Translations under genes and position numbers: made by a program | The notes under the pieces: model-generated | What the model was told of the DNA's origin: nothing | Database searches by the model: none | The model's input: only the letters and a program-made list of their open reading frames with translations | Shown: one piece after another, positions 1 to 64,000 of the stretch | Layout: every line of letters starts with the position of its first letter | Numbering within the stretch: position 1 is the first letter of the stretch | NCBI RefSeq assembly: GCF_002007605.1 | Contig: NZ_CP019799.1 | Span: 3,388,001-3,452,000 of the forward strand | From: Cellvibrio sp. PSBB023 | GTDB lineage: Bacteria; Pseudomonadota; Gammaproteobacteria; Pseudomonadales; Cellvibrionaceae | DNA length: 64,000 nucleotides | Direction of reading: 5' to 3'

Positions 1-57
1 GCAGATAGCACGCAGGGATAGGGTAAGACTGGGCAACAGGACAGCGGTAACACCATA

Positions 58-2679
58 ATGAATGATTCAATCGACAATAAAACGCAGATAAAGCCGTCGC
101 TTATTAAAAATGTGCATGAAGACGATAAGACCCGATTTGCGCCGGTAAAAAAAGACGCTGCAATCGATGACGAAAAAACGCGCATCCAACTTGCCAAGCA
201 ACATAGTGGTCACAGCGCTGATAAAACCCGTTTTATGCCGCAACAGCAGGCCGCTCGTAATGCTGCCTCCGTAACGGACTCCAGTCCGGACGAAAAAACT
301 CGTATCAACATTACGCCTTATTCAGAACAAGCAACAAATAATCATTTTACATCGCAGGGTTCTATTGAAGAACACACTGTACTCAAAGGGCGTTTCGTAT
401 TAGAAGAACTTCTTGGTGCAGGAGGAATGGGGGTCGTTTATAAAGCCAAGGATTTACTCAAAATTGAGGCTCAAGACCGCGATCCTTATGTCGCAATCAA
501 AGTACTTATCGATGAATTTAAGGCCCATCCTGAAGCGTTTATTGCACTGCAGCGCGAATCTCGCAAAACCCAACGCATAGCCCACCCAAATATCGTCACT
601 GTGTACGATTTTGACCGCGATGGCGATACGGTCTTTATGACCATGGAATACCTGGATGGGAAGCCACTCGACAAACTAATTGCACAGTACCGTTCTGTCG
701 GTTTGCCGCATTCCGAGGTGATTAAAATCATTGAAGGCATGTGTGCTGCACTGATCTATGCACATGCGCAACACATTATTCACTCTGATTTCAAACCGGG
801 AAACATTTTTGTTAATAACAAGGGAATTGCCAAAGTAATTGATTTTGGCATTGCGCGTGCGGTCGCCAAAGTTGAACATCGTGAAGAAAGTATTGATGAC
901 CGTACGGTATTCGACGCAGGCAACCTCGGAGCATTAACTCCTGCCTATGCCAGTTTGGAAATGCTCGAAGGGAAAAACCCTGATGTGCGCGATGATATAT
1001 ACGCACTGGGTTGTATAGCCTATGAGCTATTTACCGGATCACACCCCTTTAACCGGGTACATGCTGACGAAGCAAAACGCCAAAAACTTAAACCAAAAAA
1101 AATACCCGGATTAAGTAAACGACAATGGCGGGCAATAGAACATGCCCTGGCATTTGATCGGGAAAGTAGAACCCAATCCGTGGAGCTTTTTTGGCAAGAA
1201 TTTACTCGCTCTGCAAGCCGTGCAGGAATGTTCTTTTTATTGGCTGCTTTAATGCTGGGTGGAGCAGCAGGTGCCTATTATCAATTTAAACCCGCACCAA
1301 CAGTAACGCTCTCCGAAGATCAGGTACGCAATGAAATCGAGCAGAAATTGCGCCTTGAAATGAAAAAGAAAGCCATTGCCGAACTCTATGCGCAAGCCAG
1401 CTTTACGCTGGAATGGGAAAACCAGGTGTGGCTTGAAATACAAGAATTACGTCAACTATTGGGTAGGGCTGATTCATGGTTACTCACACATGAGAGCAAT
1501 TTCTATGCACTCTATTTACAAAAAATAGAGGCTGCCTTAACTAAGGATGAATTAGAAAATGCTCAACTATGGCATACCAATGCGATTCGATATGCCGGAG
1601 ACGAAGCCTTGTTGAGTGAACTTGCAAAAAAAATCAGTGCAGCCCTAACTGAACGTGAACGTCAAGCGCTGGCACGTCAGCAGCAACAGGCATTGATCGC
1701 CTTGGAACAAGAGCGATTAACAAAAGAAAAACAACTAAAACTGCAAGAAGAAAAATCCCAGGCAAAACAACACTCTGATTTTGAAGCAGCACTCGCTAAC
1801 GTCAATAAACCACTTCTCTGTAACAGCACCATTGATATGCGCGACTTTGAAATTGCCATTGCAAAATTGCGCTCACTTAATCCCCTTAGGTATAAGCAAG
1901 AAGAGCCGGGCATTGTGGCAGCAATGGCACAATGTATTAAGAAAATAGGCGCCACATTTCCGGATCGGGCAGAAGTGATTAAGAGACAAGCGCTGCGGTT
2001 ATTTGGAGGCAACAGTTTGATCGCAAATATTGCAATTGCAGCAAAAGACCCTTGTAGTATTTCACTAGCAGGCTTGGGTGCTCGCGGTATGGGAAGCAGC
2101 TGTCGCGATAGATTAAATGGTGCAACCAAGGCACCCGTAATGGTGGTTATTCCTAGTAAAGGCAGTATTAATGCTTTTGCAATAGGCAAATACGAAGTGT
2201 CTGTTGATGAAATGAATGAATTTTGTCAACAGAGTGGTAAATGCAAAATAGATAACCACCTGGAAGCTGCAACGCCTATCACCAATATCAGTATGGCAAA
2301 TGCATCGGCTTACCTTGAATGGTTATCCAATAAATCCGGACGAAACTATCGTCTACCCACCTTGGCAGAGTGGCAATACGCCGCCAAATCAACAAATGCA
2401 CTTCCCGACCCAAACCGTAACTGTAAACTGAATTCACGCGGTATTAAAAAAGGCAGCACACTCAATAAAACGTCGTTGGGACAGCAAAATCCTTGGGGCG
2501 TTGTAAATCATTTGGGTAATGCACAGGAGTGGGTGTTACAACCAGGCGGAAGCTATTCCGTTGTTGGCGGCTCCTTTGACACAGAGATGGACGAATGCAA
2601 TTTTAGTAAGCAGCTATCCCATGATGGTAGCGCAGATCCCTTCACCGGATTTCGTGTTTTACGTGAGATCCAACATTAA
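58..2679 (+). CDS. Membrane Ser/Thr protein kinase with C-terminal formylglycine-enzyme (SUMF1)-like domain
   Basis: 873 residues. Residues about 113-380 form a Hanks-type kinase domain: glycine loop LLGAGGMGVVYKA, the VAIK lysine near 148, catalytic loop HSDFKPGN near 242 and DFG near 262. The catalytic loop has HSD instead of HRD, so this is a non-RD kinase. One hydrophobic helix (about 390-408) puts the kinase in the cytoplasm and the rest outside. A charged, Gln-rich stretch (about 530-590) looks coiled-coil. The last 170 residues resemble the FGE-sulfatase/SUMF1 fold (GKYEVSVDEMNEFC, YRLPTLAEWQYAA, GFRVLR). In such kinases this fold is usually a sensor or binding module, not an active enzyme. 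The N-terminal 90 residues carry four spaced DKTR(F/I) motifs. The downstream ExbB/ExbD/TonB genes run in the same direction and are probably co-regulated. Substrate unknown. Confidence 0.88.
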   Translation: MNDSIDNKTQIKPSLIKNVHEDDKTRFAPVKKDAAIDDEKTRIQLAKQHSGHSADKTRFMPQQQAARNAASVTDSSPDEKTRINITPYSEQATNNHFTSQGSIEEHTVLKGRFVLEELLGAGGMGVVYKAKDLLKIEAQDRDPYVAIKVLIDEFKAHPEAFIALQRESRKTQRIAHPNIVTVYDFDRDGDTVFMTMEYLDGKPLDKLIAQYRSVGLPHSEVIKIIEGMCAALIYAHAQHIIHSDFKPGNIFVNNKGIAKVIDFGIARAVAKVEHREESIDDRTVFDAGNLGALTPAYASLEMLEGKNPDVRDDIYALGCIAYELFTGSHPFNRVHADEAKRQKLKPKKIPGLSKRQWRAIEHALAFDRESRTQSVELFWQEFTRSASRAGMFFLLAALMLGGAAGAYYQFKPAPTVTLSEDQVRNEIEQKLRLEMKKKAIAELYAQASFTLEWENQVWLEIQELRQLLGRADSWLLTHESNFYALYLQKIEAALTKDELENAQLWHTNAIRYAGDEALLSELAKKISAALTERERQALARQQQQALIALEQERLTKEKQLKLQEEKSQAKQHSDFEAALANVNKPLLCNSTIDMRDFEIAIAKLRSLNPLRYKQEEPGIVAAMAQCIKKIGATFPDRAEVIKRQALRLFGGNSLIANIAIAAKDPCSISLAGLGARGMGSSCRDRLNGATKAPVMVVIPSKGSINAFAIGKYEVSVDEMNEFCQQSGKCKIDNHLEAATPITNISMANASAYLEWLSNKSGRNYRLPTLAEWQYAAKSTNALPDPNRNCKLNSRGIKKGSTLNKTSLGQQNPWGVVNHLGNAQEWVLQPGGSYSVVGGSFDTEMDECNFSKQLSHDGSADPFTGFRVLREIQH

Positions 2680-2710
2680 TTTAATAAATCATTAAGGATG
2701 GAAAACGCTG

Positions 2711-2890
2711 GTGGAAAATGTCTACATTGATGCAATTAAAACTCTGGTTAATGCACATTACGAGCACAAAATTTCTCTGGAAGAATATCGCACTAAACGC
2801 CGACAGTTAATTGATCAGATGGATAAAGAATTCAATGGACTAACTCCTACACCTCAGGTTATGAGTTTAAGTATCAATACTTCAGGCTAA
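2711..2890 (+). CDS. Small conserved-looking protein between kinase and ExbB-like gene
   Basis: A 59-residue frame starting at GTG, beginning VENVYIDAIKTLVNAHYEHK and ending SINTSG. AAGGA lies about 12 bases upstream; an in-frame TAA at 2693 limits the start to CTG 2708 or GTG 2711. The protein is charged and probably helical, with no signal peptide or membrane segment, and I do not recognise the family. It lies 31 bases after the kinase stop and 59 bases before the ExbB-like gene on the same strand, so it is probably part of that operon. Coding status is inferred from position and amino-acid composition. Confidence 0.5.
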   Translation: MENVYIDAIKTLVNAHYEHKISLEEYRTKRRQLIDQMDKEFNGLTPTPQVMSLSINTSG

Positions 2891-2949
2891 ATATGTAGTG
2901 ATACACCCGTATTTATTTTTAATTTTCAACAAGAGTTAAAGGTTGTCTT

Positions 2950-3567
2950 ATGGAATTGGTAAAATTTTTTCAAGCTGGTGGGAGTTTTATGTATCCCATA
3001 CTTTTTGTTATGGCAATAGCCTTGGCAATTGCCGCTGATCGACTGTTTTATCTATCAAAAATGTCAAGAGCTACCAATAAACTCTGGACATTGATTGTGC
3101 CTATGCTTAAAGCAAATGATTTTGTGCGTGCAGAGCGTGCGATTGGCGAATCCAAAAGCCCCCTGGCACTGGTGTTATCGTATGGCTTTGCACGAGCAAA
3201 ACCTGCCGTAAAACGTGAGGTGGTTGAGTCCGCCATGGAGGAAGGTGTAATGGAAGTCGTGCCATTACTGGAAGAGCGAACACATTACCTGGCCACTCTG
3301 GCAAACGTGGCAACATTGCTCGGTTTGCTCGGTACTATTATTGGCCTGATCGATGCGTTTGCTGTTGTGGCAGAAGCGGACCCGGCAGAAAAAGCCGATT
3401 TACTTTCCGGCAGTATTTCTGTTGCGATGAACACCACAGCATTCGGTCTTATCGTTGCTATTCCTCTGTTGCTTATTCACTCTTACCTTGCAACACGCAC
3501 CAGTAAGTTAATCGACACCATAGAAATGGCAGCGGTTAAATGCTCCAATTTAATGGTTGACGAATAG
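2950..3567 (+). CDS. MotA/TolQ/ExbB-family proton channel protein
   Basis: 205 residues. An N-terminal membrane helix (about 10-30) is followed by a cytoplasmic stretch, then two further helices (about 115-140 and 158-180). The conserved MotA/TolQ/ExbB motif is visible (LATLANVATLLGLLGTIIGLI, then SISVAMNTTAFGLIVAIPLLL). Members of the family form the pentameric inner-membrane channel that uses proton motive force to drive a TonB or TolA partner. The next two genes encode ExbD/TolR-type partners and the third a TonB-like protein, so this is the stator of a dedicated energy-transducing complex. The genes are 3 bases apart or overlap, indicating one operon. A Tol function is less likely because no tolA, tolB or pal is present. 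Confidence 0.9.
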   Translation: MELVKFFQAGGSFMYPILFVMAIALAIAADRLFYLSKMSRATNKLWTLIVPMLKANDFVRAERAIGESKSPLALVLSYGFARAKPAVKREVVESAMEEGVMEVVPLLEERTHYLATLANVATLLGLLGTIIGLIDAFAVVAEADPAEKADLLSGSISVAMNTTAFGLIVAIPLLLIHSYLATRTSKLIDTIEMAAVKCSNLMVDE

Positions 3568-3570
3568 ATA

Positions 3571-4116
3571 ATGAAATTTATACGCAAAAAAAATATGCAC
3601 GATGTGGTGGAACTCAATATCACAGCTTTTATGAACCTGATGGTAATGCTGGTTCCTTTTTTATTGGTCACAGCGGTCTTTTCCAGAATGACGGTGCTTG
3701 AACTAAATCTTCCAGTGTTAGACCAAGCCCAAAAAAATTCTACTGATAAAGTTGATCTCATGTTAGAGCTTGTTGTCAGGGAAACCAGTTTTGATATTCA
3801 GGACGCCAACTTGGGGTTAATACATAAAATTGAACGCACTGGTACTCAAGATAACTGGACGTTATTTTCAAAGGTAATGAGGGAAATAAAATCTCGCTTT
3901 CCCGAAGAACGGGATATGCTTTTGTTATTTGAATCAAAAATAACCTACAAAACTATGATAGAAGTAATGGATCACGTCCGCAGTATGGAAGTTGTTAATC
4001 TTGCAACCGTGGAATCTGTTGAGTTATTTCCTAATATTTCAATCAGTGGTGATGTAGATATTATCGCTACCGATATTGAAACGATTCCTGCACCACTGGA
4101 TGAGCACGCACAATGA
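3571..4116 (+). CDS. ExbD/TolR-family protein (first copy)
   Basis: 181 residues: a short cytoplasmic N-terminus, one membrane helix (about residues 17-38, MNLMVMLVPFLLVTAVF) and a periplasmic domain. ExbD/TolR proteins sit in the ExbB pore and their membrane-helix aspartate carries protons. Here the helix segment reads ELNITAFMNLMVMLVPFLL, where the second copy has VALMDIFTILVFFLL; the usual LMD aspartate is replaced (FMN). This copy may therefore be a structural, non-protonating subunit, which is an inference from that one position. It begins 3 bases after the ExbB-like stop and its end overlaps the next gene by 4 bases, indicating translational coupling. Confidence 0.83.
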   Translation: MKFIRKKNMHDVVELNITAFMNLMVMLVPFLLVTAVFSRMTVLELNLPVLDQAQKNSTDKVDLMLELVVRETSFDIQDANLGLIHKIERTGTQDNWTLFSKVMREIKSRFPEERDMLLLFESKITYKTMIEVMDHVRSMEVVNLATVESVELFPNISISGDVDIIATDIETIPAPLDEHAQ

Positions 4117-4604
4117 AAATGTCACGTCGCGCCCGTCGAATGGAAAGGAATCATAAGAAGTTTAAAGTCCCGCCACTAAATCTAGTGGCACTGATGGATA
4201 TTTTTACTATTCTGGTTTTTTTCTTATTAGTCAGTTCGTCTAATACCCATCAATTACCCACAAATAAAGATCTTAAACTGCCAACATCCAAGTCTACGCA
4301 AGTACCAGAGGAAACTTTGGTTATTGCAATAACCCCAAAAGACATTTTATTAGGCGGCATCAGTATTGCAAAAGTTGAATCAGTGCTGCACAGCCAGGAA
4401 AATACTGTTCCCAAACTAATAGAAGAGTTGATGTATCACGCTAGCAGTAAATCACCGAAAACTGAGCAGCAGGGTCGAATCACCATAATGAGTGATGAAA
4501 ATGTGCCTTATGAGGTTATTCAGAAGGTACTCGCCAGTTGCAAGCAATCAAACTACACAAAAATTGCCTTCGCCGCTGTGCAGAAAGCAATTCCAAAAAT
4601 GTAA
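4113..4604 (+). CDS. ExbD/TolR-family protein (second copy)
   Basis: 163 residues. A basic N-terminus (MSRRARRMERNHKKFK) precedes the membrane helix with the canonical aspartate (PPLNLVALMDIFTILVFFLL, about residues 20-41); the rest is periplasmic and ends in the usual alpha/beta fold (RITIMSDENVPYEVIQKVLASC). The aspartate in LMD is the expected proton carrier. Two ExbD paralogues after one ExbB-like gene is a common arrangement in systems that energise gliding or non-siderophore TonB functions in proteobacteria. It overlaps the preceding gene by 4 bases (ATGA). Confidence 0.87.
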   Translation: MKMSRRARRMERNHKKFKVPPLNLVALMDIFTILVFFLLVSSSNTHQLPTNKDLKLPTSKSTQVPEETLVIAITPKDILLGGISIAKVESVLHSQENTVPKLIEELMYHASSKSPKTEQQGRITIMSDENVPYEVIQKVLASCKQSNYTKIAFAAVQKAIPKM

Positions 4605-4634
4605 TATCTCGTAAAAATCAACAACGGATTCAGG

Positions 4635-5603
4635 ATGTCAGAGGTTATAAATTATAAAAAGCTTGCGCTTGAGTGGCAGCCAAAAGCGACGGCATCGGAT
4701 CATTTCAAATGGATCATGTTGGCGGTTTTTACGGTTGTTATCACGCTTGCTATTATCATCGCTTTTATTAAGGTTCCTGAGCGGGGCCCGCGCCAGATAG
4801 CCAAGGTCCCAGATCGCATCGCCAATTTTATTGCTGAGCGACCTAAAAAAATAATTCCACCGGCCCCAACACCCGAGCCAAAACCAGTATTGACGCCCAG
4901 AAAAAAACCAACACCACAACCTACATTGGAGCAACCTGCGCAAGTTAGGGTAGAACGTAAACGTCCGTCAGAAATAGATAAACAACCACTGAGTGTCAAC
5001 GAGCAACAAGCGCGCAATGTTGCACAGCAAAGTGGATTGCTGGCATTAGCAAACGAAATGCGAGAATTAACGGACACCAGTGAAGTGAATAACAATATCC
5101 GCGCTAAACTTCACGACCGCAAAATAACGACAGAAGCAGCAACTCATAAAATCGATTTAACCACTACAACTCCACAGAGCAATATTGATGCAGAAAAGAT
5201 TACGTCTAAGGTAAACCTGACTGAATTACAGCAAAGAGATATCAACAATAAAACTACAGCAGCGACTGAACGTGCTGAAAGAGAAAAGACCGCGATTGCT
5301 AAAAGCAACAATACTGGCGGACGAGCACCGACAGATTTAACAAGCGTTTTTGATAAAAATAGACCGGGTCTCTATTCACTGTATGAACGTGAACGACGGA
5401 AAAACGCCAGCTTAAAAGGAAGGGTTGTCTTTGAATTGACGATTTTACCAAGCGGCAAAGTAGCATCTGTAAAAATAGTATCCAGCGATCTGAATAACCC
5501 GGCTCTGGAAGCCAGAATCATGGGCAGGATCAAATTATTTACCTTCGCACCCATATCCGGTGAATCCGTCACTGTTAGCTACCCGGTAGAGTTTTTACCC
5601 TAG
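4635..5603 (+). CDS. TonB-like energy transducer with AgmX/PglI-type C-terminus
   Basis: 322 residues. A cytoplasmic N-terminus of about 27 residues leads into one membrane helix (about 28-47), then a Pro/Lys-rich periplasmic spacer (PPAPTPEPKPVLTPRKKPTP), a long polar region, and a C-terminal domain (about 225-322) with the TonB/AgmX signature LKGRVVFELTILPSGKVASV and final YPVEFLP. TonB-like proteins carry energy from ExbB/ExbD to outer-membrane partners. No TonB-dependent receptor is adjacent, so the partner is unknown; polysaccharide uptake is plausible in a cellulolytic organism. It follows the second ExbD by 30 bases and is the last gene of the cluster. Confidence 0.85.
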   Translation: MSEVINYKKLALEWQPKATASDHFKWIMLAVFTVVITLAIIIAFIKVPERGPRQIAKVPDRIANFIAERPKKIIPPAPTPEPKPVLTPRKKPTPQPTLEQPAQVRVERKRPSEIDKQPLSVNEQQARNVAQQSGLLALANEMRELTDTSEVNNNIRAKLHDRKITTEAATHKIDLTTTTPQSNIDAEKITSKVNLTELQQRDINNKTTAATERAEREKTAIAKSNNTGGRAPTDLTSVFDKNRPGLYSLYERERRKNASLKGRVVFELTILPSGKVASVKIVSSDLNNPALEARIMGRIKLFTFAPISGESVTVSYPVEFLP

Positions 5604-5770
5604 ACAAAGAGTCATGCACACCCATTGCTTAAGCTAAATACTGATTGCTTTATTAAAACAATCCGATTTCGGTTAGATATGTTAATAGCGGGGAAGGCGT
5701 TTTTGTGTAAGTGGGGCACACCGCTGCACTGGTTGCAGTCCACTCCCAGATGTTTTTAGGATTGTTGAAC

Positions 5771-5825
5771 ATTAAAAACCCCAGCAGTGGCCTAATCTTG
5801 ATCAAATATAGGTCACTGCTGGGTT
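5771..5825 (-). terminator. Rho-independent terminator of glmS
   Basis: A 17-bp near-perfect inverted repeat (arms CCCAGCAGTGGCCTA and TAGGTCACTGCTGGG) around a 14-base loop. Read on the minus strand it is followed by GGTTTTTAAT, about 55 bases after the glmS stop. It also separates glmS from the convergent TonB-like gene. The region 5604-5770 holds nothing else I can support. Confidence 0.7.
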
Positions 5826-5877
5826 AGTATCACTAATTATTTAAAACCGACAACAGCCGTTTTGACAGTTTTTCAGG

Positions 5878-7710
5878 CTATTCTACGGTCACACTTTTCG
5901 CCAAATTCCTCGGCTGATCCACATCTGTACCCTTAATAATCGCCACATAATAACTCAACAACTGTAGCGGCAAGGTGTAGAGAATGGGTGCCAACCATGG
6001 ATGGATATGCGGCACGTTGATGACGCGCATGGTGGCATCGGATTCAAATTTTGCATCTTCATCGGCGAAGACATACAAGATGCCGCCGCGCGCGCGCACT
6101 TCTTCGACATTGGATTTTAACTTTTCCAACAAGTCGTTATTGGGTGCAACAACGATGATCGGCATATGTGCGTCTATCAATGCCAATGGTCCGTGTTTTA
6201 ATTCGCCGGCGGCATAGGCCTCAGCGTGGATGTAGGAAATTTCTTTTAATTTCAACGCGCCTTCCATTGCGATGGGGTATTGATCACCGCGACCTAAAAA
6301 TAATGCGTGGTGTTTATCGGCAAATTCTTCTGCAAGCGCTTCTATTTTTGGTGCGAGTGTTAGTGACTCTTCCAATTTCGCCGGAAGGTTTTTTAACGCA
6401 GCAACCATTTCTTTTTGTTGTTCAGTTGAAAGGCCGTTGTATTTACCGATGGCCAGTACCAGCATCGCCAAGCCAACCAATTGCGTGGTAAAAGCTTTGG
6501 TGGATGCGACACCAATTTCCGCACCGGCGCGGGTCATAAACGCTAAATCAGATTCGCGTACTAATGATGAACCCGCGACGTTGCAAATACTCAAGCTACC
6601 TAAATAGCCGAGTTCTTTTGCCAAACGCAAAGCGGCAAGCGTGTCTGCAGTTTCACCGGATTGGCTGATGGTGACTACCATGCTATTAGGTTGTACGAAG
6701 GATTTTCTGTAACGGAATTCACTGGCGATTTCGACGTTGCAGGAAATGCCGGAAAAGGTTTCCAACCAATAGCGCGCAACCATTGCGGAGTGGTAGCTGG
6801 TGCCGCAGGCGACGATTTGGATGTGTTTTACTTTTTTGAATAATTCAGTGGCACCGTTGCCGAAGGTTTCGTCCATCACTGATTCATTACTCAAACGACC
6901 TTCCAGCGTATTCAGTACCGCATTAGGTTGTTCGTAAATTTCCTTGAGCATGAAATGACGGTATTGGCCTTTGTCGCCCGCATCGTAACTCGCGGTAGAT
7001 TCGTGAATCTGGCGCTCAACGGCCTGGCCATCTTTATCAAAAATGCTAATTGTAGTGCGGGTGATTTCCGCTACATCACCTTCTTCCAAAAAGATAAAGC
7101 GGCGTGTTACCGGCAAAAGCGCGAGCTGATCAGACGCGATAAAATTTTCACCGATGCCCAAGCCAATCACTAAGGGGCTACCAGAACGCGCAACCACTAA
7201 ACGCGATGCATCATTTTTATCCATCAACACAGTACCGTAAGCGCCATGCAATTGTTTTACGGTTTTTTGCACTGCTGCTAACAAACTGTCAGTAGTTTTT
7301 AATTCTTTTTGTACCAAATGCGCGATTACTTCAGTGTCGGTATCGGAAGTAAATACATAACCTTCTTCTTGCAAAAGACAGCGTAAATTTGCATGGTTTT
7401 CAATAATGCCGTTGTGTACTACTGCGATATGTTCTTTGGAAATATGCGGATGGGCGTTGCGCTCGCTCGGCTCGCCGTGGGTTGCCCAACGTGTATGCGC
7501 GATGCCCGTTCCACCGGGTGTTGGTTCCGCTTTGACGGCATCGGACAATTCTTTTACCTTGCCCAAGCGACGTACGCGTTGTAATTCACCGCTGCTATTC
7601 ACCACAGCCACACCGGCTGAGTCGTATCCGCGATATTCAAGGCGACGCAATCCTTCCACCAGAATATCCACCACATCACGTTGCGCTACTGCGCCGACAA
7701 TTCCACACAT
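5878..7710 (-). CDS. glmS: Glutamine-fructose-6-phosphate aminotransferase (isomerising)
   Basis: 610 residues. It makes glucosamine-6-phosphate from fructose-6-phosphate and glutamine, the first step to UDP-GlcNAc for peptidoglycan and LPS. The start is set at 7710 because the mature enzyme must begin Met-Cys: MCGIVGAV puts the nucleophile Cys at position 2, and AAGGAG lies 6 bases upstream; a longer 11-residue in-frame extension is not expected. The N-terminal class-II glutaminase domain (about 1-230; [18 protein letters not shown]) is followed by two SIS sugar-isomerase domains and ends [15 protein letters not shown], typical of GlmS. It lies downstream of the DeoR-type regulator on the same strand. 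The 3' end is the classical Tn7 target, but no insertion is present there. Confidence 0.98.
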
Positions 7711-7801
7711 AATTAACTCCTTGAGCTTTAGTAGTAGTAACAATTTATTTCTTGTAAAAAATGTTTTTTGTAAATCCTGGTCTTAACGCTTTTATAAATA
7801 G

Positions 7802-8569
7802 CTATGCGGATGCGCAAATCACTTGCACACCCTGTTGTTCGATTTTTTGTTTATCTTTTGCATCAATGCCGTCATCAGTGACGAGGACTTTTATCGCCGA
7901 CCAGGGCAATTCCAGGTTGTGGATTTTGCGCCCGATTTTGTCGGATTCGGCCATCACTATTACTTCGCGTGCGACTTCTGCCATTACACGGCTTAGGCTG
8001 TAGAGTTCGTTAAAGGTCGTCGTGCCGCGCTCCAGATCCAAACCATCGGCACCGATAAAAAATTGGTCGAAGTTGTAAGAGCGCAAAATCTGCTCGGCGA
8101 GTTGGCCTTGGAAGCCTTCGGATTTCGGGTCCCAGGTACCGCCGGTCATCAAAATAGTGGGTTCGTTTTCCAGCTCGCGCAGGGCATTGGCGATGCTGAG
8201 GGAGTTGGTCATCACCACCAAGCCTTGCTTGTGCGATAACTCGGGTAGTAGGGCGGAGGTGGTAGAACTGCCGCTGTCGAGGATGATGCGGTTGTGATCA
8301 CGGATCAGCTGCGCGGCGGCTTTGGCGATGGATTGCTTACGAACCGAAACTTTTTCGATGGGATCGCTCATCAATTCTTGAGGAACCGGTACAGCGCCGC
8401 CATAGCGGCGCAGTAGCAAACCGTTGGACTCCAGCGCGGCTAAATCCTTGCGGATAGTGACTTCAGAGGTAGAAAACTGCTCAGCAAGCGCTTCAACACT
8501 GACTTCGCCGCTGCCATTAAGCAGATCGATAATCGCCCGACGGCGCTGCTGGGTGTTGCGTTTTGTCAT
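7802..8569 (-). CDS. glmR: DeoR-family transcriptional regulator, GlmR-type
   Basis: 255 residues. The N-terminal DeoR winged helix (about 5-58; VEALAEQFSTSEVTIRKDL and LLRRYGGAV) is followed by the sugar-phosphate sensor domain with DSGSSTTSALLPEL and FFIGADGLD. DeoR proteins sense phosphorylated sugars and repress sugar metabolism genes. The gene is immediately upstream of glmS on the same strand, 91 bases away, matching Pseudomonas, where a DeoR gene sits between glmU and glmS. The symbol is therefore by position and family; the effector is not shown by the sequence. Confidence 0.85.
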   Translation of the reverse strand: MTKRNTQQRRRAIIDLLNGSGEVSVEALAEQFSTSEVTIRKDLAALESNGLLLRRYGGAVPVPQELMSDPIEKVSVRKQSIAKAAAQLIRDHNRIILDSGSSTTSALLPELSHKQGLVVMTNSLSIANALRELENEPTILMTGGTWDPKSEGFQGQLAEQILRSYNFDQFFIGADGLDLERGTTTFNELYSLSRVMAEVAREVIVMAESDKIGRKIHNLELPWSAIKVLVTDDGIDAKDKQKIEQQGVQVICASA

Positions 8570-8674
8570 GATAACTTGCCAATAAGTTTCGATTTGAAAG
8601 ATATTTTAGCTACTCGAAACTTTTAAGCAAGCTTTGTTTATTATTTATCCCACCTGATCTGGACTACGAAGGCA

Positions 8675-8708
8675 CAAAAAAGGCATCTGCCTTTTGGGTA
8701 GATGCCTC
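8675..8708 (-). terminator. Terminator of the GH9 cellulase gene
   Basis: Inverted repeat GGCATCTGCC/GGTAGATGCC with a short loop; on the minus strand it is followed by TTTTTTG. It lies 20 bases beyond the GH9 stop codon and isolates that gene from glmR. Confidence 0.8.
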
Positions 8709-8727
8709 CATCGTTACATAGACGTAA

Positions 8728-10788
8728 TTAAGGCTTGGGCACAAACTTCGACAACAAACGAATATAAGCCACCTGATAATCGTTGTGGTTTTCCGTCACT
8801 TCCCAAGAGTTAAGCGGCCAGCTGGTGTTGAAGTCCAGATAGGCTTTCATCGCCGGCTGGCCTTTGGGTGGCGTGGACGCTGCGGTGCCACAACCGGGGT
8901 TCGGGCTAGCTGAGGTGCAGTTGCCATCCCAGTTGTAGGACGGGTTGGGACCACCGACCAGGAAACCGGGGGCAGGGCCATAGGTTGAAGTACCGACGCG
9001 ATCCCACAGTGCACTGCCATCACTAAACCAGGAGTGATAGAACTCATTGACCGAGCTGTGCACACCCAGACTGTACATATTGGATAGGTAAACCATAGCC
9101 TGTGGGTTAACCCCGTGAATATAGTGCAAGGAACCGAGCGCCGCGTTGCGAATTTCGGCCGCATCTACACCGCTGAACTCATAGTCGATCAAATGATGGA
9201 ACGTCAGGCCTTTGCGCGAGACAGTGCGGTTGCTGCCCCAGGTATATTCACTTGCGCTCAAGTGAACGCGATAAGGGTCATCGCCGTTACGCACGGCTTT
9301 CCAGTTGTCATTGGCACTATTGAGTGCTGATTGATACTGGCTTTTGATAGTGGTAGCGATGTTGGTCGTCGCATCAGGCAAACTGGCGTAGTACAACCAC
9401 GCGCTCAGCTCCGGCTCATTCCAAGGTGACACCCAACTGGTCGCATTGTTGGCATTGGCATCAACATGACTACGATAGGTCGCTGAACCTGTCGCGGCAA
9501 ACAGGTAAATAGCCGCTATTGTTTTTTTGGTCGCGCGGCCTGCGTCATCCACTTCTTGCTGCCCAGCACCCAACCCAGCCGATGCGCATTCGTTATTACG
9601 GAAGATCACATCAGGATTGGCAACTGCCCAAATCCAGGCGTTTTCGGCACGGGTTTTCAGATCAGCGGCGTAGGTATTCAGCTCCGGATTATCCAGGCTA
9701 GTCAGGATTTTACTACCGAGTGCAAACGCGCCCGCGCTGGTGAGTGTCGCTGAGGTACTGGCTGGGCCGTAATAGCTGGGGCCGGTCGCTGCAGACGGTG
9801 GGCTGGCATGTGAAAGGCCAAGAATGGACAACACCGAGCCATCGGCATTCTGCATTTTCTTCAGCCAGTCAAAACCCCATTTGATCTCGTCAATAATATC
9901 GGGCACGCCATTGCCGGATTCAGGGATGTTGTAATCGTCCGTCCACACCGTCGGGTTTTCCGCATAGGCGTGGAGTAGGGCTACCAGATAATAGGCGTGC
10001 CAGTTGGTGTATTTGTTGTAATCGCCCGCATCATACCAACCGCCGGATAAATCTCTTTCGGTGGCGGCGTTATTTTTGTCGCTAAACAGGCGCGCGTTTT
10101 TATCTTGCCCCGCACCTATGTGGCTGGCGCTATCCGTCCAACCCGCTTCGGCAAACGGCGCTTGTTTGGCAAAACCGGCGCGCTGGTAAAAGAAGATGCG
10201 CATTGCGTGTTTCAGCACGGGTTTATAAATATCAGCCCCGATCTTAAAGCCGGGAGAGCGAACATTTTTTTCCACATCCACCACCGCGTACGTGCCCGGT
10301 GTGGTGACACTGGAGAAATCGAACCACCAGGCTTTATCGCCGGCGGCATCAAAGGTCGCACCGGATTTCCAGCTTACCGCGCTGCCGCTGAGTACGACGG
10401 CGTTGGTATCCAGATTGATCAGCTGATAAGTCGCACCGGGAGTAAAACTCAGTGCTGCGTCATAACCAGTTTGCGGGTCGCGGATAACCGCGACTTTTTT
10501 GGCATCCGGCAAATAGCCGAATTGGTCGACTACGATAAACCCGCTAATGGTTGGTGCACCGCTAGCGACAGAACTGGCTGCAGCCGATGTAACTGAACTG
10601 GCGATTGGAGTTGATGAGACAGCGAGGGAAGATGCTGCCACCGACGATGGTGCAAGACTACTGGCAAGTGCTATTGAAGATGTAGCTTTGGATGCTGGAG
10701 CTGATCCACCACCACTGCCTCCTCCACCGCCGCAAGCCGTTATTAATCCACTTAGGGTAACCATCAGAAATAGTTTGGATGTATTCAT
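8728..10788 (-). CDS. Glycoside hydrolase family 9 cellulase, probable lipoprotein
   Basis: 686 residues. The N-terminal signal ends in a lipobox (SGLITAC) followed by a Gly-rich stretch, so the enzyme is probably lipid-anchored. Residues about 30-85 are a Ser/Ala-rich linker, typical of Cellvibrio carbohydrate-active enzymes. An Ig-like N-terminal domain (about 88-185; QFGYLPDAKKVAVI) precedes the GH9 catalytic barrel. The GH9 nucleophile-site motif GGWYDAGDYNKY and the C-terminal catalytic Glu/Asp stretch SWEVTENHNDYQVAY are both visible. The enzyme hydrolyses beta-1,4-glucans. No carbohydrate-binding module is seen, so it probably acts at the cell surface on soluble or released chains. The gene lies alone between glmR and the unknown gene at 11032, with its own terminator. 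Confidence 0.95.
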   Translation of the reverse strand: MNTSKLFLMVTLSGLITACGGGGGSGGGSAPASKATSSIALASSLAPSSVAASSLAVSSTPIASSVTSAAASSVASGAPTISGFIVVDQFGYLPDAKKVAVIRDPQTGYDAALSFTPGATYQLINLDTNAVVLSGSAVSWKSGATFDAAGDKAWWFDFSSVTTPGTYAVVDVEKNVRSPGFKIGADIYKPVLKHAMRIFFYQRAGFAKQAPFAEAGWTDSASHIGAGQDKNARLFSDKNNAATERDLSGGWYDAGDYNKYTNWHAYYLVALLHAYAENPTVWTDDYNIPESGNGVPDIIDEIKWGFDWLKKMQNADGSVLSILGLSHASPPSAATGPSYYGPASTSATLTSAGAFALGSKILTSLDNPELNTYAADLKTRAENAWIWAVANPDVIFRNNECASAGLGAGQQEVDDAGRATKKTIAAIYLFAATGSATYRSHVDANANNATSWVSPWNEPELSAWLYYASLPDATTNIATTIKSQYQSALNSANDNWKAVRNGDDPYRVHLSASEYTWGSNRTVSRKGLTFHHLIDYEFSGVDAAEIRNAALGSLHYIHGVNPQAMVYLSNMYSLGVHSSVNEFYHSWFSDGSALWDRVGTSTYGPAPGFLVGGPNPSYNWDGNCTSASPNPGCGTAASTPPKGQPAMKAYLDFNTSWPLNSWEVTENHNDYQVAYIRLLSKFVPKP

Positions 10789-10833
10789 AAATCGCTCTTT
10801 GGTTATTATTGATTTACCGCGATATTATGCTCT

Positions 10834-10843
10834 TAACCGGTTA
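10834..10843. promoter_or_regulatory. Palindrome TAACCGGTTA upstream of the GH9 gene
   Basis: A perfect 10-bp palindrome about 46 bases upstream of the GH9 start codon in the divergent spacer 10789-11031. AACCGGTT cores are typical of LacI-family operators, which often control glycan-utilisation genes. The sequence shows the palindrome; an operator role is inferred, and no LacI gene is in the window. Confidence 0.35.
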
Positions 10844-11031
10844 CATTCATCATATTCCCAGCATGTTATTAAATCTTTACCTTTTTCAATTCAAACGCCT
10901 TTAACTGAACTTTCCTGACAACCGATATCTGCATTTACAAAAATAGTGGCACCTTGGTCATCAACCTGCGATTCATTCTGCTGTTCAAACTATATACTCA
11001 TCATCCCACTGGCCTCACGAAAGGAACTGCT

Positions 11032-11424
11032 ATGCCATCCCCTATCTTTGTCCAAATTACACCGAGCGAAATAGGCTCCGACCAAATACTGACCGCTCAA
11101 CTACAAGTTAGCCTTCAATCTGCTGCGGGCATAGTATTCGGTTTGTTACTTAATGATTACGATGGTTTCCCTGATCCTAATGCTGTAAATGCATTCCCTA
11201 AATACAACAATCCAACACCACCCGAAGACCCAGATAGTGACCCCTACAAATGCGCATGGGATATTCAAAGCGTAAGTAATTTGAATACTGCAAGTCCATT
11301 ACTATTCCAAGCAGTGTATTTCCCTCAAGTGGGTGAAACACCAGATCAAGTTAAGTGGTTTTTAAAGTATTCTGTGGCAGGTATCGAACATGAGGAGAGT
11401 GGATGGGCACCCTTGGGTACTTAA
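11032..11424 (+). CDS. Hypothetical protein, 130 residues
   Basis: The start is placed at ATG 11032 because AAAGGA lies 6 bases upstream; longer in-frame starts lack a ribosome-binding site. The protein begins MPSPIFVQITPSEIGSD, has no signal peptide or membrane helix, is acidic and rich in Pro, Asp and Asn in its middle (about 60-80), and ends in a probable beta-sheet stretch (VKWFLKYSVAGIEHEESGW). I do not recognise the family. It is transcribed divergently from the GH9 gene and converges on glmU across a hairpin. Confidence 0.7.
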   Translation: MPSPIFVQITPSEIGSDQILTAQLQVSLQSAAGIVFGLLLNDYDGFPDPNAVNAFPKYNNPTPPEDPDSDPYKCAWDIQSVSNLNTASPLLFQAVYFPQVGETPDQVKWFLKYSVAGIEHEESGWAPLGT

Positions 11425-11452
11425 CTGGTGGCGCCATTGCTATCTGACACTT

Positions 11453-11486
11453 CAGGCGATAAACAGTGGTTTATCGCCTGCTTTTG
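11453..11486 (+). terminator. Terminator between the 130-residue gene and glmU
   Basis: Perfect 11-bp inverted repeat CAGGCGATAAA/TTTATCGCCTG with a 6-base loop, followed on the plus strand by CTTTTGC. It is placed between convergent genes and could serve either strand, although the T-run is better on plus. Confidence 0.65.
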
Positions 11487-11493
11487 CAAAATA

Positions 11494-12852
11494 CTATTTC
11501 TTCGTCGGCCGCTCCCACCCCTGAATATTGCGCTGCTTGCTGCGCGCAATCGCCAGCTCTGCCGCTTCAACATCTTTGGTGATAATTGACCCCGCACCCA
11601 CAGTTGCACTTGCGCCAATTTTTACCGGTGCGACCAATGCCGAATTGGAACCGATAAACGCATTATCGCCGATTTCCGTTTTAAATTTATTCACGCCGTC
11701 GTAATTACAGGTGATAGTTCCAGCACCCACATTCACTTTACTGCCGACCTTGGCATCGCCAATATAACTCAGGTGATTCACTTTACTGCCCTTGGCGATT
11801 ACGGCTTTTTTAGTCTCGACAAAGTTGCCAATTTTAACTTCATCGGCCAGATCAGTGCCCGGGCGCAAGCGGGCATAGGGGCCTATATCACAATTGGCTG
11901 CCATCACCGCTTCTTCAATATGGCTGAAGGCTTTGATGTGGGTTCCCGCACCAATTTTGCTATTGATAATCACACAGTTGGGCTCAATGACTACACCATC
12001 ACCCAAGACAACATCGCCTTCAAAAACGCAATTCACATCGATAACGACATCGCGGCCAGCGGTAAGGGTTCCGCGAATATCGATACGGTGGGGATCGAGT
12101 AAAGTAACACCCTCATCCATTAATGTATTAGCTAACTGCCGTTGATAGAAGCATTCCAACGCGGCTTGTTGACGGCGGTTGTTAATACCTTCCACTTCTT
12201 CAACCGCGTTGGGTTGTTCAACATGGATGCTAATACCATCGGCTTTTGCCATGGCAATGATATCGGTGAGGTAATACTCACCTTGAGCGTTATTATTTTT
12301 TAACTGCGGTAACCATTTCTGTAGATGCGCCGCTTTGACCGCCATGATACCGGTGTTGATTTCACGGATTTTTTTCTGCTCGTCACTGGCATCTTTGTGT
12401 TCGACAATAGCAACAACTGTATTTTTTTCATCGCGCACAATACGGCCATAACCGGTTGGATCGGAAAGATCAACGGTGAGTAAACCCATTTGGTTTTCGT
12501 TGACGCCAGCAATTAATTTTTGCAGGGTTTCTGCTCGGGTTAGCGGCACATCACCATAAAGGATTAACACGGTGGCATCGTTGCGCAAGTGGGGCAGGGC
12601 TTGTTGTACTGCGTGGCCTGTTCCCAACTGTTCGGCCTGCAGGACGAACTTCACATCCGGCGCGGCCATTTTCTCCTCTACCTTTTCTGCACCGTGGCCG
12701 ACGATAATCAGGATCTGCTCACCGCCCACCTGACGCGCGGTGTCCACCACATGCTGCACCAGTGCCTTACCGCCGATCGGGTGCAATACCTTGGGCAAAT
12801 CCGAACGCATACGAGTGCCTTTACCAGCGGCGAGGACGAGGATATCGAGCAT
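11494..12852 (-). CDS. glmU: Bifunctional UDP-GlcNAc pyrophosphorylase / GlcN-1-P acetyltransferase
   Basis: 452 residues, the usual length. It performs the last two steps of UDP-GlcNAc synthesis. The N-terminal nucleotidyltransferase domain starts LDILVLAAGKGTRMRS with the PKVLHPIGGK motif. The C-terminal left-handed beta-helix acetyltransferase (about 250-450) has the hexapeptide pattern and the conserved NFVETKKAVIAKGSKVNHLSYIGDA stretch, abbreviated here to NFVETKK and NHLSYIGDA. It lies directly downstream of the atp operon on the same strand, separated by a strong terminator. This atpC-glmU order is normal for gammaproteobacteria. Confidence 0.97.
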   Translation of the reverse strand: MLDILVLAAGKGTRMRSDLPKVLHPIGGKALVQHVVDTARQVGGEQILIIVGHGAEKVEEKMAAPDVKFVLQAEQLGTGHAVQQALPHLRNDATVLILYGDVPLTRAETLQKLIAGVNENQMGLLTVDLSDPTGYGRIVRDEKNTVVAIVEHKDASDEQKKIREINTGIMAVKAAHLQKWLPQLKNNNAQGEYYLTDIIAMAKADGISIHVEQPNAVEEVEGINNRRQQAALECFYQRQLANTLMDEGVTLLDPHRIDIRGTLTAGRDVVIDVNCVFEGDVVLGDGVVIEPNCVIINSKIGAGTHIKAFSHIEEAVMAANCDIGPYARLRPGTDLADEVKIGNFVETKKAVIAKGSKVNHLSYIGDAKVGSKVNVGAGTITCNYDGVNKFKTEIGDNAFIGSNSALVAPVKIGASATVGAGSIITKDVEAAELAIARSKQRNIQGWERPTKK

Positions 12853-12987
12853 GAGAGAGTCCTTTTGAAAGTGAAAGAGTGGTGAATGAACACTAATAGT
12901 TGTGGTCAGCGAATACCTACCGCATTTTAACGCTTTGCTTTGTTATTGAAATGTTATTAGCCAACGCTAGCTAAAAATTTGCGCAAT

Positions 12988-13018
12988 AAAAAAGGCGACT
13001 CGAAAGTCGCCTTTTTTA
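12988..13018 (-). terminator. Bidirectional terminator at the end of the atp operon
   Basis: AAAAAAGGCGACT, loop CGAA, then AGTCGCCTTTTTT: a perfect stem with poly-A before and poly-T after, so it can stop transcription in either direction. It lies 15 bases beyond the atpC stop codon. Confidence 0.9.
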
Positions 13019-13032
13019 TTATCAACAACCGC

Positions 13033-13458
13033 TTACTTGCCTGCTTTTCGCTTGATGGCTTGCAAGGTGCGCAATTGGGCAGCAGCTTCTGCCAATTGGG
13101 CCGCGGCGCGTTGGAAGTCAATCTCTTTGGATTGCTCCGACAGTTGATGTTGTGCCAATTGTTGTGCTTCCAGAGCAGCAGCTTCATCCATATCATCCGC
13201 GCGCAAAGCAGTGTCTGCCAGTACGGTTACATGATAGGGCTGAACCTCAAGGTAACCGCCCGAAACAAAAAACACCTCTTCGGCACCGCCTTGTTTAATA
13301 AGACGCACAGGACCTGGATTGATGCCGGTCAGCAAAGGGGCGTGGCCATAGGCGATACCTATGTCACCCAGTGTACCGGTGGCAATTACCATCTCCACAA
13401 TACCGGAGAAAATTTCACGCTCAGCACTGACGATATCGCATTGAATAGTCATGGCCAT
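13033..13458 (-). CDS. atpC: ATP synthase epsilon subunit
   Basis: 141 residues. It belongs to the F1 rotor stalk and inhibits ATP hydrolysis. The N-terminal beta-sandwich has the family signature ([31 protein letters not shown]) and a helical C-terminus rich in Ala/Gln. It is the last gene of the operon, 78 bases after atpD, and ends just before the terminator. Confidence 0.96.
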
Positions 13459-13536
13459 ACTAGTGTCTCTTCACTTGAATAAACTGTACTTAAACAGAAC
13501 AGCAAACAAACCCCGCGCCAGGCGCGGGGTCAGGGA

Positions 13537-14979
<1,443 letters not shown>

Positions 14980-15018
14980 TTAAATACAAAAATCGTTAGC
15001 CTGTCTGGACGGGGCAGC

Positions 15019-15882
15019 TTATTGGACCGCTGCCGCACCACCCACAATTTCAGACAGTTCCTGGGTAATCGCTGCTTGACGCGCTTTGTTGTAAATCAAT
15101 TTCAAGCTATCAATCAATTCACCGGCATTATCGGTTGCGCTTTTCATCGCAATCATACGCGCGGCTTGTTCACAGGCGGCGTTCTCAACCACTGCTTGAT
15201 ACACTTGTGATTCAATAAAACGAGTCAACAAACCCTTTAACAGGAACTCGGCATCTGGCTCGTAGATATAATCCCAGTGATGTTTCAACTTGGTATTTTC
15301 TTCGGCAACCAAAGGCAACAATTGGCGAACCTTAGGCGACTGGGTCATGGTATTCACAAAATCGTTACTTACCATGTACAGCTTGTCGATCTTGCCTTGT
15401 TCAAAAGCATCGAGCATTACCTTCACACTACCGATCAAATCGGAAACCGTAGGGGCTTCGCCGATATCGCGGGTGGAAGCAACAACATTGCCGCCGAAAC
15501 TTCTGAAAAATTGCGCCGCTTTGGCACCTACAAGACACAAATCAATAGCGATCTTCTGATCGTTCCAGACTTTCATATCCCGAATAGCGGCTTTAAACAG
15601 GTTAGTGTTTAAACCACCACAGAGACCGCGATCACTGGACACCAGAATGTAACCCACGCGTTTGACTTCGCGCTCTTTCATAAACAGGTGTTTGTATTCG
15701 GGGTTGGCGTTAGCCAAGTGTCCGACTACTTCACGAATGCGATTGGCGTAAGGCTTGCCTAACTGCATACGATCTTGCGCACGACGCATTTTACTGGCGG
15801 CGACCATTTCCATCGCGCTGGTAATTTTCTGCGTGCTTTTGACGCTCGAAATTTGCGTCCGAATTTCTTTAGTGCTTGCCAT
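15019..15882 (-). CDS. atpG: ATP synthase gamma subunit
   Basis: 287 residues; central rotor shaft of F1. The N-terminal helix [20 protein letters not shown] and the C-terminal helix ending in [15 protein letters not shown] are the family's hallmark coiled-coil ends. It is 74 bases downstream of atpA, and that gap carries a perfect 14-bp hairpin. Gap to atpD start is 102 bases. Confidence 0.96.
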
Positions 15883-15917
15883 ACTCTCGAACTCAGGTTA
15901 ACGGCCTAAGACGCTGA

Positions 15918-15949
15918 GCCATAAAACCGATAATCATCGGTTTTATGGC
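15918..15949 (-). promoter_or_regulatory. Hairpin between atpA and atpG
   Basis: GCCATAAAACCGAT, loop AATC, ATCGGTTTTATGGC: a perfect 14-bp stem in the 74-base atpA-atpG gap. No T-run follows on the minus strand, so it is not a standard terminator. An mRNA stability or processing element that tunes subunit stoichiometry is a reasonable inference. Confidence 0.5.
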
Positions 15950-15956
15950 CGCCAAA

Positions 15957-17501
15957 TTACCAGGTGCGGCTTGCTTTCAGCTTGGTGATCAGCTCTTTGA
16001 ATTTGCCTTCGAGCTCGCCATTCCAATCACCGGTGGCATCAATCTGCGCCATGGTGTCAGCGTATTCCGAGCTGGCAAACGACAAGAGTGCCGCTTCAAA
16101 ATCAAGCACCTTGCTCACGTCGATATCTTTCAGATGACCTTCGTTAGCCGCATAAAGTACCAAAGCCATTTGGCCAACGCTCATCGGCGCAAATTGCTTT
16201 TGCTTCATCAATTCAGTCACACGTTGACCGTGTTCCAATTGTGATTTGGTCGCTTCGTCCAAATCAGAAGCAAATTGCGAGAAGGCAGCCAATTCGCGGT
16301 ATTGTGCCAACGCGGTACGGATACCACCGGAGAGCTTTTTAACCACTTTAGTTTGTGCAGCACCACCCACGCGCGATACCGAAATACCGGCGTTCATCGC
16401 CGGACGAATGCCCGAGTTGAACATGGACGATTCAAGGAAGATCTGTCCGTCGGTAATAGAAATCACGTTGGTTGGAACGAATGCAGACACGTCACCCGCT
16501 TGAGTTTCAATGATCGGCAATGCGGTCAAGGAACCGGTTTTGCCTGTCACTTCACCCTTGGTGAATTTCTCAACATAAGCTTCGCTTACACGAGAAGCGC
16601 GCTCGAGCAGACGGGAGTGCAGATAGAACACGTCGCCAGGATAGGCTTCACGGCCTGGTGGACGACGCAACAACAGGGAGATTTGACGGTAAGCCCAAGC
16701 TTGCTTGGTCAAGTCATCATAAATGATCAGTGCGTCTTGACCGCGATCGCGGAAGTACTCACCCATGGTGCAGCCGGCAAATGCGGCCAGGAACTGCATG
16801 GATGCAGGGTCAGAAGCTGTCGCTGCAATCACAATGGTGTGATCCATCGCGCCGTTCTCTTCCAACTTGCGTACTACGCTGGCTACCGAAGAGGCTTTTT
16901 GGCCAATCGCCACATAAATACACTTAATGCCAGAACCTTTTTGGTTGATGATCGCATCAACCGCAATGGCAGTTTTACCAATCTGACGGTCACCGATGAT
17001 CAGCTCACGCTGGCCACGGCCGATAGGTACCATGGCATCGATCGCTTTCAAACCGATTTGTACTGGTTGGTCAACTGACTTACGCCAAATTACGCCCGGT
17101 GCAATTTTTTCAACCGCATCAGTCATTTTGGTGTTCAGCGGACCTTTACCGTCGATGGGATTGCCCAGCGCGTCTACTACGCGACCCAGCAGTTCCGGAC
17201 CAACAGGTACTTCCAGGATACGACCGGTACACTTACATTTCTGGCCTTCGGCCACACCACGGTAATCGCCGAGAATTACTGCACCAACAGAGTCGCGCTC
17301 CAGGTTCAGTGCCATCCCGTAAATTCCGCCTTCAAATTCGATCATCTCACCGTACATAACATCGGCGAGACCATGAATGCGAATAATACCGTCAGTTACG
17401 GAAACGACAGTACCTTCGTTTTGAGCTTCTGTTGAAAACTCAAGACCAGCAATACGCTGCTTGATGATTTCACTGATTTCAGAAGGATTCAGTTGCTGCA
17501 T
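15957..17501 (-). CDS. atpA: ATP synthase alpha subunit
   Basis: 514 residues; non-catalytic nucleotide-binding F1 subunit. It begins [17 protein letters not shown]. The P-loop is [15 protein letters not shown] (Ile where many species have Thr), and the family signature [17 protein letters not shown] is present. It follows atpH by 23 bases. Confidence 0.97.
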
Positions 17502-17524
17502 GCTCTGTTCCTCAACCCCAAAGA

Positions 17525-18061
17525 TTAGGATTTCATTGCTTCGGCGAGTTTAGCCAAGCGCCCACGGACTGAACCGTCAATCACCATGTCACCGGTGTGG
17601 ATAACAACACCACCCAGCAGGCTCTTATCTACCGAACCCTGAACACTGACTTTACGATCCAATTTGGCACTCAGTGCTTGAGCCAATTTGTTTATCAAGT
17701 CAACCGGCAACTCAAATGCTGCGGTCACCTCAACATCGATGGTTTTTTCTTGCTGGGCTTTCATTTTGGCAAACAGCTCTTTTACAAAGGGCAAGAGTGC
17801 CAAACGTTTATTGCTCGCAAGGGTGTGGATGAAATTCTGTTGATTCTCATCCAATTGATCACCACAAACTTGTACAAAAACGGAAGCTTTTTGCGCCGCA
17901 GAAAGACCAGAAACAGCCAAGGCTTTTTTAACCTGATCTTGCTCTGCAACGGCGGCTGAAACTTCCAGAGCTTCAAACCATGACTGCAATTTATTGGCAG
18001 CGATGGCGTATTCAAATGCTGCTTTGGCGTAAGGCCTAGCCAAGGTGGTTAGTTCAGCCAT
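17525..18061 (-). CDS. atpH: ATP synthase delta subunit
   Basis: 178 residues; connects F1 to the peripheral stalk. Typical N-terminus ([13 protein letters not shown]) and C-terminal signature ([20 protein letters not shown]). It lies 11 bases after atpF and 23 before atpA. Confidence 0.96.
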
Positions 18062-18072
18062 GTCTACCTCTC

Positions 18073-18543
18073 TTAGAGCTCTGCAGCGAGTTTATTAACC
18101 AACTCGTTGTGAGCATTTTGATCGATAGAAGATTCAAGAATTTTTTCCGCACCCGCCAGAGCAAGAACAACCACTTTGCTGCGCAATTCTTCTTTTGCAC
18201 GTGCAGTTGCCTGTTCAATTTCTGCTTGGGCAGAGGCCTTGATACGCTCAGCTTCTACACGCGCCTTCTCTTTTGCTTCTTCAACAACTTCGATAGCGCG
18301 CTTGTTAGCTTGATCAATAATGGCAGCAGCTTCTTTCTTGGCAGAAGTCAGTTGCTCAACCACTTTCTTTTTGGCCAGTTCGAGATCTTTTTCGGCTTTA
18401 TCTGCAGCCTGGAGCCCATCAGCGATACGCTTGGTGCGCTCTGCCATTGCCGCAACAATGGGTGGCCACACAAAACGTTGTGTCAGGTAAATGAAAATGG
18501 CAAACGCCACTATCTGACCGATGAAAGTTGCATTAAGGTTCAC
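18073..18543 (-). CDS. atpF: ATP synthase b subunit
   Basis: 156 residues; peripheral stalk of Fo. One N-terminal membrane helix (about 5-27; [20 protein letters not shown]), then a long charged Ala/Glu/Lys-rich helix that dimerises. Located between atpE and atpH. Confidence 0.96.
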
Positions 18544-18591
18544 AGTTGAATGCCTTTGTTAAAGGGATTTAATGTTTATTTCGAGCAGTAC

Positions 18592-18843
<252 letters not shown>

Positions 18844-18894
18844 TTAAGTTGATAAAAATTAAAAACAAAACCAAAAAACAATTAAAAATGAAAA

Positions 18895-20239
<1,345 letters not shown>

Positions 20240-20502
20240 AGTGGCTCTCCATTTTTGGCGGCGGCATTCTGTCACAAAGGATTGCGCATTACCATTAGGT
20301 AATAAGCTTATGCACCGAGTGCCCAAACGTCGCGCATTATAGAGACTAACCCCCCTAGCAGCAACCACCGGGCTAGCACTAAATCCAAATAGTGACTAGT
20401 AAATTCGCTGTAAATTTAACAATCAATCTGTTTATGAGGAAACAAATTGCCCTAATGAGGGGCAGGCAATCCGCAACGCCGCCCCGCAACCAGCCATTTG
20501 TT

Positions 20503-21414
20503 TTATTTGATATGCCCAAGAATGCCATCGAGTTCATCAAGGGAGTTGTAGCTGATGACCAACTTACCCTTGCCCTTGTTGCCATGCTGGATCTCAACAC
20601 CGGCACCCAGGGTTTCCGACAGTTGGTCCTGCAGGCGGCGGATATCCGCCGACACCTGCACCTCGGGTTTTGCCTTGTCCTGATTTTTGTTTTCCTGATG
20701 CAAGCGCACCAACGCCTCGGTCTGGCGAACCGATAACCCCTTGGCAACAATCTGGCGGGCAATCGCACGCTGGGCATCGGCTTCCAGGGTGAGCAGTGCA
20801 CGGGCGTGACCCATTTCCAGATCGCCGTGTTCGAGCAGGGTTTTAACCTCATCGCTCAGTGCAATCAGGCGCAGCAAATTGGTGATGGTGGTCCGCGATT
20901 TACCCACTGCTTGTGCAACTTCGGCGTGGGTTAATTCAAATTCATCCTGCAAGCGCTTGAGTGCGACGGCTTCTTCGATGGGATTGAGATTTTCGCGCTG
21001 GATATTTTCAATCAGCGCCATGGCGATGGCAGCTTCGTCCGGTACATCGCGAATAACGGCGGGGATTTTGTCCAACCCGGCAATTTGCGTAGCACGCCAG
21101 CGGCGCTCACCGGCAATAATTTCGTAACGGCCTTCGCCAATCGGGCGCACCACAATGGGCTGCATCACACCTTGGGCTTTGATCGACTCGGCCAACTCTT
21201 CCAGTGCTTCGGTATGCATATCGCGACGCGGTTGGTACTTACCGCGCTGAATTAATTCCACTGGTAAGTGGGCGAGTTTGCCGTCGCGGTAATCCAGTTT
21301 GCTATCCACCTCGGCAGGATCAAGCGGCATTTCCGGCGCGGGCGCAGTTACGCCCAAACCTGCACTCAAGAGTGCATCCAAGCCTTTTCCTAATCCTTTG
21401 CGTTTAGTCGACAT
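20503..21414 (-). CDS. parB: Chromosome partitioning protein ParB
   Basis: 303 residues from ATG 21414 (MSTKRKGLGKGLDALLS); an ATG two codons earlier sits too close to the ribosome-binding site. ParB nucleates on parS and spreads using CTP. The CTP-binding arginine box IIAGERRWRA, the ParB/RepB signature and the helix-turn-helix LTHAEVAQAVGKSRTTITNLLR are visible, with a C-terminal dimerisation domain. It follows parA by 26 bases. Two parS-like sites lie in recF about 13 kb away. Confidence 0.97.
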   Translation of the reverse strand: MSTKRKGLGKGLDALLSAGLGVTAPAPEMPLDPAEVDSKLDYRDGKLAHLPVELIQRGKYQPRRDMHTEALEELAESIKAQGVMQPIVVRPIGEGRYEIIAGERRWRATQIAGLDKIPAVIRDVPDEAAIAMALIENIQRENLNPIEEAVALKRLQDEFELTHAEVAQAVGKSRTTITNLLRLIALSDEVKTLLEHGDLEMGHARALLTLEADAQRAIARQIVAKGLSVRQTEALVRLHQENKNQDKAKPEVQVSADIRRLQDQLSETLGAGVEIQHGNKGKGKLVISYNSLDELDGILGHIK

Positions 21415-21440
21415 CTGCATTCGCCTTGTAAAAAATTGGG

Positions 21441-22241
21441 TTAAATCGTTTCTGCCGCGACGGCGGTTTTACCGGAGCTTTCATTGCGACGCAAAATTTC
21501 ACCGGCCAGCGCCAAGTAAGCAATTGCGCCTTTGGATTGACGATCAAACGCCAATACCGGCATACCAAAACTGGGCGCCTCTGCCAGTCGCACATTGCGT
21601 GGAATACAGGTGCGATAGAGGCGATCACCAAAGTGCTGTTGCAATTGCGCGGACACATCGTTGGTCAAACTGTTGCGCGGATCATACATGGTGCGCAGCA
21701 AACCTTCGATTTTTAAATTCGGGTTGAGCAGTTTTTGAATTTGGTTGATGGTGCCAACCAATGCCGACAAACCTTCCAACGCATAATATTCACACTGCAT
21801 GGCGATGATTACGCCATCGCAGGCGGTCAGCGCGTTAAGGGTGAGCATGTTGAGCGATGGCGGGCAGTCGATCAGGATGTAATCAAATTGATCGCGCACT
21901 TGATGCAGTGCGTTTTGCAACCGGCGCTCTTTGTTATCCAGTGCCAACATTTCCACTTCAGCGGCGGTCAAATCGCCATTCGCGGGCAACACCTGATATT
22001 TGCCGCTTTCCGATAACACCAGGCAATCGGTAATCGACTCGCGCTCGGTCAGCACATCGTAAATGGATTTTTCCACGTCGTTTTTATTAACACCACTGCC
22101 CATAGTAGCGTTGCCCTGTGGATCGAGATCCACCAACAAGACACGCTTTTTGGTGGCGACCAGTGATGCAGCTAAATTCACGCAAGTGGTGGTTTTGCCC
22201 ACTCCACCTTTTTGATTGGCAATGGCGTATATCTTGGTCAA
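21441..22241 (-). CDS. parA: Chromosome partitioning ATPase ParA/Soj
   Basis: 266 residues. Deviant Walker A motif KGGVGKTTTCVNLAA with the signature lysine, Walker A' strand LLVDLDPQGNATMG, and Walker B YILIDCPPSL. It forms an ATP-dependent DNA-binding dimer that moves ParB-parS complexes. Operon rsmG-parA-parB, as in many proteobacteria; 35 bases after rsmG. Confidence 0.97.
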   Translation of the reverse strand: MTKIYAIANQKGGVGKTTTCVNLAASLVATKKRVLLVDLDPQGNATMGSGVNKNDVEKSIYDVLTERESITDCLVLSESGKYQVLPANGDLTAAEVEMLALDNKERRLQNALHQVRDQFDYILIDCPPSLNMLTLNALTACDGVIIAMQCEYYALEGLSALVGTINQIQKLLNPNLKIEGLLRTMYDPRNSLTNDVSAQLQQHFGDRLYRTCIPRNVRLAEAPSFGMPVLAFDRQSKGAIAYLALAGEILRRNESSGKTAVAAETI

Positions 22242-22276
22242 GTGAAAATCCTATAACCACCCAGTGGTTGAAAATT

Positions 22277-22936
22277 TTATTGTTGCGGTTGCAGTACCAG
22301 CAAATGGCGTTCGCCATCGGTCTCGGCAACCAACAGTTTTACACTTTCGATTAATGCAATTTTATCGGCGATGGGCGCCAGTTCATCCTGTGGGAATAAA
22401 CCTTTCATCGCTAAAAAAATACCGTCTTTGTCCAACAGGTGCGCGCAGCCATCAGTCATATCTTGCAAACTGGCAAAAGCCCGGCTGATAACGGCGTTAA
22501 ATTTCTGCGTTGGTTGAAATTCTTCCACCCGGCGATTTTCCACAGTGACATTGGTTAAGCCTAACAGGGTTTTTACGTGGAATAAAAACCGCGTTTTTTT
22601 GCCATTGCTGTCAAGCAGGGTAAATTGCTGTTCCGGAAACATTATTGCCAGTGGAATACCCGGCAGTCCGCCACCGGTGCCAACATCAATTACCCGCGCA
22701 GCGGAAAATTTTTTGTTGGCAGTAAACCAGGGCACCACACTTAAACTGTCTAGCAGGTGGCGGGCAACCATCTGCCTGATTTCGCGCACTGCCGACAGAT
22801 TATAGGCTTTGTTCCATTTTTCAAATTCGCGCACATAGGCTAACAGCTGTTCAATCTGCGTTTCATTGAGCACCACCGACATCTCTGTGGCACCGCGCAA
22901 TAATTGGGCGCGCAATTCAGTGTGTAAATCAGTCAC
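22277..22936 (-). CDS. rsmG: 16S rRNA m7G527 methyltransferase RsmG
   Basis: 219 residues. Rossmann-fold SAM motif VIDVGTGGGLPGIPLA, followed by FTLLDSNGKKTRFL, which is the RsmG signature. It methylates G527 of 16S rRNA; loss gives low-level streptomycin resistance in other bacteria. Gene order mnmG-rsmG-parAB is conserved in this group. Confidence 0.96.
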   Translation of the reverse strand: MTDLHTELRAQLLRGATEMSVVLNETQIEQLLAYVREFEKWNKAYNLSAVREIRQMVARHLLDSLSVVPWFTANKKFSAARVIDVGTGGGLPGIPLAIMFPEQQFTLLDSNGKKTRFLFHVKTLLGLTNVTVENRRVEEFQPTQKFNAVISRAFASLQDMTDGCAHLLDKDGIFLAMKGLFPQDELAPIADKIALIESVKLLVAETDGERHLLVLQPQQ

Positions 22937-23011
22937 TCGTTACTCTTTTTTAAAAATGGGTAGGATGGGTTAAGCACAAGCGATCCCATCGGATTTTATA
23001 TCCATGTTTGA

Positions 23012-24922
23012 TTAAGACGCCTGTTGTTCAGGCGCATCGTCTTGCAAGCGTTTTAACACGCCGCGTTTTTTCAAATAAATCAGCACCAATGAAATTGCAG
23101 CTGGTGTGATACCGGAAATACGCGCCGCGCGCGCCAGGGTTTGCGGCCGCGCAGCGGTCAATTTTTGTTTGACCTCATTGGATAATCCATCCACCACTGA
23201 ATAATCAAAGTCATCCGGGATAATGGTATTTTCATAGGCGCGCAGGCGATCTACATCTTCTTGCTGACGTTCGATATAGCCGGAATATTTTGCTTCGATC
23301 TCAACTTGTTCCGCCGCCGCTTCATTGGCGATGGCTTCTCCTTTGAGCGAAGCAACATCGGCGTAGCTCAATTCTGGACGGCGCAACAAATCCATCAAAC
23401 TGTATTCGCGCGTGAGTTTGGTCTGGATTTTTTGTTCCACTTGTTCTGCTTCTGCAGAACCGGCTTGAATCCAGGTAGAACGCAAACGCTCTTGCTCAAG
23501 CGCGATTTGCTCACGCTTGTCGCAGAAAATTTTCCATTGTGCATCGCCGATCAAACCAAATTCGCGCGCTTGTTCGGTGAGGCGCAAATCAGCATTGTCT
23601 TCGCGCAACAACAAACGGTATTCGGCGCGACTGGTAAACATGCGGTAGGGTTCTTTGGTGCCAAGGGTAATCAAGTCGTCCACCAATACACCGGTGTAGG
23701 CTTGGTCGCGCGTTGGGCACCAGGCCGCTTTTTCTTGCGCGCGCAGCGCCGCGTTTATTCCCGCAAGCAAACCTTGTGCGCCGGCTTCTTCGTAACCGGT
23801 GGTGCCATTGATCTGGCCAGCAAAAAATAAACCGCCGATCACTTTGGTTTCCAGACTGTGCTGCAAATCCTGCGGATTGAAATAATCGTATTCAATCGCG
23901 TAACCGGGACGCAGGATGTGCGCGTTTTCAAAACCTTTCATCGAGCGCACGATTTCCAGCTGCACATCAAACGGCAAGCTGGTGGAAATTCCGTTGGGGT
24001 AAAGCTCGTGGGTAGTCAACCCTTCCGGCTCAATAAATACCTGATGTGAATCCTTATCCGCGAAGCGGTGAATTTTATCTTCGATCGATGGGCAGTAGCG
24101 CGGGCCGATGCCTTCAATCACGCCCGAGTACATGGGCGAGCGATCGAGATTGCGACGAATCACGTCGTGGGTTTTTTCATTAGTGTGGGTGATGTAGCAG
24201 CAAATTTGTTGCGGCTGCATGGCGCGATTGCCCATCACCGACATCACCGGACGCGGTTCATCGCCGTATTGTTTTTCCAGCACAGCCAAATTAACGGTGC
24301 GCGCATCAACGCGCGGCGGGGTGCCGGTTTTTAAGCGATCAACGCGCAGCGGCAGTTCACGCAGACGCTTTGATAACGCGATCGACGGCGGATCACCGGC
24401 GCGGCCACCGGAATAATTTTGCATGCCGATATGGATCAAACCACCCAGGAAAGTCCCGGCAGTGAGCACCACCTGGTTGGCCATAAATTTCAGGCCCATC
24501 TGGGTGACCACGCCGCGCACCTGATCATTTTCCACAATCAGGTCATCAGCGGCTTGTTGGAAAATCCATAAGTTTTCCTGGTTTTCCAGGGTTTCACGGA
24601 TCGCCGCTTTGTAGAGGATTCGGTCGGCCTGGGCGCGGGTCGCACGCACAGCGGGGCCTTTGCGCGCGTTCAATACACGGAATTGGATGCCGCCTTTATC
24701 GGTTGCCAGTGCCATAGCACCGCCCATGGCATCAATTTCTTTTACCAGATGGCTTTTGCCAATCCCGCCAATGGCCGGGTTACAGGACATTTGGCCGAGG
24801 GTTTCGATGTTGTGCGAGAGCAATAAGGTTTTACAGCCCATGCGCGCTGCCGCCAGACAGGCTTCAGTACCGGCATGGCCACCACCGATCACAATCACAT
24901 CAAAACGATCCGGGAAAATCAT
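23012..24922 (-). CDS. mnmG: tRNA uridine 5-carboxymethylaminomethyl modification enzyme MnmG (GidA)
   Basis: 636 residues. N-terminal FAD motif [19 protein letters not shown]; GidA signatures [15 protein letters not shown] and [17 protein letters not shown] are visible. With MnmE it installs the cmnm5 group at U34 of several tRNAs. It is the gene next to oriC in many gammaproteobacteria, and its start faces the DnaA-box region 24923-25584. Confidence 0.97.
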
Positions 24923-25584
24923 CGCTTACTACCTTGCAGCCGGGCTGCGTACTAATACCTTGAACAGGCGTGGAGACAAAAGGGGCGACATTATAGGGCT
25001 TGTCAGTGTTTTGCACAAAACTTGTACAGGGATTAATCAGTATAAATTTTCCTCACCAGAATCAGCCTCCAGCAAGCATCAACTTATTCAAAAAAACGGT
25101 TCGCGTTACAACAAAGGAGAATATTTTATGAAATGAATATATGTATTGTTATTTATGTATTTAAAAGATGTAGTTATATATGTAGCTGACTATTTATGTG
25201 GATAAGACAAAAAAGTAATTGTTTTTCAATAGGTTAAATCAAGGATAAGGCTCTGAAAAAGCATCGCGCAAACTGCGCTTAAGCTGCTCAGAAGCTGGTT
25301 GTAAAAGCCTGAGTTATACAGCGAGGCCGCGAAAAGTTACTTATCCCCAAAAGCCTGCCCAGCTTTTGTCATCAACACCCACAGGCTTGTACACACAGGA
25401 TCAATTTAGCTGTTGAAACAGTATTAAAAACAAGCATTTAGACAATAAAACTCGATTCAACTGTGGATAACCTGTGTAACTGTGTGGAAAAACATGAAGA
25501 TAAGCCTGAATAAAGGTGTCTTTTACTGGAAGGTTTGCTTTTTTAAGCAGAGATTTGTTGGTGCAGCTATTTAAGGAATCAGGA
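24923..25584. promoter_or_regulatory. Non-coding region with DnaA boxes: oriC candidate next to mnmG
   Basis: About 660 bases without a supported gene. Two perfect DnaA boxes TGTGGATAA occur at 25197-25205 and 25462-25470, with near-matches TTATCCCCA at 25341 and TTGTACACA at 25387. The segment 25125-25200 is strongly AT-rich and could be the unwinding element; 25400-25450 is also AT-rich. Origins lie next to mnmG in E. coli, so the position fits. The mnmG promoter should also be here. Origin function is inferred. Confidence 0.55.
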
Positions 25585-26364
25585 TCAGGAGGCGCCTTGG
25601 GAATCCAGCTCTTCTGACTTATTAATGGAGTTATCCAACCATTGGGGGGGAGCGATCTGTGCATCCAGCCAATTCAGGAGTAGCGACCAATCCTGTCGGT
25701 CGCGTTCATGACTTTGCTGTGGGTAGTCGGCAATGCCACGTCCTTCACTGTAGGCGCGTACGTAATTCTGGGTATCTCTCAGGGTCGCAGGATAGGGAAT
25801 ATTCAGGCTTAGCAGGAATCGCTGCAATCGCTCCCAAGCCTGGGTTTGCTGTTTGACGCGATTGGCGACTACCGCAATAGGTCGACGGTGGCGGCGCATA
25901 CTTTGGGTTAACAGGAGATCCCCGATAAAACGGGCACTAGCCCTTATGTCGATATCCGATGGCAAGACGGGGACTATGATCAGATCATGGTTCTGGATCA
26001 GGTCATCCAGTGCCATACCCGACAGGCCGGGAGCGGCGTCGGTAATTAACCAGCGGGTGGATTTGGGGGCCCGCCATTGAAAGCTGCGGGTGATACGGCT
26101 ATTTAATTCTATTTTTACGCCAAAAATACCGGGCAGGTCGGCGTTGCGGGAGTTGATCCAGTGACTGGCTGAACCCTGTGGATCCGCATCGACCAGTGCT
26201 GTGGGATCGCCCCGTTTGGCCAGCCAACTGGCGAGATTGGTACTGACGGTGGTTTTCCCCGAACCGCCTTTGCCATTGATGACCAAAATACGGCAGGCAG
26301 ACAACATCTGGATCGCCACCATGGGATCACTGTTATTTTTGATGCTATTCGGCGGATTGGGCAT
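25585..26364 (-). CDS. Second ParA-family ATPase (orphan, MinD/ParA-like)
   Basis: 259 residues. Deviant Walker [17 protein letters not shown], Walker A' [14 protein letters not shown], Walker [13 protein letters not shown]. Unlike parA it has no ParB partner nearby. It sits between mnmE and the mnmG-side DnaA-box region, and an ATPase of this type could act in partitioning, positioning or initiation control; none is shown by the sequence. The start is uncertain: ATG 26364 has no good ribosome-binding site, and ATGs at 26322 and 26307 also precede the P-loop. A 39-bp palindrome abuts the 5' end. The C-terminal 25 residues are acidic. Confidence 0.85.
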
Positions 26365-26368
26365 GGAT

Positions 26369-26407
26369 GGTGTCTACAGTGCTTATTTAATAAGCAGTAT
26401 AGACACC
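26369..26407. promoter_or_regulatory. 39-bp palindrome immediately upstream of the orphan ParA gene
   Basis: The arms GGTGTCTACAGTGCTTATT and its near-complement ending TATAGACACC match except at two or three positions. It lies between the mnmE stop and the ParA-like start. No T-run follows on the minus strand, which argues against a terminator; autoregulation by the ATPase is a plausible guess. Confidence 0.5.
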
Positions 26408-26443
26408 TGAATGGATTTAGGTAGAACCAGACGACCTAAAGGC

Positions 26444-27808
26444 TTATTTACCAATACAAAAACTGCTGAAAATGCGACCTAATAGATCATCCGGCGTAAA
26501 TTCACCGGTGATTTCACCCAAGGCATTCTGGGCGTGGCGCAGGTCTTCGGCGAGTAATTCACCGGCGGCGTAGCCTTGTAATTGCGCTTGGCCGGAGGCG
26601 AGGAAGTGATTGGCGCGCTCGAGGGCGTCCAGATGGCGACGGCGTGCGGTAAAACCACTTTCGCCGCTATCGCTAAAACCCATAATAGTTTTCAGGTGGT
26701 GTTTCAGTGCATCGATACCGGCACCGGTAGCAGCGCTGATGCCTATATAAGTCGCTCCAGCGTCTGATTCAAACAGCCCCGCTGCTTCGCTGCTGAGGTC
26801 GATCTTGTTGCGAACCAGGGTAATTTTGCCTGGATCTTGCAGTTTTTCCACAAAGTCCGGCCATATGGTGTGGGGATCAGTATGTTGGCTTTGGCGGCTA
26901 TCAACCAATAACAACACGCGATCTGCCTGTTGGATTTCTTGCCAGGCGCGTTGGATACCGATTTGCTCAACTTCATCCGGGCTTTCGCGCAAGCCCGCGG
27001 TGTCGATGATGTGCAATGGCATGCCGTCAATGTGGATATGCTCGCGCAGCACATCGCGGGTAGTGCCTTCAATACTGGTGACAATGGCGGATTCACGGCC
27101 GCTAAGGGCATTGAGCAGGCTGGATTTACCGGCATTGGGGCGACCGGCGATAACGACGCGCATACCGTCGCGAACCAGGGCACCCTGGCGTGCTTCTTTA
27201 AATACCTGCTGCAGTTTGCCGATGATGCCGTCCAGATCCCGCGCGACTTTGCCATCACTTAAAAAGTCGATCTCTTCTTCCGGGAAGTCGATAGAGGCTT
27301 CCACATAGATGCGTAGGTGAATCAATGCATCGACCAGTTCGTGGATTCTTTTGGAAAATGCACCTTGTAGTGAGTGCAGGGCATTGCGTGCGGCTTGTTC
27401 GGTAGTGGCATCGATTAAATCGGCGATGGCTTCAGCCTGCGTCAGGTCGAGTTTATCGTTTAAAAAGGCACGCTCGGAAAACTCACCGGGGCGGGCGAGG
27501 CGAATGCCGAGCTGGGTAATTTCACGCAGGAGCAAATCAAGGATCACCGGCCCGCCATGACCCTGGAGTTCAAGGACATCTTCACCGGTAAAAGAGTGGG
27601 GCCCAGGGAAAAACAAGGCTATGCCCTGGTCGAGCACATCTCCGCTGCGATTTTTGAAATCGCAATAATGGGCATGGCGCGGTTGGAGCTGGATATTCAG
27701 GAGTTGTTCGGCGACCAGACGGGCTTTGGGGCCGGAGACGCGGACTATGCCGACACCACCACGGCCAGTGGCGGTGGCTATGGCAGCGATGGTGTCGGTA
27801 ATGATCAT
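26444..27808 (-). CDS. mnmE: tRNA modification GTPase MnmE (TrmE)
   Basis: 454 residues. N-terminal tetrahydrofolate-binding domain ([22 protein letters not shown]), helical domain, and an inserted G domain with [21 protein letters not shown] and NKIDLS. It ends in the catalytic Cys motif FCIGK. Partner of MnmG. It follows yidC by 9 bases, the conserved order in this group. Confidence 0.97.
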
Positions 27809-27817
27809 AGTGCTAAC

Positions 27818-29479
27818 TTACTTGTGAGAAGGTTCTGCGTCGATTTGTTTGGTAATGATGTACTGCTGCAGAATCGACAAGCTGTTGTTGGTCACCCAGT
27901 AAAGTACCAAACCGGCGGGGAACCAGAGGAACATAAAGGTGAAGATCAAAGGCAGCATTTGCATAATGCGCGCTTGCATCGGGTCGGTCGGCTGCGGGTT
28001 CAGCTTCTGCATGAAGTACATGGTAATGCCGTAGATGATAGGCAATACAAAGTAAGGATCTTTGACCGACAGGTCGAGAATCCAGCCGAAGAATGGTGAG
28101 TGGCGCAGTTCAACCGATTCCATCAGCACGTAGTACAAGGCGAGGAATACCGGCATTTGAATCAGCAGCGGCAAACAACCACCGAATGGATTCACCTTTT
28201 CGGTCTTGTACATCTTCATCATTTCTTGCGAGAACTTCTGGCGGTCATCGCCATAACGCTCTTTCATTTCAGCCATTTTCGGCGCTAATTTGCGCATTTT
28301 CGCCATGGATTTATAGCTGGTAGCCGACAATTTGAAGAACAGGAGCTTCACACAGAGGGTCAAACCAATAATGGCCAAGCCCCAGTTACCCACCAGGTTG
28401 TGGATAAACTTCAGTACTAAAAATAGCGGTTTAGCTACCCACCACAACCAGCCATAGTCTACGGTCAGGTCCAGATAGGGGGAGATTTCTTCCAAACGCT
28501 TGGTATCTTTTGGACCCGCATAGAAACCGGCGCTGATTACACCCTGACTACCGGCCGCAACTTCATTTACCTTGCCGGTAAAACCCATCAAATACAGGTC
28601 ATTGTTGCCCAACTTGCGCAGATGGTAGGTGTTTTGGCTATCGGCATCGGGAATCCAGGCGCTGATGAAGTAGTGTTGCACCATGGCAACCCAACCGCCT
28701 TTTTCAGTGGTTTTAAACTCTTTCTCGGCGATTTTGGCAAACGTGAGCTTTTTGTAATTCTCGTCAGTGGTAGTGATTGCCGCACCAAGGAAAGGATTCA
28801 TTTCCAAGGCACTGACTTTGACGAAGTTTTGGCTGTCACGCTTGATTTGACCATAAAGTTGGGCTGACCAGGCTGCGGCACTTTGGTTGTCGATCAGGTA
28901 ATCCACCTTGATCAAGTAATCGCCACGGGTAAACGTAAAGCGTTTGGTGATTTTCACATCGCCCTGTTGCAACACCAGATCAACCTGCAGTTGTTGCTGG
29001 CCATCAGCCAGTTGGTAGCTTTGTTGTTCGCTGCTAAACAACGGGCGACCCTGGGCGGTATCGGTACCGTTCAAGCCGATCAAACCGCTTTGTGCCAGAT
29101 AAGTATGGTTGTCGCGATTATCGAGCAGCACAAAAGGTTGATCCGGCGTATCCAATTTCAGGAAGTGGCGTGGCAGTGCCAGTTGCACAATGTCGCCGCC
29201 CAATGGATTGATCACCAGATCAAAGCTGTCGGTTTTTACCGTGATGAGTTTTTCAGCGGCCAATTCAACTTTGGCGGCTTCACTCAACTCATTGGCGGCA
29301 ACCGGAATCTCACTGGTTGCAGAAGGTACTGCACCAGTTGGTGTTGCTGCGCTGGAGGAGGTTTGTGATGCAACGGCTGCCGGTGCAGGACGTTGTTCCT
29401 GGAATTCATGCCAGCGAATAACCAACATCAACAAGGTAGCGAGAATTGCCGCTATTAATAGGTTTTTTTGCCAATCCAT
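27818..29479 (-). CDS. yidC: Membrane protein insertase YidC
   Basis: 553 residues from ATG 29479 (MDWQKNLLIAAILATLLML), the family's usual start; a 29-residue extension is in frame. An N-terminal helix, a large periplasmic beta domain (about 60-340) and the C-terminal 60KD-IMP core with several helices (NWGLAIIGLTLCVKLLFF, FGGCLPLLIQMPVFLALY). It inserts and folds inner-membrane proteins, including the Fo subunits encoded in this window. It follows yidD by 1 base. Confidence 0.96.
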   Translation of the reverse strand: MDWQKNLLIAAILATLLMLVIRWHEFQEQRPAPAAVASQTSSSAATPTGAVPSATSEIPVAANELSEAAKVELAAEKLITVKTDSFDLVINPLGGDIVQLALPRHFLKLDTPDQPFVLLDNRDNHTYLAQSGLIGLNGTDTAQGRPLFSSEQQSYQLADGQQQLQVDLVLQQGDVKITKRFTFTRGDYLIKVDYLIDNQSAAAWSAQLYGQIKRDSQNFVKVSALEMNPFLGAAITTTDENYKKLTFAKIAEKEFKTTEKGGWVAMVQHYFISAWIPDADSQNTYHLRKLGNNDLYLMGFTGKVNEVAAGSQGVISAGFYAGPKDTKRLEEISPYLDLTVDYGWLWWVAKPLFLVLKFIHNLVGNWGLAIIGLTLCVKLLFFKLSATSYKSMAKMRKLAPKMAEMKERYGDDRQKFSQEMMKMYKTEKVNPFGGCLPLLIQMPVFLALYYVLMESVELRHSPFFGWILDLSVKDPYFVLPIIYGITMYFMQKLNPQPTDPMQARIMQMLPLIFTFMFLWFPAGLVLYWVTNNSLSILQQYIITKQIDAEPSHK

Positions 29480-29480
29480 C

Positions 29481-29789
29481 TTAATGACTGCCATCAGTAG
29501 TGTGTGAATGGGTAGAAGAACAACAGGTTTTTTTAACCTCTGGCACCGGATCCAGACCGCCTGCATGCCAGGGGTGGCATTTTAGTAGGCGACGCAGGGT
29601 TAGATAAGTCCCTACAACAAATCCGTGCTTGATGATTGCCTCTTCCGAATAATGGGAGCAACTGGGGTAAAAACGGCATTGATTGCCAATCCAGGGGCTA
29701 AGTACATAGCGATAACCATGGAGCAGCTTGACCGCCATCCATACCAGGCCCTGATTTAGCTTAGTGACCAGCCGTTTTACCATCTGCAT
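29481..29789 (-). CDS. yidD: Membrane protein insertion efficiency factor YidD
   Basis: 102 residues. Signature YRYVLSPWIGNQCRFYPSCSHYS and a Cys-containing segment LLKCHPWHAGGLDPVP. An amphipathic N-terminal helix associates with the inner membrane near YidC. The start overlaps the end of rnpA by 29 bases, which is normal for this gene cluster. Confidence 0.94.
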   Translation of the reverse strand: MQMVKRLVTKLNQGLVWMAVKLLHGYRYVLSPWIGNQCRFYPSCSHYSEEAIIKHGFVVGTYLTLRRLLKCHPWHAGGLDPVPEVKKTCCSSTHSHTTDGSH

Positions 29790-30252
29790 TTACCTGCGGT
29801 GGTTCCGCGTTTGCTGCCAGTGAGCTGTGCGTGTGCGATGTTAACCGATGATGGCGCATTTTTTTGAAAATTCGCTGCCATTGTTGATTCAGTTGTTGGG
29901 TAAATTCGCTGTTCGATAACTTATCCAGACCCGTGCGTGAGAGCAGGATCATATCCACACCGGCAAATGCCTGTTGCTGCAGACGAAAATTTTCACGTAT
30001 CAACCGTTTCATGCGGTTGCGTTCTACCGCATGGCGAATATGTTTTTTCGCCATCACCAAACCCAAACGGGCATGTGGCAACTGGTTGAAACGGGCGAGG
30101 ATCAGGAAGTTCTGGTGCGAAGCGCGCAGGGGAGCATCATCAAAAACGGGTTTAAAGTCAGCGGCGCAGAGTAAACGAAGGGATTTGCCAAAACGAAAGT
30201 CTTGGGCTTGATTCGAACTAGCAGGCTGTTGAAATTCTATTTCGGCTGGCAT
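29761..30252 (-). CDS. rnpA: Ribonuclease P protein component
   Basis: 163 residues; protein cofactor of RNase P for tRNA 5' maturation. The signature AVERNRMKRLIRENFR is intact and the C-terminus is basic. The protein is longer than usual (about 120) because of N- and C-terminal extensions; ATG 30252 lacks a clear ribosome-binding site, so the true start may be internal, near FRFGKSLRLL. It follows rpmH by 106 bases. Confidence 0.9.
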   Translation of the reverse strand: MPAEIEFQQPASSNQAQDFRFGKSLRLLCAADFKPVFDDAPLRASHQNFLILARFNQLPHARLGLVMAKKHIRHAVERNRMKRLIRENFRLQQQAFAGVDMILLSRTGLDKLSNSEFTQQLNQQWQRIFKKMRHHRLTSHTHSSLAANAEPPQVNADGKTAGH

Positions 30253-30358
30253 ATGTGCGCTAAAAATAGTCTAGGAGTGACCGTCATCGACTACCTTTAT
30301 CCCACATCTGCCAATAACGAATTTCAACAAACTGCTAGTGAACCAATAAGCGGCGTAA

Positions 30359-30496
30359 TTAAACGCGAGTCAGCTCAGCACGGCCTTTTGAACGACGACG
30401 AGCTAAAACTGCACGACCACTTTTGGTCGCCATACGAGCACGAAAACCGTGGTTGCGAACACGCTTCAGATTGCTGGGTTGGAAAGTTCTTTTCAT
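30359..30496 (-). CDS. rpmH: Ribosomal protein L34
   Basis: 45 residues: starts [19 protein letters not shown], continues [20 protein letters not shown] and ends AELTRV. This matches L34 over its whole length. It is first in the rpmH-rnpA-yidD-yidC-mnmE cluster and divergent from dnaA. Confidence 0.97.
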
Positions 30497-30989
30497 GATA
30501 AACCTGTTAAAAATCCTGAGTTAATTCACACGGTGTGCGAAAAGAGGCGTGATTCTAATGAAAGCCACTGGCTAAAGCAAACAATTTTGTGCAAATAATC
30601 TACAAAAGCGAATAAATCTTCTTGTGTACAAAATTTACCGCTTTGCCCCCAATTTACTCATGGGTTGTTAACAGGTTTATCCACAGAAAAAGTGGTTTTT
30701 GGTGATTTCCCGCTGTTTTTAGTTACTTCGGTCACTGTATGTAACTGGTTGAATTTTAATAGCTAAGTTTGAATCTATTGAATTTATTTTGGCTTTTACT
30801 GTGGATAACTTCAGGGTGCGAGAGTAGACTTGCTCCCCCTTGTATAAATTGTTCGCCAGTCGTTTCATTTATCACTCGGGTTTGTCATTGTTCGGCCGGT
30901 TTCCTCTGTGGAAACCTGTGGACGTCTTGTCGCCGTTTACCTCTCTTTTAATAACCAACAAACGCCGTCGCGTTTCGGGAGTTTTTGTT
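30497..30989. promoter_or_regulatory. rpmH-dnaA intergenic region with DnaA boxes
   Basis: About 490 bases between divergent genes. Perfect DnaA boxes occur at 30677-30685 (TTATCCACA) and 30800-30808 (TGTGGATAA), with weaker TGTGGA matches near 30907 and 30917. The dnaA leader and promoters for both genes must lie here. In Pseudomonas the origin is at this position, so this is the alternative oriC candidate; dnaA autoregulation would give the same boxes. No gene is supported within it. Confidence 0.55.
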
Positions 30990-32567
30990 TTGCTGCAGTC
31001 GATTTGGAAACTATGTGCCGCCAGCTTGCAGGATGAATTGCCATCGCAGCAATTCAACACCTGGATTCGGCCACTGCAAATTGATGAATCTGCCGCTCCC
31101 TCCGAACTGCGTTTATTGGCGCCTAATCGTTTTATTTGCGATTGGGTAGCAGACAAATTTCTCAACCGGATTCGCGAGCTGGCCGGTCACTACCATCAGG
31201 ATGCCAATCTGCAAGTAGCAGTGGGTGTTGCCCCGCGTCCTGCGGCCGGATTCCAGGCGCCACCGGTGGCACCTAATCGTTTTGAACGCCCGGCGCCAGC
31301 ACCGGCTGTATTTGTCACCCAGAATTCATCGGTGACGGATAATCTGGCCTTTGTGCCGGCTAATGATGAGGCGCGCGCGGTTCCGGCTTACACATCCCCG
31401 CTCAATTCTGGCAACTTTGCTGCTAAAAGCAGTGAATATGATGTTAACGTGCCCGTTATTGTTGAAGATTTGCAAGTCGATAACACCAGCCGTGATACCA
31501 GTAACCGCGCCGCAGCAGATATAGAAGTAGAAGGCGGGCTCAAACACAGTAATTATTTAAATGCCGGTTCGACCTTTGCCACCTTCGTCGAAGGTAAGTC
31601 CAACCAGTTAGGTCTGGCCGCTGCGCGACAAGTGGCTGAAAACCCCGGCGGTGCCTATAACCCGCTGTTTATCTACGGTGGTGTTGGCTTGGGGAAAACT
31701 CACTTGATGCAAGCCGTGGGCAATGCGATGGTGGCCAAGAACCCCAACGCCAAAGTGGTTTACCTGCATTCCGAACGCTTTGTGGCTGATATGGTAAAAG
31801 CGCTACAACTGAATGCTATCAATGATTTCAAGCGCTACTATCGCTCGATGGATGCACTTTTAATTGACGACATCCAATTTTTTGCCGGCAAAGAGCGTTC
31901 ACAAGAAGAATTCTTTCACACCTTTAATTCATTGCTCGAAGGTGGCCGTCAGATTATCCTCACCTGTGACCGTTTTCCTAAAGAAATCAATGGCCTTGAG
32001 GAGCGACTCAAGTCGCGCTTCGGCTGGGGATTAACCGTAGCGGTTGAGCCGCCGGAGTTGGAAACCCGGGTAGCGATTTTGATGAAAAAGGCAGAGCAGG
32101 TGAATATTGACCTGCCACACGAAGCAGCCTTTTTTATCGCCCAACGCATCCGCGCCAATGTGCGTGATTTGGAAGGAGCGCTCAAGCGGGTTATTGCCAG
32201 CGCCAATTTTACCGGTCGGGCAATTGATGTTGAGCTGGTGCGTGAAGCCCTGAAAGATTTGTTAGCCCTGCAGGATAAACAGGTCGGTATCGACAATATC
32301 CAGCGGGTGGTGTGTGAATATTACAAAATCAAAATGAACGACATGATTTCCAAGCGTCGCAGTCGTTCAGTGGCGCGCCCACGTCAGGTGGCTATGGCTT
32401 TGGCAAAAGAGTTGACCAATCACAGCCTGCCGGAAATAGGTGAAGCCTTTGGTGGCCGCGACCATACGACTGTCTTGCATGCCTGTCGCAAAATCAAGGA
32501 GCTGCAAGAGGAAACGGCGGATATCCGCGAGGATATGAAAAACCTGTTACGTTCCTTAACCACCTGA
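30990..32567 (+). CDS. dnaA: Chromosomal replication initiator DnaA
   Basis: 525 residues if it starts at TTG 30990 (then [17 protein letters not shown]), which has GGGAG 7 bases upstream and gives the family's usual N-terminus; the 50 residues upstream in frame from ATG 30840 are unlike DnaA. Domain I, a long low-complexity domain II, AAA+ domain III ([30 protein letters not shown]) and the DNA-binding signature [19 protein letters not shown] of domain IV are visible. First gene of dnaA-dnaN-recF-gyrB. Confidence 0.95.
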
Positions 32568-32660
32568 TTTTATTGCGTTAATTGTTAGTTATTGTTCTTT
32601 GTTTTGTGCACTGAGATAAAACCCAAATAAGTCCCGGAAGATTACCAAAGAGACCATCAC

Positions 32661-33764
32661 ATGAAATTTGCCGTATCTCGCGAAGCCTTGCTGAAACCCT
32701 TACAACTGGTAGCTGGTGTGGTGGAGCGTCGTCAAACGCTGCCGGTATTGTCGAACGTACTGATTCAATTAAATGGCGATCAATTGTCGCTGACCGGTAC
32801 GGATTTGGAAGTGGAAATTGTGGGTCGTATCACCCTGGAGCAAGCGGGCCAATCCGGTGAGATTACTGTACCGGCGCGCAAGCTGGTGGATATTTGCCGC
32901 TCCTTACCTGATGGCAGCAATATCGAATTTACCCTGGAAGAAAACCGTATTCTGGTGAAATCCGGCCGCAGCCGTTTTACCTTGTCGACCTTACCAGCCG
33001 GTGATTTCCCGAATGTGGAAGATGCACCCGGTAATCTGCGTTTCAGCTGTGCACAGCAAGAAGTAAAACGCCTGATTGAACGCACCGCATTTGCCATGGC
33101 TCAGCAAGATGTTCGCTATTACTTGAATGGTATGTTGTGGGAAGTCCGCCAGGATCAACTGCGTGTTGTTGCTACCGATGGCCACCGTATGGCTATGTGT
33201 ACTCGCGCTGTAGCCGTTAACACCAGCGACGTTGTGCAGGCCATTCTGCCGCGCAAAGGTGTACTGGAATTATCCCGCTTGCTGGATGACTCTTCTGCCC
33301 AAGTTGAAGTTGTACTCAGTGCCAATCATATCCGTGTGACCTCTATGGACTATACCTTCACCTCCAAACTGGTGGACGGCAAGTTCCCTGAATACGAACG
33401 TGTATTACCGCGCGGTGGCAATAAAGTAGTGATAGGTTCGCGCCTGGAGTTGAAACAAGCCTTTGCTCGCACCGCGATTTTATCCAATGAGAAATACCGT
33501 GGCGTGCGCTTGTTATTGTCCGATGGCAGCTTAACCATAGTCGCCAACAACCCCGAGCAGGAAGAAGCGGAAGAACAGGTGACTGTGGATTACACCGGCG
33601 ATTCTCTGGAAGTCGGTTTCAATGTGAGTTACTTGCAAGATGTCACCAATGTAATCAGTAACGAAAACGTGAAAATTACCCTGTCGGATGCTAACTCCAG
33701 TGCACTGCTGGAAGAGCCGGAAAACAGCGATTCTCTCTATGTTGTTATGCCAATGCGCCTCTAA
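32661..33764 (+). CDS. dnaN: DNA polymerase III beta sliding clamp
   Basis: 367 residues, the usual length, with three repeats of the clamp fold. N-terminus MKFAVSREALLKPLQLVAGV and C-terminus YVVMPMRL are typical. It starts 93 bases after dnaA; the order dnaA-dnaN-recF-gyrB is the ancestral origin operon. Confidence 0.97.
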   Translation: MKFAVSREALLKPLQLVAGVVERRQTLPVLSNVLIQLNGDQLSLTGTDLEVEIVGRITLEQAGQSGEITVPARKLVDICRSLPDGSNIEFTLEENRILVKSGRSRFTLSTLPAGDFPNVEDAPGNLRFSCAQQEVKRLIERTAFAMAQQDVRYYLNGMLWEVRQDQLRVVATDGHRMAMCTRAVAVNTSDVVQAILPRKGVLELSRLLDDSSAQVEVVLSANHIRVTSMDYTFTSKLVDGKFPEYERVLPRGGNKVVIGSRLELKQAFARTAILSNEKYRGVRLLLSDGSLTIVANNPEQEEAEEQVTVDYTGDSLEVGFNVSYLQDVTNVISNENVKITLSDANSSALLEEPENSDSLYVVMPMRL

Positions 33765-33798
33765 GAGGCCATTGGTATAAGCCATTCCTGCCGGTCAT

Positions 33799-34923
33799 AT
33801 GACCCTCAAACGTCTTTTTATTCAAAACCTGCGCAATCTTGAAGGGGTAGATATTATTCCCTCGGCGCAGGTGAATCTTATCTTTGGTGAAAACGGCTCG
33901 GGTAAAACCAGTATTCTGGAAGCCATAAACCTGTTGGCCTTGGGGCGATCCTTTCGCAGCCACAAACACAAACCGCTGATCCGCCACCAACAACAAGCCT
34001 TTACGGTGTTTGGTCGTGTACATACTGATGATCATTCAGAGGTGCCTATTGGCATCACTCGCGCAATGGACGGTGAAGCCAGCTTTAAAGCGAATGGTGT
34101 GGTTGTCTCTTCAGCGGCTGATCTTGCGGCTTATCTTCCTGTTCAAGTCATCAATTCCGATACATTTTTATTACTGGAAGGTAGTCCCAAGGTACGGCGA
34201 CAGTTTATCGATTGGTTAGTGTTCCACGTGGAACCTCAATTTTACCCGGCATGGAAGGCTATCCAACGTTGCCTCAAACACCGCAATAGCCTGTTGCGGC
34301 GTGATAGAATAGACCGCTTTGAATTGGCCAGTTGGGATCAGGAATTAACGATTCTTACTGAAAAAATTCACGAGTTACGTTCTGCCTGTATGGCGGAGTT
34401 TGAATCCAATCTTTCCGACTTGCTGCGGGAGTTTGTTAAGGTGGATGGCATCAAGCTCAGCTACTATCGCGGCTGGGACAAAGAGCGAGATTATAGCGAT
34501 ATACTCGCAGAAGGTTTTGAACGGGATCAACGTTTGGGTTATACCCAGATGGGAAGCCACAGGGCAGACTTAAAAATAACGGTGAACGGCCAGGACGCGG
34601 CAGAATTGCTGTCTCGCGGCCAACAAAAGTTACTGGTCTGTGCATTGAAGATCGCCCAAGGCTATGTGTTTAGCCGCATCACCGGGCGTAAGTCTATTTA
34701 TCTCGTAGATGATTTACCGGCAGAGCTGGATGATAAACATCGCAAGCTGCTGGTGCATTGGTTGCACACCATGCAAACCCAGGTTTTTATTACCGGTGTG
34801 GAGCAAGAGACTCTCTTATCCAGCTGGCGCGATAGAACGGAGATAGTCCCTAAAATGTTCCACGTGGAACAAGGCAGGGTAACAGAGGTCAGCGAAATCC
34901 TGGCTTCTGGATTGAATGAATAA
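33799..34923 (+). CDS. recF: Recombination mediator RecF
   Basis: 374 residues. Walker A FGENGSGKTSILEAI near residue 33, signature LLSRGQQKLLVCALKIAQG, and Walker B YLVDDLPAELD. It helps load RecA at gaps. Two 16-bp parS-like palindromes are embedded in the coding sequence, each encoding FHVE. Confidence 0.96.
   Translation: MTLKRLFIQNLRNLEGVDIIPSAQVNLIFGENGSGKTSILEAINLLALGRSFRSHKHKPLIRHQQQAFTVFGRVHTDDHSEVPIGITRAMDGEASFKANGVVVSSAADLAAYLPVQVINSDTFLLLEGSPKVRRQFIDWLVFHVEPQFYPAWKAIQRCLKHRNSLLRRDRIDRFELASWDQELTILTEKIHELRSACMAEFESNLSDLLREFVKVDGIKLSYYRGWDKERDYSDILAEGFERDQRLGYTQMGSHRADLKITVNGQDAAELLSRGQQKLLVCALKIAQGYVFSRITGRKSIYLVDDLPAELDDKHRKLLVHWLHTMQTQVFITGVEQETLLSSWRDRTEIVPKMFHVEQGRVTEVSEILASGLNE
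34220..34235. promoter_or_regulatory. parS site 1 (in recF)
   Basis: TGTTCCACGTGGAACC: 15 of 16 positions of the Pseudomonas-type parS palindrome, inside recF. ParB/ParA are encoded in this window and the site lies within a few kb of both oriC candidates, where parS sites cluster. Confidence 0.85.
34856..34871. promoter_or_regulatory. parS site 2 (in recF)
   Basis: TGTTCCACGTGGAACA: a perfect 16-bp palindrome of the Pseudomonas-type parS form, 636 bases from site 1, near the recF 3' end. Conservation of the palindrome over coding sequence is expected for a functional ParB site. Confidence 0.9.
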
Positions 34924-34952
34924 GTCATCAGCCTGTTGCTGATCGCTACTGA

Positions 34953-37393
<2,441 letters not shown>

Positions 37394-37394
<1 letters not shown>

Positions 37395-37398
37395 CCAG
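37394..37398. repeat. Target-site duplication ACCAG, left copy
   Basis: ACCAG directly abuts the left terminal TGTCG. Its first A is the final base of the gyrB TAA stop codon. An identical copy abuts the right end. Confidence 0.9.
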
Positions 37399-37463
37399 TG
37401 TCGAATCTCATTCGGCGTGAACTTTTGTCTCATATACGTGATCCCTCGTCTCACTATTCGTGA
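37399..37463. repeat. Left transposon end with three TnsB-type sites
   Basis: Three direct copies of a motif close to TCTCAttnnnCGTGA: ATCTCATTCGGCGTGA at 37405, TCTCATATACGTGAT at 37428, GTCTCACTATTCGTGA at 37448, spaced about 20-23 bases. Terminal bases TGTCG. Confidence 0.85.
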
Positions 37464-37516
37464 ACTGAGGGATGCGTATAGAAAAGGAACAAATAATAAA
37501 AGTTGGAGGAGATGAA

Positions 37517-39781
37517 ATGGGTAAGCTTTACGTTAATGCTGCACCATTTTCACTAAGTGATGATCAGATTCTGTATCTCTATTGTGTAGAGTACAAAGAC
37601 CACGAAACCTTAAACTCTCTCCGAAATGAGTTGCGAGGCAAATACTTTGTCCGGCGAGCTGGGGATAAAGTTGAAATTGTTCCTTATATTTTCACTAATG
37701 AGGAAAACCAATTTGGGAATCCTATAGAAGTAAATTTATATGATAGATATGATTTGCTAGCAGCCTTAGCTGAGAACTGGATATTAAGGACATTCAAATC
37801 AAAAAAGGCCACTTGCTGGATATCTGGTGGTTACATTCATTACCTTTCTAAAAAATCAGGCTCAGACATTCTAGATAAATGTTTGAATGATAGATCAATC
37901 GTTCCCACATCTATTAGCTTACGATTTGGAGCCGAGTTTTCGATTCGAAAAATTCAGGTTAATGGAAAAATATCACCCTCAGTAATCGTAAATACTAGGA
38001 AAAGAATAATAATTAATGAGCCATTAATAAATTTTTTACAAATTGGCTTTGATCCGGTTGGTTTTTACATCTTAGAGAAAAATCATCCAGAAGAAAAAGG
38101 AAGACTCGTTGGTTGTGTTGAGAGAGTAGAAGGAGATATTCTTTTTTTAAAAGATAACGGAAATAATCCTGATACATTAAAAATCGATTTAGCCTACTTG
38201 GAACCAAGACAAGAAAACCTAGAAGCAATATTAAAATTGTATCTTGGTGATGAAAGTCTTGATGTATTAGAAAAGATAAAAAACATTTCTTCCGAAAAAT
38301 TCAGTGGGCCCACTAAGCTTGAAACAATAAATCAACTTTTTGCATTTCTCGAAAAACAAGAAAGAAACATCTGTCAGAATATACAAATCGTATTTGATAC
38401 TCCATTAAGTAATGAATATCAAGCTTCCATACAAAATGGGGAATTTACAAAACCTAATTTACTTTTTGATGTTTCTGGACGGAAAACAAGCACATGGAAT
38501 CAAGGTGGATTAGATAAGTATGGACCCTTTAATTGGGAGGGATTCCCTTACAGAAATATAAATATTGCCGTCATATGCCAAAGTGACAAACAAGGAGAAG
38601 TTGAACGGTTTATAAAACAACTTCTAGATGGAATTCCAGGAAGTACATATGCAGAATCCGGATTTTTAAAAAGATATCATTTCGATAAACCTTATTTTCG
38701 AGTGTTTCCTACAGAAAATAATAGCCCTCATGCATACAAGGTTGCGTGCGGTAAAGCTCTAGACCACATTACCGAACATGGCCGAAAATGGCACCTTTCT
38801 CTTATACAGATAGAGGAAAAATTCCATGAATTACAAGGTACAGATAATCCATATTTAGTAGTTAAAGCTTTCTTACTGTCAAAAGATATTCCAGTTCAGC
38901 AATTTGAATTTGAGACAATCATTCAAAATGGATTATCGCTAACAGCAAGTGTTAACAATATGGGAGTAGCCTGTTATGCAAAAATGGGAGGCACCCCTTG
39001 GATTCTTCCTGCTAAAAGCACTCTTTCCCATGAGCTGATTATTGGAATTGGCTCGTACATGTCATCAGAAGGAAGACTAGGAGATAAGAGACGCTATATT
39101 GGAGTTACAACAGTATTCAGTGGAGATGGAAGATATTTATTAGAATCACGTACAGCAGTAGTTGATTTTGATTCTTATCAGAAAGAATTAGCCTCAAATC
39201 TGATGAGAATAGTAAATGACATTAGACGAACAGAAGCATGGAGCGATAATGATCCTGTAAGATTTATTTTTCACATATTTAAGCCGCTAAAAAATAGTGA
39301 AATTGAGGCAGTAAAGCAATTAGTCGCCGAACTAGGGATGCCACATGCGGAATTTGCATTTTTACATATAGCAGATAGTCACCCATTCTATATTTTTGAT
39401 AAGTCTGAATTTGGTATTGGCAAACAAGTTAAAAAAGGTGTGTATGCGCCCTCGAGAGGCAGCTACATTAAACTTAATCCAATAGAAGCTCTAGTTTGCC
39501 TGACTGGTGCTAAAGAATTAAAACAAGTTAGTGATGGATTACCCACTCCGATTTTACTAAAACTTCACGAAAGCTCTTCATTTAGAGATTTAGATTATCT
39601 ATCAAGGCAAGTCTTTGAATTCTCTTGTTTGTCATGGCGAGGACTTCAACCGTCTCCTGTACCAATCACAATTTTATATTCAGATTTAGTAGCAAAGAAC
39701 ATAAATCAGTTATCGACAATACCAAGCTGGTCAACAGAAAATATCCTAGGCCCAATCGGACGGACTAGGTGGTTTCTATGA
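37517..39781 (+). CDS. Catalytically inactive prokaryotic Argonaute (long, MID-PIWI)
   Basis: 754 residues from ATG 37517 (MGKLYVNAAPFSLSDDQ), preceded by GGAGGAG; ATG 37472 is a weaker start. The C-terminal half carries Argonaute MID and PIWI features: a MID-like stretch (about 350-480; RNINIAVICQSDKQG, NPYLVVKAFLLSKDIP), YAKMGGTPWILP, HELIIGIGSYMSS, YIGVTTVFSGDGRYLLES, LSWRGLQPSPVPITILYS and the terminal RTRWFL. The first catalytic aspartate is replaced by Gly (IGIGS, about 511), and the usual third-aspartate region reads IFHIFKPLKNSE, so the slicer tetrad is broken. The N-terminal 330 residues should hold N, linker and PAZ-like parts, which I cannot delimit. Inactive long (long-B) Argonautes act as guide-directed sensors for a partner effector. 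The partner here is the overlapping nuclease gene. Confidence 0.87.
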   Translation: MGKLYVNAAPFSLSDDQILYLYCVEYKDHETLNSLRNELRGKYFVRRAGDKVEIVPYIFTNEENQFGNPIEVNLYDRYDLLAALAENWILRTFKSKKATCWISGGYIHYLSKKSGSDILDKCLNDRSIVPTSISLRFGAEFSIRKIQVNGKISPSVIVNTRKRIIINEPLINFLQIGFDPVGFYILEKNHPEEKGRLVGCVERVEGDILFLKDNGNNPDTLKIDLAYLEPRQENLEAILKLYLGDESLDVLEKIKNISSEKFSGPTKLETINQLFAFLEKQERNICQNIQIVFDTPLSNEYQASIQNGEFTKPNLLFDVSGRKTSTWNQGGLDKYGPFNWEGFPYRNINIAVICQSDKQGEVERFIKQLLDGIPGSTYAESGFLKRYHFDKPYFRVFPTENNSPHAYKVACGKALDHITEHGRKWHLSLIQIEEKFHELQGTDNPYLVVKAFLLSKDIPVQQFEFETIIQNGLSLTASVNNMGVACYAKMGGTPWILPAKSTLSHELIIGIGSYMSSEGRLGDKRRYIGVTTVFSGDGRYLLESRTAVVDFDSYQKELASNLMRIVNDIRRTEAWSDNDPVRFIFHIFKPLKNSEIEAVKQLVAELGMPHAEFAFLHIADSHPFYIFDKSEFGIGKQVKKGVYAPSRGSYIKLNPIEALVCLTGAKELKQVSDGLPTPILLKLHESSSFRDLDYLSRQVFEFSCLSWRGLQPSPVPITILYSDLVAKNINQLSTIPSWSTENILGPIGRTRWFL

Positions 39782-40908
39782 GCAATGATTTGCTTAATCT
39801 ACTAATGCAAAGACTTCATTCGACAATATCCGATGGAGCTAGCTTGGTATTATTATTCGCCGAGTGGTTCAACATCGATGTAGAAACTCCAACAGAAGAG
39901 GAACCTAGCAGCCTATGGCGATATCAGCTTGTTGCTGATGCAGCTATGAGAGGTGCATTAGGTAAATCGATAAACTATCAGTTTTCTGATGGGCTAACTT
40001 TTCTAAAACAAAAAGAGTATTTTGTTCCAAATAAAATACCAGGATTTGAAGCTGATCCCCTTGCAATATTAGCGGTAGCTATTGGCATCGAGAAAAGTGG
40101 ACTCGATACAAATGATGTAGATTGGCTAAATACAATAATCACTTGTGCGATTGATAAAGAACAGGATAAATGGAGACTTGACCTGTTGAAAGCAGCAAGG
40201 GTTATTCTAAAAATAGATGTTCAATCACTGAACAACGTAATTATTAGATGTGCATTGTCTTCGAAAGGTCTTTGTCAGATCGAAAAAGATGATCATAAAC
40301 TTGCCGAGGAGCAATGTTTAATCTTCGCAGATGCCTCTTCTGAAGATGCCTTATTTAGATATGCAGCTTTAAATACTCTAATTAAGGTGGAGGGACGAAT
40401 TAGATTTGGGAAAACGCAGATAGAAGATATATCAGAATTATTAAAAAATGTTGAGCCAGCCTTAAAACGATGGCCTTTTGAAGAAAAAGCAAAAACCAAA
40501 AATAGCACTATACAAAAATGGGATATTCAGAATGAATATCACGTTCAATCATATCTCTGGGCTTTGTTAAGACCTATATTTTCCGATTTGCAAGATGAGG
40601 AGTATCTTAAAAGCGTTGGATACAAGCATCCTAGAGTTGACTTAGCAATTGAATCACTAAAATTAGTAATAGAAGTAAAATATCTTCGTGAGTCAAATCA
40701 ATCTGCATTGGCTGATTTAGTAGAACAAATTGCAGCGGATGCTTCACTATATCTTTCATTAAATAACGAATCTTTTGACAAAATCATCGTATTCGTTTGG
40801 GACAACACTGGTTCAGTTCAACATCACAACAGTTTAATTCAAGGTATGAAACAAATTCGTGGAATTGTTGACGCTGTAGTTGTATCGAGACCTGGGAATT
40901 GGAAGTAA
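39778..40908 (+). CDS. Argonaute-associated PD-(D/E)XK nuclease
   Basis: 376 residues from ATG 39778, whose ATGA overlaps the Argonaute stop codon, indicating translational coupling; ATG 39769 is an alternative. The C-terminal third has a restriction-endonuclease-like core: VDLAIESLKLVIEVKYL (Asp near 287 and E-x-K near 300), followed by a helix with DLVEQIAADASLYL. The N-terminal 250 residues are alpha-helical and unassigned. Inactive long-B Argonautes are known to pair with such nucleases, which degrade DNA and cause abortive infection once the Argonaute detects invading nucleic acid; function here is inferred from that precedent and from the coupling. Confidence 0.83.
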   Translation: MSNDLLNLLMQRLHSTISDGASLVLLFAEWFNIDVETPTEEEPSSLWRYQLVADAAMRGALGKSINYQFSDGLTFLKQKEYFVPNKIPGFEADPLAILAVAIGIEKSGLDTNDVDWLNTIITCAIDKEQDKWRLDLLKAARVILKIDVQSLNNVIIRCALSSKGLCQIEKDDHKLAEEQCLIFADASSEDALFRYAALNTLIKVEGRIRFGKTQIEDISELLKNVEPALKRWPFEEKAKTKNSTIQKWDIQNEYHVQSYLWALLRPIFSDLQDEEYLKSVGYKHPRVDLAIESLKLVIEVKYLRESNQSALADLVEQIAADASLYLSLNNESFDKIIVFVWDNTGSVQHHNSLIQGMKQIRGIVDAVVVSRPGNWK

Positions 40909-40912
40909 TATT

Positions 40913-41407
40913 TTAAATATTTTGTAAAACAAAACGCGCCTGCAAAATTCTCAATAACTCAAAGCTGTTAATGTGTTGCACATTAAAGTCATTGCATATG
41001 TTGGGAATTTTTATTTTTTTACTATCAGGTGGATCGAGCCGTTCTTGGGTAACAACAATAGCACCAGACACGGCAGCTTTTGCGATTAACCAAGGATCTG
41101 CACCAGCTGAAAAATTAGCAACGTTCGCTTGGTTTTTATTGGGCAGCTCGTAAACATGTTGAATGATCTGAGCGTATTGCTGCTGTGTATTTGCATCAGT
41201 TACAGGGAGAAAATGATTTTGGCGCGATTTTACCCAAATGCTTAACTCGTCATTTTTTCCGGCAAGTTCATCATAAACCATTTGTATACTGGCTACTTGA
41301 CCTTGTGCAAATTGAAGATCTAACCAATCCCAGTAACCTGGACAAAAATCCATATCGTAATAGAAATTTTTCGCAGTGATATAGGTATTTGCATCCATTA
41401 AATACAT
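40913..41407 (-). CDS. DUF4411-type PIN-like protein (probable toxin)
   Basis: 164 residues. It begins MYLMDANTYITAKNFYYDMD, the first acidic residue of a PIN-like site, with further conserved acids in GADPWLIAKA and a strand AIVVTQER. PIN proteins are metal-dependent ribonucleases and many are toxins. It is translated right after the ImmA-type gene, overlapping by one base (TAATG), and this pairing is the standard DUF4411 antitoxin arrangement. It converges on the nuclease gene with a 4-base gap. Confidence 0.75.
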   Translation of the reverse strand: MYLMDANTYITAKNFYYDMDFCPGYWDWLDLQFAQGQVASIQMVYDELAGKNDELSIWVKSRQNHFLPVTDANTQQQYAQIIQHVYELPNKNQANVANFSAGADPWLIAKAAVSGAIVVTQERLDPPDSKKIKIPNICNDFNVQHINSFELLRILQARFVLQNI

Positions 41408-42552
41408 TAAATGCCTAACTCCGTAGCAAATCTTTGGATTTTGCTGGGCGCCATATCTAATAGCTTGCCCGCGTCTCTCAATAAAACCCGACCACTCAAT
41501 GTTTCAGAGACTAGTGCCTTTGCAAATCTCTCACTTACTTGGACTTTGTGAGTGCGATAATAAGTGGGGCCACCATCGGTGCGTTCGCGATCTCTATGAT
41601 CTCGCTGAACACTGTCTATATAATTTTGGTATTGTTGTTGGGTAATTTTCTGCAATGTTAATGCTCGGCGAGCTAACACCCACCTACTTACATGAAATAT
41701 AGCTTCTAATACTGGCAAGTTAAGTTGCCAGTCCGGTAGCGCTTGCCAATAAGTTAAAAACTCACCTGCCGGCACAAGAAATTCAGCTGCTATTGCGTTG
41801 CAAAGCACCTCTTCTGCTCTATTGGTATTGGGCTTTGCATCGGACACGCCACTTTGGCCAATCCAGATATGTGCGAGCTCATGAATAAGTGTAAATAACC
41901 TAGCGCTAGGGGCATCTGCTTGGTTTATAAAAATAATGGGCGCTAATGGATCAAAGAGTGCAAAACCTCGAAACTCTTTTACATTGAGAGGCTTGGTATA
42001 GTGGCCAAGGTCGCCTTGGCGCATAACCAGAATACCTATATCTTCTATTTTTTTGATGAGATCACGATAATAATCCTCCCAACTTCCTCGTTCTGGATGC
42101 GTTGGGATGTGGAGTACATTACGCATATCTGCAACTATCGCACTGGCAGGTTGCTGACTGGTAAATCGTCCCAAGTAGGGATTCCGGTCTAAACGTTGTT
42201 CTTGGCGCAAATAGTCTTTGTACCATTCCTGCCTTTCAATAATGGTATGCACCATTTTGATGAGCTCCGCACTGGGGCGAGGATTGTGCTCATTATCAAT
42301 GGTGCGCAGATCTGGAATAGGTAAATTTTCAACAGGCTGAATGTTTAAAAATAAATAGCCAAAAGGAATTAGTGTTTGCTTGGCGAAATCTTGAGCTTGT
42401 TTAAAAGTTACTCTGGCCTGCCCCAGTTCCCAAGCAATAAGCTTTTGTTCTTCTACTCTCAGCTTTTTAGCAAGCGCAGCCTCACTAAGCTGTGCTCTTT
42501 CACGAGCCCAACGGAGATTGGCGGGGTTAATCTGCGCATATGCAACAGCCAT
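41407..42552 (-). CDS. XRE-HTH plus ImmA/IrrE-type metallopeptidase (probable antitoxin)
   Basis: 381 residues. An N-terminal helix-turn-helix (about 10-65; WARERAQLSEAALAKKLRV) is followed by a zinc peptidase domain with HELAHIWIGQSG and a downstream conserved Glu region (EEVLCNAIAAEFLVP). ImmA/IrrE proteins degrade repressors or serve as antitoxins. It is upstream of the PIN-like gene on the same strand and overlaps it, so the pair is probably a toxin-antitoxin module that stabilises the element. Residues at the extreme C-terminus are basic. Confidence 0.82.
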   Translation of the reverse strand: MAVAYAQINPANLRWARERAQLSEAALAKKLRVEEQKLIAWELGQARVTFKQAQDFAKQTLIPFGYLFLNIQPVENLPIPDLRTIDNEHNPRPSAELIKMVHTIIERQEWYKDYLRQEQRLDRNPYLGRFTSQQPASAIVADMRNVLHIPTHPERGSWEDYYRDLIKKIEDIGILVMRQGDLGHYTKPLNVKEFRGFALFDPLAPIIFINQADAPSARLFTLIHELAHIWIGQSGVSDAKPNTNRAEEVLCNAIAAEFLVPAGEFLTYWQALPDWQLNLPVLEAIFHVSRWVLARRALTLQKITQQQYQNYIDSVQRDHRDRERTDGGPTYYRTHKVQVSERFAKALVSETLSGRVLLRDAGKLLDMAPSKIQRFATELGI

Positions 42553-42898
42553 TGTTACTTTTCCATTAAACAGTTTATATGTACATAGACATACGAAGCT
42601 TCATCTAGTTTTCCAGTATAGCTGGGCAGCATATTCGAGCTCAAAGAACTTCATTTTAATGTTTCAAAAATAATTAAAATGAAAACAAAACTCCCCTAGT
42701 AGTAACTCACTGAATTAAAAGCCAATTTTCAAAAAAATCATGGTAAAAATATAATCAAAAGCCCTATTTTTGATACATCAAAGTATAGTATTTTGATTGT
42801 AACTTACTGATTTGTATATATTTTTTTGAAAAACGATTGTTGCCAAAATAACAGCTTTACCCTAATCTGGACAGAAATATGTCCGATTGGTACTTCAG
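42553..42898. promoter_or_regulatory. AT-rich divergent promoter region with regulator palindrome
   Basis: About 346 bases between the divergent ImmA-type and XRE genes with no supported gene. It is strongly AT-rich (TATATATTTTTTT near 42818). A 16-bp inverted repeat GGACAGAAATATGTCC at 42869-42884 lies 15 bases before the XRE start codon, a typical autorepressor operator position. A TTTGATaCATCAAA-like element lies near 42770. Confidence 0.5.
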
Positions 42899-43297
42899 AT
42901 GACTCCCTTTGGCGAATACTTGGAACAACTTAGACGTAGCCGGTATCTGCAACAAAAGCAGTTGGCTGACATCATGGGAATTAACCCTTGCTATGTGAGT
43001 GCACTCGAAAAAGGCCGTAAAGGCCCACCCTCTAAACCAGTACTTGAACAACTTATTGAGAAACTGGATCTTTCTGCTGAGGAAGAGAGTCGTTTATGGA
43101 AAAGCGTAGAGCTCTCCGATTTAAATCTCCGCCTCCCGGTGAACATGTCTAAACAAGAATTTGAGTTCCTATACGAATTACGCCAAAGCCTTGGTAGGTT
43201 AAGTAATAACCAGTTGGTCATTATGCAAACGGCTTTAAAAATGGGGGAGTCGGCATTTGGAATGCAAGGAGAAAGAAGGAGGGGTAACGTCATGTAG
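42899..43297 (+). CDS. XRE-family transcriptional regulator of the transposon
   Basis: 132 residues from ATG 42899 (MTPFGEYLEQLRRSRYLQQ); TTG 42887 is possible but unlikely. The helix-turn-helix covers about 10-60 (LQQKQLADIMGINPCYVSALEKG). It is 168 bases upstream of tnsA on the same strand. Small XRE-type genes beside tnsA are frequent in Tn7-like elements and control transposition genes; that role is inferred. Confidence 0.82.
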   Translation: MTPFGEYLEQLRRSRYLQQKQLADIMGINPCYVSALEKGRKGPPSKPVLEQLIEKLDLSAEEESRLWKSVELSDLNLRLPVNMSKQEFEFLYELRQSLGRLSNNQLVIMQTALKMGESAFGMQGERRRGNVM

Positions 43298-43465
43298 AAA
43301 TAACAACGGGACGCACCGGATGGATTGTCCCGCTATTAGATGTAAGTGAAGTTACTTACGGCGTGGAAACCATAGTATCTACACCCTCGAATAGCCCGTC
43401 AACCCATCCCCTGCACAATTACCTGATCACAAATCAAACATTACCGTTCTGGGTAAGGGGTATTC

Positions 43466-44215
43466 ATGTCTTCAAAATCAACTTTGGTGCCATTTGGCAC
43501 TGGGGTGGGGGTAGCTTTGCGCTTACTTTCTACCCCCATTTCACCGAGCAGTCGTGTTAGGGAACCAGTTAAGCCTACCACCGGAAGAGTGGTTGGGTAC
43601 TTTCCATCAGTTAAAAACAACCGATCAATTGCTTGGGAGTCCCAACTTGAGCAGAAAGCTTGTTACGTATTTGAATTTTCCCCGGAAATAATTAAATACC
43701 GGGAACAACCTTTAAGTATCTACTACCGGCTGAATGGTGAGCTTTTGCGTTATACGCCCGATTTTGAGCTGACTCTACTTTCTGGGGAGTTGATATACGT
43801 CGAAGTGAAACCCGGAGCTAAGTTACAAACGCCGGAACTTCAGGAAAAACTGGGTGCGATTAGCCGGTATTGGAAAGAGAAAGGGCTACAGTTCCTGATT
43901 ATTACCGACCAAGAGCTTGATCATCCAATTCTCCAAAGCAATTTAAAACTCTTGCGTAGTTATTTGCGAGTCAAATGTGATGCTGAGCTTGTTCAAATTT
44001 CTGCTCATTGGCTTAAACAACAAAATAATCCAATCATCGGAGACTTGGCGGCTTACCTTAATTCGCTCAACAAGGTCTATTCATTACTTGCCCATCAATT
44101 TGTACTAACCAACCTTTACGAAAAAATTCAACACGAAAGTCAACTTTATCTCCAGGAGAAAAATCGCTATGAAAATCAGTTATTTTCACGCGGGTTTGCA
44201 ACTGACATTGAATGA
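43466..44215 (+). CDS. tnsA: Transposon endonuclease TnsA-like
   Basis: 249 residues. AAGGGG lies 5 bases before ATG 43466. The restriction-like core has E in AWESQLEQKACY, D in LLRYTPDFELTL and the E-x-K in LIYVEVKPG, the TnsA pattern that cuts the 5' ends of the element. With TnsB cutting the 3' ends it gives cut-and-paste transposition. A hairpin (CGGGAC/GTCCCG, 43306-43334) lies between the XRE gene and tnsA and may attenuate the operon. The 3' end overlaps tnsB by 47 bases. Confidence 0.9.
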   Translation: MSSKSTLVPFGTGVGVALRLLSTPISPSSRVREPVKPTTGRVVGYFPSVKNNRSIAWESQLEQKACYVFEFSPEIIKYREQPLSIYYRLNGELLRYTPDFELTLLSGELIYVEVKPGAKLQTPELQEKLGAISRYWKEKGLQFLIITDQELDHPILQSNLKLLRSYLRVKCDAELVQISAHWLKQQNNPIIGDLAAYLNSLNKVYSLLAHQFVLTNLYEKIQHESQLYLQEKNRYENQLFSRGFATDIE

Positions 44216-46106
44216 TGTGGCTTTTCGAATTGAGCGGATCTATGAATCTGGAGATTGCTTACTTGAACGAATGACCGATCACGCACTAGTACAGAGATCA
44301 AAATTTGAATTAATCAAACTTTTTGAAGAGGGGATGATTCGCTTCGAAGGAAATGAGGCCAATAGAGATAGAAATACAAACCGAAATTCAATTGATGTAG
44401 CTGGTCTTCCGGAATATCAACAAAAAATCGTAATTAGAAAAAGAGAATACATAATAGGAGCAGAGAAATTGCTTGGAAAAAAGCCCACAAAAATCAACAT
44501 TGAAATAGCAATTAATAGAGTAGCTGAGCTATTGAATGACAAAAATATACCCAGTGTATCGAGTGTATTTCGATGGTGGAAATCCTGGGTCAACTCAGGC
44601 AATAACATTCTCTGTTTACTAAATAAAAGACCTGGCTTATTTAAAACAAGAAGATTCAAAAAATCATCACAGATAATAAATGAGGTAATTCAGGAGTACT
44701 ATCTAACAAACCAAAGAACATCTGCTCAGGATGTATATGACCAGTTGTGCTTTCGATTTTCAGAAATTAACAAAGCAAGGTTGTTTCCTTTAAAAATTCC
44801 CAGCAGAGCAACTTTTTATCGAATGATAAAGGAAATTGACCCTTATGAATGTATGTCCGCACGACAAGGTAAAAGTATTGCCGACAGACATTTTCGCGCA
44901 GTAGGAGGGGGCGTTTCCACGAGCTATATCTTAGAAAGGGTAGAGGTTGACCATACACCACTGGATGTAATGGTTGTGAATGAAAAAACAGGTCTTCCTG
45001 ACGGTCGCCCATGGCTAACCGTTCTTTTAGATAGATATTCAAGAATGCCTCTTGGTATCGAAATAGGGTTCGAACCACCTTCCGAGCTGGCAGTTATGAA
45101 CGCGCTTAGAAATTCGATAAGACCCAAAACAGAAATCCTCAAAATATATCCAGATATTTTAAATGACTGGCCAGCCTACGGAATTCCAACAACATTGGTT
45201 TGTGATAATGGACGAGAATTCCATGCTACAAATCTTAAGAGAATGTGCGCTGAATTAAATATCGAAATACAGTTTTGTCCAAAGAAGCAGCCGAACTATA
45301 AAGGAGCTGTTGAGCGATTTTTAGGAACTCTTAATAGAGCCGTATGCCATCGACTGTCGGGTACAACATTCTCGAACATTCAGCAACGCAACGAATACGA
45401 CTCTGCTTCTTCAGCAAAGACAACGTTAGCTGAATTAAAGTCACTGATTCATGAATGGATCGTAGATATCTATTGCCATGAAATAAATCGAACTACTGGG
45501 AAGATGCCTTACGATCTTTGGAAGGAGGGCCTAGAAAAAAGAGAACCCTTGTTACCTGAGAGCATTCAGCAGTTAAATTTAATTCTCGCTAAAGAAATGC
45601 AGCGAAAGTTAAACCACGAAGGAGTGATAATTTTTGGAATAGCCTACAACTCCGCCGAACTAGGTGTGTTGAGACGGAGGTCGGACGAAACCTTTAACGT
45701 TAAGGTAAGAGTTGATCCATCTAACCTGGAATCAGTTTGGGTATATGACGATATTAATGGAGACTACATAGTAGTTCCGTCGATTTATCCTGAATACACA
45801 ACCGGCTTGTCTTTACTGGAGCATCGAGAGATCAGAAAAATTGATAGGAAAAATAATCAAAATGAGCAGGATGTATTGTCTCTATTAACCAAAAAAGCAA
45901 AGTTTACAGAAAAACTAAAAGATCTTAGTAAAAGTAAAAAGATACGACCAAGACAGAAAGCCGAGCGGCACACTTTACATAAACAAGATGCATCAGCTGA
46001 TAATAAAAGAAGATCAGAACTTACTAAACAGCAGGCTTTAAGTTTTACTGATCTGAATATTAGTGAAATACCTCGCTTTGATACAACCAAACGAGGTGAT
46101 TTCTAA
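44169..46106 (+). CDS. tnsB: DDE transposase TnsB-like
   Basis: 645 residues; AGGAG 9 bases before ATG 44169. RNase H-fold core with first Asp in VEVDHTPLDVMVV, second in LVCDNGREFHA and Glu in YKGAVERFLGTLN, the D-D-E of the Mu/TnsB family. An N-terminal DNA-binding region (about 1-230) and a C-terminal basic tail (about 590-645) that would contact TnsC are visible. It binds the terminal repeats and joins the 3' ends to target. It overlaps tnsA by 47 bases, and its stop overlaps the tnsC start by 1 base. Confidence 0.93.
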   Translation: MKISYFHAGLQLTLNDVAFRIERIYESGDCLLERMTDHALVQRSKFELIKLFEEGMIRFEGNEANRDRNTNRNSIDVAGLPEYQQKIVIRKREYIIGAEKLLGKKPTKINIEIAINRVAELLNDKNIPSVSSVFRWWKSWVNSGNNILCLLNKRPGLFKTRRFKKSSQIINEVIQEYYLTNQRTSAQDVYDQLCFRFSEINKARLFPLKIPSRATFYRMIKEIDPYECMSARQGKSIADRHFRAVGGGVSTSYILERVEVDHTPLDVMVVNEKTGLPDGRPWLTVLLDRYSRMPLGIEIGFEPPSELAVMNALRNSIRPKTEILKIYPDILNDWPAYGIPTTLVCDNGREFHATNLKRMCAELNIEIQFCPKKQPNYKGAVERFLGTLNRAVCHRLSGTTFSNIQQRNEYDSASSAKTTLAELKSLIHEWIVDIYCHEINRTTGKMPYDLWKEGLEKREPLLPESIQQLNLILAKEMQRKLNHEGVIIFGIAYNSAELGVLRRRSDETFNVKVRVDPSNLESVWVYDDINGDYIVVPSIYPEYTTGLSLLEHREIRKIDRKNNQNEQDVLSLLTKKAKFTEKLKDLSKSKKIRPRQKAERHTLHKQDASADNKRRSELTKQQALSFTDLNISEIPRFDTTKRGDF

Positions 46107-47065
46107 TGATATTGTCAAGTGAAAAAATGGAGCAGGTGGCTGACCTAAAAAAGATGATTATCAATCATCCGCAATTCGACAAGGCTTATGAGCAGCTACT
46201 AAATGCCTATTATATGAATGTCGAAACAGGAATTTCTGAACATATTATCTGTGTCGGTCAATCAGGAACCGGAAAATCTACGCTTAAGGAAAAACTAAGA
46301 GATAGCATCAATCCTCAAAAAAATAATCAAAAAGTCATAACACCAATTTTAATTGTAGACACACCGGCGATGCCAACGGTGAAAAACCTTGCAGAAGAGA
46401 TGTTAATGAAACTGGGTGATTTCAGATACTACTCTGGATCAACCATACAGAAAACAACCAGAGTTCATCATTATTTAAACCAGTGTGAAGTAAAAATGAT
46501 CATCTTTGATGAGCTCCAGCATTTTATTGATAGGGGAAAAGAGCGCAAGTCGCAAGAAGTGGCTGATTGGTTAAAGACAGTTATTGATCAATCCAGGTGC
46601 TCCATTGTGTTAATGGGTCTTGAGAGGTGTGAGTATCTGTTCAGAATCAACGAGCAACTAAGAAGACGCTTCAGCAAGCGAATAGATCTTCATCCTTTTT
46701 CGATAGATAGCCATGAACCATTCATGGAATTTATGGGCGTCTTGTATGCAATTCTTGAGAGATCAAAATTAACAGCGAGATTTGATCTGAATAACAAGGA
46801 GTTCATCTCAGCAATCTATTACGCAACGGATGGTGTGATAGCCAACATGATAAAACTTTTTATTGGTGTAATTGAGCTGCTTGATGCATCGAAAAACAAG
46901 ATGATTGGAAAAGACATATTTGAAACTGCGTTCATGGAAAACATATGGATCGATGGTAAGAGAGAGCTGAATCCTTTCAACAATGCGTTTATTTGGCAAC
47001 GATTAAATAAACCTGGAATGCCATTTCACCGTAACGATTTTATTAAGGAAGAAAAACAAGCATGA
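46106..47065 (+). CDS. tnsC: AAA+ ATPase TnsC/TniB-like
   Basis: 319 residues. Walker A CVGQSGTGKSTLKEKL near residue 50, Walker B KMIIFDELQHFID near 130, and sensor-like residues in IVLMGLERCEYLF. TnsC forms ATP-bound filaments that link TniQ-type target selectors to TnsB and give target immunity. It is shorter than Tn7 TnsC (about 550) and resembles TniB-size proteins. Its stop overlaps the tniQ start (ATGA). Confidence 0.9.
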   Translation: MILSSEKMEQVADLKKMIINHPQFDKAYEQLLNAYYMNVETGISEHIICVGQSGTGKSTLKEKLRDSINPQKNNQKVITPILIVDTPAMPTVKNLAEEMLMKLGDFRYYSGSTIQKTTRVHHYLNQCEVKMIIFDELQHFIDRGKERKSQEVADWLKTVIDQSRCSIVLMGLERCEYLFRINEQLRRRFSKRIDLHPFSIDSHEPFMEFMGVLYAILERSKLTARFDLNNKEFISAIYYATDGVIANMIKLFIGVIELLDASKNKMIGKDIFETAFMENIWIDGKRELNPFNNAFIWQRLNKPGMPFHRNDFIKEEKQA

Positions 47066-48870
47066 AAAAAAGCACGATAATGAAGCCGTTAATACATCCT
47101 CCTTGCCTCCCAGATGAATTTCCCACCGGTTACTTGATTAGGCTGGCTGATATTAATAAGTATCAGAATATTTTCTGGTTAATAGATGCTGATTCTTTTG
47201 AAAAGCGTATAAAAAACGTTATGTATTACCATGAAATGTTACAGCTATCTGATTGGGCAGGTTACGAGAATAATAAGTTTATTAATTTCTCCAATTTACA
47301 TTCGAAGTACTTCGATATGCAACATATGCGCTTTTGCCCTCTGTGTATAAAGAATTCCCCTTATATAAGAATTGGTTGGCAATTGAGGCCATCTTATGTT
47401 TGTAGGACGCATAAAATTTGGTTAAGAGATAGCTGTTCAAAATGCAAAAGTCGGGTAACACTTGTATATCCAAGATTAACAGATTGCAGATGTGGCCACC
47501 CGCTTTCAGACCAAGAACTTCTTAAGGCTTCTGCTGACATGATTCAGCTTCAAGAGTTTATTGACGGTGATCATGCCATGAATAAAGAACTTGATATCGA
47601 TTTAACAAAAAGATTGGATTTGATTATATTTTTTAACCGATGGCTTCGTATTAGAGGTCAGTTCAAGTCGTTAGAAAATAGCAAAGATGCTCGAGATACG
47701 CTAGGTGACGCGGCTGAAGCTATATTTGGAGGAAAACTCGGATTTTTTAATTTCTTGAATAGACTTCAAGCAGAAGATTTAAGGGGAGCTAGCTTAACCA
47801 GTTTTAGATATGAGTTGTATGAGCGCTTTCCAGGTAATGAGTTCTCCTGCTATAGATCCCTTATGGAAGAATACATCAACCAAAACTGGGAGCGACCATT
47901 AACCAGAAGAAATATCCATTTTAGTCGGAAGACATTGCATGAACATCCGTGGATTGCGTTTGCAGTAGCGTGCAGAGAATATGACATATCCAAAACCATG
48001 CTACGTAAGGCATTTTTAAACGGTTATGTAAGATTTAAAAAGGAAACAAAAAATAAGCGAACATTGACCTATCTGTATAGACAAGACATTAGCGATAGAT
48101 ATTTAAGGATTAAAGATATAATTACGTTAAAGGAGGCAAGACTGGTGCTTGGACTTAGTAAGGAAAATTTCACGGCACTGGTGAATAAAAAGTTATTTAA
48201 AACGGCAATTTCTCCCTCTGAAAGTGGATTTGGAAGCTGGTGTTTTTCGCTTGAAGAAATGTATAGTTTTAGGGATCAGCTTACCAGGGCGGTACACAGT
48301 ACCCCCGGAGCAAGCTGGTCATTTTCTGAAGTTATGCAGTACTTTAGTGGAAGATTAGATGATTTCCTAATCAGACTAACAGATTCTGTTAAAGATCGTA
48401 GCCTCAGAGTTTCATCTATAGATTCTGATAAGAATGGATATTCCTCGCTGCATTTTTTGAAAGATGATTTTTTGGTCTGGCTGGAATTCAACAAGAAAAA
48501 CGAAGAATTAATTAGCGTTCCTGTGCTTGCAAAAATACTGGGCGTTCAACAGCAATTTACTTATGAGCTAGTGAACCGGGAGATTATAAATTCAAGCAAA
48601 TGTATTGATAGCAAGAACGCTTGCATAAGTCATTCGCAGCTTTCCGAATTCAATAATAAATATGTAATCTTGTCCAAGTTAAGTAAAGCTGTGGATATTA
48701 ATTCACGAACATTAATTAGCTACCTTGCTTCAAGGAAAATAATACCTGTCTATGATGACACAGAAAAACCACTGAGGCAGAAAGTCTATTTGAAAGAGAA
48801 GCTAAGGAATATTTGTATTCTTTCTTCTTATCTAGATAGGGTGACTGATGGTAAGGAGAATCCTGATTGA
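47062..48870 (+). CDS. tniQ: Target-selection protein TniQ/TnsD-like
   Basis: 602 residues. The N-terminal TniQ domain starts PPCLPDEFPTGYLIRLADIN, and the zinc ribbon shows CPLCIKN, then CRTH, CSKCKS and CRCGHPL. The rest (about 200-602) is a long, repeated helical region with several helix-turn-helix-like stretches, as in TnsD proteins that bind a fixed chromosomal site. With no tnsE or CRISPR genes in the element, this is the obvious candidate for recognising gyrB. It overlaps tnsC by 4 bases. A diverged copy of the last 45 residues lies near the right end of the element. Confidence 0.88.
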   Translation: MKKSTIMKPLIHPPCLPDEFPTGYLIRLADINKYQNIFWLIDADSFEKRIKNVMYYHEMLQLSDWAGYENNKFINFSNLHSKYFDMQHMRFCPLCIKNSPYIRIGWQLRPSYVCRTHKIWLRDSCSKCKSRVTLVYPRLTDCRCGHPLSDQELLKASADMIQLQEFIDGDHAMNKELDIDLTKRLDLIIFFNRWLRIRGQFKSLENSKDARDTLGDAAEAIFGGKLGFFNFLNRLQAEDLRGASLTSFRYELYERFPGNEFSCYRSLMEEYINQNWERPLTRRNIHFSRKTLHEHPWIAFAVACREYDISKTMLRKAFLNGYVRFKKETKNKRTLTYLYRQDISDRYLRIKDIITLKEARLVLGLSKENFTALVNKKLFKTAISPSESGFGSWCFSLEEMYSFRDQLTRAVHSTPGASWSFSEVMQYFSGRLDDFLIRLTDSVKDRSLRVSSIDSDKNGYSSLHFLKDDFLVWLEFNKKNEELISVPVLAKILGVQQQFTYELVNREIINSSKCIDSKNACISHSQLSEFNNKYVILSKLSKAVDINSRTLISYLASRKIIPVYDDTEKPLRQKVYLKEKLRNICILSSYLDRVTDGKENPD

Positions 48871-49191
48871 GGATCTATTGAGTTCTGATGTGAAAAAAGC
48901 TATTGTTCGTTTGCCTCAGTTTTTAGAGCTGGGGGAATACTACAGGATGTCAAGCAATATAATGATGTCAATATGACATGTTATCTTGAATGACAGGGCG
49001 ACCGGTAAGGGCAGCATACAGTTGTTCTCCACGACGCTACACATAGTATATGTGATTGTTAACACACGCGGCTCGCACCAGAATATCGGTGTCAGATGGT
49101 GCTTTGAATGCACTTGGTTATGCCGGTAGGGGCAAATTGAGATGGCCGCAATCTCTTGCCCCTACCGGTTTGGCTAATCAGGGATTTACAA
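48871..49191 (+). ncRNA. Structured leader of the reverse-transcriptase gene, possible ncRNA
   Basis: About 320 bases with no supported gene between tniQ and the RT. It contains a strong hairpin: CCGGTAGGGGCAA (49123-49135) pairs perfectly with TTGCCCCTACCGG (49156-49168), extended by GAGAT/ATCTC past a three-base bulge; loop GGCCGCA. A smaller stem GCACCA/TGGTGC spans 49075-49102. The motif CCGGTAAGGGCA at 49002 repeats as CCGGTAGGGGCA at 49123. Antiviral RTs of the DRT2 and retron types have a structured RNA just upstream. Boundaries are unknown. Confidence 0.45.
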
Positions 49192-49884
49192 ATGAGTTCA
49201 GAGGATTGGTACCGAAAAAGAAACTACCTGCATTTTGATAGGCCCATTTCAGAAAAGTCTGCAGAAAAAATCGTCACGAATCCAAAAGCTGTATCTGTCC
49301 ATTCTTTTTATCCATTGATAAGCTATTCGATTAGCGTTACAAAAATATATAAAGATGAGAGTGATCGGATAGGGAAAAAAGTTAAGGATCGGCCTATCTC
49401 GTATGCTGCTCATATTGATTCGCATATATATTCTTTCTACTGTCATTTATTAACTCCTCTCTATGAAGATCTATTGCATAAATACGGTCTTGAAGACAAT
49501 ATTTTGGCCTTTCGTAAATTAGGAAAAAATAATATTGATTTTGCTTTCGATGCATTCAAAGAGATTAAATCATTAGGAGAGAAGTACAGTGGGTGTACAG
49601 CGATAGGTTTAGATATAACAGGTTTTTTTGATAATCTTGACCACGAATTATTAAAGCATTCTTGGCAGCAGTTAATAAATAAAAATGTTCTACCTGATGA
49701 TCATTTTGCGGTTTTTAGATCGCTTACTAAGTTTTCTAAAGTAGATCGTTCTTCATTATATAAGTTATTGGATATCTCCGAGCACAATCCAAAAAATGAT
49801 CGTTTTAGAGTTTGTTCACCAGCTGAATTTAGAAATTTGGTGAGAGCAAATAAATTAATAGTGTTGTTTTGCACCCAAAACTGA
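49192..49884 (+). pseudogene. Truncated antiviral-type reverse transcriptase (DRT2-like)
   Basis: ATG 49192 starts MSSEDWYRKRNYLHFDRP, with AGGGA upstream. About 223 residues of RT remain, including the first-aspartate motif AIGLDITGFFDNLDHELL; the palm motif with the catalytic YADD-like residues is missing because an IS21-family end begins at 49862 and supplies the last seven codons to TGA 49882-49884. The family call rests on the N-terminal WYRKR region, the HIYSFYCHLL stretch and the single-gene organisation, which resemble stand-alone defence RTs, not group II introns. No continuation is found after the IS elements, so the enzyme must be inactive. Confidence 0.72.
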
Positions 49885-49974
49885 CCCACTAAACCCCCAT
49901 ATTTGCGTCGAAAATTGACCCACGTAAACCGACTATCCTGCTTGTTTTTTGAGCGGGAGATAGGAGTGATTAAC

Positions 49975-51507
49975 GTGGCTATGTTAAGCAAGATCAGACG
50001 TTGGTATTTCCGCGACAAACTCTCGCTACGGGAGATTGCCCGACGTACCGGATTTTCCCGCAACACCGTTCGCCGCTACCTGCGCAATGAGATCAGCGAA
50101 CCGGTTTATCCCAAACGACAAACACCCAGTAAGCTCGATGCTTTTGCCGATAAGTTACGGCAGTGGTTAGCCGATGCGGCGCGTACCTCCCGTAAACAAC
50201 GCCGCTCGCTCAAACAGATGCATGCTGATTTACGTGCGCTGGGCTATGAAGGCTCCTATGATCGCGTTGCTGTCTTTGCGCGCGAGTGGCGTCGCCAGCA
50301 ATTGGAATTGAACAAGGGTGCGAGCAAACACACCTACATTCCCTTGCAGTTCAAACCGGGTGAAGCATTCCAGTTTGATTGGAGTGAAGACTGGGCCGTG
50401 ATTGCCGGTGAGCGCGTCAAGCTGCAAGTTGCCCATTTCAAATTGAGTTACAGCCGCGCCTTCTTTGTCCGCGCTTATTTGCTGCAAACCCATGAGATGT
50501 TGTTCGATGCGCACCATCATGCCTTTATGGCGTGGGGCGGCATTCCGCAACGCGGGATCTACGACAACATGAAGACCGCTGTCGATAAAGTGAAACGCGG
50601 CAAGCAGCGCGATGTGAATGCGCGTTTTGCCGCAATGGTCAGCCATTACTTATTTGATGCAGAGTTCTGCAATCCCGCTGCGGGTTGGGAGAAAGGACAG
50701 GTCGAGAAGAACGTGCAGGATGCACGAAGAAGGCTCTGGCAACAGGTGCCAGCACAACCCTCATTGATTGCGCTGAATGACTGGTTGCACGAGCGCTGCG
50801 TTCAACTCTGGAGTGAATCCACCCATCCCACTGAAGCATTAACCATTCAAGCGGCATTGGAGCATGAGCGTTCTTTCCTGATGTCTGTGGGGCAACCCTT
50901 CGATGGTTTTGTCGAGCAGCCCAAGCGCGTATCGCCCACCTGTTTAATCACCTTCGAGCGTACTCGCTACAGTGTGCCATCTTCGTTTGCTAATCGACCG
51001 GTGAGTTTGCATATCTACCACGATCACCTGGAGGTGATTGCTGAAGGCAATATCATTGCCGTGCATACCCGCGTGTTTAACCGTAAGCATGAGCAGGTAA
51101 TGACCGTGTATGACTGGCGGCATTACCTCTCGGTGTTGCAACGCAAGCCTGGTGCAATTCGCAACGGCGCGCCCTTTGCCGAATTACCTCAAGCCTTTCA
51201 ATCGCTGCAAACCATTTTGTTAAAGCGCGTTGGCGGTGATCGGGAGATGGTGGATATTCTTGCGCTGGTTTTACTACACGATGAGCAGGATGTTCTCACT
51301 GCCGTTGAGCTTGCCTTGGAAACCGGCTCACCCTCCAAGCAAATCGTCATCAACATTCTGAGTCGATTACTGGAAGGATCGCCTATCGCACCGATTGAAG
51401 TCCCACCCGCATTAACACTGCGCATTGAACCGCTCGCCAACGTCAATCGTTACGACAAACTGCGTGCACAAACCATCGGCACACAAGGAGGCCAGCATGC
51501 ACACTAA
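49975..51507 (+). CDS. istA: IS21-family transposase IstA
   Basis: 510 residues from GTG 49975 (AGGAG 8 bases upstream; ATG 49981 is the alternative). N-terminal helix-turn-helix [21 protein letters not shown] and an integrase core with [12 protein letters not shown], a middle-Asp region [13 protein letters not shown] and the Glu motif [11 protein letters not shown]. It overlaps istB by 11 bases. Confidence 0.93.
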
Positions 51508-52285
51508 TCCCATGATCCCTGTGCTCAAATCATTAAAGCTTTACGGCATGGCACATGCGTTAAGCGATCTTGCCGAACAGGATTCACCGGCATTCCAGGC
51601 GAGCACCGGCATCCTTGATCATTTACTCAAAGCCGAACTGGCCGAGCGCGAAGTGCGCTCGGTAGCCTACCAACTGAAGACCGCCAAATTCCCTGCGTAT
51701 CGTGATCTGAGTGGCTTTGATTTTATGAGTAGCATGGCCAATGAAGTGCTGATCCGGCAATTGTGTGCCGGTGACTTTATGGATAGCGCACAGAATGTCG
51801 TGTTTGTCGGTGGCCCCGGTACAGGCAAAACCCACCTTGCCAGTGCCATCGGCATTCAAGCGATTGAACACTTGCATCGTCGCGTTCGCTTCTTCTCAAC
51901 GATTGAATTGGTAAATGCACTGGAGAAGGAAAAGCAGCAGGGCAAAGCCGGACAAATTGCATCACGTCTAATGCATACCGATTTAGTGATTCTGGATGAG
52001 ATGGGCTATTTACCCTTCAGTCAAACCGGTGGTGCCTTGTTGTTTCACTTGATGAGCAAGTTGTATGAACGCACCAGCATGATCATCACCACCAACCTCA
52101 GCTTTGCGGAATGGTCGAATGTATTTGGTGATGCAAAGATGACTACAGCGTTATTGGATCGCGTCACCCATCACTGCCATATTGTTGAAACCGGCAATGA
52201 CAGCTATCGATTCAAAGAGAGTTCAAACCCACCGAAAAGGGAGAAAAAGACGACAACTTATCCACAACCCAAACCCGTAAAATAA
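51497..52285 (+). CDS. istB: IS21-family helper ATPase IstB
   Basis: 262 residues from ATG 51497 ([18 protein letters not shown]), with AGGAGG 5 bases upstream. Walker [17 protein letters not shown], Walker [13 protein letters not shown]. It is a AAA+ partner that controls target choice by IstA. The complete, apparently intact pair suggests recent activity. Confidence 0.93.
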
Positions 52286-52330
52286 ACCATCCAGGGTGGG
52301 TCAAAATTCAACGCAAAAGGTGGGTCAGTT

Positions 52331-52711
52331 TTAAACGCAAATCAACATTCTCACGTAAGTAATGTCACTAACCCACGAAACATTGGGCGCGTCAGGACTA
52401 AAGTTCCGGTTCAACAAGTTGGCGGCCACCTTGGCGGTTTTGCTTCCTTTGATGTAACGCCGTTTATAGCCAATCTGTGCTTTTATCCGGTATTTCCGCA
52501 TAATTTTAGCTACACGATGCACACTGCATGTCTCACCCGATTCACGCAAATCCTTGTGTATCCACGGACTACCGTAAGTACCACCACTTGCTAAATAGTG
52601 CTCTTTAATTAACGCCAGTAACCGCTGATCTTCTTGCTCGCGTTTTGATGCTGGATTTTTTAGCCACGCGTAGTAGCCACTGGGATGAAGCTTTAAAACA
52701 TGGCACATCAA
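52331..52711 (-). pseudogene. IS3-family transposase OrfB, 3'-truncated
   Basis: The visible frame reads from MMCHVLKLHPSGYYAWL to SWVSDITYVR and then runs into IS21 DNA. Normal expression would be by -1 frameshift from orfA at the slippery A6G run (52789-52795), which gives a fused start reading IKYAFIRAHIKVHSV. Two of the catalytic acids are lost, so it is inactive. The first DDE Asp is present in SWVSDITYV. Confidence 0.82.
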
Positions 52712-53079
52712 GCGTACCGAATGTACCTTGATGTGGGCGCGAATAAAGGCGTACTTTATTCGTGCTCCCTTGCAAAGTACGCGGCGGCCTTTTTTAAAAT
52801 GTCGCGCTCCTCGGTAACTCGCCTGAGCTCTGCTTTAAGGCGGGCAATTTCGGCTTGTTCATCTACTTGAGCGGCTATGCGGGGTTGGGGTTCGTTGTAT
52901 TTCTTTAGCCAGGCATAGAGGCTATGGGTGGTGGTCCCGAGCCGTTCAGCCACTTCCGCAACAGAATACCCCCGCTCGATAATCTGCTTGATAGCTTCTT
53001 TCTTGAATTCTTCAGTAAATCGTTTGCCTGACATAGACACCTCATCTTGGAGTTAGATTATGAGGCTTTTGGGTGTCTA
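52348..53079 (-). mobile_element. IS3-family element remnant cut by the IS21 insertion
   Basis: orfA is complete and orfB ends after ITYVR where the IS21 end begins, so roughly the last two-thirds of the DDE domain is missing. The outer (orfA-side) terminus is taken as the TAGACACCC on the minus strand at about 53079; this is approximate. Confidence 0.75.
52756..53040 (-). CDS. IS3-family OrfA
   Basis: 94 residues. The helix-turn-helix region RFTEEFKKEAIKQIIERGYS and a leucine-zipper-like C-terminus (LKAELRRVTEERDILKKA) ending in FAREHE are IS3 OrfA hallmarks. A slippery heptamer for -1 frameshifting to orfB lies at the ILKK codons. Confidence 0.9.
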   Translation of the reverse strand: MSMSGKRFTEEFKKEAIKQIIERGYSVAEVAERLGTTTHSLYAWLKKYNEPQPRIAAQVDEQAEIARLKAELRRVTEERDILKKAAAYFAREHE

Positions 53080-53493
53080 GTGAAATCTGGGAAGTCCATT
53101 GTGAGGGATTTTAGCTACCCAGCGCTCGGAGCCATGAAGGCTCGTATTATAGTGCACCAGAGGAAAGCAGAAGGAGAGGAACTTCCAGTCGAGCTTATAA
53201 AAGAAGCAAATGAACTCAACGTTGTCCTTTCGGAGAGAGAAAATTATTCATTTGAGCCTCAACCAGAGCCATTTACGTTATCTCAAATGAAACAATGGTA
53301 TTCAAGGGATATAAAAATTAGCTCTAACGGTGTCCTAAACGTAAAAGAAAATATGTTGCGCACACAGACCTTTATGACTGCTTCAATGAAATCCCTGATA
53401 GGCAAACCCGCTTATATTGATAAGCTCATATCTTGCAAAGTCTTAACGCCAGAAGCTCGGAAACTTGCCGACCCAACTTACGATGAACTGTAA
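53080..53493 (+). pseudogene. 3' fragment of an unknown gene truncated by the IS3 element
   Basis: About 137 residues in frame, with the first residues after the IS3 end reading SGKSIVRDFSYPALGAMKA and ending TPEARKLADPTYDEL. Upstream codons fall in IS3 DNA, so the 5' end is lost. I do not recognise the family. It is likely a remnant of the cargo gene that received the IS3 insertion; it does not continue the reverse transcriptase, because no RT motif is seen. Confidence 0.55.
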
Positions 53494-53526
53494 TCCACGT
53501 TTCAAGAGCCCCGGTACCATTTAAAC

Positions 53527-53556
53527 AAAAATACCACCATTTGGTGGTATTTTTGC
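53527..53556 (+). terminator. Terminator between the gene fragment and the secreted-protein gene
   Basis: AAAATACCACCA/TGGTGGTATTTTTG, a perfect short hairpin with A- and T-runs on both sides; works in either direction and separates convergent genes. Confidence 0.8.
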
Positions 53557-53703
53557 GACAAGCCAGTAGAGATACTCTAGCCCGTAACGTAATCATAGCT
53601 AATATTCCCAGCACCCCACTCTAACCATTTACCGGTTAACCTGTTGAGTAAGCGCGGTGAGAACATTATACGCACTCAGCACCAAGCAAACCACGATGCT
53701 GAA

Positions 53704-55110
53704 TTACTTGCCAGTCGTCGTTGTAAATGCACTTTTGATTAGCTTTACCGTAACACCTATATCAAAGGAAACCGCCACGAAGTTATCTGATTCCCATGAT
53801 TCGGAGGTGGGAATTGTGTCAGCGGCACCAGTGAAAACAGAACCAGTAGAAAGGCCACTCTCTTTAGAAAGCTGGGTCACTTTCCCATAATGTTTTCCAA
53901 CAGTGACGACCACGCCGCGCGGTAGATCTATGCTCACGCCTGCAAGGAAGTTATCCGAAACGTCATCTAAAACGAATCCCAGAGTAGGGTTAATATGTTG
54001 ATACCAACTGGACCATTCGAACGGTTTCTCTAGATCACGCCGCCCCCAAATAAATGGCGTATAAAAAATACTATAGCGTGTATCAGTATCGCTGCTATTT
54101 TCTGGGGCGATGACTTGATCTGAGCCATTACTCACCAACTTGTACTTAGGGTCAACGAGGTCTGTGCGAAACGCGCCAAGTGTGAACATGCCTGAATACA
54201 GCCGAGCTACATTGAGATCGAATGTGCTTATCGCTGAAACTTCTTCGCCTTTAACGCGCGAGATTGCCACCACACCCTTCCCTGGAGCGAAGCTGTCAAT
54301 CTCAAATTTTCGCATAGCGCAAGTTATCTCTTCACCTTGCGCATGTTGTTTGCCAAGCCCTGGAACCTCAACATCCTCACCAATTATCCTAATTTTCGTC
54401 AGGTCGCGAATATCCGACGTCCGTGCCACTTTGAGGCGCTGAAGCAGATCTTTGTCGCCGAGGACGTAAACCGTCAAACTGTCGTTCTCGTCAAAGCTGT
54501 AGGAAGGCTTAGCCAACACGTTGCCAAGCACATCGGTATAGATAGTAGCGTTGGCTACAGCTTCGCCTACATCGTTCGGCTTGCTGTATATTGGCTGCAA
54601 TTGTGATGGGCATTCAAAAAAGGGCATCGGATTGCTTCCAGCCACAACTGTCTCAAGACTTACTCCACCTGCAGCAGCTACTTTTCCTCCTGCTATAGTT
54701 GTGTCCGCGCTAGGCTGCAGAGTGAAGGAGGTTAGTAATGCCTTCTGGTGGAAGGCTCCAACATTGGTCGCTTCTGTGATGTCTTTTGTAGATAAGGTAT
54801 AGATCCTCGACGTGGCACTAGCATCTGCAGCCCCCTTTAGCTCACGAATAGGCTTTCCACCAGCTTCTGTGAAGATTCTTACATCTTTACAAACATTTGC
54901 GTCCGAGCAATTGATTTTCACTGCAGCTCCGTCAGCGAACGAATTCGTTTTTCCTGTGGGTAATAGGCACGTGTCAAGCTTGCTTGTATCCGGACACTCT
55001 AACTTCGCTGTGCTAGAGTCGGGGACGGTGACTGTCCAAGTCTGCGCGCCATGAGCAGCGGAGGTAACCGCAACTAAAACGGTCGTGCCAAGAAAGTTTT
55101 CGATGTTCAT
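53704..55110 (-). CDS. Secreted protein of unknown function, possibly outer-membrane
   Basis: 468 residues. A signal peptide (about 1-22; NFLGTTVLVAVTSAAHGA) is followed by beta-rich sequence. Cysteines (ECPDTSKLDTC, NCSDANVC) may form disulfides. The C-terminal half has alternating hydrophobic strands (GFVLDDVSDNFLAGVSIDLP) that could form a barrel, but I cannot assign a family. AGGAGG precedes ATG by 5 bases. Its start is 20 bases after the protease stop, so the two are probably co-transcribed. It belongs to the transposon cargo. Confidence 0.72.
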   Translation of the reverse strand: MNIENFLGTTVLVAVTSAAHGAQTWTVTVPDSSTAKLECPDTSKLDTCLLPTGKTNSFADGAAVKINCSDANVCKDVRIFTEAGGKPIRELKGAADASATSRIYTLSTKDITEATNVGAFHQKALLTSFTLQPSADTTIAGGKVAAAGGVSLETVVAGSNPMPFFECPSQLQPIYSKPNDVGEAVANATIYTDVLGNVLAKPSYSFDENDSLTVYVLGDKDLLQRLKVARTSDIRDLTKIRIIGEDVEVPGLGKQHAQGEEITCAMRKFEIDSFAPGKGVVAISRVKGEEVSAISTFDLNVARLYSGMFTLGAFRTDLVDPKYKLVSNGSDQVIAPENSSDTDTRYSIFYTPFIWGRRDLEKPFEWSSWYQHINPTLGFVLDDVSDNFLAGVSIDLPRGVVVTVGKHYGKVTQLSKESGLSTGSVFTGAADTIPTSESWESDNFVAVSFDIGVTVKLIKSAFTTTTGK

Positions 55111-55130
55111 TTAGATCCTCCTAGATTGAT

Positions 55131-56201
55131 TTATGGTATGTCACAACCCAGCATTCCAAATACGAGTCCTGCTGGACAGAATATTCGCAAATTCCGTCCG
55201 AGCGCTGCATTGCCTTCGCCGACAAGGAAACCGAGCACGAAACGTTGACTGTCGACGAGTACAGCCCCAGAGTCACCTGGTTCAGAAGGTATGTTGACGA
55301 TGATTGTGCTCTTCAAGTTATCGCTTAAAAGATCCATTGATGTATTCGTTATGAACCCCTGAGTTAGACCGGAAACCGCGCCAAACATGAACACAGTGGT
55401 TTGCATGTCCCCAGGATATGTCAGTGGTCGCCAGCCGGCGATTGGCCCGAGCCCAGGAATTAGGCCACCGGTTGAATGAGGATTGAGAAGCTCGAGCTTC
55501 GCAGCGTCGATCTGCGACATGGTTCCGCGGATGAGTCTGGCGAAGAGCGGTGAGGAACCATTTGTTAAGCGGCTAGGTGTGGAGAAATCAATAGAGGTTA
55601 CGACGGGTGATGGAACTTCTCTAACTCCACTCACGTGCATCGCGGTAATAGCGACTGTAACATTACTTAACGTGTCCCGGGCAAAGAGTCCAATTGTTCC
55701 AGCAAGGCGCGATGTCATAGGTCCAATATCATCACCAATTCCTGCATGAGGCTGAAGTTCGCCAAACTGAACGACATCAATCTTAATTGTTCGCCTGTCG
55801 ATCCGTTTGAATTTGGGGAGTGCGCGGTGTCTTTTCTTACTCAATTGGTCTTGCGAAACTTTCTTCTTAACAAACACAGTTATACACGGCTCACGGGTCT
55901 GTGTCCCTTTGGAAGCGCGAAAGCCAAGCCCCACACCAACAACACCTTCGTAAGAAAGCAAGCTTGGGCGCACTTTTTCCAGTGCGCCCTCCAACCAAGC
56001 GAGGGAAGGATCGACAATGTGATGTGGACTGTCAGGATGCGAGCGAAGCGCTAACTCTGCGCGTGCGATATCTCCTTCTCGAACGGCTCGGTTTAATCGA
56101 GCCGCTGAAGCAGTGAGCCTTGCGACTCGAGGGCGCTTGATGCCTTCATTTTCTTTCGGTCTGTTAGTGGCCACGTCTACAAATCTCCTTGTAGGTTCCA
56201 T
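55131..56201 (-). CDS. Trypsin-like serine protease, cytoplasmic or exported by an unknown route
   Basis: 356 residues. Catalytic residues of a chymotrypsin-fold protease are visible: His in AITAMHVSG, Asp in QIDAAKLEL and Ser in EPGDSGAVLVD, in the correct order. The domain VVGVGLGFRASKGTQ...PCITVFVKKK upstream is common in bacterial trypsin-like proteins of this type. There is no obvious signal peptide. It is upstream of the secreted-protein gene, 20 bases apart. Protease-based cargo could be a defence effector or a secreted virulence factor; neither is shown. Confidence 0.78.
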   Translation of the reverse strand: MEPTRRFVDVATNRPKENEGIKRPRVARLTASAARLNRAVREGDIARAELALRSHPDSPHHIVDPSLAWLEGALEKVRPSLLSYEGVVGVGLGFRASKGTQTREPCITVFVKKKVSQDQLSKKRHRALPKFKRIDRRTIKIDVVQFGELQPHAGIGDDIGPMTSRLAGTIGLFARDTLSNVTVAITAMHVSGVREVPSPVVTSIDFSTPSRLTNGSSPLFARLIRGTMSQIDAAKLELLNPHSTGGLIPGLGPIAGWRPLTYPGDMQTTVFMFGAVSGLTQGFITNTSMDLLSDNLKSTIIVNIPSEPGDSGAVLVDSQRFVLGFLVGEGNAALGRNLRIFCPAGLVFGMLGCDIP

Positions 56202-56220
56202 CTTCTGTTCTGGTCGTAGA

Positions 56221-56322
56221 TCAAATTAGCAATTTTAATTCTATTGCCGCACCAGAATGGAGTGGCGCAAAAAGCTGCGTAGCAATAATGATTGCAAATA
56301 ACAGGTTTTTCAAAATTCGCAT
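56221..56322 (-). CDS. 33-residue signal-peptide-like small protein
   Basis: MRILKNLLFAIIIATQLF followed by APLHSGAAIELKLLI, with GGAAGGTGG 4 bases before the start. The sequence is a positively charged start, a hydrophobic core and an AXA-like end, so it may be a small exported or membrane peptide, or a leftover leader. It lies 20 bases upstream of the protease. Confidence 0.4.
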   Translation of the reverse strand: MRILKNLLFAIIIATQLFAPLHSGAAIELKLLI

Positions 56323-56835
56323 TTGACCACCTTCCATTTTATTTACAAAAAATTTACTGGACTAATTTACAGATATAGAAAGTTGATTTTTACCGAGCCC
56401 CATCATATGTCCCTCATAGATAGATTGGCTAAAAGAAATGCCTATTCAAATCAAAAGTTGCGTTATGCAATTCCTGTGCCGTCTTACTTAAGAATATGAA
56501 ATATATAGAAAAGCCCCGTCCTCAAAACCATTCATTGGAAAATAAATCGACGATTAACAAAAGCAGTAATAGAGAACGACAAAAAGAAACTGGCCTCTTC
56601 CCAAACATTCTGGTCTCCGTGGGTCATGACGGCACGATGCAGCTAGCAGTGCAATAATTGAAAAAACAGGCTGGCTTTTATAGATAAATAGGATCGCTAA
56701 TGCCCAGTGACATCCTTCACTGACCTTTAATTTGCTGAACATAGAGCCCATGCAACTAAGCGAAAGCTGGTTAGCCTTAAACAAAACCTTATTTTTATCT
56801 AAGGAGAATCAAAAAATATCAATCAGTCCATGGGG
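56323..56835. other. AT-rich non-coding stretch of the transposon
   Basis: About 500 bases with no gene, terminator or repeat that I can support. It contains the promoter region for the minus-strand protease cluster. Open frames on both strands here are short and lack ribosome-binding sites. Confidence 0.4.
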
Positions 56836-56984
56836 AATTAGCTATCCTGCATCCAGAGCAACAACACCTATTAGTGATGACACAGAAAAACCACTTAGGC
56901 AGAAAGTATATTTAAAAGAACAATTGAGAAATATTTGTATTCTTTCGCCGTATTTGGACAGGTTGAATGACTTTAAGCGTTAGC
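56836..56984 (+). pseudogene. Remnant of a second tniQ/tnsD gene (C-terminal tail)
   Basis: The translation DDTEKPLRQKVYLKEQLRN and ICILSPYLDRLND matches the last 45 residues of the tniQ gene (DDTEKPLRQKVYLKEKLRN, ICILSSYLDRVTD), with homology starting at GISYPASR. It ends with its own stop at 56982. DNA identity is high but not complete, so the copies have diverged. The rest of the gene is gone. Confidence 0.8.
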
Positions 56985-57039
56985 TGTTGATTTGCATTTG
57001 GAATTGGCCCACTGGGTCAAACTACGATGCAAATCAACA
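56985..57039. repeat. 55-bp paired IS21-type terminal repeats without a transposase
   Basis: A perfect 13-bp inverted repeat TGTTGATTTGCAT/ATGCAAATCAACA encloses TGGGTC/GGCCCA-type sequence. The ends match the IS21 terminus at 52347 (TGTTGATTTGC) and the inner TGACCCA-like motif. It may be a collapsed IS21-family insertion or a minimal mobile derivative. Confidence 0.6.
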
Positions 57040-57110
57040 AGTAGCTGTCTTTAAGGCAGCTACTAATCAGTTTTACACTCTTAATCTAACTTATTGATTT
57101 TAATAAAAAA

Positions 57111-57241
57111 TCACGAAAAGTGAGATTTTCTTGAATAAATATCAAGATAAATGAGATTTCGATGTGCCTGGAAAATCTCATAATTCATGGAACCCCTTGA
57201 TTTTGTTGGGCTCGGAAAATCACACCAAATGAGATACGACA
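57111..57241. repeat. Right transposon end with four TnsB-type sites
   Basis: Inverted copies at 57111 (TCACGAAAAGTGAGAT), 57141 (weaker, ATCAAGATAAATGAGAT) and 57220 (TCACACCAAATGAGAT), plus one in the opposite orientation at 57174 (AATCTCATAATTCATGGA). It ends TACGACA. Tn7 also has unequal site numbers at its two ends. Confidence 0.83.
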
Positions 57242-57246
57242 ACCAG
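57242..57246. repeat. Target-site duplication ACCAG, right copy
   Basis: ACCAG directly follows the right terminal CGACA. Host sequence resumes with ATCTAATAG and the probable gyrB terminator. Confidence 0.9.
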
Positions 57247-57273
57247 ATCTAATAGAATGCTTTTATGTCCATC

Positions 57274-57318
57274 AAAAGCCACAACATCAATTGATGATGT
57301 TGTGGCTTTTTGTTTTTT
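57274..57318 (+). terminator. Probable gyrB terminator displaced by the transposon
   Basis: AAAAGCCACAACATCA, loop ATTGA, TGATGTTGTGGCTTTT, then TGTTTTTT. A 16-bp perfect stem with T-run, 28 bases after the right target duplication and so originally about 30 bases after gyrB. Confidence 0.88.
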
Positions 57319-57402
57319 AACGTGATCTATTGAGTTGATTGGAGAGTGGACGAGCATTTATATTTGCAAACTTGAGATAGTCATTAGCAAAGGAGAATGT
57401 TC

Positions 57403-58275
57403 ATGCAGATAAAAAATTCAGTAGGCAAAAAAGGCATTAATAATCGCGAAGATGTGGAGTTGGTTCAAATTACCTTGAATAGGGCTATTCAATTTCCATT
57501 TAGATTATTGGCTGTTGATAAGTTGGTTGGCAAAAAAACGATAGGTGCTATTGAATCCTTCCAAAAACAAGTTTTGAAATTCTCTATTCCTGATGGGCTC
57601 ATAGAGGTAAAAGGAAAAACTTGGCAAGCATTATCTAAATATCTTGTTGAGCCACCAAAAACAAAGATAGCAACTCATTCTACTTTTCCTGAATTTGTAC
57701 AAATCAGAGAAGATAAGACAAACCAAATATCTGAATCAGTGTTTTCTGTTGTACCACGACAACATCAATTAAAAATTGCCTGGGGAGCGAAAGTTTCACC
57801 AGCGTTTAAACAAAAAGTAATTCTGATATCAAAGCAACTTGATATTTCACCAGATTATTTAATGGCGTGCATAGCTTTTGAAACAGGAGAGACATTTAGT
57901 CCCAGTATTAAAAATGCAGCAGGCAGTGGTGCTGTTGGTTTAATACAATTTATGCCTGAAACAGCTAAATATTTAAAAACTAATACTTCGGCACTAGAAA
58001 AAATGTCTGCTGTGGACCAACTGGATTATGTAAAAAAATACTTCAATACATACAGAGGGAAGCTGCACACGTTGGAAGATGTTTATATGGCAATACTTCT
58101 TCCAACGGCTATAGGAAAACCTGTAGATCATATTTTTTTCAGAAAAGGAACCAAGGCTTACGAACAAAATATCGGGTTGGATAAAAATAAAGATGGAAAA
58201 ATTGTTTTAAAAGAAGTGGCCGAAACGGTCAGAAAGATGTTTGAAAAGGGAATAAAACCCGGATACATGGGATAA
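57403..58275 (+). CDS. Peptidoglycan-binding lytic transglycosylase
   Basis: 290 residues from ATG 57403 (MQIKNSVGKKG); AAGGAG is 7 bases upstream. N-terminal peptidoglycan-binding domain 1 (about 1-85; VELVQITLNRAI, VGKKTIGAIESFQKQVL), linker, and a C-terminal lysozyme-like domain (about 130-290) with ACIAFETGETFSPSI, whose Glu is the catalytic acid, and GAVGLIQFMPETAKYL. It cleaves the glycan backbone. No signal peptide is seen, so it may be exported by a secretion system or act after lysis. The next gene starts 4 bases downstream. Confidence 0.85.
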   Translation: MQIKNSVGKKGINNREDVELVQITLNRAIQFPFRLLAVDKLVGKKTIGAIESFQKQVLKFSIPDGLIEVKGKTWQALSKYLVEPPKTKIATHSTFPEFVQIREDKTNQISESVFSVVPRQHQLKIAWGAKVSPAFKQKVILISKQLDISPDYLMACIAFETGETFSPSIKNAAGSGAVGLIQFMPETAKYLKTNTSALEKMSAVDQLDYVKKYFNTYRGKLHTLEDVYMAILLPTAIGKPVDHIFFRKGTKAYEQNIGLDKNKDGKIVLKEVAETVRKMFEKGIKPGYMG

Positions 58276-58278
58276 AAC

Positions 58279-58704
58279 ATGAAAAAGTTAATGATTGTGT
58301 GTGTTATTTGTTTACAGCTGATGGGGGTTGTTGCTTGTGCAGAGACTAAAAGCTGGAGCGGTACTTACATATATGAAGCGGATTATGGCAAAAACTATCC
58401 GGGTACACCGATGATCGTGAGTTATACCCTGATAATCGACCCTACGAGTTGTTTATTAGAGATCAGTGGTTATCAAGCTGCTCAAGAAATAACCTGTGAG
58501 GTGTTACAAACCAAATCAGGGATAGAGGTTCATTTTGTCGCGTTTAGTGCGACATCCATGCAGAATTTTAAGGACCTATATCGACAAGGTGACCTGTTAT
58601 TCAGCTTGGAAGAAAAACAGACTGGTTTGCTTACCTACTGGAAAATAATGAACCCCGAAGCTGCCATCGCTGAAGATCAAATCTACTTTAAAAAATACGA
58701 ATAA
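58279..58704 (+). CDS. Small exported protein, DUF5991-like
   Basis: 141 residues. It has an N-terminal signal (MKKLMIVCVICLQLMGVVAC), with a possible lipobox, followed by beta-strand-rich sequence (SYTLIIDPTSCLLEISGY). The resemblance to DUF5991 is weak. It starts 4 bases after the transglycosylase, so the two are probably co-expressed. An exported immunity or accessory role is possible but not shown. Confidence 0.68.
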   Translation: MKKLMIVCVICLQLMGVVACAETKSWSGTYIYEADYGKNYPGTPMIVSYTLIIDPTSCLLEISGYQAAQEITCEVLQTKSGIEVHFVAFSATSMQNFKDLYRQGDLLFSLEEKQTGLLTYWKIMNPEAAIAEDQIYFKKYE

Positions 58705-58759
58705 CTGCAAGCAAGAATGGTTGTACGACTTAATTATAATATTTTATGTATATTAGATG

Positions 58760-58790
58760 GCCGAATTCACAAGGATTCGGCTTTTCTTAT
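58760..58790 (+). terminator. Terminator after the transglycosylase operon
   Basis: GCCGAAT/ATTCGGC hairpin with 8-base loop and TTTTCTTATTT tail. Confidence 0.75.
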
Positions 58791-58916
58791 TTGAAAATGA
58801 AATAAAAAGGCCTTCATAATCTCAAATATGAATTTCAGGCTGGTCTACACTTACACAGAAGTCGTAATAACAGCGATCTAACCTTGAATTAACTGCTTAG
58901 TGAGACGGATTTAACG

Positions 58917-59078
58917 ATGACCGAAGTAAAGACACCCAAAGTACTGTTAACGCAAATCGAAGATGCTCTGGAGGAACGCCAGCGCCATGACCGACGCCAG
59001 CAGCATAAAGGCGTACCGAAAGATGTGCCTCAGGATCGTCGCCAGGGCGACCGTCGTGCGCAAAAGCAGCATGGCTAA
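58917..59078 (+). CDS. Small charged protein, 53 residues
   Basis: The frame begins MTEVKTPKVLLTQIEDALEE and ends DRRQGDRRAQKQHG. Arg/Gln/Asp-rich with two DRR-Q repeats; no clear ribosome-binding site. A strong terminator follows 24 bases after the stop, which supports it as a real transcription unit. Function not recognised. Confidence 0.55.
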   Translation: MTEVKTPKVLLTQIEDALEERQRHDRRQQHKGVPKDVPQDRRQGDRRAQKQHG

Positions 59079-59101
59079 TGCCTGATACCTTGCAGGAACA
59101 A

Positions 59102-59124
59102 GGGGGGCGATAAGCCCCTTTTTT
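59102..59124 (+). terminator. Terminator after the 53-residue gene
   Basis: GGGGCgataaGCCCC followed by TTTTTT, immediately before the convergent regulator gene. Confidence 0.85.
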
Positions 59125-60643
59125 ATTGCAGCGAGGCCATGAGGAATGGCTGTCGGTTTATGCCTGATTTTTTCAGGCGCGAGCTGAGGGTAGTGGGTTT
59201 AATTCCCAATAATTGTGCTGCGCCATCTGCACCGTAAATTTTCCCGCCACAGCGAGCCAGTGCATCCACCATCGCCTGATATTGCACCTGGCGACAATCC
59301 TGCTCGGTAACCGTATCATTGGCTGTTTTTACCACTTGTGGGCGGAGTTGCAGGTGATGGGGGAGGTCATCCAGCACCAATTTATCACCTTGGCTTAAAA
59401 TCACCTGACGCTCGATACGATTCTCCAGTTCGCGGATATTGCCTGGCCAGTGGTATTCCTGCAGGCGCTGGATTTGGGCGAGGGAGATTTTGAGCAGTGG
59501 TTTGTGAAAGCGCTGGCAACTGGCCTTGAGGAAATGTGTGACCAACAGGGGGATATCCTCCAGGCGCTCGCGCAGTGGTACCGAGCGGATGGGGAATACA
59601 TTCAAGCGGAAGTAGAGATCCTCGCGAAAGGTGCCATTTTCCACCCCTTGTTTCAGGTCGCGATTGGTTGCGGTGATTACGCGTACATCAACCTTGCGGG
59701 TAATGGATTCACCCACACGCTCAAACTCGCCATCCTGTAATACCCGCAGTAATTTTCCCTGCAATGCCAGCGGTAGCTCGCTCACTTCATCGAGAAACAA
59801 GGTGCCGCCATCGGCGACTTCAAAGCGGCCCATACGCGCGCAGACGGCGCCGGAAAAGGCGCCGCGCACATGGCCAAAAAACTCGCTTTCAAATAATTCT
59901 GGCGGAATCGCGGCGCAATTTACTCGAATTAAAGGGCGTTGGTTGCGATCACTGACGCGATGGATAGCGCGGGCGATTAGTTCTTTACCAGTGCCCGACT
60001 CGCCGGTCACTAATACAGTGGCCACCGTTGGGGCAACCAATTGGATTTGGTAGTTGATTTGCTGCACGGCAGGGCTAGTGCCCACAATAGCCTGTGAGCT
60101 AAAGGTATCGCTGATTTCCTGTTGCAGATAAGCATTTTCAAGTTCCAGCTTGTGTTTGAGCTGCTCCACTTGTTCCAGTGCCAAACGCAGCGCTTCCATG
60201 GTGGCATGTAGTTTGGTTTGCGCAGTTTTGCGCTCCGAGACATCGCGAAAAATAACCACTGCACCCACGCGTTTGCCCTGATCAAAGATCGGTGTACTGG
60301 TGTATTCCACCGGTACCGGGTGACCGTCGCGCCGCCAAAATACTTCATCCTCCACGCGTCGCACACTGCCATCGCGAAACGCGGCGAAAATAGGGCAATC
60401 TTGTGCACAGTAGTCGGTGCCGTCGTTGTGGCTGTGGTGAATCGCAAGGTGGATGTTGTTGCCAATCAATTCTTCGGCTTTCCAGCCCAGGATTCGCTCT
60501 GCAGCGGGGTTGACGAAGGTGGCGCGGCCTTCGGCATCCACGCCGTAGATGCCTTCACCGGCGGCACTCAGGATCAATTGGTTCTGCTGTTCAAATTGTT
60601 GAAAGACCGGCGGTATAGCTGGTAATTGGGTCATGTCATTCAC
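59123..60643 (-). CDS. Sigma-54-dependent activator with PAS domain, probable cyanase regulator
   Basis: 506 residues. PAS domain (about 20-150; AAGEGIYGVDAEGRATFVN), then a sigma-54 AAA+ domain (about 190-420) with GESGTGKELIARAIH, the sigma-54 contact loop GAFSGAV (GAFTGA variant) and LFLDEVSELP. A Fis-type helix-turn-helix ends the protein (GADGAAQLLGIKPTTLSSRL). It is divergent from cynS across 300 bases that contain a -24/-12 promoter and three palindromes, so it most likely controls cynS. The PAS ligand is unknown. Confidence 0.92.
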   Translation of the reverse strand: MNDMTQLPAIPPVFQQFEQQNQLILSAAGEGIYGVDAEGRATFVNPAAERILGWKAEELIGNNIHLAIHHSHNDGTDYCAQDCPIFAAFRDGSVRRVEDEVFWRRDGHPVPVEYTSTPIFDQGKRVGAVVIFRDVSERKTAQTKLHATMEALRLALEQVEQLKHKLELENAYLQQEISDTFSSQAIVGTSPAVQQINYQIQLVAPTVATVLVTGESGTGKELIARAIHRVSDRNQRPLIRVNCAAIPPELFESEFFGHVRGAFSGAVCARMGRFEVADGGTLFLDEVSELPLALQGKLLRVLQDGEFERVGESITRKVDVRVITATNRDLKQGVENGTFREDLYFRLNVFPIRSVPLRERLEDIPLLVTHFLKASCQRFHKPLLKISLAQIQRLQEYHWPGNIRELENRIERQVILSQGDKLVLDDLPHHLQLRPQVVKTANDTVTEQDCRQVQYQAMVDALARCGGKIYGADGAAQLLGIKPTTLSSRLKKSGINRQPFLMASLQ

Positions 60644-60680
60644 TGGAATTTGCTCCCTATGCGTGGCTTAACCAATCACA

Positions 60681-60731
60681 ACGAAAAATCGTGCCAAGTC
60701 CAACGATACTTCGTTGTCCACGACATATCGT
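60681..60731. promoter_or_regulatory. Three ACGA-N4-TCGT palindromes: activator binding sites
   Basis: ACGAAAAATCGT at 60681-60692, ACGATACTTCGT at 60703-60714 and ACGACATATCGT at 60720-60731. All share ACGA-N4-TCGT. They lie 70-120 bases upstream of the -24/-12 promoter, the normal place for enhancer sites of sigma-54 activators. Confidence 0.7.
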
Positions 60732-60800
60732 TGTGTATTTACTAGTGCACAAGAATATTAAGTCCTTATAAATCAATCAGTTGAAAATAATAATCTGGAG

Positions 60801-60816
60801 TGGCACAGCTATCGCA
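60801..60816 (+). promoter_or_regulatory. Sigma-54 (-24/-12) promoter of cynS
   Basis: TGGCACAGCTATCGCA: the invariant GG and GC are exactly 10 bases apart (60802-60803, 60814-60815), differing from consensus TGGCAC-N5-TTGCA at one position. It is 128 bases upstream of the cynS start. Confidence 0.75.
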
Positions 60817-60943
60817 ATAGGTAATTGGTCGTTAGTAACAGGCAAGCTATGACGTTTGTGGCGCTGATAGGGGCGCTTCAAAACCATGCAGCTTCGCCCG
60901 TAAATGCACCGTCTTATTGTTCAATCACCCTGAGGATAGCCCT

Positions 60944-61384
60944 ATGAAAAAGCACGATGTTGTAGAAGCCATTGTGATCGCCAAGCAAAAAATGAATCTC
61001 ACCTGGGAGGGAATTGCAGCCAGTATCGGCATGTCGCCAGTCTGGACGACATCTGTCTGCCTTGGCATGAACAGCGCGCCGGCAGATAAAGCAGAAGCCC
61101 TGTGCAAGCTGATGGATTTACCCGAGGCCGCCAAGCTTGCGCTTATGCAATGCCCGAGCAAAAGTTGGGAACATAGCATTCCGCAAGATCCCTTGATTTA
61201 TCGCCTCTATGAAATGATTGGTGTGTACGGCCCAACCATTAAAGAAATTATTCACGAAAAATTTGGCGACGGCATTATGAGTGCGATCGATTTTTCTATG
61301 GATATTGGCAAAGAGGAAAATCCAAAAGGCGATCGCGTTATTATCCATCTCAACGGTAAATTCTTGCCTTACAAAGCTTGGTAG
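60944..61384 (+). CDS. cynS: Cyanate hydratase (cyanase)
   Basis: 146 residues from ATG 60944 (MKKHDVVEAIVIAKQKMN), with GAGGA 8 bases upstream. It converts cyanate and bicarbonate to ammonia and CO2. The catalytic Arg, Glu and Ser lie in YRLYEMIGVYG and GDGIMSAIDF, and the C-terminus ends LPYKAW. It is regulated by the divergent sigma-54 activator, suggesting nitrogen-linked control. No carbonic anhydrase gene is adjacent. Confidence 0.96.
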   Translation: MKKHDVVEAIVIAKQKMNLTWEGIAASIGMSPVWTTSVCLGMNSAPADKAEALCKLMDLPEAAKLALMQCPSKSWEHSIPQDPLIYRLYEMIGVYGPTIKEIIHEKFGDGIMSAIDFSMDIGKEENPKGDRVIIHLNGKFLPYKAW

Positions 61385-61426
61385 TGGATGTGATGTTTTA
61401 CGCACCACAAGCACAGGAGGTGACTT

Positions 61427-61531
61427 GTGGTGACGGCTGTAAACAACATTCAGGAAAGTCTTGCCAGCAGTGAGGTAAGTACAAGACCTTACGCGATTGA
61501 TCTCAGCAAGCCGCAAGTTGGATGTGATTAG
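61427..61531 (+). CDS. Possible 34-residue peptide downstream of cynS
   Basis: GTG 61427, preceded by a perfect AGGAGG at 6 bases, reads VVTAVNNIQESLASSEVSTR and ends PQVGCD before TAG. A 9-bp hairpin CACCACAAG/CTTGTGGTG (61403-61432) places the start codon in the stem and the AGGAGG in the loop. Coding is uncertain; the rest of 61532-61576 holds nothing. Confidence 0.3.
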   Translation: MVTAVNNIQESLASSEVSTRPYAIDLSKPQVGCD

Positions 61532-61576
61532 GTCCGTTTTGTTATTCAAATAAAGTTGTTATAGCCAGGATAAAAA

Positions 61577-62329
61577 TCATCCTGCCGGCAAGGGTAATGT
61601 TCCATCTACCAAAAAAGTGTCGAGGCTAAATCGAATGACTTCTGCTCTGTCCCGTTGTTTAAACGCAACTTCATTGGCACTGACTTCACACAGCCAGGCC
61701 GTCATTTCTTTTGGACGTTTTTGTGTAAAAGCTGAAGGTGTAAATAAGCCAATACAGGTGCCTTGTTGTGGGTCGCGCGCAGAAGGGTATTCAAAGACAG
61801 CTACATTTGCAGTACGCATTGCTGTGCCCAACTGTTGGGTTGCGGCATAGTTTTGTGGATGAGTGAGTGTGTTCAGAAATTGATTAAAGGGTGCAGAGTG
61901 CAATTGAATGGCGTGATTCGATTGGTAATCTGCACTAAATAGTGTGTGCTCGGTGCGGATGGTATTTTTGATTGGGCTGGCATCGATCGAGTACCAGAAG
62001 ACAAATCGATAGTAAGCCGATTCGGCTAGCGTGGTGTGTGTATTGCTGCCACCGTAAAAAATGCCCGGTTCATGGATGCGGCCGAAACGGGAACCCCATT
62101 TCAGTGGTGGGTAGCGAAAAGGGGTTTTTAATAAGTAGTGAAAACCTTCAGTGGTAAATGGATGGGTCGGCTTGGTTATTTCAAGCATCTCTTCAAGCAG
62201 TGCTTGTTCTTCCAGGGTATCCACATAACCCAGGGTAGCAATTTGTTCCTGGCTCTCAACTAAACGGTAAACTGTGCCCGCAAGGGGTTTAATCTGCTGC
62301 GTTCCCTTGCAGTCCTCCCATATCATCAA
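61577..62329 (-). CDS. RES-domain toxin (NAD+ phosphorylase type)
   Basis: 250 residues. RES domain with the Arg-Glu-Ser pattern: an early Arg in GTVYRLVES, Glu in TTLAESAYYRF and Ser-containing strands near the C-terminus. RES toxins consume NAD+. It overlaps the Xre-type antitoxin gene by 4 bases, the classical order of antitoxin first. The region 61532-61576 is empty. Confidence 0.87.
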   Translation of the reverse strand: MMIWEDCKGTQQIKPLAGTVYRLVESQEQIATLGYVDTLEEQALLEEMLEITKPTHPFTTEGFHYLLKTPFRYPPLKWGSRFGRIHEPGIFYGGSNTHTTLAESAYYRFVFWYSIDASPIKNTIRTEHTLFSADYQSNHAIQLHSAPFNQFLNTLTHPQNYAATQQLGTAMRTANVAVFEYPSARDPQQGTCIGLFTPSAFTQKRPKEMTAWLCEVSANEVAFKQRDRAEVIRFSLDTFLVDGTLPLPAG

Positions 62330-62697
62330 ACTTTACCCCGGATAGCATCCACAAATTGCATAACCTGTATCAACCCCTGGATGCTCTCCATTTGTTTGGC
62401 GGGAATGCCGCCAGTCACTTTATTGGGGTTGTGCATAAAGTGTTTGATCCAGTCTTTATCGCCCCCGGTCAACGCAAAAAGCGCGCGGGCGATACGGATC
62501 ACGAGCAGCGCCAGTTCGCCCTGCTTGGATTTAGGGTCGAGTGCCGGGTTTTGTTTAAGGCGGCTCACAGCCGTGCGGTGGATTCCCAATACAGCGGCCA
62601 ACTCAGCTTGTTTTAACCCGAGCTGGTCGGCGGCATTCAATACCGCTTTGGCGAGTACCGATGCTGGATCCGGGCTGGTTTGTGCAAGTGCTGACAT
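62326..62697 (-). CDS. Xre/MbcA/ParS-type antitoxin
   Basis: 123 residues. Helix-turn-helix (about 25-70; LNAADQLGLKQAELAAVLGI) and the C-terminal toxin-binding DUF2384 region (about 75-120; RIARALFALTGGDKDWI). It is upstream of, and overlaps, the RES gene. It should autorepress by binding the palindromes just upstream. Confidence 0.88.
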   Translation of the reverse strand: MSALAQTSPDPASVLAKAVLNAADQLGLKQAELAAVLGIHRTAVSRLKQNPALDPKSKQGELALLVIRIARALFALTGGDKDWIKHFMHNPNKVTGGIPAKQMESIQGLIQVMQFVDAIRGKV

Positions 62698-62708
62698 GGT
62701 GAACCTCT

Positions 62709-62734
62709 ATCGTTAAACGATGTGCAATCTGCAC
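62709..62734. promoter_or_regulatory. Probable operator of the RES/Xre pair
   Basis: Two adjacent inverted repeats: ATCGTTAAACGAT (62709-62721) and GTGCAATCTGCAC (62722-62734), 12 bases upstream of the antitoxin start. Position fits Xre autorepression. Confidence 0.55.
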
Positions 62735-62885
62735 TTATGATAGTTTATATATGCAAAATGAACAAGTTTTAGGCGAAAAGTAAAGAATGAGTAAAGACCT
62801 TGTGATGATTTGCTTAGTAGCAGGAAATCACTGAGGATAGGCCACCGATTCGTCACATAAACCAAACAAAAGAAAGGATCAGCAC

Positions 62886-64000
62886 GTGCAAGAATTCACT
62901 CACTGCCAAAACAACTTTATGGGGTTTCACAGCCAACTGCCCAAGCGGAAGGTTTTTCCTGCCGTTTTTATACTCATGGGTTTGCTATTGGTGTTGAGTG
63001 TGTTGATGGGCTGCCAAACGGCTGAAATCAAAAAACCGTTTGCTCATAATCCTGTGATCTGGGCAGATGTGCCTGACCCAGCTGTAATGCGCGTGGGCGA
63101 CACTTATTATATGAGTAGTACCACCATGCATATGAATCCCGGTTTGCCGATTATGAAATCAAAGGATTTGGTAAATTGGGAAATGGTGCGTTATGCCTAT
63201 CCAATTTTATCAAGCGATGAAAAATCCAGTCTGAATAATGGCAAAGAAGCCTATGGTGAAGGCTCCTGGGCGAGTAGCTTGCGTTATCACAATGGGCGTT
63301 ATTACGTCAGTAGTTTTTCCAATACCACCAAAAAAACCTATATTTTTTCAACCGACAATATTGAAACCGGCGATTGGCAACGAGTCGAAATCGATGCGTT
63401 GTTTCATGATGCATCATTATTTTTTGATGATGGCCGTGTATTTATGATTTATGGCAATGACGATATTTTTATCGTCGAGCTAACCGCTGAGGCTACGGCA
63501 ATTAAAAAAGACGGCGTTAATCGTGTATTAATCCCAAAAGCGTCACGTGTTGCAGGCGATAAATTCTGGGTTCCTTCCGAAGGTGCGCAGATGTTAAAAG
63601 TAAACGGAAAATATTACCTAAATTTAATTTCCTGGCCCGCGAATAAAATGCGCACCCAATTAATTTATCGCTCAGATACTTTGCTGGGAAGCTATGAAGG
63701 CAGAGTCGCATTAACGGACAAGGGCATCGCCCAGGGCGGATTAATTGATACACCCGATGGCAAATGGTATGCATTTTTATTTCGCGATCGTGGTGCAGTA
63801 GGGCGTATTCCTTATTTGGTTCCTGTGCATTGGAAAGACGGTTGGCCGATTTATGGTGTGAACGGCAAGGTGCCCGACGAGTTACCTATTCAAGTTACTC
63901 ACCAGGGATTCAATAATATTATTGAATCGGATGAATTTGATTATGCTGCCAATCAGCCGCTCAAAATGGCTTGGCAATGGAATCACAATCCAGTTGCCGA
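62886..64000 (+). CDS. GH43 family lipoprotein glycosidase, 3' end outside the window
   Basis: At least 371 residues from GTG 62886, with AAAGGA 7 bases upstream (ATG 62919 lacks one). The signal is long and ends in a lipobox (VLSVLMGC). The GH43 beta-propeller is recognisable: base Asp in WADVPDPAVMRVGDTYYM, pKa-modulating Asp in FHDASLFFDDG, and general-acid Glu in VPSEGAQMLKV. GH43 enzymes cleave arabinosyl or xylosyl linkages; this N-terminal arrangement resembles beta-xylosidase-like members. A C-terminal beta-sandwich likely starts near 63900 (NNIIESDEFDY). It is surface-anchored and fits a plant-wall degrader. Confidence 0.9.
   Translation, partial: MQEFTHCQNNFMGFHSQLPKRKVFPAVFILMGLLLVLSVLMGCQTAEIKKPFAHNPVIWADVPDPAVMRVGDTYYMSSTTMHMNPGLPIMKSKDLVNWEMVRYAYPILSSDEKSSLNNGKEAYGEGSWASSLRYHNGRYYVSSFSNTTKKTYIFSTDNIETGDWQRVEIDALFHDASLFFDDGRVFMIYGNDDIFIVELTAEATAIKKDGVNRVLIPKASRVAGDKFWVPSEGAQMLKVNGKYYLNLISWPANKMRTQLIYRSDTLLGSYEGRVALTDKGIAQGGLIDTPDGKWYAFLFRDRGAVGRIPYLVPVHWKDGWPIYGVNGKVPDELPIQVTHQGFNNIIESDEFDYAANQPLKMAWQWNHNPVA

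Follow-up and report, generated by a model that had tools for sequence, protein, structure and literature searches.

A putative BPAN-type abortive-infection operon carried by a Tn7-like transposon behind gyrB

Described Argonaute systems and Tn7-like transposons

In the long-B Argonautes, the PIWI domains have been reported to lack the catalytic tetrad. EcBPAN, a system composed of EcAgo and the nuclease EcbAgaN (PDB 23wq), was characterized by Song et al. (2023, PMC10620215). As described there, EcBPAN recognizes single-stranded DNA by means of RNA guides and acts through collateral DNase activity, leading to abortive infection. No protection against the phages T5, T7 and lambda-vir is recorded there, and the trigger is a plasmid origin.

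Tn7-like transposons possess the TnsA-TnsB-TnsC-TniQ/TnsD gene set and arrays of TnsB sites, carry defence cargo and integrate into safe sites (Benler et al. 2021, PMC8649781). The main text of that article contains neither "gyr" nor "Argonaute", and the passages of Faure et al. 2023 (PMC10293859) that were consulted mention neither gyrB, gyrase nor Argonaute.

The window, i.e., the whole stretch of 64,000 nucleotides analysed, contains a locus that is very probably a BPAN-type abortive-infection operon on a gyrB-homing Tn7-like transposon, its activity being assigned by analogy. The features are collected in Table 1.

Table 1. Features of the operon, its carrier element and the adjoining DNA (positions in the window)
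Feature	Position	Strand	Remarks
Left target-site duplication (TSD) ACCAG	37394..37398	.	First A is the final base of the gyrB stop codon; exact copy at 57242-57246
Element left end	37399..37463	+	Terminus TGTCG; TnsB-site-like repeats at about 37406-37420, 37428-37442 and 37449-37463
Argonaute gene	37517..39781	+	754 aa; predicted catalytically inactive, long-B-type
bAgaN nuclease gene	39778..40908	+	376 aa; start overlaps the Argonaute stop
N-terminal helical module of bAgaN	39778..40407	+	Residues 1-210; common to partners with other effectors
PD-(D/E)XK (DpnII-MboI-like) nuclease domain	40417..40899	+	Residues 214-374; D288, E299, K301
tnsA	43466..44215	+	Tn7_TnsA-like_N, 1.1e-14
tnsB	44169..46106	+	Pfam, PADLOC
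tnsC (TniB-type ATPase)	46106..47065	+	Pfam
TniQ/TnsD-like protein	47062..48870	+	602 aa; presumably recognizes the 3' end of gyrB
Element right end	57107..57241	-	Inverted TnsB-site-like repeats; terminus CGACA
Right TSD ACCAG	57242..57246	.	
Intrinsic terminator	57274..57310	+	16-bp stem; perhaps the original gyrB terminator, displaced beyond the element

The Argonaute and its nuclease partner

The Argonaute gene begins with the ATG at 37517, preceded by GGAGG at 37505-37509; a further in-frame ATG is located upstream, at 37472. The stop of this gene and the ATG of the nuclease share the ATGA at 39778-39781. PADLOC assigned the two proteins to pAgo_II (762 bits) and Aga_Helical-REase (338 bits), and Pfam matches to Piwi (E 3e-13) and to the DpnII-MboI REase (E 2.6e-49) were obtained, respectively. 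The NCBIfam model ProtArgonAgoRhdb gave 355 bits for the Argonaute, under its cut-off of 700, and no match to this protein was found among phage records. The AF2 model of the Argonaute (pLDDT 87.1) matches RsAgo over its full length with a TM of 0.88 and has the layout of a full-length pAgo (N, PAZ*, MID, PIWI). By sequence, EcAgo and EcbAgaN are the closest solved proteins. EcAgo aligns over residues 6-754 (E 3.9e-115); EcbAgaN was matched to the window nuclease in a BLAST-like search through the REase half only (E 4.1e-34).

The catalytic site was aligned with that of L138, an active-like long pAgo (IGLDMG...LHRDG). The first catalytic Asp is replaced by Gly (IGIGS), and Gly occupies this position in 23 of 24 aligned relatives. 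In the third-Asp region FHIFK stands opposite LHRDG; the loss of this Asp is likely rather than strict, since the aligner gapped that stretch. The last Asp is retained (YSDL, HADR in L138). With the first Asp changed, the third-Asp region altered in a gapped alignment and the last Asp kept, the PIWI domain appears to lack the DEDX tetrad. The YK-type 5'-phosphate pocket motif of the MID domain is intact: Y446-K450-Q461-K489 is invariant in all 24 aligned Argonautes and has the spacing reported for Y463-K467-Q478-K506 of RsAgo. The D-x10-EVK core of the nuclease is likewise intact, and its D288, E299 and K301 are invariant in 43/43 aligned relatives.

The original prediction, an inactive long-B Argonaute coupled by an ATGA overlap to a PD-(D/E)XK nuclease, is thus borne out by sequence, fold and operon structure: both open reading frames have the expected coordinates, the model shows a MID-PIWI-type fold, and the proposed Gly substitution and D...EVK core were recovered. 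As for the third-Asp region, the predicted alteration stands, and strict loss is weakened to a likely one.

With a single Argonaute as query, a contig scan gave 26 pattern matches, none of them a relative; with alignment A1 as query, 281 Argonaute relatives were obtained, of which the best 80 were kept. In 70 of these best 80 of 281 loci a REase partner follows the Argonaute stop at a distance of no more than 300 bases, a share that is biased upwards because the loci kept are the most query-like ones. The window Argonaute is grouped in the tree with P0001, P0003, L002 and P0005 (SH-aLRT 99-100), among which the partner was examined only for L002 and is a REase. This tree is rooted on a single long-A-like row, L138, with a very long branch, and includes neither RsAgo nor EcAgo. 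EcbAgaN-like partners are found mostly in a different part of the tree.

A new subtype had also been proposed from the seemingly unassigned N-terminal halves of both proteins. These halves are not odd: in the model the Argonaute is RsAgo-like throughout, and the nuclease starts with the helical module. Since both are usual, and given the frequency of REase partners among the best loci, the proposal is not supported; a new Argonaute subtype was rejected on the standard architecture seen with PADLOC, the partner survey and the fold. The pair looks like a BPAN system, with a dead long-B Argonaute and a bAgaN, and is a fresh example of this established kind.

The carrier element and the gyrB site

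Carriage on a Tn7-like element adjoining gyrB had been predicted as well; both its genes and the neighbouring gyrB are confirmed, and the ends and the 5-bp TSD have now been located. The delimited element comprises 19,843 bp (37399-57241) inserted 4 bp after gyrB and is flanked by the duplicated ACCAG, in keeping with the 5-bp target duplication of Tn7-like transposons. TnsA, TnsB, TnsC and TniQ/TnsD are all encoded, and TnsB-site-like arrays are found at both ends. The first two left-end repeats were read by eye. Taken by itself, the 15-mer repeat is no rarity in the window, since 14/100 shuffles had an equal number of matches. A TniQ remnant and a DRT2 fragment split by an IS21 element are also present in the element.

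In G142, a genome of another genus, gyrB is likewise followed by a divergent element whose left end is almost the same, and immediately beyond this element there is one more element end. Because of this recurrence, the gyrB 3' end looks like a Tn7-like attachment site, presumably read by the 602-aa TniQ/TnsD-like protein. When 144 genomes of the family were searched for TniQ at E 0.001, 19 matched, and nearly full-length matches were confined to G142 and the source genome (G000). Among 369 genomes of the class, at E 1e-15, only G250 was found besides the source genome, and the 36 kb around its element contained nothing that matched gyrB at E 1e-6. With two mismatches allowed, 6/144 genomes of the family contained the element-end pattern, compared with 2/144 for the reversed control; the single two-mismatch matches in G014, G085, G103 and G115 are likely due to chance, and the accepted genomes of the family are the source genome and G142, the gyrB site thereby being defined by two insertions. 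In the class, one match with one mismatch was seen besides the source genome, in G432. As a Tn7-like attachment site, gyrB would be a useful marker for locating defence cargo.

With gyrB on one side of the insertion and a strong terminator on the other, read-through from gyrB into the operon is possible, and part of the operon's transcription may start at the gyrB promoter. Against this, the left end of the element contains one terminator-like site (37398-37418; shuffles give 0.1), and 5 of 17 same-genus loci are without a strong terminator behind gyrB. No promoter was found in the element left end, which has little weight with 0.6 expected.

Proposed action, effector exchange and alternatives

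The guide type, the target type and the collateral DNase activity of the pair are taken from EcBPAN. By this analogy, the inactive Argonaute would load short 5'-phosphorylated RNA guides and bind single-stranded invader DNA complementary to them; the likeliest invader is a multicopy plasmid. The target-bound Argonaute would turn on its nuclease partner, which would degrade DNA without sequence choice, so that the cell is killed or stalled. The helical module might be the part on which the target-bound Argonaute acts, the C-terminal domain being an exchangeable effector.

The pair could instead be a degraded or silent passenger of the transposon without any working defence. The cut DRT2 fragment and the TniQ remnant indicate that parts of the element are decaying, and the low G+C (0.356 versus 0.502 for dnaA-gyrB) is consistent with foreign origin; however, both frames are open, and the active-site residues of the nuclease, the MID pocket and the ATGA overlap are intact, which makes such a passenger quite improbable. 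It is highly improbable, too, that the pair serves the transposon in target immunity or in the control of rival elements and plasmids rather than the host. Its location, flanked by the transposon end on one side and tnsA on the other, would suit this role, as would the second element end in G142, but window-like TnsA, TnsB, TnsC and TniQ were found at E 1e-6 in none of the best 80 of 281 loci (at most 6 kb of flank per locus, less at contig ends), and a related pair resides on a Methylococcus plasmid. The pair is therefore independent of such an element. A check for methanotrophy by means of pmoA gave no match, which carries no weight because its controls gave no signal either.

The partners of related Argonautes have the helical module in common but differ in their effector, which is a REase, SEFIR/TIR, patatin or none recognized. 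The module was matched to SEFIR, patatin, PNP-fused and non-REase partners by hhalign at E 3e-17 to 3e-40, the best control values being 0.09 in 32 column-shuffled comparisons and 0.027 in five comparisons with the reversed profile. The link between the window-type and EcbAgaN-like N-terminal subfamilies is weaker (E 3.7e-10). A natural swap is seen in L061 and L071, whose Argonautes are 79% identical and whose partners share 60% identity over residues 1-236, after which they diverge into a patatin in L061 and a REase in L071. For BPAM-type partners with transmembrane segments (43 rows, L145 and its relatives) the best value was E 0.0016, the lowest of 40 shuffled ones being 0.018, and other profile pairs gave E 0.007 to 0.56; that they have the module in common is not established.

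Coupling to the Argonaute is probably the function of the module. This reading suggests a role for a domain found in nearly all partners examined, and the Argonaute is predicted to act on it, not on the nuclease domain. EcbAgaN was not pulled down by EcAgo (PMC10620215), which restricts contacts via the module to transient or target-dependent ones. A mere scaffold for dimerization or folding, with no part in the coupling, is a less likely alternative, as the module is retained beside the closely related Argonautes of L061 and L071 despite the replaced effector. Moreover, a profile scan of 398 genomes gave at least two matches (up to six candidates per genome were scored, and 2/398 is a lower bound), and the other one again stands directly behind a long-B-type Argonaute. 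A modular reading of long-B Argonaute immunity is somewhat favoured, in which one helical coupling domain is combined with killing domains that can replace one another (DNase, SEFIR/TIR, membrane-anchored patatin phospholipase and others), and the window operon is mobilized by a gyrB-homing Tn7-like family, maybe under gyrB read-through. No description of SEFIR- or patatin-armed long-B-type Argonaute loci was found in the literature searched.

Modularity of this kind can be likened to CARF and CD-NTase systems, where a sensor is coupled to varied effectors. The closest fold to the window Argonaute is that of RsAgo (PDB 6d8a, 5awh), which differs from it in sequence (26% identity in the structural alignment). 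EcBPAN resembles the window pair in gene order, in its inactive long-B Argonaute and in a two-domain bAgaN with a D-x10-EVK REase, the spacing of D298/E309/K311 in EcbAgaN being the same (PMC10620215). Unlike the REase half, the N-terminal half of the window nuclease aligns with the EcbAgaN-like set by profile only, and the transposon carriage behind gyrB is a feature of the window. The Tn7-like transposons of PMC8649781 share genes, TnsB-site arrays and defence cargo with the window element, whereas Tn7 proper sits behind glmS and the window element is distinguished by its site behind gyrB.

The Argonaute-nuclease operon

The 64-kb window is part of a 4.7-Mb single-contig genome, and its features are collected in the table. 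The genes upstream of the Argonaute, which we take from their translations to be dnaA-dnaN-recF-gyrB, are followed by the two-gene operon within a Tn7-like element.

Positions of the operon, its carrier and the neighbouring genes in the window
Feature	Position	Strand	Remark
Left terminus TGTCG	starts 37399		four bases past gyrB stop
Argonaute gene	37517-39781		downstream of dnaA-dnaN-recF-gyrB
Nuclease gene	39778-40908		directly behind Argonaute gene
DUF4411 gene, HTH-ImmA/IrrE-type gene upstream	40913-42552	-	within transposon
tnsA, tnsB, tnsC, tniQ	43466-48870		
DRT2-like reverse transcriptase fragment	49156-49884		N-terminal part only; PADLOC Drt2, 327 bits
IS21-family element with terminal repeats	about 49862-52347		truncates DRT2-like fragment
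IS3-type transposase pieces	52331-53040	-	by eye; beside IS21 element
C-terminal remnant of a second TniQ	56777-56977		63% identical to intact TniQ; adjoins right end
Right terminus CGACA	ends 57241		

The predicted coupling of the Argonaute to the nuclease is seen as a four-base overlap, ATGA, at 39778-39781. GGAGG lies seven bases 5' of the Argonaute ATG, and an alternative in-frame ATG is found 45 bases upstream of the assigned start. The start codon was equally ambiguous in EcAgo, the Argonaute of the characterised EcBPAN pair, where the shorter form was judged right (Song et al. 2023, PMC10620215).

Piwi is the sole Pfam domain above the cut-off in the Argonaute. Residues 6-754 are covered both by PADLOC pAgo_II (762 bits) and by the top PDB sequence match, EcAgo (entry 23wq, E 3.9e-115). 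The AF2 model from 24 sequences (pLDDT 87.1, pTM 0.86) was superposed on the solved Argonaute RsAgo with a TM of 0.88. By this superposition and the full-length matches, the N-terminal half, called unassigned in the original prediction, is, as modelled, the usual N-linker-PAZ* lobe. In the alignment with L138, an active-like reference long pAgo taken from the class survey (from one of the 5 Piwi-positive genomes among 369), the first catalytic Asp is replaced by Gly as had been claimed. The claimed alteration of the third-Asp region is likely: FHIFK stands against LHRDG of L138, though the aligner placed a gap at that spot. The last catalytic Asp is retained.

Partner types and the shared helical module

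A profile scan, run on a single genome for each species, found 281 relatives. Among the best 80 of these, 70/80 have a partner starting no more than 300 bases past the Argonaute stop and matching the REase half of bAgaN; the count takes in locus L005, whose weaker REase half is followed by a nucleoside-phosphorylase-like domain. In eight of the same 80, PADLOC recognises the helical module in a partner that has no REase match: four are SEFIR/TIR proteins (L027, L031, L068, L080), one is a patatin with final residues hydrophobic by eye (L061), and in three no killing domain was recognised (L025, L034 with a weak helix-turn-helix, L060). The partner region runs off the contig in L056 (1/80), and no recognisable partner follows the Argonaute in L076 (1/80). 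In a quick tree of 81 Argonautes with long branches flagged, the window protein groups with P0001 (89% identical), next with P0003 and then with L002 and P0005; the SEFIR rows form one clade (support 100) and the non-REase rows a separate one (support 94).

Six loci of the viral collection carried, by eye, three REase partners, two L025/L060-like partners and one membrane protein. A small membrane protein stands behind a long-B-type Argonaute on the viral-collection contig of L145 (7283-8170); the N-terminal part of this membrane protein is possibly a remote version of the helical module. The Methylococcus sp. EFPC2 plasmid NZ_CP070493.1 bears a pair of the same kind as the window (L149, 925-4352; Argonaute 39% and nuclease 41% identical), its genes also overlapping by four bases.

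The clearest case of effector exchange behind one helical module is a natural swap between L061 and L071, whose Argonautes are 79% identical and whose partners are 60% identical over residues 1-236; past residue 236, the L071 partner (5046-6314) is an REase and that of L061 (8325-10289) a patatin. When N-terminal parts alone were compared as profiles, the N-terminal profile matched the set without recognised effector (E 2.8e-40), the SEFIR set (1e-27), L005 (1.8e-21), patatin (3e-17) and the EcbAgaN-like set (3.7e-10), while 32 column-shuffled controls gave E 0.09 or worse and the reversed profile 0.027 or worse. Direct comparisons between types were weak for EcbAgaN-like N-termini with SEFIR (E 7.5e-4; 8e-7 once sequences were added) and patatin (0.0017, 41 columns), and gave E 0.63 for EcbAgaN-like with L005 and 0.068 for patatin with L005. 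Of the 32 proteins found in a homolog search with the mixed alignment, 29 are of SEFIR and 3 of REase type, one of them representing 234 clustered E. coli sequences. Among 398 genomes of the phylum, the module profile matched in at least two, the window's own genome and G819; in G819 the module likewise begins where a long-B-type Argonaute gene stops.

The simplest reading of these sequences is that the helical module putatively relays the target signal of the Argonaute, the effector being interchangeable. EcbAgaN was not pulled down by EcAgo (Song et al. 2023, PMC10620215). The PADLOC Helical-REase models also score SEFIR proteins, so the relation between SEFIR and REase partners may be known to their makers. 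No statement that the module is shared across effectors was found in the consulted parts of Song et al. 2023 or Ryazansky et al. 2018, and titles and abstract openings gave no long-B system with TIR or patatin, SEFIR with a helical domain, or modular/helical effectors.

The Tn7-like carrier and gyrB

The element is 19,843 bp long, and both its ends are flanked by the exact five-base repeat ACCAG. Its DUF4411 protein is presumably PIN-like and probably forms a toxin-antitoxin pair with the HTH-ImmA/IrrE-type gene product. Besides the window, 19 gyrB loci were inspected (17 of the same genus, the truncated L126, and G142, which belongs to a different genus in the family). None of the 17, all carrying the gyrB 3' end, has the window's element end directly behind gyrB. 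In G142, gyrB is followed after 13 bases (four in the window) by TGTCGAATCTCATT and then a 14.3-kb element (L106/L107) that ends in TTCGACA and has an exact GTTGT duplication and HEPN and GmrSD-like cargo. The two elements are divergent (TnsB fragments 33-47%, TniQ 24% identical) and have termini and site in common, suggesting that TniQ reads the 3' end of gyrB. A further element end just past that of G142 suggests tandem insertion behind gyrB; the window's TniQ remnant is a related trace, suggesting a composite of two gyrB-homing elements. No Tn7-like site at gyrB was found in the literature surveyed on such elements, passages of PMC12452197 included.

In 12/17 same-genus loci, a hairpin of -12.7 kcal/mol or stronger with T's behind it lies at most 80 bases from the gyrB stop, and in 5/17 there is none; the milder hairpins are inside the range of shuffles of the window's right flank (minimum -15.3, median -5.6). 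In the window, the strong terminator (57274-57310, -23.4 kcal/mol) lies past the right element end. The stretch from gyrB to the Argonaute showed no promoter-like site (0.6 expected) and a single terminator-like site (0.1 expected), which lies in the left end itself and folds weakly (-7.5). Given this layout, transcription of gyrB might run on into the defence operon.

Comparison with EcBPAN

The Argonaute and nuclease locus belongs to an already known type of system; its interest lies in the exchangeable helical module and the gyrB-homing carrier, both beyond the original prediction. By analogy with EcBPAN, guides would be taken from cellular RNA, the Argonaute would then recognise ssDNA of a replicating plasmid, and the nuclease would degrade DNA collaterally. 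EcBPAN was set off by the CloDF13 origin and did not stop T5, T7 or lambda-vir (Song et al. 2023, PMC10620215), which favours plasmids as the natural target. Residues Y446-K450-Q461-K489 of the 5'-phosphate pocket do not vary among the 24/24 aligned Argonautes, and their spacing exactly equals that of RsAgo (Y463-K467-Q478-K506; PMC6299218). With this pocket intact and the first catalytic Asp replaced, the window Argonaute should bind 5'-phosphorylated guides and not cut, its predicted guide binding being like that of EcAgo, which binds such guides (Song et al. 2023, PMC10620215).
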